The notes under the pieces: model-generated
The model's input: only the letters and a program-made list of their open reading frames with translations
What the model was told of the DNA's origin: nothing
Database searches by the model: none
Part shown: positions 1-44,118 of the stretch, piece after piece
Numbering within the stretch: position 1 is the first letter of the stretch
Layout of the letters: each line of letters opens with the position of its first letter
DNA from: Snodgrassella alvi
Lineage (GTDB): Bacteria; Pseudomonadota; Gammaproteobacteria; Burkholderiales; Neisseriaceae
Direction of reading: 5' to 3'
NCBI RefSeq assembly: GCF_002777745.1
Contig: NZ_MEIO01000056.1
Coordinates: 1 to 44,118 of the forward strand
Length of the DNA: 44,118 nucleotides
Translations under genes and position numbers: made by a program

Positions 1-500
1 ATCTTTATTTATATATTTTAATTAATACATTGTTGCTATAGATTTTATATTATTTTTTTATATAGATATATCGATTTCATCTATATGATAATTTTTTCTT
101 TATTATGTGATGGGTATTGATAAATTTAATGGTGTATTTTAACGGGGATCATAAAAATAATGACTGAAAAACAATTAGGTATTACTAAATATGAGCTTAT
201 GGAAACAAAAATTTTTGCAGAAGTAGTAAGTCATAATTATTTGTATTAATGGTTGATAATGTAGTCATCTTTTTACATAAATCGGCAGTCTGGCTCGTAA
301 ATGATTTAACAATTTCGGTTATCTGTTTCTCCTGAGATTTTGGGCTTTTTATCAGGGTGCGTTTAAGCAGGATTGACTGGAATTTGGTTTTTGGAATACC
401 AATGATTCAGATGATGAATCTATCAAAGGTAATTTTTCTACTATTTCGGTTTTACTTAATAAATAAATGCTGTTTTTGGCATTATATCTCTGTGGTTTAG
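1..500. other. AT-rich region with decayed coding fragments
   Basis: No intact gene is convincing here. A 29-codon ORF at 160-249 (+) starts with ATG behind a GGGGAT stretch but stops early and resembles no family I recognise. Between about 379 and 468 one plus frame reads like real protein (acidic, WNTNDSDDES, then a hydrophobic end) but has a stop just upstream and no start. The stretch looks like remnants of one or more genes that lost their reading frames. I see no RNA gene, repeat or clear promoter. Confidence 0.4.
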
Positions 501-956
501 AAAGATTCATTCTATAAACTGGTTACGGGTTTTGTTTGCAGGGTATGTGAGCACGCTGGTACTCAAGTTGAGTATAGGTGTAAAACCTGTGATGCTGAAT
601 TATTTATTTTAACTATGGGTTCTGACAAGTGTACTGAATGTAATGTTACGATTGAATCTAAGGATATGTATGACTATTTGGTTAATGCTCTTGCAATTGG
701 TGATGGGTATGATCTGAATGATTATTTAAATCAGAATGAAAGTATTTGTGCATTCTGTGGTGAGGAATCAATCTGCATTGAATTTGAAAATAATTATTAT
801 TTTTGTACAAGTTGTTTTACTGTTGACCCGAGTTTATCAGAATGCGGATTCTGTAATTAATTATTTTTGGGAGCCGGTAGTGTGGATGAAGATGTCTGTT
901 ATTTAACTGGGTGCTGCTGTTGTGAAGGCTATCCAGTATATGGTGGTGAGGATTAG
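501..956 (+). pseudogene. Broken cysteine-rich (multi zinc-ribbon) protein gene
   Basis: An 81-codon ORF (615-860, ATG) is the intact core of a longer frame. The same frame is open upstream to a stop at 498-500 and carries two more CxxC pairs before the ATG (CRVCEH and CKTCDAE). It then resumes directly after the TAA at 858-860 and runs to TAG at 954-956 through a CCCC cluster ending in an acidic tail. Taken together it shows repeated CxxC pairs (CTEC, CAFC, CTSC, CGFC) typical of structural zinc sites. The order, a CxxCN motif followed by a Gly/Asp stretch and a GCxxC end, matches a widespread uncharacterised zinc-ribbon C-terminus as I remember it. No start codon with a ribosome binding site lies upstream, so both the 5' end and the nonsense codon point to decay. 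A functional 81-residue product is possible but less likely. Function unknown. Confidence 0.55.
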
Positions 957-973
957 TTAACTTACATCTTTTG

Positions 974-1891
974 TTAAAACTCTAATGATGAGAAAACTAC
1001 CATTAGTATCGGTGCGGTTATGTTGACAATAAAGCCAAAGCTGATGGCCAGTGGTACAGCGGTGATACCGCCGGAAGCTTGAATAGCTGGCAGGGTAAAA
1101 TCCAGGCTGGTGGCTCCGCCTATGCTGATGGCGGTGGTGGGATAGCGGCGCATTAAGATGGGGATAAAGATAAGGGCAAAAAATTCGCGTGCTAAGTCGT
1201 TGAACATGGCAATACTGCCCCAGATTGCACCATAGGCCTTGCTCATGATTATGCTGGAGAGGGAATACCAGCCATAGCCGCTACTGAGTGCCAGTCCTTT
1301 GCTGATGGATACGTCAGGCATAATCAGGGCAAATATGAGGCCTCCAAGCAGGCTGGCCAGGGTAAATAATCCGGCACTGATAACGCCACGGCGATTCAGA
1401 AATACTTGTTGCAGGGTAATGCCGCTGCTGCGCAACTGCATGCCTACCAGTAATAATAGTATTATCAGTGCTTTGTTGACGGCAGCCTGTGGATCTCCTA
1501 ACCAATTGAAAGACAGGCAGTTACCTGCTATCAGGCCGATAAGCAGGCTGCCAACTTGCTTCAGGCTGCCCATGATGCTGACATCGCCAGACTGGCTTGC
1601 TGTTTGTCGCCGGTTCAGTCGCCACGGATAGCAGCGGTCGAACCATATAAATACAAGTAGATTGGCGGCTATCAGGCAGATAAACAATACGCCTACGGTA
1701 AAGCTGATGTTGGCTAGCTGTGTGCTAAGTTTGGGATCTTGTGCCAGTGATAGTCCGATTAGAAATAAAATTAGATACACTAGCCATGCCAGGCTGTAGT
1801 TGAGCCAGTTTATGGCACGCGCTGGTACGGGTATGCAAAATCCTGCAAGCAGTGGTATGAGGATGATTAGCAGGGAAGTTAAGTTTTGCAT
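974..1891 (-). CDS. lysO: Lysine exporter LysO family protein
   Basis: A 305-residue polytopic inner-membrane protein matching the LysO (YbjE, DUF340) family end to end, close to the about 300 residues usual for it. In E. coli this protein exports L-lysine and the toxic analogue thialysine. Seen in the sequence: an N-terminal hydrophobic pair of helices (residues 5-50), the family block with RRGVISAG near residues 165-172, the GYGWYSLSSI block with its downstream FNDLAREF acidic/arginine motif, and GGATSLDFTLP near the C-terminus. All have direct counterparts in E. coli LysO from memory. The gene stands alone, separated from fpr upstream by that gene's terminator. The ATG has only a weak ribosome binding site, and no lysine riboswitch is visible in the short upstream gap. 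Assignment to the family is secure; lysine as the physiological substrate is inferred. Confidence 0.9.
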   Translation of the reverse strand: MQNLTSLLIILIPLLAGFCIPVPARAINWLNYSLAWLVYLILFLIGLSLAQDPKLSTQLANISFTVGVLFICLIAANLLVFIWFDRCYPWRLNRRQTASQSGDVSIMGSLKQVGSLLIGLIAGNCLSFNWLGDPQAAVNKALIILLLLVGMQLRSSGITLQQVFLNRRGVISAGLFTLASLLGGLIFALIMPDVSISKGLALSSGYGWYSLSSIIMSKAYGAIWGSIAMFNDLAREFFALIFIPILMRRYPTTAISIGGATSLDFTLPAIQASGGITAVPLAISFGFIVNITAPILMVVFSSLEF

Positions 1892-1956
1892 AGGTGGTTC
1901 TGTATGGCTAGATTAAGGGTAATGGGTAACTACCTGTGGCTATTGGCAGGACAAAA

Positions 1957-1988
1957 CAGGCAGCACATTGGCTGACAATGGCTGCCTG
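1957..1988 (-). terminator. Rho-independent terminator after fpr
   Basis: An 8-bp outer stem (CAGGCAGC/GCTGCCTG) continues into a 5-bp inner stem (CATTG/CAATG) with one bulged base. On the minus strand it is followed by TTTT. It sits 20 bases after the fpr stop codon. Confidence 0.75.
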
Positions 1989-2007
1989 TGAATTGTGTTT
2001 TCAGGCT

Positions 2008-2784
2008 TTATTGGTCTACGAAAGCGCGTTCGATAACGTAGTCACCACGCTGCCCCATTTTCGGGGAGATGGTTAAGCCAAAGCTGTTAAGGGTTTCACA
2101 GGTATCCCTGAGCATTTCCGGGCTACCGCAAATCATGGCGCGGTCGTCTGCGGGATTAATCGGTGGCAGGCCGATGTCGGTAAAGAGTTTACCGGATTTC
2201 ATTAAATCAGTCAGGCGTCCGTGATGAATGAAGTCTTCTCTGGAAACCACCGGATAGTAAATCAGTTTTTCGCGCACCATTTCTCCCAGATATTCGTGAT
2301 TGGGTAATTCGGTGGTGAAGTGGTCGTAATAAGCTAAATCTTTTTTGTAGCGTACGCCGTGAATCAGGATGATTTTTTCAAACTGTTCGTAGATATCGGG
2401 GTCTTTGGTAACGCTGAGAAATGGGGCTAAACCGGTACCGGTAGACAGCAGGTACAGGTTTTTGCCGGGATTGAGGTCGCCGGCAATCAGGGTTCCGGTG
2501 GGCTTTTTGCTCACGAGGACTTCATCACCTACTTTCAGATGCTGTAAGCGACTGGTTAATGGGCCATTCTGTACTTTGATACTGAAAAAAGCCAGCTCTT
2601 CTTCCCAGTTGGCACTGGCGATACTGTAGGCGCGCATCAGTGGCTTACCGTCTACCATCAGGCCAATCATGACAAACTGGCCATTCTGAAAGCGTAATGA
2701 TTCGTCACGGGTGCAGGTAAATGTGAAGTATGCATCTGTCCAGTGGTGTACGGACAGGACTTTTTGTGTGTTGTAGGCTGCCAT
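2008..2784 (-). CDS. fpr: Ferredoxin/flavodoxin-NADP reductase
   Basis: A 258-residue cytosolic flavoprotein of the bacterial FPR class, which moves electrons between NADPH and ferredoxin or flavodoxin through FAD. The FAD-binding motif RAYSIAS is at residues 51-57, and the pyrophosphate/NADPH motif STGTGLAPF is at 114-122. A CGSPEML nicotinamide-loop motif lies near residue 217. The C-terminus is extended and ends in ERAFVDQ, the tail that in Azotobacter/Rhodobacter-type FPRs stacks over the flavin. Length is exactly typical. It follows secA on the same strand after a 264-bp gap containing a hairpin, so it is probably its own transcription unit. The gap also has a 7-bp inverted repeat (2834-2840 with 2875-2881) that may be regulatory. 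A second, divergent paralogue lies at 7380-8156. Confidence 0.92.
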   Translation of the reverse strand: MAAYNTQKVLSVHHWTDAYFTFTCTRDESLRFQNGQFVMIGLMVDGKPLMRAYSIASANWEEELAFFSIKVQNGPLTSRLQHLKVGDEVLVSKKPTGTLIAGDLNPGKNLYLLSTGTGLAPFLSVTKDPDIYEQFEKIILIHGVRYKKDLAYYDHFTTELPNHEYLGEMVREKLIYYPVVSREDFIHHGRLTDLMKSGKLFTDIGLPPINPADDRAMICGSPEMLRDTCETLNSFGLTISPKMGQRGDYVIERAFVDQ

Positions 2785-2990
2785 TAATTATCCATGGTTA
2801 AGGAATGCGGTATTATTAGCGTAAACCGAAACACGCCAGTTGTGTGCCGTTCTGGGGCATTTTTTGCTCTCGCTACTGGCGTAAGGTGTGAATTTTAAGA
2901 CAATTTGATGTGCTGTTCAATGGGGTTTAGAGTATTCACTTTAATAAATGTATGCTGATCTGTATGTTTTTTCTGCCGCTGATGCAAATA

Positions 2991-3028
2991 CATCAACAGG
3001 CTGTCATTTTTATGACAACCTGTTGATG
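2991..3028 (-). terminator. Hairpin after secA, probable terminator
   Basis: Two 17-base arms (CATCAACAGG... with ...CCTGTTGATG) pair with a single mismatch around a 4-base loop, 21 bases past the secA stop. The run of T after the stem is poor on both strands, so it may terminate weakly or protect the secA mRNA 3' end. Confidence 0.55.
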
Positions 3029-3048
3029 TTGATATGATTTAACTGAAT

Positions 3049-5724
3049 TTACAGGCGGCCGTGACACAATTTGTATTTCAGACCACTGCCACATGGACAG
3101 GGGTCGTTGCGGCGTATCATGATGCCACGGGCGTCCATGGCTGCGGGGCTGAAATCTTGATCTTTTGTATCGGCTTCTGTAAATATTTCTGGTTGTTCCT
3201 GTGGTTCTTCTGGCTGTGCCGGTTCAAAACGCACTGAAATCAGCAGTGAGGCAACGGAATTGCGGATATTGCTCCACATGGTCTGAAACATTTCAAACGC
3301 TTCGCGTTTATATTCCTGTTTCGGATTTTTCTGGGCATAGCCGCGCAGATGAATCCCCTGACGCAGGTAATCCATATCGGCCAGATGTTCGCGCCAGCGG
3401 GTATCGATGATTTGCAACATGATGTTGCGTTCGAATTGGCGCATGGTATCGATGCCAACCAGTTCAACTTTATGGGCATAATCTTTTTCGACTATGTCCA
3501 GCAGGCGTGCACTGATGCTTTCGTTATCCAGGCTGTTGTCTTCTTTAAGCCAGTCGCTGATGGAAACATCGATATGGTAATCGGCAGCCAGTTTCTGTTC
3601 GAGTCCGGAGATATCCCATTGTTCCTCCAGGCTGTCCGGGGGAATAAAGCTGTCTACGGTATCAACGATGGCATCGTGGCGCACTTCCTGCATTAGACCA
3701 TCGATGTCGTTGCTGGCAAGTATTTCGGCACGCTGATGATATATAACTTTACGCTGGTCGTTGGCAACGTCGTCGTATTCTAGTACTTGTTTGCGCATGT
3801 CAAAGTTGCGATTTTCTACTTTGCGCTGTGCGCCTTCAATCTGACGATTAAGCATACCTGCTTCTATGGCTACGCCGCGTTCGGGAGCCAGACGATTGAG
3901 TATGGCTGTGGCACGGTCCAGGGCAAACAGGCGCAGTAAGGGATCTTCAAACGACAGGTAAAAGCGGCTGGAACCAGCATCACCCTGCCGGCCGGCACGG
4001 CCGCGCAACTGATTGTCGATACGGCGGCTTTCATGGCGTTCGGTGCCGATGATGTGCAGGCCGCCTGCGGCAATTACGGCATCGTGGTCGTGTTGCCATT
4101 GCTGCTGTAGTTTGTCGATTTTGCCTGCTTTATCTGTTTCGGTGAGGCTGTTATCGGCATTGATGGCATCTATCTGTGGTTTGATGTTGCCACCCAGTAC
4201 GATGTCGGTGCCGCGGCCGGCCATGTTGGTGGCTACGGTTATCATTCCCGGCCGGCCGGCCTGTGCAATAATATCGGCTTCACGCGCATGCTCCTTGGCA
4301 TTTAGAACGTTGTGTTGCAGATGTTCTTTATTGAGTAAGGCGGATACCAGCTCGGAGTTTTCGATGCTGGTGGTACCAACCAGTATTGGCTGGCCTTTGG
4401 CATGGCGCTCTTTGATATCGGCAACAACGGCTTCGTATTTTTCTTCGCTGGAACGATAAATCTGGTCGTTCAGGTCTTTACGTACCATCGGGCGGTTTGG
4501 CGGGATGATGACGGTTTCTAGTCCGTAAATACTCTGGAATTCAAATGCTTCGGTATCGGCAGTACCGGTCATGCCGGCTAGTTTGTTGTACAGTCGGAAG
4601 AAGTTCTGGAAGGTGATGGAAGCAAGTGTCTGGTTTTCTTTGTTGATTTCTACGCCTTCTTTGGCTTCTACTGCCTGATGCAGTCCATCAGACCAGCGGC
4701 GTCCTGCCATGAGGCGTCCGGTAAATTCGTCAACAATCACTACTTCGCCATTCTGGACGACGTAATGTTGGTCGCGCTGGTAAAGGGTATAGGCACGCAA
4801 TGCTGCCATCAGGTGGTGCATAAGCATGATGTTGGTGGCGGAATACAGGGAGTCGCCTTCCTGTAGCAGCCCCATTTGGGTAAGAATCTGTTCGGCGTGT
4901 TCATGCCCATGATCGCTGAGGACAACCTGACGTGCTTTTTCATCTACCCAGTAATCGCCCTCTCCTTCTTCGCTTTGTTGTGCAATCAGTTGTGGCGGGA
5001 TCTGGTTCATTACCTGATACAGGGTTACGTTATCGTCGGCCTGTCCGGAAATAATTAATGGGGTTCGTGCTTCGTCAATCAGGATGGAGTCGACTTCATC
5101 AACTACGGCAAATGAGAGTTCACGTTGCACTTTTTCACTCAGGTCACTCACCATGTTGTCACGCAGGTAATCAAAGCCGTATTCGTTGTTGGTGCCATAA
5201 GTGATATCGGCCTGATAAGCGGCTTTTTTAGCTTCATGATCCATGTTGCTGATGATGATACCAACACTCATGCCCAGAAATTCATATAGCGGGCGCATGA
5301 TGCTGGCGTCACGGGTGGCGAGATAATCGTTTACGGTAACGACATGTACGCCTCTACCTGTCAAGGCATTGAGATAGACGGCGGTAGTGGCTACCAGTGT
5401 TTTTCCTTCGCCTGTGCGCATTTCTGCAATTTTACCGTGATGCAGTACCATGCCGCCGATGAGCTGAACATCAAAATGGCGCATGCCAAGGATACGCTGG
5501 CTGGCTTCACGGCACACGGCAAAGGCTTCTATCAGCAGGTTGTCGAGTTTTTCGCCATCGGCCAGACGTTGTTTGAATTCGGCAGTTTTAGCCTGTAATT
5601 CGGTATTGCTGAGTGCCTGAATTTGTGGTTCGAGCGCATTGATTTTGGATACTTCTTTACGATATTGTTTCAGAAGCCGGTCGTTGCGGCTTCCGAGAAT
5701 TTTTTTAGCTAAGTTTTTCAACAT
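3049..5724 (-). CDS. secA: Preprotein translocase ATPase SecA
   Basis: An 891-residue SecA, the motor that pushes unfolded preproteins through SecYEG across the inner membrane. Walker A GEGKT is at residues 105-109. The DEAD-like box [16 protein letters not shown] follows near residue 208. Helicase motifs [10 protein letters not shown] and [11 protein letters not shown] lie in the second nucleotide-binding fold, and the helical wing/scaffold contains [20 protein letters not shown]. The protein ends with a zinc-binding SEC-C motif ([14 protein letters not shown]), so it can probably bind SecB or ribosomes. Length and motif order are normal, with no lesion. The gene lies downstream of dciA, as in other Neisseriaceae, but here a broken gene and a 370-bp gap intervene. 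The start ATG has a weak ribosome binding site, and a long-range inverted repeat lies 58 bases upstream. Confidence 0.98.
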
Positions 5725-6094
5725 AAATCAATAGTCCGGCACCATCAGGCGCAATAAAAAGTAAGCATGAAATGAGGAATTTTAACACAAGCGTCTATGC
5801 TGCTGCATGGCTGTTTGTGTGCTTGTGTTAATTATGTGCAACCGGAAACTGGTTTGAAGTTACAGGTTGCTGTTTATGGCGGTTAATATAATGGTGAAAC
5901 TGTTTTTTCCAAGCGCTGTCTGTGATAAAAGATGCAGCTGCTGTGGTTTATACTGCAATGTAAATATAAAAGATATCCTCTGCAATGCGGATAATTATTC
6001 AAGATACGGTTAATGATGTGGTTAAAAGATATTGAGAATGGTTAAGTTTAGCTGCAAAGGCTATATTATTGTTACGGCTTTATTTTTAATATGA
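5725..6094. other. Non-coding secA upstream region
   Basis: No believable ORF on either strand. It must contain the secA promoter and leader. The only clear structure is the inverted repeat at 5782-5831. The part nearer 6094 is AT-rich without recognisable elements. Confidence 0.5.
5782..5831 (-). promoter_or_regulatory. Long-range inverted repeat in the secA leader
   Basis: TTAACACAAGC (5782-5792) is perfectly complementary to GCTTGTGTTAA (5821-5831) across a 28-base loop. The loop itself can form a small ATGC/GCAT hairpin. It lies 58-107 bases before the secA start codon, where it would fold in the mRNA leader or act as an operator. No poly-T follows, so it is unlikely to be a terminator. 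Role unknown. Confidence 0.45.
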
Positions 6095-6632
6095 TTAATA
6101 ATCAAATCGCAGGCAGCCAAAATAAAATTCACTCTGTTTCGAAGTTTTTTCTCGCCCGATAAGAATAGTGTCTGGGTATGGATTATCAGCAGTTACGTCT
6201 GTTGTATGTTGATAATACTGGTTTATATCGCCCCAGGAAAGGGTTTCTTTTAACTGAACCGGTACGGGTCTGGCATGAATAGATTTGGCAAATGTGGCCA
6301 TATCTCCTTTGGCTACGGCAAAAAAGTATGAACCGCTATCGCCCAGATACCGAATAACGGAAACGGAAGTATTTGCAATCTGTAACGGTTTGGTAAAGCG
6401 ATATTCCAGATTAGTGAGGCCGTCTTTGTCGAAATTTTTTACTGTAATTTTTTGTTTATTAAGCTGTGTAGCTATTTTTGAATCGCGTGCGTCAATAGGT
6501 GCGCTCGCTTTTGCATAATAGTGCTGCTTCAAATTGTGTTTCTGCTGTGGTATTTGTTTTTGTGGTCTGCGCCCATGCAGATAAGTTAAATATAAGTAAT
6601 AAGCTGCATAAGAGTTTGTGCGGTATTCTCAT
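6095..6632 (-). pseudogene. Exported hypothetical protein, frameshifted
   Basis: Two overlapping frames make one protein. The first begins at ATG 6632 with a clear signal peptide (MRIPHKLLCSLLLIFNLSAWAQ). It continues through AETQFEAALLCK and then runs out of frame to a stop. The second picks up as ASAPIDARDSKIAT and continues to the stop at 6095. Removing one base from the T run at 6509-6512 (A run on the coding strand) joins them into a protein of about 179 residues, soluble after the signal peptide and probably periplasmic. The mature part has a YRFTKPLQI and SVIRYLGDSGSYFFAVAKG block but no domain I recognise. The four-base run is short for phase variation, so a true indel or a sequencing error are the two likely explanations. 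It lies between dciA and secA on the same strand and may be an insertion into an older pair. Confidence 0.7.
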
Positions 6633-6748
6633 ATTTCTGTTCTGAATGATAATAATTGAATTTAGTGCTATTTTATTATTGGGAAAATTTTTCTGGCCAG
6701 ACAATACTGTGCAGATTTTTTAATTTATTATTACATAGCTATATCAGT

Positions 6749-7165
6749 CTAACTGTTTTTTTCACTTAGGCGGCGTAATGCTGCCGCCAGCTCGGGATGA
6801 TGGCTTAATGCCTGTGCTGAATGCGCCAGTGCACTACGTGCTGCGGGGCTTAAACTGGCACGCTTAACTGCCTCGGGCTTTGTATCTACCGGCTGTACTT
6901 TAACTTTTACGGTTTCGATTGTGGCATCAATCTGCTGTAGTTGCGGTAATAATGCGGGTAATACCATGCGCAGGCGTGAGGCTGCCATGCTGTTATGAGC
7001 AATTACTACTACACAGCCATCTCGCACACAGGCTACGTTAAAATGTGTGCGTATGCTGGCTGGTAGTTCTTGTTTAAGACAGGCGCTCAGACGCTGCCAG
7101 TGTGCAGACTGTTCCAGCAATTGGTTAAGCTGGGCATTTTTTTTGCCAAAACGATTTAGATTCAT
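6749..7165 (-). CDS. dciA: DciA-family (DUF721) replication helicase-loading protein
   Basis: A 138-residue DUF721 protein. DciA proteins are the ancestral bacterial factors that help load the replicative helicase DnaB in lineages without DnaC. The N-terminal two-thirds shows the family's fold pattern: a short basic start, LEQSAHWQRLSACL, then DGCVVVIAHNSMAASRLRMVLPALL (residues about 50-74). The last 40 residues are Ala/Ser/Leu-rich and poorly conserved, as is common in the family. Placement upstream of secA on the same strand is the usual proteobacterial context and supports the call. The start ATG has AGGT close upstream. The family call rests on pattern recognition without a search. Confidence 0.72.
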   Translation of the reverse strand: MNLNRFGKKNAQLNQLLEQSAHWQRLSACLKQELPASIRTHFNVACVRDGCVVVIAHNSMAASRLRMVLPALLPQLQQIDATIETVKVKVQPVDTKPEAVKRASLSPAARSALAHSAQALSHHPELAAALRRLSEKNS

Positions 7166-7379
7166 ACCTGTATACTAACGTAATTTGTTGATGGCATCAG
7201 GGCTTTTATTTTTTATCTGACAGTAATAGTGATGGTTTTACTGTGCAGATATAAATTCGGGTAAAAGCTCAATGGCATGGTCTGTGCAGGCAGCAACGCA
7301 TTATCCATTGGTACTTCAACAGTAAATAACAGACAGTTTTTAAACAGGCTGCGCTTAAAAGATGGTGATACACTGCCGT

Positions 7380-8156
7380 TTAAAACCCGTTTTCCATGAT
7401 AATCTGTCCGGGTGTTCTGTTGCGGTGCATGCTGTAGCCGATATCCAGTAAAGTCTGAAAGGTGTCGGCCACCATGGCTGGATTACCACACAGCATAAAG
7501 CGGGTTTGTGCAGGGGTAAAAGTCAGACCTAATGCTGTTGCCAGTGTGCCATTGTGCAATAACTGTGGCAGGCGCTGGTTTAGTGCTCCTGCTATGTGTT
7601 CCCGGGTAACTACCGGCTGATAAGACAGTTTGGCTGTATATTCACCTATCAGGGGATGATTGATTAAGTCATTGATGTACTGACTGAAAATCAGCTCGTC
7701 AGCATGAGAAACGGAATGTACGAGCCCGATATGCTGAAAACGTTCCCACACAGCCGGCTGTTGTAGCATGGACAGAAACGGTGCTATGCCGCTGCCGGTA
7801 CTGAGCATAACTAACTGGTCGCCATCGGTAAACCGGCCGGGCAGTAAAAAGCCAAAGGCTGTTTTGTCCAGCAGGATATGGTCGCCGGCCTGTAGTTGTG
7901 TCAGTCGGGCACTCATTGACCCTTCTTCAATTAATACTACAAAAAATTCCAGTGTATCTGCATATTCGGCAGAGACGATGGAATAGGCTCGCCAGATAAA
8001 TCCTGCGCCATCGCGAAAACCCAGACGGGAGAACTGGCCGGCGCTGAAACGATAGGCTTCTGGCCGGGTAATGGCAAAGGTTAGCAGTTTCGGGGTGTGT
8101 TGTTTAACCCACAGTACGGTTTCTTCGGTAAATTTGGCTTCTGCGGCAGCCTGCAT
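7380..8156 (-). CDS. Second ferredoxin-NADP reductase-like flavoprotein
   Basis: A 258-residue paralogue of fpr. The FAD motif RAYSIVS is at residues 56-62, the NAD(P)H motif STGSGIAPF at 119-127 and an MLCGNPAMV loop near 222. Compared with the gene at 2008-2784 it has an N-terminal extension of a few residues and lacks the AFVDQ-type tail, ending in GQIIMENGF. Its active-site roof over the flavin therefore differs. It may serve a different ferredoxin/flavodoxin or have relaxed nucleotide preference. It is the last gene of a minus-strand run after the PLP enzyme (9006) and J-domain protein (8203), with gaps of only 20 and 46 bases, so co-transcription is likely. Reductase function is secure; the partner is unknown. 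Confidence 0.85.
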   Translation of the reverse strand: MQAAAEAKFTEETVLWVKQHTPKLLTFAITRPEAYRFSAGQFSRLGFRDGAGFIWRAYSIVSAEYADTLEFFVVLIEEGSMSARLTQLQAGDHILLDKTAFGFLLPGRFTDGDQLVMLSTGSGIAPFLSMLQQPAVWERFQHIGLVHSVSHADELIFSQYINDLINHPLIGEYTAKLSYQPVVTREHIAGALNQRLPQLLHNGTLATALGLTFTPAQTRFMLCGNPAMVADTFQTLLDIGYSMHRNRTPGQIIMENGF

Positions 8157-8202
8157 GCAGTTATTCCTGTGTATGCCACCGGCTGGCCGGTGGCGGTATT
8201 GG

Positions 8203-8985
8203 TTACAGTCTGATATCGATATCCTGATATTTACGGCTGGCCTCGGTATTGTTGATTTCTATACCATCGCTCACTGCCCATTTTCCATCGTTGATACGCT
8301 GGTATTGCAGGCTGAAATTGCCATCACCGATTTTTTGCAGGGTAAAGGTTTCGCCCGCCGGAATATAAAAGGTACGTATAGCGGTAAATTTGCCGGCGTG
8401 CAGTTCATATAATTGGGCAAATACGGGCGATTGCAAGGATGTGGCATGTACTACTATGGTGTTATTACCGCGCTGGCGCAGGATGGGATAGCCGGAAACG
8501 TAGGCAGCTTTAAGCGGGAAAAGCTGACCATTGGGTGCAGCCAGCACGGGTGTGCTGTTTTGCACCGATGAGTTGTCTACTGGCGGATGTGCCAGCCGCC
8601 ACCATACTCCACCCATGGCAATCAGGATTGCAATGCCTACTATCCACATCCAGCCATGGCCATGTTCATGCAGAACAACTATTTTGTCTTCATGATTGGG
8701 CAATAAGGCTGGCGGTGCAAACGGGGTTTGCCTGCGCGCCAGTAATGCTGGCGATAAACGCGCCTGTAAGCTTTGCCGTGCAATCCACACATCATGATGA
8801 TGGCGCTTTTCTGGATCGGACAATACGCTATAGGCTTCGTTAATCTCGGCCATGCGCTGGTGCGCCTGTGGATTATGTGGATTGCGGTCAGGATGGTATT
8901 TTTGTGACAAAGCCCGATAGGCCGCACGAATCACTTCTTCGGATGCCCCTTGAGCAACATTTAATACGTCATAATAATTGTGCAC
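8203..8985 (-). CDS. Membrane-anchored J-domain (DnaJ-like) protein
   Basis: A 260-residue protein starting with GTG. Residues 1-67 form a J domain with the diagnostic HPD at 31-33, followed by QRMAEINEAYSVLSDPEKR. It should therefore stimulate the ATPase of a cytosolic DnaK/HscA. A basic, proline-rich linker leads to one membrane helix (about 112-131, WIVGIAILIAMGGVWW). After this comes a periplasmic-side domain of about 125 residues with alternating hydrophobic beta-type sequence and no cysteines. There is no G/F region, zinc finger or DnaJ C-terminal domain, so it is a type III J protein. This topology, with an N-terminal cytosolic J domain and an external C-terminal domain, differs from DjlA. 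It is transcribed between a Cys/Met PLP enzyme and an FNR-like reductase. The substrate is unknown. Confidence 0.82.
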   Translation of the reverse strand: MHNYYDVLNVAQGASEEVIRAAYRALSQKYHPDRNPHNPQAHQRMAEINEAYSVLSDPEKRHHHDVWIARQSLQARLSPALLARRQTPFAPPALLPNHEDKIVVLHEHGHGWMWIVGIAILIAMGGVWWRLAHPPVDNSSVQNSTPVLAAPNGQLFPLKAAYVSGYPILRQRGNNTIVVHATSLQSPVFAQLYELHAGKFTAIRTFYIPAGETFTLQKIGDGNFSLQYQRINDGKWAVSDGIEINNTEASRKYQDIDIRL

Positions 8986-9005
8986 GGATTTTTCACTTAC
9001 ACTGG

Positions 9006-10163
9006 TTAAATCAAGGTATTGAGTGCATGGTTGATATCATCCCAGATATCTTCAATGTCTTCGATACCGGCAGAAATGCGCAATATGCCTTCACAAATGC
9101 CCAGAGATTTTTTTACTTCTGTGCTCATGCCGCTGTGCGACTGGCTGGCACTATGATTAATCAGGCTTTCTACGCCACCGAGGCTGGCAGCCATGCGAAT
9201 CAGGCGCAGGTTTTTTATCACGCTGTTGGCCGCTTGGCGGCTATTCTGGCGCAGATAAATTGATACTACTCCACCAAAACCATGCTGCATTTGTTTGCAG
9301 GCTATGTCATGGTGTTCATGTTCTGGTAGTCCGGGATAAAACACTTTTTCTATTGCCGGATGCTGCTGCAAACGTCTGGCCAGTTCGGCAGCATTGGTCA
9401 GATGCCGATCCATACGCACAACCAGTGTTTTGATACCGCGCAATACCAGTGAACAGTCCATCGGACCTGCCACGCCACCTGTATTGATGCTTAGGCTGCG
9501 CAGTAATCTGGCATGTGCGGGGTCTTTAACCACGACAATACCCATTAGTACATCAGAATGGCCGCACAGGTATTTGGTAGCGGAATGAAATACGATATCT
9601 ACACCTAGATTCAATGGTTTTTGTACATAGGGGGTGGCAAAGGTATTGTCTATGCCAACGATGGCACCAGCCGCTTTGGCTTTGGCGGTCAGTTCTGCTA
9701 TGTCTACCAGACGCAGCAGTGGATTGCTTGGGGTTTCCAGCCATACCATTTTTACTTTGGTTTGTGCCAGTATGCGGTCAAGGTTGGCCGGATTGGTGAG
9801 ATCGGCAAAAATTACGTTAACTCCCCACTGTGCATATACTTCAGTTAGGAGGTCGTAGGCACCGCCATAGATATCGGCAACGGCTACTATGGTATCACCC
9901 GGGCGCAGAAAAGTACGCCATACGGCATCAATTCCTGCCATGCCGCTACTATACGCAAAGCCTGCACAGCCATTTTCCAGCTCGGCCATGGTATCTTCAA
10001 GCACTTGTCGTGTTGGATTGGAAATGCGTGCATAACGAAACGGGATATTTTCACCGATTTCATGCATGGCAAACATGCTATTCTGATAAATCGGTGGCAT
10101 CAGGGCACGGTTATGCTCTTCCGGCTGATAACTGGAATGGATGGTCTGTGTGGCAAATTTCAT
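9006..10163 (-). CDS. Cys/Met-metabolism PLP enzyme (cystathionine gamma-lyase/synthase type)
   Basis: A 385-residue fold-type I PLP enzyme of the Cys/Met metabolism family, normal length. The PLP lysine is K197 in SATKYLCGHSD. The tyrosine/arginine pair that contacts the phosphate of the neighbouring subunit is in RYARISNPTR (residues 43-52), YSSGMAGIDAV (71-81) holds the phosphate loop, and IDNTFATPY (171-179) carries the PLP-pyridine aspartate. The C-terminal block SLGGVESLINHSASQSHSGM is typical of cystathionine gamma-lyase and gamma-synthase. The sequence alone does not separate these from homocysteine/cysteine-forming relatives, so I do not assign a symbol. It heads a likely three-gene minus-strand run with the J-domain and reductase genes and is divergent from folE2. 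Confidence 0.88.
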   Translation of the reverse strand: MKFATQTIHSSYQPEEHNRALMPPIYQNSMFAMHEIGENIPFRYARISNPTRQVLEDTMAELENGCAGFAYSSGMAGIDAVWRTFLRPGDTIVAVADIYGGAYDLLTEVYAQWGVNVIFADLTNPANLDRILAQTKVKMVWLETPSNPLLRLVDIAELTAKAKAAGAIVGIDNTFATPYVQKPLNLGVDIVFHSATKYLCGHSDVLMGIVVVKDPAHARLLRSLSINTGGVAGPMDCSLVLRGIKTLVVRMDRHLTNAAELARRLQQHPAIEKVFYPGLPEHEHHDIACKQMQHGFGGVVSIYLRQNSRQAANSVIKNLRLIRMAASLGGVESLINHSASQSHSGMSTEVKKSLGICEGILRISAGIEDIEDIWDDINHALNTLI

Positions 10164-10421
10164 ATTTTCTCCGATATGTTACTGTTTATGCTGTTTAGTT
10201 GCTGTTTATATCATCGGGGGGTGCTGTGCGCTGCGGGTACTTAGTTTAGCACGCACTCCGCTTATCAGGCAGCATGCTGTTTCTTCGCTACTAATTCCGA
10301 CTGATTTGCTCGGATTTAAGCCATACAGTATAATTTTATGCCTTGTACGCTGCCGATTGGTGTAATTTTATTATGCCGGTCTGGCGGGATTCAGATTTAT
10401 TTCGCAAGGAACATTATCAGA

Positions 10422-11195
10422 ATGGACACTATTGCCGATGTGCAAAGCAGTGTTGATAAACGCAATATGCCAATCAATCAGGTTGGGGTGAAGGGCTTGC
10501 GGCTGCCGCTGTGTATTATCAGCGCCGCCGGTGAACAGCATACTGTAGCTGATTTAACCATGACTGTGTCGCTGCCGGCCGAGCAGAAAGGCACGCATAT
10601 GTCGCGCTTTATTGAGTTAATGCAGGAACAACAGTGCAACATTGATTTTGCTGCACTACAGCAGCTAACCATCGCCATGTTGCAGAAGTTACAGGCAAAA
10701 GCAGGTAAAATCAGTATGCGCTTTCCTTTTTTCCGGCGCAAACAGGCTCCTGTAACGGCTATCTCCAGCTTACTTGATTATGAGGTGATGCTCAGTGGCG
10801 AAATTCAGGCTGGTGTTTATCAGCATAGTTTGCAGGTAATTATTCCGGTAACTAGTCTGTGTCCGTGCAGCAAGGAAATTTCTGCGTACGGGGCGCATAA
10901 TCAGCGTTCGCATGTTACAGTTACGCTGGTATCTACTGAGGCAGTGACAATTGAAGAAATCATTGATCTGGTGGAACAGGAGGGTTCGTGTCAGCTATAC
11001 GGTCTGCTGAAACGGCCTGATGAAAAATATGTCACTGAATATGCTTATGATAATCCGAAATTTGTTGAAGATATGGTGCGCGATGTAGCCACGGCACTGA
11101 AAGCCGATGCCCGCATTCAGTCTTTTACGGTGGAAAGCGAAAATTTTGAATCAATTCATAATCATTCTGCCTATGCACTGATACAATACCCGTAA
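10422..11195 (+). CDS. folE2: GTP cyclohydrolase FolE2 (type IB)
   Basis: A 257-residue FolE2, which converts GTP to 7,8-dihydroneopterin triphosphate, the first step of folate synthesis. Unlike zinc-dependent FolE it can use other divalent metals. The upstream frame is open, but the start at ATG 10422 is chosen for two reasons: AAGGA lies 11 bases before it, and MDTIADVQSS followed by NMPINQVGVKGLRLP is how family members begin. The catalytic cysteine block is TSLCPCSKEISAYGAHNQRSH near residues 145-165, and the family histidine/glutamate end ENFESIHNHSAYA is present. Many bacteria express FolE2 under zinc limitation, but I see no convincing Zur box here. It is divergent from the PLP enzyme gene. 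Confidence 0.95.
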   Translation: MDTIADVQSSVDKRNMPINQVGVKGLRLPLCIISAAGEQHTVADLTMTVSLPAEQKGTHMSRFIELMQEQQCNIDFAALQQLTIAMLQKLQAKAGKISMRFPFFRRKQAPVTAISSLLDYEVMLSGEIQAGVYQHSLQVIIPVTSLCPCSKEISAYGAHNQRSHVTVTLVSTEAVTIEEIIDLVEQEGSCQLYGLLKRPDEKYVTEYAYDNPKFVEDMVRDVATALKADARIQSFTVESENFESIHNHSAYALIQYP

Positions 11196-11262
11196 ACTGA
11201 CATTTTCAAAACTTAAGCTTTATCTGTATCTGTGTGGATAAACTCAGAAACATAGGGGAGAT

Positions 11263-11299
11263 GAATGACTACCCTGCGCGTTTTTGCTGGTAGTCATTC
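11263..11299 (+). promoter_or_regulatory. Hairpin between folE2 and dsbD
   Basis: A perfect 11-bp stem (GAATGACTACC, 11263-11273, with GGTAGTCATTC, 11289-11299) around a 15-base loop containing TTTTT. It lies 68 bases after folE2 and 49 before the chosen dsbD start. It lacks a poly-T tail after the stem. It overlaps the small ORF at 11265-11342 and could therefore control its translation or that of dsbD. Confidence 0.5.
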
Positions 11300-11342
11300 T
11301 CTTTGTTCGTTGTTCAAGTTGAAATTACACTGGTTACTGTGA
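11265..11342 (+). CDS. Possible 25-codon leader ORF before dsbD
   Basis: An ATG four bases after a strong AGGGGAG sequence opens a 25-codon ORF (begins MTTLRVFAGS, ends LHWLL). Its TGA falls five bases before the dsbD ATG, which has almost no ribosome binding site of its own. The arrangement would suit translational coupling. The first half lies inside the 11-bp hairpin. There is no family evidence, and the ORF could be chance. Confidence 0.3.
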   Translation: MTTLRVFAGSHSLCSLFKLKLHWLL

Positions 11343-11347
11343 CATTT

Positions 11348-13207
11348 ATGTATCACACTTCTTCTCGCTTGCGTGTCTGTACGGTTTCTCTATTAAAACA
11401 ATTATTCTTGCTACTGGTTTTATTGCCGGGGCTGAGCCAGGCTGTACTGGCTGCCAATGATTATGGCAGACTATTGGCACCAGAACAGGCTTTTGTGCCG
11501 CAACTGACTGTTCATGATCAGGAAATCCGGGTACATTTTGTTATTGCAGACGGCTATTATCTGTACCGAAATAAAATTCAGGTGTCGACTGAACCGGCTG
11601 GTTTGTTTGATGCTGCACAGTTTATTCAGCCAGGTAAACAGAAACATGATGAATTTTTTGGTAAGCAGCAGGTTTATTATAACTATGCTGATGTAATCTG
11701 GCGCTATAGCACAGGGGCACAAACTGTCCCGTATCAGTTAACTTTGTCGTATCAGGGCTGTGCTGATGTAGGTATCTGTTATCCGCCGGTAGAAAATACG
11801 TTAACCATCAGCCGTACCGGTAAATACTCTATTACATCTCAACCTTTGCGTGACCAGCCGGATGTGCGTACTTTCACTATTCCAGCCGCAAAATCTTCGC
11901 CGCCTGAGTGGTCTGGCAGTTCTGGCAGCGATAGTTTGTTTCAGCTTTCGCGGGCAACACTGATTACTAATTTGATGACCTTTTTTATTGCCGGGATGGG
12001 TCTGAGCTTGACTGCGTGCATGTATCCTCTGCTGCCGATTGTTTCTGCCATTGTGATGGGCTCTCACCAGAAAACAACTAAATGGCGGGCATTTGTGCTG
12101 TCATTTGTGTATGTACAAGGACTGGCTTTTACTTACACTATTGTCGGTATTGTCACGGCGCGCACTGGCGCTTTTCTGACAGGCTGGCTGCAACAGCCGG
12201 CAGTGGTACTGGCCACGGCGGCCATACTGGTTATTCTGGCTCTATCGATGTTTGATTTGTACAGTATTCAATTACCAACACGCTGGCAGGCTTTTTTCCA
12301 GCGTGCCAGTGGCCGTTTTCGGGGCGGACACTTGCTGTCTGTGTTGGTGATGGGGGCGCTGTCGGCATTGATTGTCGGTCCATGTGTGGCGCCACCACTG
12401 GCTTTTGCACTTGGTTATATTGGTCAGAGTGGTGATGCTACGCTGGGTGGTATGGCGCTATATGTGATGGCACTGGGTACCGGTATTCCGCTGATTCTGA
12501 TTTCGGTATTCGGTGTTCACATTTTGCCGCGTGCCGGCGGCTGGATGACCTGTGTAAAATATCTGTTCGGGCTGATGCTGATGGGAGCGGCTACTTATAT
12601 TGCTACTCCGTTTCTGAATTATCATCTGGTGGTGGCTATTTATACTCTGCTCATGCTGGTACCGGCAATTTATCTGGGTTGGCAGTGGTATCACTCTAAA
12701 GGGCGTCAGCGCTGGTTTAATGCGGTGGCCAGTGTGCTGTTTTTGATTGGCGGAATTTATTTTGTGTCGGCAAGTGCGATGAACTATGCCACGCCTCTGC
12801 ACCGTTTTCTAACTTTGACGCCACCAAGCGGCCAGCACTTCGGCCGTTACTTCAAAAAACCGGAACAATTACATCAGGCGATGCAACAACTGTTTGAAGA
12901 TGATCCGAACAAGCCGGTACTGGTGGATTTCTATGCTGACTGGTGTATTTCCTGCAAGGAAATGACCGCATTTACTTTAAGTAAAGTTTCAGTCAGACGG
13001 GTGATTGAAGAGGAACGGTTTTTGCAGATTGATGTTACTAATAATACTCCTGCTCAGCGCCGGATGATGCAGCAATATGGTTTGTATGGGCCACCGGGTT
13101 TGTTTGTGGTACACAGTAACGGCTATCGCAGCCAGCCATTGATTGGCTATGTACCAGCACCGGAACTGTTAAGCTGGTATGAAAAACAGCTTCAGAAAGC
13201 ACAATAA
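11348..13207 (+). CDS. dsbD: Thiol:disulfide interchange protein DsbD
   Basis: A 619-residue DsbD that carries electrons from cytosolic thioredoxin across the inner membrane to periplasmic DsbC, cytochrome c maturation and other reductants. All three modules are present. The N-terminal periplasmic domain follows a signal peptide (LLVLLPGLSQAVLAA) and has its cysteine pair at 138 and 144 (QGCADVGICYPP). The membrane domain has eight predicted helices and its cysteines at 224 (LTACMYPLLP) and 346 (GPCVAPPLAF). The C-terminal thioredoxin-like domain has CISC at 533-536. An upstream TTG could add 15 residues, but ATG 11348 gives the normal signal-peptide length. It lies 152 bases after folE2 on the same strand. 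Confidence 0.95.
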   Translation: MYHTSSRLRVCTVSLLKQLFLLLVLLPGLSQAVLAANDYGRLLAPEQAFVPQLTVHDQEIRVHFVIADGYYLYRNKIQVSTEPAGLFDAAQFIQPGKQKHDEFFGKQQVYYNYADVIWRYSTGAQTVPYQLTLSYQGCADVGICYPPVENTLTISRTGKYSITSQPLRDQPDVRTFTIPAAKSSPPEWSGSSGSDSLFQLSRATLITNLMTFFIAGMGLSLTACMYPLLPIVSAIVMGSHQKTTKWRAFVLSFVYVQGLAFTYTIVGIVTARTGAFLTGWLQQPAVVLATAAILVILALSMFDLYSIQLPTRWQAFFQRASGRFRGGHLLSVLVMGALSALIVGPCVAPPLAFALGYIGQSGDATLGGMALYVMALGTGIPLILISVFGVHILPRAGGWMTCVKYLFGLMLMGAATYIATPFLNYHLVVAIYTLLMLVPAIYLGWQWYHSKGRQRWFNAVASVLFLIGGIYFVSASAMNYATPLHRFLTLTPPSGQHFGRYFKKPEQLHQAMQQLFEDDPNKPVLVDFYADWCISCKEMTAFTLSKVSVRRVIEEERFLQIDVTNNTPAQRRMMQQYGLYGPPGLFVVHSNGYRSQPLIGYVPAPELLSWYEKQLQKAQ

Positions 13208-13211
13208 ATAG

Positions 13212-13236
13212 CAGCCTCCTTATATACAGGAGGCTG
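13212..13236. terminator. Hairpin after dsbD
   Basis: A perfect 9-bp GC-rich stem (CAGCCTCCT/AGGAGGCTG) with a 7-base loop sits five bases after the dsbD stop, between convergent genes. The T tract is short, so termination strength is uncertain. Confidence 0.6.
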
Positions 13237-13281
13237 TTGCACAGGGAGCAAGCTATATAGGTAGTTTGGGCTTAATTGTGT

Positions 13282-13653
13282 TTAGTCACGATAATGACGG
13301 TCGGCCACTTTCAGGGCACGTCGTGCCAGCGCCAGATTGGCGGTTTTGCGGTCAAGCACCATAAACATGAATACACCTTTCACATTCTTCATCGGCCGCA
13401 ATAAATAATACTGTTTATGCAAGCTGATGAGAATATCATCTATGGCATCTTCGTTATTGTCCTCTCCATACAACCGGGCAATCGCCTTAACCTCTGAACG
13501 TACAATTTCGGTATTGCCGGCAGACAGAATGTCTAAATCCATGCCTGAGGGGCTGACACCATCTATAAACATTCCACTTTCATAATCCACGACAGCACAC
13601 GCCATGACACCCTTAGTTGCCGCCAACTCATCAATGACGCCATCAAATCTCAC
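13282..13653 (-). CDS. Roadblock/LC7-like small protein
   Basis: A 123-residue cytosolic protein with the look of a roadblock/LC7 (longin-like) fold. It opens with a helix MRFDGVIDELAATKGV, then a strand pair ACAVVDYESGMFIDG, and ends with KGVFMFMVLDRKTANLALARRAL, the typical last strand and helix. In bacteria such proteins often partner small Ras-like GTPases (MglB type) or regulate polarity, but no GTPase gene is adjacent here, so no role can be assigned. A similar stand-alone protein is, to my memory, common in Neisseriaceae. It is convergent with dsbD and divergent from recC. Confidence 0.6.
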   Translation of the reverse strand: MRFDGVIDELAATKGVMACAVVDYESGMFIDGVSPSGMDLDILSAGNTEIVRSEVKAIARLYGEDNNEDAIDDILISLHKQYYLLRPMKNVKGVFMFMVLDRKTANLALARRALKVADRHYRD

Positions 13654-13744
13654 TGTGATATCCTTCTTCTATTGCCATATTGCTTATGGCAGGGTATTTG
13701 ATTATCTATTTTCCAATTTTTTCCAGCTTTTGACCAGCATTAAC

Positions 13745-13762
13745 TTTTTTTAATTAAAAAAA
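13745..13762. repeat. Perfect AT palindrome
   Basis: Seven T, AATT, seven A form an exact 18-base palindrome between the divergent roadblock-like gene and recC. It could be part of an AT-rich promoter element or simply low-complexity sequence. It has no loop, so it is unlikely to be a terminator. Confidence 0.3.
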
Positions 13763-13902
13763 TCTTTCTATTCAACATTCAAGCATGCGCTTTTGTGTCT
13801 GTACAATAAATCCGGCCAAAGCGGCAAAATCTTGTTCAGTGTCCTGCGCAAACTGCATCAGTGCAGCTATAATAACAGCCTTAACCGGTGGCGGATGCTG
13901 TT

Positions 13903-16900
13903 ATGCTGTATGTTTATCAATCCAATCAATTAGCTGATTTAGCTGCTCTGTTTGCCAGCGTATATCAGCACACCTCACCGCAATCAGCATGGGCGCCTAC
14001 AGAAATCGTAGTGCAGAGTCAGGGCATGCGCCGCTATCTGAACCATTATCTGGCACAGGAGCATGGCATTGCCGCCAATCTGCATTTTTTCCTGCCTGCC
14101 GGTTACATTTGGCAATTAACCCATCGAGTATTACCAGAGACTCCAAAACTTAATCCGTTTCAGTCGGAAGTGCTGCGCTGGCGCCTGCTGGCTCTGTTTC
14201 GCAGTACGGTGTTACATCAGCCTCAATTATGCCAGACTGCCAGAGCACTGCAATCCTATCTTGATAGTAATATACAAGCACCTTATCATCTAGCGGGAAA
14301 ACTTGCTGATATGTTTGACCAATATTTAATCTATCGCAATGATTGGATAAATAGTTGGCAGGCTGGTGAATCTGTTCATCTGGGTGACGATGAAGGCTGG
14401 CAGGCAGAATTGTGGCACTGGCTGAGTAATAAAACGGATTCACCACATCGCGCCGGGCTGATGCAAGAATTCCTGACACAGCTTGGTGCAGAACACCTAC
14501 CGCAGCGGATTTTTGTATTCGGCATTGCCACACTGGCACCGGTTTATCTGCAAGCATTTCAGACAATGGCTCAATATACGGATGTACATGTATTTGCAGT
14601 TAATCCATGCGCTGAATACTGGGGCAATGTGCTTTCCGCCGATTTATTGCTCCATAATCAGGATGCTGATCTGAGTGTAGTCGGCCATCCTTTACTGGCC
14701 AGTCTGGGCAAACAGGGGCGGGATTTTTTTGATGCACTCAATGATCTGGGTGAGGTGGTATATATGCCACCGGTGTACACTGAATGCGGTGAAGTAGCTG
14801 ACAGTCTGCTGCACCGGCTACAAAACGATATTCAGTGTCTGCAACACCCGAAACAGACGGAACCACCCTACCAGCAGCAGACATATGATAATTCCATTCA
14901 GATTGTTGCTGCGCATTCACGCCTGCGTGAGCTGCAAATTCTCAAAGAACAGCTGATTCATGACCTGGCAGTACATCCAAGCTGGCAGCCACAAGATATT
15001 GCTGTGCTCACACCACATATTGAGCCATATTTGCCATTTATCCATGCCGTATTCGGCCAGAATCAGGGCAATACACCAGCCCTACCTTACAATATAGCCG
15101 ATGTTAAAATCAGTCTGCAAGAACCTTTATTGCAATTGCTGGAAAAACTGTTGCGACTGATGCAGAGTCGGTTTGATATCGAAACGGTACAGCCTCTGCT
15201 GGACGAATCCGTTCTGCGCGCACGCTTCGATCTAAATGATAGTGATGTGGAACTGATTAACCGTGTCTGGCGTGAACAGGGGGTACGTTGGGGCGTGGAT
15301 GCAGACATGCGCCATGAATATGGTGGTCAAGGCAAACATTTTACTTGGCAGCAGGCGCGTGAACGCACGGTACTGGGTTGGCTGTTGCCAGACAATAAAC
15401 ACACTGCACTGTGGCAGCAACAGCTGCCATGGTTCGGCGATATTGGTCAAACTGAAATTCTGGCACGGGCGCAACAGTTAATTGATTGTCTGATTGAACA
15501 TCATACGCGTTGGCAAAGCACCGCTACGATTCCAGAATGGATTGCGCGTACCCGGCAGCTACTGCGGGATTTGGCCGATGAAGACTCTCTAGCCAGCAAT
15601 GCTATGCAGCAACTGGAAACCAGTTTGGCCGACTGGCAGGCACAGGCAGCTCTGGCTCAGTTTGAGCTACCCATTGAGCCGGTTATTGCAATCGAGCATT
15701 TACAAAACTATCTATCCGGCACCCGCCAAGCCGGATTTCTCCGTGGTGGCATTACTTTTTGCAGTATGGTGCCGATGCGCAGTCTGCCCTTTCGCTGTAT
15801 CTGCCTGCTTGGCCTTAATGATGGTGAGTTTCCACGCACCACCAAATCGGCAGCTTTTGATTTAATTGCCCAACATCCGCGCCGTGGTGACCGTGCCCGC
15901 CGCAATGACGACCGTTATCTGTTTCTGGAATCTATTCTGAGTGCGCGTGAAAAACTGTATCTGTCTTATATTGGTAAAGATATCCGCAGAAATGAAGAAC
16001 TGGCACCTTCTGCTCTACTATATGAACTTACTGATGTGCTGGCAGCCATGACCGGCAGCAATCCGCTGGTATTCAATCAGCAGCATATTATTAAGCACCC
16101 GTTACAGCCGTTTTCCTACCGTTATTTCAATGGTGATTTATCCAGCTATCGCCATGATTATGCCGATGCACTGAATCAGGAAATTGTCCAGCCCTCCCCT
16201 TTCTACGCTACAAAAGTGGAAACGGAAAATCATAATCAGGAAATTGATATTGAATCTTTCATCCGTTTCTGGCGCAATCCGGTACGCCACTGGCTCCAGC
16301 AGCAGTTACAATGGAAATCACCGTATCAGGAACTACCGGTGAGCGCGGCGGAACCATTTACAATTGAAAACAGTGCGATGATATATACTGCCTACACCCG
16401 TGCACGCCAGCAACATCTGGATTTTGCTGAAGTGGATGCCGCACTGGCAGTTAGCGGGTTAATACCGGAAGGTGAGCTGGGCGTGGTTGTCAGCCAGACT
16501 CTGCGCACGCAGACGCTGGCTCTGGATAGCGACATATTGTTTAGTCCGGCCGTGGTCGATATTCCTTTTTCTTTCCATCATCAGCAGCTACAGCTAGGCG
16601 GCAACATCAGCCATTTACGCCAATGCGGACAACTGCTTGAACGCTGTCATGCACCCACCGCTCCTGATGATATTGAGCTATACCTGCGCCATTTACTCTT
16701 CTGTGCAGCCGAAGCTGAATGTGCACAGGACACATACGAGCTTTATCCGGCCAAACCGCGCATGTTGGCCGCACTGAGCCGGCCAGATGCGCAAGCACAA
16801 CTGGCTTTATGGCTGGAGTACTACCAACTGGGGCAAAGCCGGCCGTTGCCGTTTTTTCCGAAAACCAGCCTCGCCGCAGCCCGCTCCTGGTATAAACGCC

Positions 16901-17130
16901 GGCAAAAGAAAAACTGTGCTCCTGAACATAGTGCCGAAGACCGCAACGCAGCCTTTAAAGTTTATATGGACAGCCACAGCGGTAAACCGCAGGCCGATTA
17001 TCCTGAAGTAGCGCAAGTATTTGGCCGCGATGAAGAACTGCCAATTGACAGTCCTCTGTTCTGGCAACTGATTGAAGAATTATTACTGCCGCTGGTGGTG
17101 ACGCTGGGAACTGCTGATAAAGAACAATGA
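13903..17130 (+). CDS. recC: Exodeoxyribonuclease V subunit RecC
   Basis: A 1075-residue RecC, the subunit of RecBCD that splits the duplex and reads Chi in double-strand break repair. A GTG at 13888 would add five residues. ATG 13903 is preferred because the protein then begins MLYVYQSN, matching the start of E. coli RecC, and GGCGGA lies eight bases upstream. Family signatures include VVQSQGMRRYL (about 36-46), GIAANLHFFLPAGYIW and the FDQYLIYRNDWINSW block. The inactive helicase region contains GGITFCSMVPMRSLPFR followed by LLGLNDGEFPR, and the domain near RNDDRYLFLESILSARE is also recognisable. The gene overlaps recB by four bases (ATGA), so the two are translationally coupled. recD is not in the window. 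Confidence 0.93.
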   Translation: MLYVYQSNQLADLAALFASVYQHTSPQSAWAPTEIVVQSQGMRRYLNHYLAQEHGIAANLHFFLPAGYIWQLTHRVLPETPKLNPFQSEVLRWRLLALFRSTVLHQPQLCQTARALQSYLDSNIQAPYHLAGKLADMFDQYLIYRNDWINSWQAGESVHLGDDEGWQAELWHWLSNKTDSPHRAGLMQEFLTQLGAEHLPQRIFVFGIATLAPVYLQAFQTMAQYTDVHVFAVNPCAEYWGNVLSADLLLHNQDADLSVVGHPLLASLGKQGRDFFDALNDLGEVVYMPPVYTECGEVADSLLHRLQNDIQCLQHPKQTEPPYQQQTYDNSIQIVAAHSRLRELQILKEQLIHDLAVHPSWQPQDIAVLTPHIEPYLPFIHAVFGQNQGNTPALPYNIADVKISLQEPLLQLLEKLLRLMQSRFDIETVQPLLDESVLRARFDLNDSDVELINRVWREQGVRWGVDADMRHEYGGQGKHFTWQQARERTVLGWLLPDNKHTALWQQQLPWFGDIGQTEILARAQQLIDCLIEHHTRWQSTATIPEWIARTRQLLRDLADEDSLASNAMQQLETSLADWQAQAALAQFELPIEPVIAIEHLQNYLSGTRQAGFLRGGITFCSMVPMRSLPFRCICLLGLNDGEFPRTTKSAAFDLIAQHPRRGDRARRNDDRYLFLESILSAREKLYLSYIGKDIRRNEELAPSALLYELTDVLAAMTGSNPLVFNQQHIIKHPLQPFSYRYFNGDLSSYRHDYADALNQEIVQPSPFYATKVETENHNQEIDIESFIRFWRNPVRHWLQQQLQWKSPYQELPVSAAEPFTIENSAMIYTAYTRARQQHLDFAEVDAALAVSGLIPEGELGVVVSQTLRTQTLALDSDILFSPAVVDIPFSFHHQQLQLGGNISHLRQCGQLLERCHAPTAPDDIELYLRHLLFCAAEAECAQDTYELYPAKPRMLAALSRPDAQAQLALWLEYYQLGQSRPLPFFPKTSLAAARSWYKRRQKKNCAPEHSAEDRNAAFKVYMDSHSGKPQADYPEVAQVFGRDEELPIDSPLFWQLIEELLLPLVVTLGTADKEQ

Positions 17131-20100
17131 ATCAAGCCTTAAATCCGATTACCATGCCTTTACACGGCAGCAGTCTGATTGAAGCGTCTGCCGGTACCGG
17201 CAAAACCTTCAATATTGCTGCCCTGTTTGCGCGACTGGTGCTGCTGGAACGCCTGCCGGTTGACGCCATTCTGGTGGTAACCTTTACCAAGGCGGCCACA
17301 GCTGAGCTGAAAACTCGCTTGCGTACCCGTCTGAATCAGGCACTGGCTCTGCTGCAAAATAATTTACCTCCGCAACAGAACGATCCTGTATTGCAACAAT
17401 TGATTGACAGTGCACGTACTACGGATGACGATGCCAGTCTGATTTTGCGCCTGCAGGCAGCCATTACCCAGTTTGACCGTGCTGCTGTTTACACTATTCA
17501 TGGTTTCTGCCAGCGTGTACTCACTGATTATGCCTTTTTGTGCCAGACACCATTTGACACAGAAACCATAGATACCGACCCTGAACTATTGTGCCGCTTT
17601 GCTGAAGATTTCTGGCGCCAGCAGGTAAGCAATAACAATCACATGGCTACGCTGGCAGTAGCAAACAAGCTGACTCCTGCCCGACTGATGCAGGAAATAG
17701 GACAGTATTGTGGTGTGGCAGATTTACAGATACGCCAGCCACCTGCTGTGGATATTGCTGCTATTAATGCCAACTGGCAGCAGGCATGGCAAACCGTTTG
17801 CACCCATTTCAGCAGCATTCACGATGCATTCTGGCAATTATATCCTCAGCTCAATGGTAAATCTTACGCCCAGAAAAGCTATCAGCAACTTTTCAGCGAG
17901 CTGCAACAGGCTGTGGATAACTCTGACAGTTGTCAGACCTTTTCAGCCACTACACTGGAAAAATGTACCAAACTGGCTGCAACTCAATTACACGAAAAAA
18001 CCAAAAAAAATCAAATTCTCAACGATGAGCTGGTGACCAAAGTTGCCCTACTGGCTGAGCTGGCTGAGGCTGCCGGCGCTATGCAGACAGCAGAAAATAA
18101 TATGGTGCTGCAATTACAGTTAGACTGTTTTAATTACGTGCGCCAGTGCCTGCGTAAACACAGGCGCAACAGCCACCAGCGCAGCTATGACGATTTACTT
18201 GCTGATGTGGGCATGGCTCTGTCTGCGGATAATCCGATGGCAGAAAACCTCGCCGCAGCATTGGCACAGACTTGGCAGATTGCGCTGGTAGATGAATGTC
18301 AGGACACTGATCCACTGCAATACCGGATTTTTAAAACTGCTTTTGCCGCACAAAACAGACCGCTTATTATGGTGGGTGACCCGAAACAGGCTATTTACCG
18401 CTTTCGCGGCGCCGACATTCATGCCTATTTACGTGCCGCCGCTGATACCCCGCCACAACAGCGCTATACTCTTACTACCAATTACCGCAGCCATCAGGCG
18501 CTGGTGCAGGCAATTGGTCATCTGTTCAGTGGCAAACAATTACCATTTATTATTGAGGGCATTGACTATCCACCAGTACAAGCACAGGCAACAGACAACC
18601 GTTTGCACACCAGTCAGAACGACAATGTTATGCCGGCAGTGGTGGTGCGCTGGTTGCCTGAACAGATTGAGGTTAACGATAAAGGCGAAGAAATTATCCC
18701 GAACAAGGACAGCCTGCGAGTACGTGCCGCTGAATGCTGTGCTTATGAAATCGCGACAATGATTAATCAGGGCATGCGCGGTGAGCTGCAATTGGATAAT
18801 CAACCATTACAGGCTGGTGATATTGCCGTGCTGGTACATTCACACAATGAAGGCAGCATGATTGCCAGCGCACTGAAACGCTGTGGCATTATGAGCGTAT
18901 CCCTTGGCAGCCAGTCGGTTTTTGCCAGTACTGAGGCACAGGCTGTGATGGCTCTGTTACGCTTCTGGCTACAACCACAGCGTACCGAAACCCTGCGCTT
19001 TATTCTTGGCGGCGTGCTGTTTTGCTGGACAGCAGCACAACTGGCAGAGCTGAATCAGAATGAAAATACTCTGAGCGAATGGATTCAACTGGCATTGAAA
19101 ACACGTGAGCAATGGCAGCAGTATGGTATTTATACTGCCATGCATTGGTTTGCCGGCCAGACCAACATGGAAGCCAGACTGCTCAGCCAGCGCAATGAAC
19201 GCAGCCTGACCAATTTATGGCAACTGGCTGAGCTACTGGCCGAAGCTGAACAAACCTTGCCTACCGCCAATGCCCTGCTAGACTGGCTGTCCAGCGCCAT
19301 CAGCGATAGGCATCCGGCCAATGAAAACAGTCTGCTGCGGCTGGAAAGTGACGAAGCATTGGTAAAAATTGTTACCATGCATGCGTCTAAAGGGCTGGAA
19401 TATCCGGTAGTATTCTGCCCCTTTGTCTGGGACGGTAAAAAAGCTGCAAAAAATCAGGAGCGCTGGCAACGCCTACACCAGCAGGATAATGTGGAATTGA
19501 TTGCCCATGCCCTGCTCAGCGACAGCGACAAGGAAGAACTGGCACGCGAAAGCATGGCTGAGAACCTGCGCTTATATTACGTAGCCTTTACTCGTGCGCG
19601 CGAACAACTGATTCTGTACGCTGCCGCCTGTAACAGTACTGCCACTAATCCCATGTCGTGGCTGCTGGATGGCCAGCCAGATGGCACACTGGAAGAATCA
19701 CAAGTATTCTGGCAGCAAACGCATAAAAAACACTTGCCCAGTACCTTGCGTGCAGCTTGGCAAACCTGTCTGGCCAGCTGTAGTCCGGCACTGTTTCACT
19801 GGTGTGAAGGCAGCGTGGCGCCCACCAGTGTCCGTCCCCAGAAAGCCCCAAACCAGCCCTATCGCGCCTTAACCCTAACTGCACGCCCGTTTCATGCCAT
19901 ACGCTATACCAGCTTTACCAGCCTGAGCCGGCATGATTACCGTCACTATGAACATAGTCTCGAAGAAGAAAAAATGGCACCCGCACTGGATCATGCTGAA
20001 GTACAGGTACAGCCATTGGATACCAGTACAGAAGCTGAAACTGCTCTGCTGGCTTTTGAGCGTGGCATCAACGCCGGCTTGTGCCTGCATGCCATACTGG

Positions 20101-20753
20101 AGCAGACTGAACTCAGTCTGCCAGCCAGTGCAGCCGATCAGGAGCAGATACTGGCCTGTCTGGCTCGCTACGGCTTTGACAACGAACATGGCCGCACCAT
20201 GCAGGAACTTATTGATTCCGTGCACCAGTGCCCGCTGTCTGCCCATACCACCATCGCCAGCCTGCCCGTGCAGCAACGGATATCAGAAATGAATTTCATG
20301 CTCCACGTTGCCGATTTCAATATCAAAGATTTACAACAATGGTTTGCTCAGGTATCCGGACTGCCTGAGTGCTGTATTCAGGCTGCACAGGAGCTGGATT
20401 TCACTACTGTTAACGGCTTTATAAACGGCGCCATCGATCTTTTGGGAGAAGACATACATGGACAGGTATATGTGATTGATTACAAATCCAACCATCTGGG
20501 CAATCGACTGGCTGACTATACACAAGAAAACATGGATGCAGCCATTGCTAAACACCACTACTATCTTCAAGCACTGATTTACAGTATTGCCTGTGCACGT
20601 TTCCTACACAGTCGCCAGCAACTGCCGGCCAGCATCAGCGTACGTTATCTTTTTCTGCGCGGCCTCAATCCTCATAATGATAATGGTATATGGAAATGGG
20701 ATATTGATACCAGCAATCTGATGCCTTGGCTGGTAGAACATGACAAAGCATAA
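17127..20753 (+). CDS. recB: Exodeoxyribonuclease V subunit RecB
   Basis: A 1208-residue RecB, the 3'-5' helicase and nuclease subunit of RecBCD. Walker A ASAGTGKTF is at residues 20-28, and the DExx box LVDECQDTDPLQYRIF is near 387. Motif III-like VGDPKQAIYRFRGADI and NYRSH follow, then motifs V/VI as TMHASKGLEYPVVF and LRLYYVAFTRAREQL. The C-terminal nuclease domain shows NGAIDLL and VIDYKSNHLG at about 1098-1122, supplying the metal-binding aspartates and catalytic lysine, so cleavage should be intact. Length matches E. coli RecB (about 1180). It directly follows recC with a 4-bp overlap. A possible recD would have to be elsewhere, as in Neisseria. Confidence 0.96.
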   Translation: MNQALNPITMPLHGSSLIEASAGTGKTFNIAALFARLVLLERLPVDAILVVTFTKAATAELKTRLRTRLNQALALLQNNLPPQQNDPVLQQLIDSARTTDDDASLILRLQAAITQFDRAAVYTIHGFCQRVLTDYAFLCQTPFDTETIDTDPELLCRFAEDFWRQQVSNNNHMATLAVANKLTPARLMQEIGQYCGVADLQIRQPPAVDIAAINANWQQAWQTVCTHFSSIHDAFWQLYPQLNGKSYAQKSYQQLFSELQQAVDNSDSCQTFSATTLEKCTKLAATQLHEKTKKNQILNDELVTKVALLAELAEAAGAMQTAENNMVLQLQLDCFNYVRQCLRKHRRNSHQRSYDDLLADVGMALSADNPMAENLAAALAQTWQIALVDECQDTDPLQYRIFKTAFAAQNRPLIMVGDPKQAIYRFRGADIHAYLRAAADTPPQQRYTLTTNYRSHQALVQAIGHLFSGKQLPFIIEGIDYPPVQAQATDNRLHTSQNDNVMPAVVVRWLPEQIEVNDKGEEIIPNKDSLRVRAAECCAYEIATMINQGMRGELQLDNQPLQAGDIAVLVHSHNEGSMIASALKRCGIMSVSLGSQSVFASTEAQAVMALLRFWLQPQRTETLRFILGGVLFCWTAAQLAELNQNENTLSEWIQLALKTREQWQQYGIYTAMHWFAGQTNMEARLLSQRNERSLTNLWQLAELLAEAEQTLPTANALLDWLSSAISDRHPANENSLLRLESDEALVKIVTMHASKGLEYPVVFCPFVWDGKKAAKNQERWQRLHQQDNVELIAHALLSDSDKEELARESMAENLRLYYVAFTRAREQLILYAAACNSTATNPMSWLLDGQPDGTLEESQVFWQQTHKKHLPSTLRAAWQTCLASCSPALFHWCEGSVAPTSVRPQKAPNQPYRALTLTARPFHAIRYTSFTSLSRHDYRHYEHSLEEEKMAPALDHAEVQVQPLDTSTEAETALLAFERGINAGLCLHAILEQTELSLPASAADQEQILACLARYGFDNEHGRTMQELIDSVHQCPLSAHTTIASLPVQQRISEMNFMLHVADFNIKDLQQWFAQVSGLPECCIQAAQELDFTTVNGFINGAIDLLGEDIHGQVYVIDYKSNHLGNRLADYTQENMDAAIAKHHYYLQALIYSIACARFLHSRQQLPASISVRYLFLRGLNPHNDNGIWKWDIDTSNLMPWLVEHDKA

Positions 20754-20806
20754 TAGCTGCGGTATATTGACAGTAATTGCCATATTTTCGCTAAGGAAGC
20801 AACAAC

Positions 20807-21208
20807 ATGCTAAACAAACCCGAAGAATTTATCATGGCCGTACTCGCAGGCATCTGGGTCGCTATTACCTTTATTATTTGCCGCTATCTGCAACTGCCTA
20901 CTGATACGGGTTTACTGGTAACCACCCTGACTCTGGTATGGGCATTGGTGTTTTTCCTGTTGTGGCAGCGTGGTCGTACCCGTAACATCTGGCCACTGTT
21001 TCTCGGTTTACTGGTGATGTGCTGGTGGCGCGCTATACACTATGGCTCAGCTGAAGTTATCATTAACTCTGATAACAGCATCACCAAACTGATACACTGG
21101 TATGGCAGCTGGCCGGCACTGATTGCCTACGCTCTGATTCCGGTGATGGGCAGCTATGCGTTTAAATGGTGGCAATATAAACGCCATAGCTCGCAAACAT
21201 CCGTCTGA
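20807..21208 (+). CDS. Small integral membrane protein, unknown function
   Basis: A 133-residue protein with four likely membrane helices (about 10-28, 36-53, 62-78 and 98-118), short loops and a basic, serine-rich C-terminus (KWWQYKRHSSQTSV). AAGGAAG lies before the ATG. It sits 53 bases downstream of recB on the same strand and may be read through from it, but its sequence offers no link to DNA repair. I do not recognise the family. Confidence 0.7.
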   Translation: MLNKPEEFIMAVLAGIWVAITFIICRYLQLPTDTGLLVTTLTLVWALVFFLLWQRGRTRNIWPLFLGLLVMCWWRAIHYGSAEVIINSDNSITKLIHWYGSWPALIAYALIPVMGSYAFKWWQYKRHSSQTSV

Positions 21209-21270
21209 ATCATGTCGCACTGGCTGAGATAAGCGCATCACAATTACTATGGGTATGTATCTAATTATGA

Positions 21271-22264
21271 TCTTACCCATATTTTTACGATAAAAATGCA
21301 ACAAATATAGAATGTTTTCTATTCTTACTTTTATCGATTATCTTTATGCTATTGTATGTAACAGTTCGCTTTCTTAATCTGACTATCGTCAAAACAGTAC
21401 AAGCTGCGTTGCAATCTTCACATAGTGCTAAATTACAGTTATACATAAAATAATATTCTGACAAAAAAGCCTAAAGTTAAATTGTAACCATTAAACATAA
21501 ACATCTTGGCACTGCCTGTTCATAACCGAATAACATTACTGAAGCGTGGTTGCACTGCTTTTAGCTACAAACCTACTGCCTCGTCAACCTCAGAAAAATT
21601 GATACAGTTAAATTAAACAATAAAAATTTGCTAATCAGAGCAGCAGTTTGCTTATTTGTGGTGACTTATAGTGATAACGTGATTAATAAAGGAGTACTGA
21701 CTCCTGATTTTGAGGGTAATTTAATTCATATCATACTGTCAGTAGCGATGTTTCTGTGCTTTACTGGGTTGATTGATTATTGGTGTTTATTCGCACCATC
21801 AAAAGTCATTTTGCCCCAGAAGGTAGTTCGCCGTCTTACTATGGTTTATCTGATTATTTAACCTTTAAGTCGGGCTATTATTTACTGACGGTAAGTATAT
21901 TATTGCCAGTAATCAGCCGGCTCAGCTTATCAGTACTATAAAATATGGCATTGTTTTTATAGATTATCTTTTAACATGTGCTATATTAAATTACATTGGC
22001 ACGCTGATTATTCTATTAGCAGCAACCTTAAAAAAATATTTATCAAAATAGAGAATTTACCAAAATAATAAATACACACCCTAAACAATTTGCGCTTATT
22101 GAGGCAGAATTTTTGTATATTAAAACCATTGATGTTTTAACTAAAGGAAAAGTTGCACGAAAGTCCGTTATAATGATTTCGGGTCATGCCAAATCTTCTT
22201 CATGTAATAATGCAATATTGAATCAGGTATTTATCCATACATTAATATTCCGTATCTGCTGCTA
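21271..22264 (+). pseudogene. Decayed membrane-protein coding region
   Basis: Several plus-strand frames look like protein but are broken. A stop-bounded hydrophobic stretch at 21271-21453 (ending VTVRFLNLTIVKTV...) contains an ATG at 21346. A 77-codon ORF at 21628-21861 has two hydrophobic segments (SVAMFLCFTGLIDYW). Around 21880-22050 another frame reads DGKYIIASNQPAQL and then two more hydrophobic stretches to a stop. At about 22060-22264 a last frame contains KTIDVLTKGKVARKSV. The order and hydrophobicity suggest one or two former membrane-protein genes, perhaps with a DNA-binding partner downstream, eroded by frameshifts. None has a good ribosome binding site. No RNA gene is seen. Confidence 0.5.
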
Positions 22265-22312
22265 AGCTCAAGTACTGATACCTTTATTCCAAGTTAAACC
22301 AAATCGATTACC

Positions 22313-23629
22313 ATGTCTACCACCACCGTAATCAGCCTCCAGCAACGCCGGCGTCTGCGCCAGATGCGCTTACTGGCCACTAGTCTGCTACTAATAGCCT
22401 GTGCACTATTTGTCATAAGCTGCCTGTGGCAAAAACAATATCCCGCGCTGGTCTATCTCAAGGCCTTTGCTGAAGCGGCGATGGTAGGGGCACTAGCTGA
22501 CTGGTTTGCAGTAAGTGCACTGTTTCGCCACCCACTAGGCCTCCCCATTCCACATACAGCCATTTTGCCGCAAAAGCAGGATAAAATCGCCAATGAGCTC
22601 GGGCGCTTTATCGAAAACAATTTCTTGCAGGATAAAGCCATTGCCAGCCGAATCTATCGCTTACATCCTGCCAGCAAAGCGCTGCAATGGCTAGTTGATC
22701 CGCACAATCAGCAACAATGGCTGCCTGTTCTTACCCGCCAGATTCCACTGCTATTACGTACTGCCACCGCCAACGATGTTGCCAGATTCTGTAGTCAGCT
22801 ACTCAACAATCAGTACAACGGTGCTCGTTTGGGCAGAACCCTAGCCAATATTCTAGAATTAATCCATAAACAGGGCATCCACACACTACTGTTATGCGCT
22901 CTGTTACAGCAAGTGCGTCAGTGGCTGCAAAATGAGCAGACTCGTGCCCAGCTTGAAAAAAGCCTGTTGTCATGGGTAGGTAAAATCGAAAAAAATGACC
23001 CCAATACATGGGATAAGCTCAAAGCCTCACTAAAAATCAGCCTGACTGCACAGATTGACGACTGGGTAGCCAGCAAAGCACTCAACTGGGCAGATTCTTA
23101 TATAGACGCTGTACTGGCCGACCCGCAACATGCCTTCTGGCGTGCCTGCCGAAAACAGCTTCTCACTGCCGAACGCCAGTTACGCCGTAATCCGCACTGG
23201 CACCGGCGGCTTGCGGCCGGACGGAAACAACTGCTACATTCAGCCGCATTACAGCAAAGCATCATGGATTTATGGGATAGCTTTGTTGGCTGGAGCGAAC
23301 ATGACACCAGCCAAAGTCACTCATGGTGGCAGCAACAACTCACACGTCTGTGTACCCATATGCAGCAGCAGGCCAGCCAGTATCCGCAATTTATGCGCCG
23401 GCTGGATACCCGCATTACCCTGTGTGTACGAATTACCATCCGCCAATATAAAAATCGCGTCAGCCAGTTTATCGCTGATAAAGTAAAAAGCTGGGATAGC
23501 AAACAAATGGTCGACAAACTTGAATTAAGCGTTGGCCGCGATTTACAGTTTATCCGTATCAACGGCACACTGGTGGGCGGATGCATCGGTTTGATTATTT
23601 ATATTCTTTCTCAATGGCTAACCCTCTGA
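22313..23629 (+). CDS. DUF445 family inner-membrane protein
   Basis: A 438-residue DUF445 (YjiN-like) protein. It begins with a basic N-terminus and a hydrophobic helix (about 18-38). It then has the family hallmark block KAFAEAAMVGALADWFAVSALFRHPLGLPIPHTAIL (about 45-80) and ends with another membrane helix (GGCIGLIIYILSQWL). Between the helices is a long, helix-rich, charged region on one face of the membrane, with many Trp and Gln residues. The function of this family is unknown. The gene stands alone between a decayed region and the copper receptor gene. Confidence 0.88.
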   Translation: MSTTTVISLQQRRRLRQMRLLATSLLLIACALFVISCLWQKQYPALVYLKAFAEAAMVGALADWFAVSALFRHPLGLPIPHTAILPQKQDKIANELGRFIENNFLQDKAIASRIYRLHPASKALQWLVDPHNQQQWLPVLTRQIPLLLRTATANDVARFCSQLLNNQYNGARLGRTLANILELIHKQGIHTLLLCALLQQVRQWLQNEQTRAQLEKSLLSWVGKIEKNDPNTWDKLKASLKISLTAQIDDWVASKALNWADSYIDAVLADPQHAFWRACRKQLLTAERQLRRNPHWHRRLAAGRKQLLHSAALQQSIMDLWDSFVGWSEHDTSQSHSWWQQQLTRLCTHMQQQASQYPQFMRRLDTRITLCVRITIRQYKNRVSQFIADKVKSWDSKQMVDKLELSVGRDLQFIRINGTLVGGCIGLIIYILSQWLTL

Positions 23630-23698
23630 ATACAACATAAGCATAAAAATTAATTTTTATATACAAATTTATTTAAAGATTTGTTCACAATAATTAAT

Positions 23699-23720
23699 TA
23701 ATATATAATAAATTATATTA
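23699..23720. promoter_or_regulatory. AT-rich imperfect palindrome before the copper receptor
   Basis: Within a run of almost pure A/T directly upstream of the TonB receptor gene, two 11-base halves are inverted repeats matching at eight positions. A metal-responsive operator is possible, but the base composition makes such matches likely by chance. Confidence 0.2.
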
Positions 23721-23749
23721 TTCTCAACCATTTAGGCGTGTCCGTTCTC

Positions 23750-25798
23750 ATGCAATATCGTGACCGCTCTTTCGTTCTCTTCGCCCTCACATGCCTCGTT
23801 ACCACCGTAAAGGCACAGCCGACCAATTCTGAGGAACACACAGCCGAATTAAGTCCGGTTGTCGTTGTTGCCTCAAAACAAAATACGCCGGGTGTTGAAG
23901 TAATTGACCCTAAAACCGCTCTACAGCCTCTGCCAGCACAAGATGGTGCTGATTTACTTAAATCCGTTGCAGGGATAAGCGTTATCCGCAAAGGTGGCAG
24001 TTCCGGCGACCCGCTGCTACGCGGCCTTGGCGGTTCACGCCTGCTGATTAGCGCTGACGACCAGTTCGTACTTGGCGGCTGTCCCGGACGCATGGATCCA
24101 CCTACTTCCTACCTGTTTCCTGCCAGCTACGACCGCGTAATCATTACCAAGGGTCCGCAGGCCGTCAATCAGGGGCCGGGCATGATTAGCGGTTCAGTAC
24201 GCTTTATCCGCGATGAAAAACCACTAACTCATCCTACAGCCAAAGTGGACAGCGCCTTCACCAAGGGTTCGTTCGGGCGCAGCGATGCCTATATAGACAG
24301 CATACTAGGCAATCATTATGGCTGGCTGCGACTCAATGCCAGCCATAATCAATCCAAAGACTACAAAGATGGCAATGGCGACACCGTCCATTCAGCGTTC
24401 AAGCGCAACAATCAGATGGTTCAGGCTGCGCTTACCCCTTTTGCCGATACGCTATTAGCCATGCAATACGAACACAGCACCGGCCATGCCCGCTATGCAG
24501 ACCGCAAAATGGACGGAACCCAGTTTAATCGCCACGGCTGGTCGATGAAACTGCGTCAGCAAAACCTAACCAGCTGGTTAAGTCAGATACAGTTTGAATA
24601 TGGTCGTAGCAAGATCAACCATGTAATGGATAACTTCACTCTGCGTACCCCTGCACCGATGAAAATGGGATCAGGCATGGGTGGTATGCATATGGCAGTT
24701 ATGCCGATACGGCGCATGTATTCAGTAATGAATCCGGCACGTGAGATTAAATCGGCCAAATTGTCTGCACAGATAGAACTGGGTAACACTCATAGCGAAA
24801 TTGGTGCCGACTGGCAGAGTGACACAGTCAGTACACGACCAATGGTTATGAGTACCAATAAACAACAGGCAGAAAATTACGCTAAATTACCATTTGTATG
24901 GAATCAGACTTACAAGCGCCATGGCGTCTATGTTCAGAGCGAATGGAATCTGAGCAACAGCAACAGTCTGTTTAGCGGTCTAAGTCACGACTGGACAAGC
25001 ACACAGTTCAATCCACAGAAAAATACCATTGCCGCAAACTATCTGAACCAGCATCAGGGGCTGAATGCCGGATTTATACGTCTGCAACACCGTGGTGACA
25101 CGCTCACCAGCTATATCGGTTATGGCCTGGCTGACCGGGCGCCCGATTACTGGGAACGCAGCAAAGTAAACGGTGAAAAACTGCACAAGGAAACCAACCA
25201 CGAAATCGATGCCGGCCTAAGCTACCAGAGTAACAGCATCAGCAGCTCTATTGATGTCTTCGCCAGTAAAATTAACGATTTTATCTTAATTCAAAGCATT
25301 AATAGCAAGAATACCGCCCGTCAGATAGCGGCACGCCGTTATGGCTTTGAAGCCAGAACCAACTGGCATTTTGCCCCGCACTGGAATCTGGGCGGCAGCC
25401 TTGCCTATACCTACGCCAGCAACCGCAGTGATAAGCGGCCGCTAGCCCAAACCCCGCCACTGGAATGGCGCACCTATCTGAACTGGGAAGATGAACACTT
25501 CAGTGCCGGTGCCTTGTGGCGTGTTGCTACCGGCCAGCATCGCTATGCCAGAAATCAGGGCAATATTGCCGGTATGGATTTAGGCAAGAGCAACGGCTTT
25601 GGCACACTGGCATTAAATGCTGGCTGGAAAGCCAACAAAAACACACTAGTACAAATTGGTATCGATAATGTTTTTAACAAAACCTATGCCGAAGCTGTAA
25701 ACAAATCTGCTTATGATTTCGACACCTATTCCGTACAAGAGCGCCGGGTCAAAGAACCAGGCCGTACCCTGTGGGCACGGGCACAGATTCGTTTCTAA
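23750..25798 (+). CDS. TonB-dependent copper receptor (OprC/NosA type)
   Basis: A 682-residue outer-membrane receptor (686 if GTG 23738 is the start). It opens with a signal peptide ending KAQ, followed by a TonB-box-like PVVVVASK and a plug domain with LLKSVAGISVIRKGGSSGDPLLRGLGGSR. The stretch GCPGRMDPPTSYLFP followed by YDRVIITKGPQAV is the signature of the copper-receptor branch. It includes a C-x3-M pair (C111, M115) corresponding to the copper-binding CxxxM of Pseudomonas OprC. A methionine/histidine-rich loop (MKMGSGMGGMHMAVMP, near residue 315) matches the position of OprC's second ligand pair. The barrel ends in an aromatic residue (AQIRF). It is convergent with a Spy/CpxP-like gene that shares its terminator. 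Copper uptake is inferred from the family. Confidence 0.88.
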   Translation: MQYRDRSFVLFALTCLVTTVKAQPTNSEEHTAELSPVVVVASKQNTPGVEVIDPKTALQPLPAQDGADLLKSVAGISVIRKGGSSGDPLLRGLGGSRLLISADDQFVLGGCPGRMDPPTSYLFPASYDRVIITKGPQAVNQGPGMISGSVRFIRDEKPLTHPTAKVDSAFTKGSFGRSDAYIDSILGNHYGWLRLNASHNQSKDYKDGNGDTVHSAFKRNNQMVQAALTPFADTLLAMQYEHSTGHARYADRKMDGTQFNRHGWSMKLRQQNLTSWLSQIQFEYGRSKINHVMDNFTLRTPAPMKMGSGMGGMHMAVMPIRRMYSVMNPAREIKSAKLSAQIELGNTHSEIGADWQSDTVSTRPMVMSTNKQQAENYAKLPFVWNQTYKRHGVYVQSEWNLSNSNSLFSGLSHDWTSTQFNPQKNTIAANYLNQHQGLNAGFIRLQHRGDTLTSYIGYGLADRAPDYWERSKVNGEKLHKETNHEIDAGLSYQSNSISSSIDVFASKINDFILIQSINSKNTARQIAARRYGFEARTNWHFAPHWNLGGSLAYTYASNRSDKRPLAQTPPLEWRTYLNWEDEHFSAGALWRVATGQHRYARNQGNIAGMDLGKSNGFGTLALNAGWKANKNTLVQIGIDNVFNKTYAEAVNKSAYDFDTYSVQERRVKEPGRTLWARAQIRF

Positions 25799-25831
25799 TA
25801 AACCGCCGTATCTTCTGCCCGCGTAAACAAA

Positions 25832-25850
25832 AACCCCGGAAACCGGGGTT
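25832..25850. terminator. Bidirectional terminator
   Basis: Perfect 8-bp stem AACCCCGG/CCGGGGTT with a 3-base loop and an A run before it, between the convergent copper receptor and Spy-like genes. On the minus strand the stem is followed by T-rich sequence, which favours terminating the Spy-like gene; the plus-strand side has only a weak T tail. Confidence 0.8.
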
Positions 25851-25895
25851 AGAAATTACAAATCTAATCTATACCAACAGAAAATTACTACAGTC

Positions 25896-26393
25896 TTAAC
25901 GCATCAGTTTCTGCTGCTGACGCAAACGCCAGTACTGTTGTTGCTGTTTTGGCGTCAGAATCTGGTAGATATCGTGCTCACGTTTCAACTGTAAGAAATC
26001 ATAGTCAGCACGTGCCTGTTGCTGTTGTGCCCAGATATGCTGCTCCTGTGCAATCATATTTTTGGCCTTAGCATCATCAAACTGCTTGCTTACCACCAGA
26101 TTTTTGCGTTCCTGACGCAGATTGGCCAGAGTTTGGCGATTTTCATTGCTCATAAGCGGGCGCTGACTGGCATACTGATGGTCAATCTTTTGTACCAGCG
26201 CTTTCTGCTGAGTATTCAGATTCAACTGTGACAGAATCGAACGCGGACTTACTAGACCATAAGCCGGCGTCTGTTCCTGAACGACTACCGTTTCAGTCAT
26301 TACCGCAGTCGGTTGTGCTGTTGCAGCAGCAAAAGCACCCATACTCATGGAAGAGAAAGCAGCAAGCGTTACTACACGGGCAATAGTTCTCAT
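25896..26393 (-). CDS. Spy/CpxP-like periplasmic protein
   Basis: A 165-residue exported protein. The start at ATG 26393 is preferred over one ten codons earlier, because AAGGAA sits about nine bases upstream and a clean signal peptide follows (MRTIARVVTLAAFSSMSMGAFAA). The mature part is almost all helix, rich in Gln, Arg and Lys. It has SQLNLNTQQKALVQKIDHQ near the start and YQILTPKQQQQYWRLRQQ at the end, resembling the two LTxxQ repeats of the Spy/CpxP/ZraP family. Those proteins act as periplasmic chaperones or stress/metal sensors. There is no two-component system next to it, but it sits beside the copper receptor. The family call is moderate because the repeats are imperfect. Confidence 0.65.
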   Translation of the reverse strand: MRTIARVVTLAAFSSMSMGAFAAATAQPTAVMTETVVVQEQTPAYGLVSPRSILSQLNLNTQQKALVQKIDHQYASQRPLMSNENRQTLANLRQERKNLVVSKQFDDAKAKNMIAQEQHIWAQQQQARADYDFLQLKREHDIYQILTPKQQQQYWRLRQQQKLMR

Positions 26394-26604
26394 AACACGA
26401 TTCCTTGTTATCTCAGTCAACAATACATTACATCCTCATTTATCAATCAGTATTCCATAAACCAACGTAAAAACAGGAATATAAATGCAATAAATTAGTA
26501 AACAATTCTATTTTGACCCTTTGGTAAGCATCATAGCATCCATCATAAAAGATGCCGTTTTATTCTGCCTGTCAGATACTTTTTACTGCTCAACGCATAA
26601 GCAA

Positions 26605-26838
26605 TTATAGAATCGCCAGCAGCCGCAGTATGGTTGACAGTCCCGGCATAACAATAAAGCACACCAAACCGGAAACTTTAGCCATAACACCATCTGGCAC
26701 AGACATATCAATTAGGCATCGGCTAATGGTTTTTAATGCCCAATACTTACGTATCCCGCACCACAGGGAAATACTCAGTCTGCCACATTCTGGGCACCTT
26801 GCCAGTCGGTCGAAATAACAAAGAATAAAAAAGCGAAA
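26605..26838 (-). pseudogene. 5'-truncated zinc-ribbon membrane protein remnant
   Basis: On the minus strand an open frame reads through YFDRLARCPECGRLSISLWCG, a lone CxxC followed by another Cys. It continues with DMSVPDGVMAKVSG and a hydrophobic segment LVCFIVMPGLSTILRLLAIL before TAA at 26605-26607. No start codon precedes the CxxC, and the open frame runs back into the pgk terminator and ends at a stop there. It therefore looks like the C-terminal part of a gene whose 5' end was lost. The remaining gap (26424-26604) shows nothing. Confidence 0.45.
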
Positions 26839-26860
26839 TCACTGCACATAGTGATTTCGC
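26833..26860 (-). terminator. pgk rho-independent terminator
   Basis: Perfect 11-bp stem GCGAAATCACT/AGTGATTTCGC with a 6-base loop. On the minus strand it is followed directly by TTTTTTATT. It lies 46 bases after the pgk stop. Confidence 0.9.
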
Positions 26861-26905
26861 CAGAATTAATGGCACCACAACAGCGCCAGCAGGCTTTATC
26901 AGGAA

Positions 26906-28081
26906 TCAGGCGCGGGCAGTTAATGCCGCTACGGCTGGCAAAGTCTTACCCTCAAGAAATTCCAGAAACGCCCCGCCACCAGTACTGATATAACTGATGT
27001 CATCAGTAACGCCAAACTGGGCAATGGCAGCTAGCGTATCCCCGCCACCAGCAATCGAATAAGCATCACTCTGAGCGATCGCCTCGGCCAGCACCTGAGT
27101 ACCATGCGCAAATGAGGCAAATTCAAATACCCCTACCGGCCCATTCCATACAATGGTTTTTGCCGTTTGCATCATTTGTGCCAACCTTTGCGCCGATTGT
27201 GGACCAATATCCAGAATCATGTCATCCGCAGCCACATCCGCCACATTTTTGATTTCAGCAGGTGCATCCGCTGCAAAACTTTTGGCCACCACCACATCAG
27301 TAGGCAAAGGAATATCGCCGCCCTTGGCTGCTATCTTAGCCATAATCTGCCGTGCATTTTCCACCAGATCAGTTTCAGCCAGAGATTGCCCGACAGGCAA
27401 GCCCTGTGCCAGCAAAAACGTATTGGCAATCCCGCCACCAACAATCAAATAATCCACTTTATCTGCCAGACTTTCCAGAATGGTCAGTTTAGTAGAAACT
27501 TTACTTCCACCAACAATAGCCACCACTGGTGCCTGTGGATTCTGCACCGTGTGGGTCAATGCTTCCAGCTCTGCTGTCAACAACATGCCGGCACAGGCCA
27601 GTGGTGCTACCGCAGCCACTGCCGCTGTGGAAGCTTCAGCACGATGTGCCGTACCAAAAGCATCATTAACATACACATCACCCAGTGCCGCATAAGCCGC
27701 TGCTAGAGTATGGTCATTTTCCTTTTCGCCTATATTCAGACGCACATTAGGCAGCATAACTACTTCAGCAGCCTGTAATTGCGGTTTATGCTCACGCCAG
27801 TCTTCCACTACTCTGACACTCTGCCCCAGCAATTCTCCCAGACGCTGAGCCACCGGTGCCACACTGTCTTCCGGTTTGGGTGCACCCGCTTTCGGACGTC
27901 CCAGATGCGTCAGCACCACTACCGCTGCCCCTTGCTGCAAACAATAACGAATTGAGGCCAACGAAGCACGAATACGCGTATCATCAACAATGACACCATC
28001 CTTAATAGGCACATTCATGTCCACCCTAATCACGACAGTCTTACCAGACACATCCTGATCAGCCAATTTTTTAAACAACAT
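26906..28081 (-). CDS. pgk: Phosphoglycerate kinase
   Basis: A 391-residue cytosolic glycolytic kinase interconverting 1,3-bisphosphoglycerate and ADP with 3-phosphoglycerate and ATP. The substrate-binding signature [11 protein letters not shown] is near residues 16-26, and [10 protein letters not shown] (58-67) holds the 3-phosphoglycerate-binding histidine/arginine. The hinge-proximal [13 protein letters not shown] (about 188-200), [11 protein letters not shown] and the C-terminal [10 protein letters not shown] glycine loop are all present. Length is normal for bacterial Pgk. GGAAC lies before the ATG, and the gene has its own strong terminator. It is divergent from the MAPEG gene. Confidence 0.97.
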
Positions 28082-28186
28082 GGTAGAGTTCCCGAAACGA
28101 AAACGCCGACAACATCGCCATACTGCCCAGACGACTACATCATCAACGCATCAAACAGATAAAATTAGTTATAAACCACAAAAAAC

Positions 28187-28213
28187 TTGAAAAACTTTAA
28201 ATTATCTTATAAT
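28187..28213 (+). promoter_or_regulatory. Possible sigma-70 promoter for the MAPEG gene
   Basis: TTGAAA (28187-28192) and a perfect TATAAT (28208-28213) are separated by 15 bases, shorter than the ideal 17. It lies about 105 bases upstream of the MAPEG start, in the divergent pgk-MAPEG gap. Confidence 0.4.
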
Positions 28214-28317
28214 TTACCCATAGGGTAAAGTCAGAAGCAGGATAAAACCGTTATGATTTCCGCGTACCCACATCCATCCCACCGCAGCACAACCACATAC
28301 ATAAATAGGAAAATATT

Positions 28318-28701
28318 ATGACTCTCGCTTACTGGTGTGTTTTAATCGCTATGCTCTTGCCGTGGATTGCCGCTTCCTATGCCAAAAAAAGTGGTGGTTT
28401 CAGCACCGACGACAATCATCAGCCACGTGAATTTCTGGCTAAGGCTGGAGGCAAAGCAGCACGGGCTAATGCTGCCCAACAAAATGGTTACGAAATTTTT
28501 GCCCCATTCGCTGCCGCTGTAATCATAGCTCATGCAACCGAAAATGCAGCCCAGTTCACTATCAACTTCTGGAGCGTCCTGTTTATCCTCAGCCGTCTGG
28601 GTTATTTTTACTGCTATATCAACGATAAATCTTTTGCCCGTTCCTGTATCTGGGGATTTGGCGTTTTGTGCATTATCGCTCTGTATATCGCCGCAATCTG
28701 A
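28318..28701 (+). CDS. MAPEG family membrane protein
   Basis: A 127-residue protein of the MAPEG type with four likely helices: residues 3-20, 58-73, 81-97 and 107-125. Eukaryotic and some bacterial MAPEG proteins are glutathione- or eicosanoid-related enzymes, but short bacterial ones like this are mostly uncharacterised. The family features are an N-terminal helix, then NHQPREFLAKAGGKAARANAAQQNGYEIFAPFAAAVIIAH (about 37-73), which carries the usual Arg-Ala-x-x-Ala-x-x-Asn-x-x-E/Q core, then the SRLGYFYCYIND loop. AGGAAAATATT precedes the ATG. It is a single-gene unit divergent from pgk. Confidence 0.88.
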   Translation: MTLAYWCVLIAMLLPWIAASYAKKSGGFSTDDNHQPREFLAKAGGKAARANAAQQNGYEIFAPFAAAVIIAHATENAAQFTINFWSVLFILSRLGYFYCYINDKSFARSCIWGFGVLCIIALYIAAI

Positions 28702-29155
28702 ATATAAATGGCTGATATAAAAAATGGTCGGCAGAAGTACACTACAGGCTTTTCAGCTATAAGAAGATAAATTTATGTCCGATTCACACAAATCACCGGT
28801 TGCTGTCTTTACGGTAAGGCTAAACTTGGCCAGAACTGAATAACCTGTCACTGCGTGACTGTCACAGTCGCGCCTGCGGCAAATGAAGTGCCGACCTGTT
28901 AATGACCAACATACATACTGGCAAAATTTACTTTGAGAATAAATAGCTGATTAAATACTACCACTCATCTGAGTGGGCAAAAAAGTATTTTTTAATGCCA
29001 TAAACATAAATACTTTGCAATAACAAATAATCCCCATCCATAGCTAGAAATCGGCTATGAATGGGTTTATGATTACTTTTGATAGTCGCGTCCGATTATT
29101 TATAGAAAAACTATTTACACAAAATCTGATACAGACTGACTCCTATCACACATAA
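28702..29155. other. Intergenic region with weak hairpins
   Basis: No convincing gene. A 22-codon ORF at 28775-28843 (begins MSDSHKSPVAVF) has a fair AAGAAG upstream but stops quickly and may be the start of a lost gene. A small hairpin CCACTC/GAGTGG (28961-28976) is followed by AAAAAAGTATTTTTT. A 12-bp stem with one mismatch (29033-29044 with 29054-29065) lies near the next gene. Neither has a proper T tract for the plus-strand genes. Confidence 0.35.
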
Positions 29156-29443
29156 TTATTGATTTGATTTTTTCCATGCATCAATCATTTCAGGAGTTAT
29201 TTCTTTTTTATAGCAAATGGGCGAATATCCACCCGGTCTGCTCCATGCGCTTCTTTTTCCACAGGAACTACCATTTCTGGCAGTATGGTAAGGACAAGCG
29301 CAAACACTAGGATACTGCTGTATTGATGCATCAATTATTTTTTGCCTGATGGCATCATCTGTTTGCGTGTTTGAACTGGCTTTTGAAAACTGACTTGTAA
29401 AAGACAAAATAACTAATGCTGTAGTAAGTACTAGAAATTTCAT
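29156..29443 (-). CDS. Small exported cysteine-rich protein
   Basis: A 95-residue protein. ATG 29443 is chosen because GAGGAG lies eight bases upstream and a standard signal peptide follows (KFLVLTTALVILSFTSQFSKAS). The mature part holds four cysteines in a compact block: CACPYHTARNGSSCG, then KRSAWSRPGGYSPICY. It ends with a helix ITPEMIDAWKKS. I recall this CACPY...CG-x-RSA-x-SRPGG...CY pattern from many proteobacterial exported small proteins, none with a known function. The cysteines could form two disulphides. No neighbour explains it. Confidence 0.7.
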   Translation of the reverse strand: MKFLVLTTALVILSFTSQFSKASSNTQTDDAIRQKIIDASIQQYPSVCACPYHTARNGSSCGKRSAWSRPGGYSPICYKKEITPEMIDAWKKSNQ

Positions 29444-29677
29444 TTGTGTTATCTCCTCAAAAAACAACAATCAATATTTCATAGCAACATAGATTTTTGA
29501 ACAGCTTCTCCACTGGATTTTAACTGTAAATATATAGACAATAAACTTAAATATGCCTTGGCCAACTAAATGCATAACATGAGTGAAGCAAATATCCTAC
29601 AAATAATAGCCAACAAAAAAATAGCCCTTACCCATCAAATTTTCCAACGGGTAAATAGTACTGTCCAGACGCAAAAA

Positions 29678-29709
29678 CAGACCACATAACACAAGTATTA
29701 TATGGTCTG
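29678..29709 (-). terminator. Terminator of the ato-type operon
   Basis: A 12-bp stem with one wobble (CAGACCATATAA with TTATGTGGTCTG, minus strand) is followed by TTTTTGC. It lies 34 bases after the thiolase stop. Confidence 0.75.
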
Positions 29710-29742
29710 TTATTAATCCAGCATCGCATTGAATCTACAGCA

Positions 29743-30924
29743 TTACATCAGCTCAACAATCATAGCAATACCCTGACCGCCGCCGATACACAACGTAGCC
29801 AAACCAAGCTGGGCATCTCTGGCCTGCATACCATATAACAGGCTAACCAGAATACGCGTACCACTGGCTCCAATCGGATGGCCGATGGCAATTGCACCAC
29901 CATGAACATTGGTTTTATCCATATCAAAGTGCAGCTCACGGCCTACCCCGAGGAACTGGGCAGCAAAAGCCTCATTTGCCTCAATCAGATCAATATCAGC
30001 CAAAGTCAGGCCTGCTTTCTGTAAGGCTTTCTGCGTAGCAGGTACCGGCCCCAGCCCCATTAGTGCCGGACTCACACCAGCACTGGCATAGCTGCGAATA
30101 CGAGCCAAAGGTTGCAATCCCAGTGCTTTTGCCTTGCTTTCAGACATTACTACTACAGCCGCAGCACCATCATTAATACCGGATGAATTACCCGCAGTAA
30201 CCGTACCTTCGGCACTGAAAGCCGGCTTTAACTTAGCTAGCGCCTCAGCAGTTGCCTCAGCACGCGGATACTCATCGCGTGCAAACACAACATCACCTTT
30301 GCGTGATTTAATTGTCACTGGCACAATTTCCGCATCAAACACACCGGCAGCTACGGCCTGCGCGGCCAGCTGCTGCGAACGCAAAGCCAGCTCATCCTGC
30401 TCTTGGCGACTAATCTGGTATTTCTGCGCAATATTTTCCGCCGTAATACCCATATGATAATGATTAGTGGCGCAAGTCAGTCCATCATGCACCATTGTAT
30501 CAATGACCTGCTGGTTGCCCATACGATAGCCCCAGCGTGCCCGGTTATCAAGCAGATAGGGTGCCCGGCTCATATTTTCCATGCCACCGGCAACCACTAC
30601 CTCAGCATCCTTGGCAGCAATAGCTTGCGCAGCCAAAGCCACTGTTTTCAACCCAGAACCACATACCTTATTAACCGTATAGGCTGGCACCGTATCAGCC
30701 AGTCCAGCTGCCAATGCTGCCTGCCGTGCTGGATTCTGCCCCAGACCTGCCTGTAATACATTGCCCATCATCACTTCATCAACCAGAGCACCTTCAACAC
30801 CGGCACGGCTGATTGCTTCTGCAATCACCAGCTTGCCTAAATCTACTGTACCCACACTGGCCAATGAACCATTAAAACTGCCTACCGGCGTACGCGCCGC
30901 ACTGACAATAACCGCACTTTCCAT
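29743..30924 (-). CDS. Acetyl-CoA acetyltransferase (thiolase)
   Basis: A 393-residue degradative-type thiolase that splits a 3-ketoacyl-CoA, most likely acetoacetyl-CoA, with CoA. ATG 30924 is preferred to GTG two codons earlier because GAGGAG is five bases upstream. The acyl-accepting cysteine is C88 in [11 protein letters not shown]. The activating histidine is in [14 protein letters not shown] near 350, and the second catalytic cysteine is in [11 protein letters not shown]. The acetoacetyl-CoA thiolase loop [14 protein letters not shown] is present. It is the last gene of the operon, 30 bases after atoA, which argues for acetoacetyl-CoA or a close homologue as substrate. Confidence 0.93.
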
Positions 30925-30954
30925 ACTCACTCCTCAACCTGACTATTTTCTGGT

Positions 30955-31620
30955 TTACAAACCACGCTGACTAATTGTCATTTCACAGAAATTTTCAGCC
31001 ACCACAAATTCAGCCTGCGTTTTAGCCTTAATCGTATCCAGATCAACACTCGGAGCATGTTCCTGCAAAACCAGTTGGCCATCTGCAAAGGCAAACACTG
31101 CCAGTTCAGTGACAATCAGATCAACCTTATTTTTTGCCGTTAACGGCAGCGTGCACTGCTTCAGGATTTTGGATTCACCTTGTTTGGTACAGTGTTCCAT
31201 ACCGATAATTACCCGACGTGAACCAGTTACCAGATCCATCGCGCCGCCCATACCCGGTACCATTTTTCCCGGCACCATCCAGTTGGCCAGATTTGCTTCC
31301 TGATCAACTTCCAGCCCGCCCAGCACACAAGCATCAATATGACCACCCCGGATCAGTGCAAATGAAAACGCGCTGTCAAAAGTACAGCCGCCGGCAGCAA
31401 TCCCGCACGGCTGACCACCGGCATTAACCAAATTAGGATTAGCCGTATCCGGATTAAGCGCCGCCAGACCCAAAAAACCATTTTCCGACTGTAGGGTAAT
31501 ATGAATATCTTCCGGCACATAATTAGCTACCTGAGTCGGCAGGCCAATGCCCAGATTCACCACATCCCCATCATTAAATTCCATCGCAATTCTGCGGGCA
31601 ATTAACTCTTTTGCATTCAT
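30955..31620 (-). CDS. atoA: 3-keto-acid CoA-transferase subunit B
   Basis: A 221-residue beta subunit of a class I CoA-transferase. An upstream open frame is ignored, since ATG 31620 has AAGGGAAGAA before it and begins MNAKELIARRIA, as E. coli AtoA does. The catalytic glutamate is in ITLQSENGFLG (E about 46), and GGHIDACVLGGLEVD and GKMVPGMGGAMDLVTGSRRVI closely follow E. coli AtoA. With the alpha subunit it moves CoA from acetyl- or succinyl-CoA to acetoacetate or a related keto acid. It starts 13 bases after atoD ends. The exact keto acid is not given by sequence. Confidence 0.93.
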   Translation of the reverse strand: MNAKELIARRIAMEFNDGDVVNLGIGLPTQVANYVPEDIHITLQSENGFLGLAALNPDTANPNLVNAGGQPCGIAAGGCTFDSAFSFALIRGGHIDACVLGGLEVDQEANLANWMVPGKMVPGMGGAMDLVTGSRRVIIGMEHCTKQGESKILKQCTLPLTAKNKVDLIVTELAVFAFADGQLVLQEHAPSVDLDTIKAKTQAEFVVAENFCEMTISQRGL

Positions 31621-31633
31621 GGTGATTCTTCCC

Positions 31634-32287
31634 TTATTCCGGATAAACAATATAATCAACCAGTGCTGCCGGCGTAATGGCTGCATCCGGCGTAATCTCA
31701 CCCACTTCAACCACATTATTGGCTTCGACAATCACAGTTTTCGCTGCCAGTGCCACCAGTGGATTAAAATTCTGAGCTGACAGCTCATATACCAGATTAC
31801 CCAGCTTATCAGCCGTTTTTGCTTCCACGATGGCTAAATCAGCCTGCAACGGCAATTCCAGCAGAAACTCCTGCCCATTCACCGCAATTTTCTGTTTACC
31901 TTCTTCAACAACCGTACCCAGTCCGGTTGGCGTAAGCACCCCACCCAGACCAGCTCCAGCAGCACGAATCCGCTCCGCCAGCGTCCCCTGCGGTACCAGT
32001 TCAACTTCAATCTCACCGGCAATCATTTTTTTACCGGTTTCCGGATTGGTACCAATATGTGAAGTAATAACCTTTTTAACCCGATTATGCGTAATCAGCG
32101 GACCAACACCGGTTTCAACAAACGCAGTATCATTGCCAATAATCGTTAAATCCTTAACTCCAGCATCTAGAATTGCCTGTACCAGTCTAGCGGGGGTACC
32201 AATCCCCATAAAACCGCCAAACATAATGGTCATGCCATCCCACAGATGATTTTTCACTTCTGTCAAACTGAGCTGTTTCGTTTTCAT
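31634..32287 (-). CDS. atoD: 3-keto-acid CoA-transferase subunit A
   Basis: A 217-residue alpha subunit, very close to E. coli AtoD along its whole length: [19 protein letters not shown] (18-36), [48 protein letters not shown] and LSAQNFNPL. The GGFMGIGTP loop binds CoA. It starts the second half of the operon, 130 bases after the AtuA-like small gene; that gap contains a strong hairpin and a possible weak internal promoter (TTGACT at 32344-32349 and TATTCT at 32323-32328, minus strand, 15 apart). Confidence 0.94.
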
Positions 32288-32379
32288 ACTCTTCTAACCT
32301 GAGACAAACAAAAAAACCGAACAGAATAAGTAATAACCTATCCAGTCAACGGGCACATCAAGGCATATCGCATTGTCTA

Positions 32380-32406
32380 CTGGCAGTGCCGTGACAGCAC
32401 TGCCAG
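32380..32406 (-). promoter_or_regulatory. Intercistronic hairpin inside the ato-type operon
   Basis: A perfect 10-bp GC-rich stem (CTGGCAGTGC/GCACTGCCAG) with a 7-base loop lies 11 bases after the AtuA-like small gene and before atoD. No T tract follows, so it is more likely an mRNA processing or stabilising element, or a partial terminator, than a full stop. Confidence 0.5.
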
Positions 32407-32417
32407 CAATTCAACAA

Positions 32418-32720
32418 TTACTCAATGTCCATGTCCAGAATCGCCGCACTCAATCCTTTGCCATGCATATCATGAGCCAGCGTACGGGTTACCCCGCCAC
32501 CCAAAGCACCATACATCACAAAATTCAGCGCACCGATATTCGGCAACTCGTAACGCACCACATCACCAGTTACAATATCTGCAAAAAAAGCTTTTACTTT
32601 TTCTGCTGTTACCGCCGTTTTAAGAAGTTCATAGTCTTCAGGCCGATAAGCAATTACCGAAATATTTGAGGTATTACCTTTATCACCAGTACGAGAATGT
32701 GCAATTTCACGTAACTTCAT
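32418..32720 (-). CDS. AtuA-associated small subunit (AtuA-like ferredoxin-fold domain)
   Basis: A 100-residue protein that normally accompanies, or is fused to the C-terminus of, AtuA (DUF1446) proteins. It begins MKLREIAHSRTGDKGNTSNIS, has the block VVRYELPNIGALNFVMYGALGGGVTRTLAHDMHGK, and ends DMDIE. An earlier in-frame TTG exists, but the ATG two bases past the AtuA stop has GGAGG seven bases upstream, inside the end of the AtuA gene. This implies tight translational coupling and probably a fixed stoichiometric complex. The glycine-rich block GALGGGVTRTLAHD is the most conserved feature. It has no catalytic motif I can name. Confidence 0.8.
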   Translation of the reverse strand: MKLREIAHSRTGDKGNTSNISVIAYRPEDYELLKTAVTAEKVKAFFADIVTGDVVRYELPNIGALNFVMYGALGGGVTRTLAHDMHGKGLSAAILDMDIE

Positions 32721-32722
32721 TA

Positions 32723-34060
32723 TCAAACCTCCAGATAGTCAATATTGGTTTTAACCAGATCGCGGGAAATATAGGTTGAATCCATCGCTACAATTTCCTT
32801 AACAGACTTCATGGCACCGCCGCCACCAGCCGGTCCATTGGTATACAGCGCTTCTACTTCATTACCAACCACAGCAGCTTCAGCTTTAGTAGCAAAACGG
32901 CCGGCAACACGGGCACGTACCTCATAAGGCTGGCTGTTTTGGGATAAAGTGGCGCCATGCAAAGAGTTAACCCCGATCAGGTCATAACGCACTTCCTGAG
33001 GTTTGACACCTGAAATAGCAAAGCGTTCTTTAACAATATCCAAAGCCAGCTTACCGCGTTCTACTGCTCCCGGGCCGGCATAACTCATTTCCCCTTCACC
33101 AATAAAACCATCTTCATAGCCTACTGATACTTTCAGCGTTTCAGGGCGAGCGCGACCAGTACCACCAGTAACTGCAACACGGTCCTTACCTTCCTGAGTG
33201 AAAGTAATGCTAGAGAAATCAGCAATCACATCTGGCGTTTTGTATTCATCCGGGCGATGAATTTCATACAGCATCTGTTCTTTACAAGTATCAGGAGTTA
33301 CCATCCCGCCAGAGCCCTCAACCTTAGTAATCACCGCATCACCATCAGCACTGATTTCAGCAATCGGAAAGCCCAAGCGTGCCAGATCAGGTACATCACG
33401 ATAGCCCGGGTCAGCAAAATAACCACCGGTAATCTGACCTGCACATTCAAGCAAGTGTCCGAGAATAGTCCCCTTACCCAGATGAACCCAATCTTCTGCG
33501 CCCCACTTGAATTCATGCATCATGATTGACAAAAACAAAGACGGATCAGACACACGACCAGCAATCACAATGTCTGCACCATTGTCCAGCGCCTGAACCA
33601 TAGGTTCCGCACCAATATAAGCATTGGCAGAAACAATTTTCTTACCACATTGCGAAACTGGTTTTTGCAGCTCATCCAGCGGCAAATCCTGTTGCATTAC
33701 CTGCTCATAAACATCATCGCCTTCAATAATGGCAATTTTCAGATTTTTTGCCCCCAGCGAACGCGCAATCTCAGCTGTTACTTTCGCCGCCGCACGTGGA
33801 TTGGCCGAACCCATATTAGTAACAATTTTGATGCCTTTTTCCAAACAGGCCGGCAATACAGCCTGCATACGTGCTGCCAGCAACTCATTAAAGCCAGTTT
33901 CCGGGTTATGTTTTTTCTGCCGCTGTCCGATCGCAATCGTACGCTCTGCCAGACACTCAAACACCAGATACTGAATATCCCCTTTTTCAGCAAGCTCTAC
34001 AGCTGGCTCAATTCGGTCTCCACCATATCCGGCACCACAACCAATCCTGATTTTCTTCAT
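32723..34060 (-). CDS. AtuA family (DUF1446) protein
   Basis: A 445-residue protein of the acyclic terpene utilisation AtuA family. It begins with the basic glycine-rich MKKIRIGCGAGYGGDRIEPA and has FECLAERTIA, TNMGSANPRAAAKV, VIAGRVSDPSLFL and CAGQITGGYFADPG. It ends with GPAGGGGAMKSVKEIVAMDSTYI. All are family blocks. In Pseudomonas, AtuA is encoded in the citronellol/geraniol degradation cluster and has been proposed to take part in the late lyase step on a 3-hydroxy-3-methylglutaryl-like intermediate; direct biochemistry is thin. Here it is 43 bases downstream of a CitMHS transporter and coupled to its small partner. The rest of a terpene pathway (geranyl-CoA carboxylase, acyl-CoA dehydrogenases) is absent from the operon, so terpene degradation is unlikely to be its local role. 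Confidence 0.85.
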   Translation of the reverse strand: MKKIRIGCGAGYGGDRIEPAVELAEKGDIQYLVFECLAERTIAIGQRQKKHNPETGFNELLAARMQAVLPACLEKGIKIVTNMGSANPRAAAKVTAEIARSLGAKNLKIAIIEGDDVYEQVMQQDLPLDELQKPVSQCGKKIVSANAYIGAEPMVQALDNGADIVIAGRVSDPSLFLSIMMHEFKWGAEDWVHLGKGTILGHLLECAGQITGGYFADPGYRDVPDLARLGFPIAEISADGDAVITKVEGSGGMVTPDTCKEQMLYEIHRPDEYKTPDVIADFSSITFTQEGKDRVAVTGGTGRARPETLKVSVGYEDGFIGEGEMSYAGPGAVERGKLALDIVKERFAISGVKPQEVRYDLIGVNSLHGATLSQNSQPYEVRARVAGRFATKAEAAVVGNEVEALYTNGPAGGGGAMKSVKEIVAMDSTYISRDLVKTNIDYLEV

Positions 34061-34103
34061 AGGTCATACCTCTTTTATATTTAACTAATCAAAAACAGCC
34101 TGT

Positions 34104-35471
34104 TTATATCGGGAATACCCCAGTCAACACCGCACCAATAGCCATCACGATAGACGCCAGCCAAAGAATCGGAATACAGAATTTCTGATGGTCAGCCAAA
34201 TCCACACCACACAAACTGCATAACAAAAATGTAGCTGGTGTTAACGGACTAACCGGGAAACCGGTAGTCATCTGTCCCAATAAAGACGCCTGTGCTACCT
34301 GAATTGGTGGGAATCCGCCAATATTGGCCACCACCGGCATAATGCCGAAATAATAAGAATCAGGATCAAATACCAGACTCAACGGCATCGCTACCAAACT
34401 AACAATAAACGGAATATGTGAAGACAAACCATCAGGCACAAACTGACCGGCAGAAGCCGCCATGGCTTTCAGCATACCGGATTCACCCATAATGCCCGTA
34501 AATACACTAGCAGCAAACAGAATTGATGCCATCATCAGTGCGCCCTTGGCATGAGCATTAATTCGTGCAGACTGCTCAGCCGGCTTACGGTAATTCAACG
34601 TCAGTGCAATACAGCAGGCCACCATAAAAATAACCACTGGTGGTATTTTGGTGGTTACCATTCCCAGAATCACCAGAATCACCAGAGTAATATTCGGCCA
34701 GAACAAGTGCGGACGGCGCAGCTTACGTTCTTCTTCTGTCAGCTCCTTGGGTGCAAAATGCGTTATTGCATCTGAATCTTCCTCAGCCGCACCAGCAGCA
34801 TTACCTGCTCCCACTAGCCCCAGACGTTTTTCTTCTTTATGCCCCCAGTACCAGCCCATAAACACCATGAATGCCAGCCCGCAAAGCTGCGCCGGAATCA
34901 GCGGCGTAAACAGATCGTGTGTAGATACATCCAAAGCACCTGCAGCACGAATCATTGGCCCGGTCCACGGCAAAAAATTCACACCAGCACTCAGTGCGGT
35001 AATTCCGGCCAGAATCTTTTTATCAATACCGAGTTTGTCATACAGAGGCAGCATCGCTGGTACAGTAATCAGAAAAGTTACCGCTCCGTTGCCATCCAGA
35101 TGAGCAATTAGCGCCAGGACACCAGTACCAATGATAATTTTCTTCGGGCTAGTACCTACAACTTTCAGAATTTTGGCAATAATCGGATCAAACATCCCCG
35201 CATCACTCACCACACCAAAGAAAATAATGGCGAATACAAACATTGCTGCCATCGGTGCCAGTTTTGCAATGCCGGCCAACACCATTTTCGGAATAGTGGT
35301 GTAATGCGGAAATACTGCTTCCAGACCATTCTGACACAGCGGTACAACATAAAGTGCTACCACAGCCCCTAGAATAGGAATAATAATCAAAGCAACTATC
35401 GGCGATAATCGCTTGCTCATAATGCAAAATAGCAAAATTGCAATAGTCAATATGCCTACTAAAGCCAGCAT
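34104..35471 (-). CDS. CitMHS family citrate/carboxylate:proton symporter
   Basis: A 455-residue polytopic inner-membrane transporter with about 11-12 helices, typical of CitMHS proteins, which import metal-citrate complexes or related carboxylates with protons. Recognisable blocks are AMFVFAIIFFGVVSDAGMFDP (about 74-94), IAHLDGNGAVTFLITVPAMLPLYDKLG (120-146), ITALSAGVNFLPWTGPMIRAA and the later LVFDPDSYYFGIMPV and GFPVSPLTPATFLL. A charged cytosolic loop (EEDSDAITHFAPKELTEEERKLRR) lies mid-protein. GGGGGG precedes the ATG. It is the first gene of the operon, so its substrate presumably feeds the AtuA/Ato enzymes. Citrate itself is only the family default. Confidence 0.92.
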   Translation of the reverse strand: MLALVGILTIAILLFCIMSKRLSPIVALIIIPILGAVVALYVVPLCQNGLEAVFPHYTTIPKMVLAGIAKLAPMAAMFVFAIIFFGVVSDAGMFDPIIAKILKVVGTSPKKIIIGTGVLALIAHLDGNGAVTFLITVPAMLPLYDKLGIDKKILAGITALSAGVNFLPWTGPMIRAAGALDVSTHDLFTPLIPAQLCGLAFMVFMGWYWGHKEEKRLGLVGAGNAAGAAEEDSDAITHFAPKELTEEERKLRRPHLFWPNITLVILVILGMVTTKIPPVVIFMVACCIALTLNYRKPAEQSARINAHAKGALMMASILFAASVFTGIMGESGMLKAMAASAGQFVPDGLSSHIPFIVSLVAMPLSLVFDPDSYYFGIMPVVANIGGFPPIQVAQASLLGQMTTGFPVSPLTPATFLLCSLCGVDLADHQKFCIPILWLASIVMAIGAVLTGVFPI

Positions 35472-35577
35472 AAATGCCCCCTTTTGGGTCGTTATAAATA
35501 AAGAAAAAATTAAATATCCAAGAAAGCCTCCGCATTCTCACCATAACGTCCCAGCCTGTCTAATCGATAATAAAGAT

Positions 35578-35604
35578 GGATTGATAACCAAAACCGATTA
35601 ATCC
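35578..35604. promoter_or_regulatory. Candidate LysR-type operator
   Basis: GGATTGAT, 11 bases, then ATTAATCC form an inverted repeat with one mismatch in the gap between the divergent CitMHS operon and lysR-type gene. Size and position fit a LysR recognition site, whose typical form is an inverted repeat with a T-N11-A core. Confidence 0.45.
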
Positions 35605-35703
35605 AACAACCCATAGAAAACTTGATAAACTTCAAATTGCCTTTACAATAAATATGCTATTGTAGACAGTATTATGGATTAAAATGTCAGCAATTAATGC
35701 TAT

Positions 35704-36591
35704 ATGAATATATCAATAAAACAGATAAAAGCTTTTCTAGCACTGGTAGAAGAAGACAACTTCACCCGAGCAGCACAAAAGATCCATCTATCCCAGCCAG
35801 CCTTCAGCAGCCTCATCGCCAATCTGGAACAAGAAATCGGCTATCGCCTGTTTGACCGAGATACCCGTAAAGTTCAACTGAATGAAAACGGTATCCACTT
35901 CATCAAACTGGCACGTGAACTTATGTTCGCCTACGAACGTACAACCAAAGAAATACGTTCACATGCCAACAATCATCAGGAAAAACTGGTTGTCGCCGTC
36001 ATGCCATCCATCGTTGTACAATGGGTTTCACAGCTTTTAGCTACTTTTCATCGCCAGCATGCCAATATCAAAGTTGAATTACTCGACACTCAATGGGATC
36101 TGTGTCTGCAAGCCTTATTACAAGGACACGCAGAACTGGCCTTAACCGCAAAATCCCCTTCTCTGACAGAAATTTCTTCTGAATTTCTTTTTTCAGATAA
36201 ATTTCATCTCATCTGTCATATCAACCATCCACTGGCCAGTAAAGAAAACATTGAATTAAAAGATTTACTTGAATATGACATGATAGGCTTTACCAAAGGT
36301 ACAAGCATCCGCCACTACGTAGATAAAATTGTTGATTTATTCGGGATTAATTATGTAGTAGAAGTCAGCCAACTCACCACCATGATGGGTCTGGTGGCGG
36401 CCAACTTCGGTATTGGTCTTGTGCCCAGACTGACACTATTTCAGTTCGAGCACAAAAATCTAGTGGTTAAAGATGTCAAAGATATGAATCTGGAGCGCTC
36501 CATTTATCTGATTAAACATAAAGAGCGCAAACTGTCAGTACAAGCAGAGAATTTCTATCACCATATCAAAGCCAACATTTTTAGCAATTAA
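35704..36591 (+). CDS. LysR family transcriptional regulator
   Basis: A 295-residue LysR protein. The N-terminal helix-turn-helix is in IKQIKAFLALVEEDNFTRAAQKIHLSQPAFSSLIANLEQEIGYRLFDRDTRKV (residues 6-58). The effector domain follows, with VAVMPSIVVQWVSQLLATFHRQHANIKVELL (about 98-128) and the second subdomain MMGLVAANFGIGLVPRL. It is divergent from the CitMHS-AtuA-Ato operon, 232 bases away, so it most likely controls that operon with a pathway carboxylate or CoA ester as inducer. Orientation and a candidate operator support this. The effector is unknown. Confidence 0.9.
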   Translation: MNISIKQIKAFLALVEEDNFTRAAQKIHLSQPAFSSLIANLEQEIGYRLFDRDTRKVQLNENGIHFIKLARELMFAYERTTKEIRSHANNHQEKLVVAVMPSIVVQWVSQLLATFHRQHANIKVELLDTQWDLCLQALLQGHAELALTAKSPSLTEISSEFLFSDKFHLICHINHPLASKENIELKDLLEYDMIGFTKGTSIRHYVDKIVDLFGINYVVEVSQLTTMMGLVAANFGIGLVPRLTLFQFEHKNLVVKDVKDMNLERSIYLIKHKERKLSVQAENFYHHIKANIFSN

Positions 36592-36612
36592 CAGCCTGCA
36601 TATCACTGGCCA

Positions 36613-36930
36613 TTATCTGGTAGCAGTGGCTGGTAATGCACGACGGTATTTAGAAGCTGATGCAGCGGGTTGAACAGATCCCCCACTCACACAGATATCA
36701 TTTTGCAGCTTCTCATAAGTTGCCTTACCAATTCCCCTTACACGCATAATGTCCTTTGTGGACTGGAAAGATCCATGTGCATCGCGATAATCAATAATTG
36801 CCTGAGCCTTGACTACACCAATATGCGGTAACGATTGCAGTTGTTTCGATGATGCTGTATTAATATTTACAGCAGCCCATACCGCGGCCATACCAGACAG
36901 CAATACCAGAATCATAAAAATTTTATGCAT
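36613..36930 (-). CDS. comEA: ComEA-like helix-hairpin-helix competence protein
   Basis: A 105-residue exported DNA-binding protein. The open frame extends 42 codons upstream, but ATG 36930 has AGGAGA upstream and is followed by a signal peptide (HKIFMILVLLSGMAAVWAA). The mature part is the ComEA domain: VNINTASSKQLQSLPHIGVVKAQAIIDYRDAHG, then FQSTKDIMRVRGIGKATYEKLQNDI. These are two helix-hairpin-helix motifs with GIGKATYEKL as the second hairpin. The minimal one-domain form is as in Neisseria ComE. It binds incoming double-stranded DNA in the periplasm during natural transformation. A basic tail of about 25 residues ends the protein. It stands alone, convergent with the LysR gene and divergent from tkt. 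Confidence 0.9.
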   Translation of the reverse strand: MHKIFMILVLLSGMAAVWAAVNINTASSKQLQSLPHIGVVKAQAIIDYRDAHGSFQSTKDIMRVRGIGKATYEKLQNDICVSGGSVQPAASASKYRRALPATATR

Positions 36931-37095
36931 TTCTATCTCCTGCCATACCTGATTGAAGAGTCTCGGCATCATAATAGCCGCACTGAAAATTTGCCAAAAG
37001 CATAAAACACAAACAATATTTATGCAATTACTAATTCTTCTATCAAAAATATTCAATTACTCACAACCAGCATAAGCACAAAAAACACACTTACC

Positions 37096-37124
37096 TTGAA
37101 AGGTTTGCACAGATTCAGGATAAT
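37096..37124 (+). promoter_or_regulatory. Sigma-70 promoter for tkt
   Basis: TTGAAA (37096-37101) and GATAAT (37119-37124) are separated by the ideal 17 bases, 97 bases upstream of the tkt start. Confidence 0.65.
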
Positions 37125-37220
37125 TCACACTGGATAAACCCTGTCTCACACAGCAAGGTTCAGCACATTACTTTACATAGCTATTGAAACCAGCTATTTC
37201 CCACATCAAAAGGCAACTTC

Positions 37221-39206
37221 ATGGCATCACATCTTGCTAATGCAATTCGCTTCCTGGCAATGGACGCAATTCAACAGGCCAATTCCGGCCATCCCGGCGC
37301 ACCGATGGGTATGGCCGAAATGGCTACAGTATTGTGGCGCGAATTCCTACAGCATAACCCAGCCAACCCCAAATTCTACAACCGTGACCGCTTCATACTT
37401 TCCAATGGTCACGCTTCCATGCTGTTGTATAGCTTACTACACCTGAGCGGCTATAACCTCAGCATCGAAGACCTGAAAAACTTCCGTCAGTTGCACAGCA
37501 AAACCCCCGGACACCCAGAATATGGCTATACCGATGGCGTAGAAACCACTACCGGCCCATTGGGACAGGGAATCGGAAATGCCGTTGGTCTGGCTCTGGC
37601 AGAAAAAATCCTCGCCGCCCAATTCAATAAACCGGGCTTCAATATCGTTGATCACCATACCTACGTTTTCGTTGGTGACGGATGCCTGATGGAAGGTATA
37701 TCCCACGAAGTATGCTCACTGGCCGGAACTTTAAAATTAGGTAAACTGATTGTTCTGTATGACGACAACAACATCTCTATTGATGGCAAAGTAGACAACT
37801 GGTTTAGCGAAAATATTCCCGAACGCTTCGCTGCCTACGGCTGGCACACCATCGCCAATGTAGACGGTCATAACGAATCAGCTATCCGAGCAGCCATTAC
37901 TGCCGCCAAAGCCGAAACCGATAAACCGTCAATAATCTGCTGTAAAACCAAAATTGGCAAAGGTGCAGCCAATAAGGAAGGCAGCCATAAAACCCATGGT
38001 GCTCCATTAGGTGCCGAAGAAATCGCAGCTACTCGCACAGCTCTAAACTGGCCACATGAACCGTTTACCATTCCACAGGAAATCTATGACGCCTGGAATG
38101 CAGCAGCAAGCGGAGCAAAACTAGAGCAACAGTGGCAGGATTTATTCAACCGCTACCAGCAACAATACCCTACCGAAGCAGCTGAATTTATCCGCCGCAT
38201 GGATGGCAAACTGCCAGAAAACTTTACTGAACACGTACAAAACGCACTAAACAATGTTTGCAGCAAGGCAGAAAAAATTGCTACCCGCAAAGCCAGTCAG
38301 AACAGTATCGAAATCCTAGCACAAATCCTGCCTGAACTGGTCGGAGGTTCTGCTGACCTCACGCCCTCCAACCTAACCGACTGGTCAGACAGCACCGCAG
38401 TAACAGCCACAGGAGGCGGTAACTATATCCATTATGGCGTACGCGAATTTGGCATGGCCGCCATTATGAACGGACTGAGCCTGCATGGCGGTATCAAACC
38501 ATTTGGCGCTACCTTCCTAATGTTCAGCGAATATGCACGTAATGCCTTGCGCATGGCTGCACTGATGCAGATTAATCCGATATTTGTGTTTACGCACGAC
38601 TCTATCGGCCTAGGCGAAGACGGCCCCACACACCAGCCAATCGAACAAATTGCTACCCTGCGCCTGATTCCCAATATGAGCGTATGGCGGCCATGTGACA
38701 GTGCCGAAGCACTGGTAGCCTGGGCTGATGCTGTAGCCGCAGATAATCACCCCAGCTGCCTCATATTCAGCCGTCAGGGACTACCATTTATGCCGCGTGA
38801 TAGCCAGCAACTGGCCAATATCCGTCGTGGCGGCTACGTACTGAAAGCAGCTACCGAAGAAAATGCACAGGCAGTATTGATTGCCACCGGTTCAGAAGTT
38901 GAGCTGGCGATCAATGCCCAGACCAGACTGGCAGAAAAAGGCATAGCTACTCATGTTGTTTCCATGCCCAATACCCATATTTTCGATCAGCAGGACAAAA
39001 CCTATCGTGACAGCGTACTGCCAACCAATTTGCCACGTATTGCCATAGAAGCTGGTGTAAGTGATTCATGGTATAAATATGTCGGCACCAATGGCGCCAT
39101 TATCGGCATCAACCGTTTTGGCGAATCCGCGCCCGCAGAGCAGCTGTTTCAGGAATTTGGCTTCACAGTTGATCAAGTTGTCGATGTGGTTAAAAGCGTT
39201 ATTTAA
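37221..39206 (+). CDS. tkt: Transketolase
   Basis: A 661-residue cytosolic thiamine-diphosphate enzyme of the non-oxidative pentose phosphate pathway that moves two-carbon units between sugar phosphates. Signs of the family: [15 protein letters not shown] (21-35), [18 protein letters not shown] (about 61-78), [17 protein letters not shown] (about 113-129), and the ThDP-binding [18 protein letters not shown] ending in the DDNNISIDG loop (about 153-189). The pyrimidine half contains [15 protein letters not shown], the active-site [16 protein letters not shown] and [14 protein letters not shown]. Length is normal. AAGG lies before the ATG, and the gene has its own promoter and terminator. Confidence 0.98.
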
Positions 39207-39222
39207 TCCCAGCCATATAAAA

Positions 39223-39250
39223 AGCCAGCAAAATCTGCTGGCTTTTTTTA
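39223..39250. terminator. tkt terminator
   Basis: Perfect 8-bp stem AGCCAGCA/TGCTGGCT with a 5-base loop followed by seven T. It sits 16 bases after the tkt stop and between convergent genes; the A stretch before the stem may also serve the MHS transporter gene. Confidence 0.92.
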
Positions 39251-39268
39251 AATCAGCTTACAGCCAAT

Positions 39269-40549
39269 TTAATCTTTCACATTAACATGACGTGTTTCCG
39301 GCATCATCAAAATCGCGATAATAGATAATATACTGGTACCAGCCACATAGTAGGCCATCGATAACACGCCAAAATTATTAATCAACCAGGCAAAAACAAA
39401 CTGTGCTGTACCGCCAAACAACGTAACACCAATAGCATAAACAACGGATACCCCGGTTGCGCGCAGTGCAATCGGCATCATTTCCGGAATCGCTACCAGA
39501 CTACTGGCTCCGCTCATACCAGTTAACAACGTTATCATCATCGTCACCAGTAGCAGTATAACCACACTTTCTGTTTTCACCAGCAGATAAAACATCGGCA
39601 CAATCAGCAGCATCAAAGCCACACGTGGCCATAACATAATGCTTTTACGACCATATTTATCGGCCAGAAGTCCCGCCAGCAAAGAAAACAGAAACATCAT
39701 CAACCCACCTGAAATCGTACAGACTTGTGCAATCTTTGGATTAAATTTCAGCGTATTGATAGCAAAAGTAGTCATATAATTGCCTACCTGAGCGGTAATA
39801 GCAGTTGCCATCAACACCATGATGCCCAATATCACCTCTTTTCTATAGCGAGTGAATATTATCGTCAGCATCTCAGTATCATTGTGATATGTAGGCTCTT
39901 CCAGAGTTTCCGGCAAAGCGCGGCGAATATACAGAGCAATCGGAATCAGAGCCAGACTCACCAGAAAAGGTATGCGCCAGCCCCATGTACCCAGCTGTTC
40001 TTGCGTCAAATTACTAGAAACAACATAACCAACCAAACCGGCAACCATTACCGCCACCCCCTGACTGGCCATCTGCCAACTGGCATAAAAAGCACGTTTA
40101 TTTGGCGGAGCAGACTCAATCAGCATTGCAGAAGCCGGACCAACCTCACCACCCAAAGCCAGCCCCTGAATCATGCGCGCAATAACCACAATAATCGGCG
40201 CAGCAATCCCAATCTTTTCATAACTGGGAGTAGCCGCTAACCCAAGCGTACCTAAGGTTATCAGTGCCACCGTCAGCATCATCGCTGCCCGACGTCCCTT
40301 TTTATCTGCATAAGCACCAATTAGTACACCACCTAACGGCCGCGTAAAAAAACCCACTCCGAACACAGCTAGTGCAGACAGCAAACTTACGTATCCATCA
40401 CCTGAGGGGAAAAATGATTTCCCAATATACACTGCAAAAAACGAATAAATAATAAAATCGTAAAATTCCAGTGCATTCCCTGCCACCGCCGCCGCAATCG
40501 ACTTCGCCGGTGGTTTGTTGTGTTCAAGCGCCACTTGTCCCGTACTCAT
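39269..40549 (-). CDS. MFS transporter, metabolite:H+ symporter (MHS) family
   Basis: A 426-residue 12-helix transporter of the MHS branch of the major facilitator superfamily, which includes ProP, ShiA, KgtP and citrate carriers. The family N-terminus GNALEFYDFIIYSFFAVYIGKSFFP (about 24-48) is followed by FFTRPLGGVLIGAYADKKGRR, the motif A loop (about 67-87), and RMIQGLALGGEVGPASAMLIE (about 124-144). The second half has ADKYGRKSIMLWPR. The substrate cannot be read from these motifs, but the upstream gene 40 bases away is an M20 amidohydrolase on the same strand. The carrier may therefore import its amide-linked substrate or export a product. Confidence 0.88.
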   Translation of the reverse strand: MSTGQVALEHNKPPAKSIAAAVAGNALEFYDFIIYSFFAVYIGKSFFPSGDGYVSLLSALAVFGVGFFTRPLGGVLIGAYADKKGRRAAMMLTVALITLGTLGLAATPSYEKIGIAAPIIVVIARMIQGLALGGEVGPASAMLIESAPPNKRAFYASWQMASQGVAVMVAGLVGYVVSSNLTQEQLGTWGWRIPFLVSLALIPIALYIRRALPETLEEPTYHNDTEMLTIIFTRYRKEVILGIMVLMATAITAQVGNYMTTFAINTLKFNPKIAQVCTISGGLMMFLFSLLAGLLADKYGRKSIMLWPRVALMLLIVPMFYLLVKTESVVILLLVTMMITLLTGMSGASSLVAIPEMMPIALRATGVSVVYAIGVTLFGGTAQFVFAWLINNFGVLSMAYYVAGTSILSIIAILMMPETRHVNVKD

Positions 40550-40589
40550 ATCAATACCCCCTTTATTCTATAAAAATTCAAAATCGGAT

Positions 40590-41777
40590 TTATTGCAGAA
40601 AACGTTCTGCGAGCGCTACCCAGTAAGTCGCACCAATAGCAATATTCTTATCATTGAAATCATAATAAGGATTATGCAAATCAAAACCAGAAGCAGCATC
40701 CAGTTCTTTCAAACCATTACCAATAAATAGATAGCTTCCTGGGCATTTTTCCAGCATAAATGCAAAATCCTCACTACCAGCCATCGGTTCCGTCTGATCA
40801 ACAACCTTCTCTTCCGCAACCACTTCACGCGCTACCTGACGGGCAAACTGAGTTTCCTTACTAGTATTGAACACAGGAGCATATCCATGCTGATAATCTA
40901 CTTCAGCCTCCACATTAAAACTTTGTGCCTGAGCCTGCACTATAGCCACAATACGCTCTTCCAGTAACTTACGTACTTCCGGCTTAAAGCAACGCACAGT
41001 CAGCTTCAACTCAGCCTGTTCCGGAATCACATTATTGGCCACACCAGCATGAAACATGCCTACAGTCACCACAGCAGAATCCAGCGGACTCACATTACGT
41101 GACACAACCGTCTGCAATGCCATCACAATCGAAGAAGCAGCCACAATCGGATCGTGTGTATTATGCGGTTTCGCCCCATGGCCACCTACACCCTTAACCG
41201 TAATCGTTACCACGTCAGAGGAAGCCATCATCCATCCATCATAAAAATGCAATTGCCCTTGTGGATAACCTGGCATATTATGCATACCATATACCGCATC
41301 ACACGGATACTTCTCAAACAAACCATCAGCAATCATCCGCATCGCACCACTGCCAGATCTGCCATACTCTTCTGCCGGTTGAAAAATCAGATTCAGCGTA
41401 CCATTAAACGACTTTCTGCCTGCCAATATCTTGGCAGCAGCCAACAACATCGCAGTATGCCCATCGTGACCACAGGCATGCATCTTGCCCGTATGCTTAC
41501 TGGTATGAGCAACACCACTTTCCTCCGTAATCGGCAACGCATCCATATCAGCCCGGATACCAATACACCTTGAACCATTACCAACTCGAAGCTGAGCCAC
41601 TAAACCAGTACCACCAATCCCACGCTCAACCGTATAACCCCATTGCTCCAGCAAACCAGCTACCATATCACTGGTTCGATTTTCAGCAAAAGCCAATTCA
41701 GGATGTTGATGAATATCATGACGCAACTGAATAAAAGTACCTAACTCAGCCTCAACCAGTTCCCTGACCTCTTTCAT
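40590..41777 (-). CDS. M20 family amidohydrolase (hippurate hydrolase-like)
   Basis: A 395-residue metal-dependent amidohydrolase of the M20D type (hippurate, IAA-amino acid and N-acyl-amino acid hydrolases). The second ATG (41777) is chosen because AAAGG lies seven bases upstream of it. Metal ligands: MHACGHDGH (C102 and H104), QPAEE (near 138), a histidine in GMHNMPG, and the final GSEDFAFM with a late histidine. The dimerisation lid begins at VKGVGGHGAKPHNTHDPIVAASSIV. RHDIHQHPELAF near the start is the family N-terminal motif. It is first in a two-gene unit with the MHS transporter. The substrate is unknown; an N-acyl or aryl-acyl amino acid is the family expectation. Confidence 0.92.
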   Translation of the reverse strand: MKEVRELVEAELGTFIQLRHDIHQHPELAFAENRTSDMVAGLLEQWGYTVERGIGGTGLVAQLRVGNGSRCIGIRADMDALPITEESGVAHTSKHTGKMHACGHDGHTAMLLAAAKILAGRKSFNGTLNLIFQPAEEYGRSGSGAMRMIADGLFEKYPCDAVYGMHNMPGYPQGQLHFYDGWMMASSDVVTITVKGVGGHGAKPHNTHDPIVAASSIVMALQTVVSRNVSPLDSAVVTVGMFHAGVANNVIPEQAELKLTVRCFKPEVRKLLEERIVAIVQAQAQSFNVEAEVDYQHGYAPVFNTSKETQFARQVAREVVAEEKVVDQTEPMAGSEDFAFMLEKCPGSYLFIGNGLKELDAASGFDLHNPYYDFNDKNIAIGATYWVALAERFLQ

Positions 41778-41783
41778 AAACAT

Positions 41784-42323
41784 ACCTTTATATATCTAGT
41801 TAAAAGAAAAAGATTATAGCTTAACAAACAGCATCATAATTAACAAAACAAAATAAATTAATATTTATATTAAAAAAATTCATATTTTACATAAAAAAAT
41901 TAAAATCTAATGCAGTATAAATACATGTATATTTAAATAATTTACCACTAAAAAACAATAATGTTATTTAAATAAATACTAAAATAAAAAATCTATAAAA
42001 ATTTTATGTATTTGCCAATTATTGGACTGTCTTATTAAATAAAAAAGATAAATAAATATAGACGAAAAGAGCCATATGAGAAAACAGTAGAGATAACAGA
42101 GATAAAAAACTAAGATGATTTAGACAAATTAACTGGCCTAATTAATAAATCGATTAAAGAAAAATTTTTTGATTACGAAAAGAAATAAAGTAGTAATAGT
42201 CGCAATAGCTACATTAAAAACCAGTATAAGCAATAAAAGTTAGGTATTTCTCGTAACAAAAAATATTACTTTGAGATTAAGATTGTAAATACCCCAAACT
42301 TAGTACAAGATTCAAGTAGCAAA
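41784..42323. other. AT-rich gap, no confident gene
   Basis: Extremely A/T-rich sequence between the M20 gene and the IS remnant. A TTG-started 25-codon ORF near 42170 reads like a short signal peptide but has no ribosome binding site or continuation. I see no RNA gene, hairpin with T tract or repeat. The sequence just left of 42324 may include the outer end of the IS element, but no inverted terminal repeat is recognisable. Confidence 0.5.
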
Positions 42324-43110
42324 TTATGCTGCTTGTTTTAGGGTTTTATATTCAATCAGCGTCATATTATTTAATGCTTCATGAGGTCTTTTAGTGCTAT
42401 AAATGGTTAACCGCATTCTTCGGTTACCTTTCTTGCCTGCTCCAGATTATTAAATAGATATACATCCAGTACCTCTGTACGATAGATGCGATTAAGTCGT
42501 TCAATATATCCGTTTTAATATGGACTACCTGCTTGAATATAATCTATGTTTATACCATGTGATTTTGTCCAGTCGATGAATGTTTTTCCAGTAAATTCCG
42601 GTTCATTATCCACTCGTATTTTGAGTGGATAGCCATGATATTCGGCCAGTTTATCCAGATAACAGGCAACCCCCTACCTGCCGGTAAATTAACCGCAATA
42701 TCAATGTCTAACGCCTCACGATTAAAGTCATCTATCACATTGAAGGTTCTAAAACGCTGTTGATTGCGACTGCTGTCACTCATAAAATCCATTGACCAGC
42801 ATTCACCTTGTTTATTGGGTGCTGATAGCCTTTCTGGGCTTCGTGGAGGAATGCGTTGTTTACGCTTTACCCTGAGATTAAGCTTTAATTCACAATACAC
42901 CCGATACACACATCTATGACTCCATTTATAGCCGAACTTTCTGATACGATTAAAACACTTAGGAAAGCCCCAGCGTAAATGCTTATCCGTGATAGCACTG
43001 AGTACCGACATAATCACCGAATCATCCGGTAACTTAGGCTGATAATAGTAAGCACAACGGCTTAAGCCACCAATAGCGCAGCTCATGGCAATAGTAATAA
43101 AATGATTTTA
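42324..43110 (-). pseudogene. IS3 transposase orfB, multiply broken
   Basis: The open part (42550-43086) starts MSCAIGGLSRCAYYYQPK and includes the helix-turn-helix-like KCFNRIRKFGYKWSHRCVYRVYCELKL and the rve integrase core. The first Asp is in CWSMDFMSD and the second in FNVIDDFNREAL. Lesions along the gene are: a TAA in the normally coding WAVQLQ/NHF stretch (43108-43110); a frameshift near 42670 after NLPAGR, where the other frame resumes as YLDKLAEYHGYPLKIRVDNEPEF; a TAA at 42515-42517 inside what should be PYQNGYIERL; and a further shift near 42415. The normal end (IEYKTLKQAA) survives at 42324. The third catalytic Glu is encoded only in a shifted frame. Confidence 0.85.
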
Positions 43111-43322
43111 TTGCAGTTGCACAGCCCAAGTTTTACGTGCTTGAGTTGGCACTATAGCTTATTTATGATTTCCTCTTAAAGCTGAGATTTTAAACTCAGC
43201 TCAGCAGACATCTGCTTAAGTTTACGATTTTCAGTTTCCAGTTGCGTTAAGCGTTGATATCTGAGGTTTCCATACTACCACCGTATTTATCACTCTATTT
43301 ATAGAAGGTTGAATTCCCTCAG
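43111..43322 (-). pseudogene. IS3 orfA remnant
   Basis: On the minus strand a frame reads SDKYGGSMETSDI, then after a shift QRLTQLETENRKLKQMSAELSLKSQL, then a stop. This is the C-terminal coiled coil (leucine zipper) of an IS3 orfA. Its N-terminal helix-turn-helix is absent and stops precede the remnant, so the gene is both truncated and frameshifted. Confidence 0.75.
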
Positions 43323-43393
43323 CAGTCACACAGCTGCTATTCTGCTCCCCCCACTACATCTCCCCCCTCTCACGCTATCTCACGCACATAGCA

Positions 43394-43425
43394 AAGAACC
43401 CAGTTGATCTCTCAACTGGGTTCTT
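43394..43425 (-). terminator. rRNA operon terminator
   Basis: A perfect 14-bp stem AAGAACCCAGTTGA/TCAACTGGGTTCTT with a 4-base loop, 11 bases after the 5S 3' end on the minus strand. The T run (TTCTTTGC) is short but the stem is very strong. Confidence 0.85.
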
Positions 43426-43435
43426 CTTATGGGGA

Positions 43436-43549
43436 GTCTGGCGGTGTCCTACTTTCACATGGGTATCCATACTATCATCGGCGCTAGGTCGTTTCACGGT
43501 CCTGTTCGGGATGGGAAGGCGTGGGACCAACCCGCTATGGCCGCCAGAC
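43436..43549 (-). rRNA. rrf: 5S ribosomal RNA
   Basis: About 114 bases on the minus strand with the terminal helix GTCTGGCGG/CCGCCAGAC. The conserved internal blocks include CCCATCCCGAACAGGACCG and the GATGATAGTATGG region. It follows 23S by a spacer of about 110 bases. Ends are set by the terminal helix and could differ by a base or two. Confidence 0.93.
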
Positions 43550-43658
43550 ATTAAACTGTCAAATCAGAAAGCCTTAATCTTGGTGATGTGTATTCATCAG
43601 TAAGCTTTATCATTCATTCTGTACATATCTTTATGTACGAAGTCCTTCAAATGATAGA

Positions 43659-44118
<460 letters not shown>

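What the first reader, a model, noticed from the sequence alone, without database searches (positions are those of the whole stretch)
29743..35471. CitMHS-AtuA-AtuA small subunit-AtoD-AtoA-thiolase operon with divergent LysR: a carboxylate pathway of unknown substrate
Seen: six consecutive minus-strand genes with tight spacing, one terminator at 29678-29709 and a divergent LysR gene with a candidate operator. Known: AtoDA activates a 3-keto acid, thiolase cleaves it, CitMHS imports citrate-like acids, and AtuA has been linked to late lyase-type chemistry on 3-hydroxy-3-substituted glutaryl intermediates in terpene degradation. Inference: an imported dicarboxylate or tricarboxylate (for example a 3-hydroxy-3-methylglutarate-like compound) could be processed by the AtuA pair to acetoacetate or a homologue, which AtoDA and thiolase turn into acetyl-CoA. 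No terpene-pathway genes are present, so AtuA would be working outside its named role.
Basis: partly seen in the sequence, partly recalled or inferred. Interest (0 to 1): 0.72.

Follow-up and report, generated by a model that had tools for sequence, protein, structure and literature searches.

The report
Bee symbiont operon for eating hydroxymethylglutarate
A gut bacterium of bees carries a seven-gene cluster that very probably imports an acid secreted by its host (3-hydroxy-3-methylglutarate) and splits it to acetate and acetyl-CoA, which would fill a published gap in how this symbiont feeds on its host.

Summary
The genome is a Snodgrassella, the bee-gut symbiont. A 2024 study (PMC11343714) reported that S. 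alvi consumes host-derived 3-hydroxy-3-methylglutarate (3Hmg), makes acetate from it, and that the first two steps are not annotated in its genome. This operon is the best candidate. AtuA and its 100-residue partner match, by predicted fold, both chains of one solved enzyme: citramalate lyase CmlA/CmlB (PDB 9evf, with ADP and pyruvate). The same kind of cut on 3Hmg gives acetoacetate plus acetate, and AtoD, AtoA and thiolase turn acetoacetate into acetyl-CoA. The genome's only HMGL-family gene is leuA, so no HMG-CoA lyase was found. The gene order recurs in other Proteobacteria. Snodgrassella probably acquired it horizontally: the nearest relative is in an Orbaceae strain within a mostly enterobacterial group, 0 of 11 genomes from other genera of its family have AtuA, and two Snodgrassella genomes have the flanking genes without the operon. 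The substrate is inferred, not shown; whether AtuA acts on the free acid or a CoA ester is open. None of the papers listed or opened links these genes to 3Hmg.

The parts
29678..29709 (-). Rho-independent terminator of the operon (hairpin plus T run)
   Evidence: Fold of 29665-29722 minus strand: -24.9 kcal/mol, z -6.8; sequence; not listed by the consensus scan
29743..30930 (-). Thiolase (acetyl-CoA C-acyltransferase): predicted acetoacetyl-CoA + CoA to 2 acetyl-CoA
   Evidence: PF00108/PF02803; TIGR01930 504.5 bits over cut-off 240.55; best NF004206 558.7 but under its cut-off 688
30955..31620 (-). AtoA, 3-oxoacid/acetate CoA-transferase subunit B (searches were run on 30955-31623, one codon upstream of the ATG)
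   Evidence: PF01144, TIGR02428 302.2 bits over cut-off; ATG at 31620 read
31634..32287 (-). AtoD, acetate CoA-transferase subunit A
   Evidence: NF007394 375.6 bits over cut-off 315
32418..32720 (-). AtuS (my name), small subunit: the AtuA_ferredoxin domain as a separate 100-residue protein; predicted beta subunit of the lyase
   Evidence: PF23544 E 2.4e-37; AF2 model pLDDT 89.8; Foldseek only hit under 0.001 is 9evf_B, citramalate lyase, E 1.2e-4, TM 0.71/0.68
32723..34060 (-). AtuA large subunit; predicted 3-hydroxy-3-methylglutarate lyase (acetate-releasing)
   Evidence: PF07287 534 bits; AF2 model pLDDT 93.5; Foldseek only hit under 0.001 is 9evf_A, E 3.6e-24, TM 0.73/0.71; profile vs Budvicia CmlA E 1.4e-11
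34104..35471 (-). CitMHS-family proton symporter; predicted 3Hmg importer
   Evidence: TIGR00784 364.4 bits over cut-off 259.7; next to AtuA in 52 of 81 rows
35557..35603 (.). Candidate LysR operator stretches (35557-35571 and 35579-35603) in the divergent promoter region
   Evidence: Largely kept across the window, 5 Snodgrassella-group loci and the Orbaceae locus; positions; binding not tested
35704..36591 (+). Divergent LysR regulator
   Evidence: PF00126 + PF03466; the divergent LysR is 84-98% identical in 5 Snodgrassella-group loci, 70% in Orbaceae, 35-59% in 8 Enterobacterales loci

Best explanation
This is a catabolic operon for host-derived 3-hydroxy-3-methylglutarate (3Hmg) in Snodgrassella. 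CitMHS imports 3Hmg with protons. The AtuA-AtuS pair is a CmlAB-type lyase that splits 3Hmg to acetoacetate and acetate, probably on the free acid and probably with help from ATP, since the solved relative holds ADP. AtoDA moves CoA from acetyl-CoA to acetoacetate, releasing a second acetate. The thiolase then makes two acetyl-CoA. Net: 3Hmg + CoA gives acetyl-CoA + 2 acetate, with any ATP cost of the lyase step extra and unmeasured. The divergent LysR protein would switch the operon on with 3Hmg. Shown: gene content and order, families, predicted folds, conservation, distribution, absence of an HMG-CoA lyase gene in the searched genome. Inferred: the substrate, the ATP role, the order of CoA transfer and cleavage, the transporter's cargo, and the inducer.
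For: Genus: AtuA is 93-98% identical to five loci, four titled Snodgrassella and one an uncultured Neisseriaceae MAG, all five with the whole operon. Physiology (PMC11343714; abstract, passages and Discussion read): 3Hmg was depleted by all 5 strains tested, raised the growth rate on citrate 3.52-fold, and led to acetate production; its Fig. 6 legend says the first two steps are not annotated. 3Hmg alone did not support growth; a route that yields only C2 units predicts this in an organism that the paper says lacks a glyoxylate shunt. PMC13214017 (passages): leaving Snodgrassella out of a defined bee community raises gut 3-hydroxy-3-methylglutaric acid. Enzyme: each subunit has a chain of citramalate lyase 9evf as its only PDB fold match under E 0.001. 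In Budvicia, close relatives of solved CmlA and CmlB follow methylaspartate ammonia-lyase directly, where citramalate to pyruvate + acetate is the expected step. Of 20 positions picked by eye as identical between window AtuA and Budvicia CmlA in the alignment, 14 are invariant in all 81 AtuA rows, among them G168-R169, D172, E205-C206, Y265-E266, P270, K310. Product: 26 of 81 rows carry AtoD downstream, with at least 7 changes of state on the tree (a quick tree, 34 of 78 inner branches weakly supported), so the link to a 3-oxoacid CoA-transferase seems to recur. Textbook enzyme absent: the single PF00682 gene of the genome is leuA, and none of the 9 Snodgrassella genomes has more than one PF00682 gene.
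Against: No assay, mutant or transcript was examined. Identity to CmlA is low (17% in the Foldseek alignment, rmsd 5.5 A over 493 gapped columns), so fold does not fix the substrate. AtuS and CmlB are in different Pfam families (PF23544, PF14330) and show no sequence-profile similarity (probability 0.3). 26 of 81 rows have CitMHS-AtuA-AtuS without AtoD nearby, and 29 of 81 have neither (4 loci end within 1.5 kb downstream), so relatives may act on other acids. CitMHS by name is a citrate carrier, and citrate is a main substrate of the organism. The terpene precedent is disputed: PMC4847356 gives the acetate-releasing step to AtuA, the review PMC4097962 gives it to LiuE. That S. alvi wkB2 carries the operon was not confirmed by a named record.
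Confidence: 0.74

Rival explanations
1. Same substrate, other order: AtoDA first makes 3-hydroxy-3-methylglutaryl-CoA, and the AtuA pair cleaves the CoA ester to acetoacetyl-CoA and acetate, as assigned for terpene AtuA in one paper; thiolase finishes.
For: PMC4847356 assigns terpene AtuA an acetate-releasing cleavage of a CoA ester. AtoDA and thiolase are in the operon. ADP in 9evf could mimic the nucleotide end of CoA.
Against: 26 of 81 rows have CitMHS-AtuA-AtuS with no AtoD nearby, and the CmlAB relative is named for a free acid, citramalate. Both suggest action on free acids.
Confidence: 0.22
2. The operon handles citrate or citramalate, not 3Hmg: CitMHS brings citrate in and the AtuA pair is a citrate or citramalate lyase.
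For: CitMHS scores over the citrate:proton symporter cut-off; the solved fold relative is citramalate lyase; S. alvi grows on citrate as sole carbon source and not on 3Hmg alone.
Against: Products would be oxaloacetate or pyruvate plus acetate, which need neither a 3-oxoacid CoA-transferase nor a thiolase; yet both follow in 22 of 81 rows, and the thiolase is in place in 10 of the 11 AtuA-bearing Snodgrassella genomes (the 11th was not examined downstream). Budvicia has a separate CmlAB in the same genome, so a second citramalate lyase would be redundant there.
Confidence: 0.12
3. The substrate is a related 3-hydroxy-3-substituted acid from plants or microbes (another 3-alkyl-3-hydroxyglutarate, or a different acid that gives a 3-oxo acid), and 3Hmg use in bees is carried by other genes.
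For: The same operon is found in Pectobacterium, Brenneria, Yersinia massiliensis and others that are not bee symbionts as far as I recall. The transporter varies among relatives (TRAP-TAXI; TctC receptor; ABC).
Against: No HMG-CoA lyase gene was found in the genome, so another 3Hmg route would need yet another unknown lyase.
Confidence: 0.12

Closest known systems
Citramalate lyase CmlA/CmlB (PDB 9erq, 9evf; DUF1446 + DUF4387 proteins beside methylaspartate ammonia-lyase)
   Same: Two-subunit make-up (about 450 + 100 residues, adjacent genes), AtuA-family large subunit, both predicted folds match the solved chains, shared GRxxDP and LECA motifs; predicted acetate-releasing cleavage of a tertiary hydroxy acid.
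   Different: 17% identity to 9evf_A, 24% over 305 columns to Budvicia CmlA; small subunit in another Pfam family; context is transporter + AtoDA + thiolase, not glutamate mutase + ammonia-lyase; predicted product acetoacetate, not pyruvate.
[quoted passage not shown]
   Same: PF07287 family; acetate release from a 3-hydroxy-3-substituted glutaryl compound according to PMC4847356; PMC4097962 gives that step to LiuE instead.
   Different: The terpene protein is about 600 residues (615 aa in Thauera) and acts on a CoA ester in a pathway with a biotin carboxylase and hydratase. Here it is split in two genes and no such carboxylase was found in the genome.
HMG-CoA lyase route of leucine and ketone-body metabolism (LiuE, PF00682)
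   Same: Ends in acetoacetate and acetyl units from a 3-hydroxy-3-methylglutaryl skeleton.
   Different: No such lyase gene found in this genome; an unrelated protein family would do the cleavage.
atoDAEB short-chain fatty acid / acetoacetate operon
   Same: AtoD, AtoA and thiolase carry out the last two steps. A separate set of CoA-transferase A, B, short-chain fatty acid transporter and thiolase exists elsewhere in this genome.
   Different: A CitMHS importer plus the AtuA pair stand in the operon and no AtoE does.

Membership tests
AtuA family (PF07287) | Profile score over the curated cut-off | tested here: met
   534 bits against 22.8 over 4-441 of 445 residues
CmlAB-type citramalate lyase | Large and small subunit folds of 9evf | tested here: met
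   AtuA to 9evf_A E 3.6e-24, TM 0.73; AtuS to 9evf_B E 1.2e-4, TM 0.71; predicted models, not solved structures
CmlAB-type citramalate lyase | Small subunit of the DUF4387 family (PF14330) | tested here: not met
   AtuS is PF23544, Budvicia CmlB is PF14330; no profile similarity
[quoted passage not shown]
   None among the flanking genes scanned, 25896-40549; present beside Budvicia cmlAB. The rest of the window and genome was not searched for them.
CmlAB-type citramalate lyase | Cleaves (S)-citramalate to pyruvate and acetate | not testable with these tools
   Needs an enzyme assay
Acyclic terpene utilisation pathway (Atu/Liu) | Biotin-dependent geranyl-CoA / methylcrotonyl-CoA carboxylase | tested here: not met
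   Only two carboxyl-transferase hits in the genome, each part-length, in 307 and 329 residue frames; that this is the size of AccA/AccD is recalled
HMG-CoA lyase pathway | PF00682 HMG-CoA lyase | tested here: not met
   One PF00682 gene in G000, a 2-isopropylmalate synthase, 893.2 bits over 729; HMG-CoA lyase model 62.6 bits under 246
Acetate/3-oxoacid CoA-transferase AtoDA | NCBIfam models over cut-off | tested here: met
   NF007394 375.6 over 315; TIGR02428 302.2 over 243.55
CitMHS citrate:proton symporter | TIGR00784 over cut-off | tested here: met
   364.4 over 259.7; cargo not testable
Acetyl-CoA C-acetyltransferase (specific models) | Cut-off of a specific thiolase model | tested here: inconclusive
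   General model TIGR01930 met (504.5 over 240.55); best specific model 558.7 under its cut-off of 688

The most novel reading that the evidence does not exclude
The AtuA-AtuS pair is a previously unrecognised, nucleotide-assisted 3-hydroxy-3-methylglutarate:acetate lyase acting on the free acid. The AtuA/CmlA superfamily as a whole would be a further kind of enzyme for cutting acetate from tertiary hydroxy acids, beside ACP-dependent citrate/citramalate lyase and HMG-CoA lyase. Snodgrassella gained it by horizontal transfer of the whole operon, and it is a molecular basis of its feeding on a host-secreted acid in the bee gut.
Probability: 0.5. Interest if true: 0.82.

Novelty: new variant of a known kind. 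Interest (0 to 1): 0.72.

Why it matters
Snodgrassella is a model for how an animal feeds a gut symbiont. 3Hmg was the one metabolite significantly depleted by all five strains tested, and leaving Snodgrassella out of a defined community raises it in the bee gut, yet its breakdown genes were not annotated. A named seven-gene cluster makes the link testable with one deletion and one enzyme assay. It would also give a function to a common, poorly named protein family ('acyclic terpene utilization AtuA family', DUF1446), which in many of the neighbourhoods seen here stands next to a CitMHS carrier, and it suggests a shared chemistry for the family.

Tried and rejected
Rejected or empty lines. (1) Terpene pathway: no carboxylase of that kind found in the genome. 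(2) Ordinary HMG-CoA lyase: not found; leuA only. (3) Citramalate or citrate as main substrate: does not explain AtoDA and thiolase; kept as a rival. (4) Literature, all ten searches: AtuA terms (8 of 8 listed, 2 of 2), DUF1446 (7 of 7), Snodgrassella with 3Hmg (1 of 1), 'citramalate lyase' from 2017 (7 of 7), Snodgrassella with methylglutar* (4 of 4), AtuA/CmlA/isohexenylglutaryl (16 of 16), 3Hmg with growth and operon terms (12 of 89 listed), Snodgrassella with Tn-seq and acids (15 of 111 listed, none a Snodgrassella Tn-seq paper), wasted because the term matched Portuguese words. Judged by listings, and by passages in the seven papers opened (PMC4682846, PMC11343714, PMC13214017, PMC4847356, PMC4097962, PMC12016498, PMC4213383), none ties these genes to 3Hmg. 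The Tn-seq study cited by PMC11343714 was not seen, only its mention there. No paper on the CmlAB structures was found. No preprints are held, and most subscription papers are missing. (5) Plasmid search: 164 records have a match, 105 over at least 80% of the query; 11 neighbourhoods were opened, 2 of them without annotation. Two of the 11, at 37% and 42% identity, do hold carboxylase and acyl-CoA genes of a terpene-like kind. (6) TIGR00882 search of the genome was a weak choice for finding another citrate carrier and found nothing. (7) PMC4213383 (passage) reports 3Hmg as an Acinetobacter metabolite but no matching genes. (8) The VIA-align library was not available.
Full report
OBSERVATION. 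All six genes and the divergent LysR gene are present at the stated coordinates and belong to the families named. AtuS and AtuA are 2 nt apart, AtoA and AtoD 13 nt, other gaps within the operon 24-130 nt. The terminator is strong when folded, although the consensus scan did not list it.

WHERE IT IS. The window lies in a 2.6 Mb genome. AtuA is 93-98% identical to five loci: four titled Snodgrassella and one an uncultured Neisseriaceae MAG. The genus is therefore Snodgrassella, a bee-gut symbiont; the species was not determined. PF07287 was found in 11 of 14 genomes of the genus, own included (one of the three without it is only 60% complete), and in 0 of 11 genomes from other genera of the same family. 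The 11th, G001, was not examined downstream. The complete genome G006 has a contig of 2,527,978 bases, the length I recall for S. alvi wkB2; this was not checked against a named record.

HORIZONTAL GAIN. In the tree of 81 AtuA rows, Snodgrassella plus Orbaceae strain ESL0727 form a group of 7 rows (SH-aLRT 99) inside a group of 18 rows that otherwise holds 8 Enterobacterales records, two Marinomonas and one record named Martelella alba (99). The tree is a quick one, with 34 of 78 inner branches weakly supported. Carriers nearer in taxonomy but outside the family exist with less similar AtuA (Pseudogulbenkiania, order Neisseriales by record name, 63%). In two near-complete Snodgrassella genomes, G011 and G012, AtuA and AtoD are missing. 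G011 also has no match to the thiolase; G012 has only 62% and 41% matches. There the flanking genes phosphoglycerate kinase, a MAPEG protein, a helix-hairpin-helix protein and transketolase (families) stand in the same order, and none of AtuA, AtoD, CitMHS, LysR or thiolase is found in the 19.5 kb around them. The MAPEG-HHH gap where the operon would be is about 140 nt in G011 and 270 nt in G012. In G012 a PhoH/PIN-domain gene lies between the HHH gene and transketolase. This fits insertion of the operon as a unit; loss in those two lineages is not excluded. Operon GC is 47.9% against 46.0% for the window, so composition gives no sign of foreign origin.

CONSERVATION OF ORDER. AtuS was found downstream of AtuA in 80 of 80; in one, L063, it lies about 1.7 kb away. 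Counting the window, 26 of 81 rows have CitMHS and AtoD beside AtuA, 22 of these also a thiolase within 5.5 kb; 26 have CitMHS without AtoD; 29 have neither. Four loci end within 1.5 kb downstream and one begins within 1.5 kb upstream, so the first counts are lower bounds. The whole order, with divergent LysR, recurs in Budvicia, Pectobacterium, Brenneria, Samsonia, Entomohabitans, Yersinia massiliensis and the Martelella alba record, and with a short-chain fatty acid transporter added in Orbaceae ESL0727; Rhizobium, Azospirillum, Xanthobacteraceae and Rubrivivax records also have CitMHS, AtuA, AtuS, AtoD, AtoA and a thiolase. AtoD presence changes at least 7 times on the tree. In other relatives the transporter is TRAP-TAXI, or a TctC receptor or ABC system lies near, and in locus L046 AtuA and AtuS sit between two amidases. 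So AtuA + AtuS is the constant core, and the importer and finishing enzymes vary.

WHAT AtuA + AtuS IS. A single-sequence search of the PDB finds only 9erq at E 0.018. The profile of 81 rows finds the same entry, named AtuA family / citramalate lyase subunit A (cmlA), at E 3.5e-6. The AlphaFold2 model of AtuA (mean pLDDT 93.5) has one PDB match below 0.001: 9evf_A, 'Citramalate lyase - ADP - pyruvate complex', E 3.6e-24, TM 0.73/0.71, 17% identity, rmsd 5.5 A. The AtuS model (89.8) has one match below 0.001: 9evf_B, E 1.2e-4, TM 0.71/0.68. Both subunits thus point to the same two-chain enzyme, although AtuS and CmlB share no detectable sequence similarity and fall in different Pfam families. 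[quoted passage not shown] A 2015 paper (PMC4682846, passages) had noted a DUF1446 gene downstream of the ammonia-lyase in enterobacteria and said the fate of citramalate was unclear; the names of the PDB entries suggest the answer (their paper was not found). One genome thus holds two such pairs, which argues against both being citramalate lyases.

PHYSIOLOGY FROM PRINT. PMC11343714 (abstract, passages, full Discussion): in the bee, S. [quoted passage not shown] 3Hmg was depleted by all five strains; it raised the growth rate on citrate 3.52-fold; acetate was produced with 3Hmg or pyruvate; 3Hmg was depleted by S. alvi and not by Gilliamella; and the first two steps were not annotated in the genome. 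Only citrate, isocitrate and malate served as sole carbon sources; 3Hmg alone did not. That fits a route ending in acetate and acetyl-CoA in an organism said to lack a glyoxylate shunt, but it also means the operon cannot be tested by growth on 3Hmg alone. [quoted passage not shown] PMC13214017 (passages): leaving Snodgrassella out of a defined community raised 3-hydroxy-3-methylglutaric acid. In the family of ESL0727, 7 of 44 genomes have AtuA; which of them are Gilliamella could not be told.

MECHANISM. Cutting the CH2-COO arm of a tertiary beta-hydroxy acid gives acetate and an oxo compound. From citramalate that is pyruvate (CmlAB, by its name); from 3-hydroxy-3-isohexenylglutaryl-CoA a 3-oxoacyl-CoA (assigned to AtuA in PMC4847356, but to LiuE in PMC4097962); from 3Hmg it would be acetoacetate. 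AtoDA and thiolase are what acetoacetate needs. The AtoD model over its cut-off is the acetate CoA-transferase, so acetyl-CoA is the likely CoA donor and a second acetate is released. Net: 3Hmg + CoA to acetyl-CoA + 2 acetate, in line with the acetate seen and with a TCA cycle in which PMC11343714 calls acetate a key driver. ADP in the solved complex suggests, but does not show, that ATP activates the carboxylate; ADP as a CoA mimic is the alternative. The operon's AtoD and thiolase are the only matching copies in G008 and G013, while G000, G003, G006 and G010 have a second AtoD and thiolase; in G000 this second set includes a short-chain fatty acid transporter.

VERDICT. The leading reading is a 3Hmg operon. 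The enzyme class is known (CmlAB, AtuA), the substrate and setting would be new, and the claim rests on genome evidence plus published physiology, without a direct test.

Noticed in passing
L138:3685-11647 (Budvicia, G042:C33): Methylaspartate cluster: mutase S, MutL, mutase E, ammonia-lyase, CmlA, CmlB and a sodium:dicarboxylate symporter, in the same genome as the 3Hmg-type operon; two AtuA-family lyase pairs in one bacterium.
   Followed up: yes
L139:3288-9198 (window's genome, contig C55): A second CoA-transferase A, B, short-chain fatty acid transporter and thiolase set followed by a PAS sensor kinase; a second AtoD and thiolase are also found in G003, G006 and G010, not in G008 or G013.
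   Followed up: partly
L147 and L148 (G011, G012): Two Snodgrassella genomes with the flanking genes (phosphoglycerate kinase, MAPEG, helix-hairpin-helix, transketolase) in order and no operon: a natural test of the 3Hmg prediction.
   Followed up: yes
L046, with similar ORF clusters in L051, L053 and other rhizobial loci: AtuA + AtuS lies among amidases, a DUF2848 protein and branched-chain-type ABC transporter genes: probably another substrate, perhaps an amide or lactam.
   Followed up: partly
L033:11152-12495: The Orbaceae ESL0727 operon has a short-chain fatty acid transporter (PF02667) between atoA and the thiolase.
   Followed up: partly
window 39269-40549: MFS carrier (PF07690) nearest to metabolite/H+ and tricarballylate/proton symporter models but under their NCBIfam cut-offs (TcuC 319.5 against 445): a possible second tricarboxylate importer near the operon.
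   Followed up: no
L063 (Tardiphaga): AtuS lies about 1.7 kb from AtuA instead of adjoining it; the stretch between was not examined.
   Followed up: no
PMC12016498, thnQ and thnS: Two AtuA-like lyase genes next to a CoA-transferase in anaerobic naphthalene degradation clusters: another setting where an AtuA/CmlAB-type lyase would make sense.
   Followed up: no
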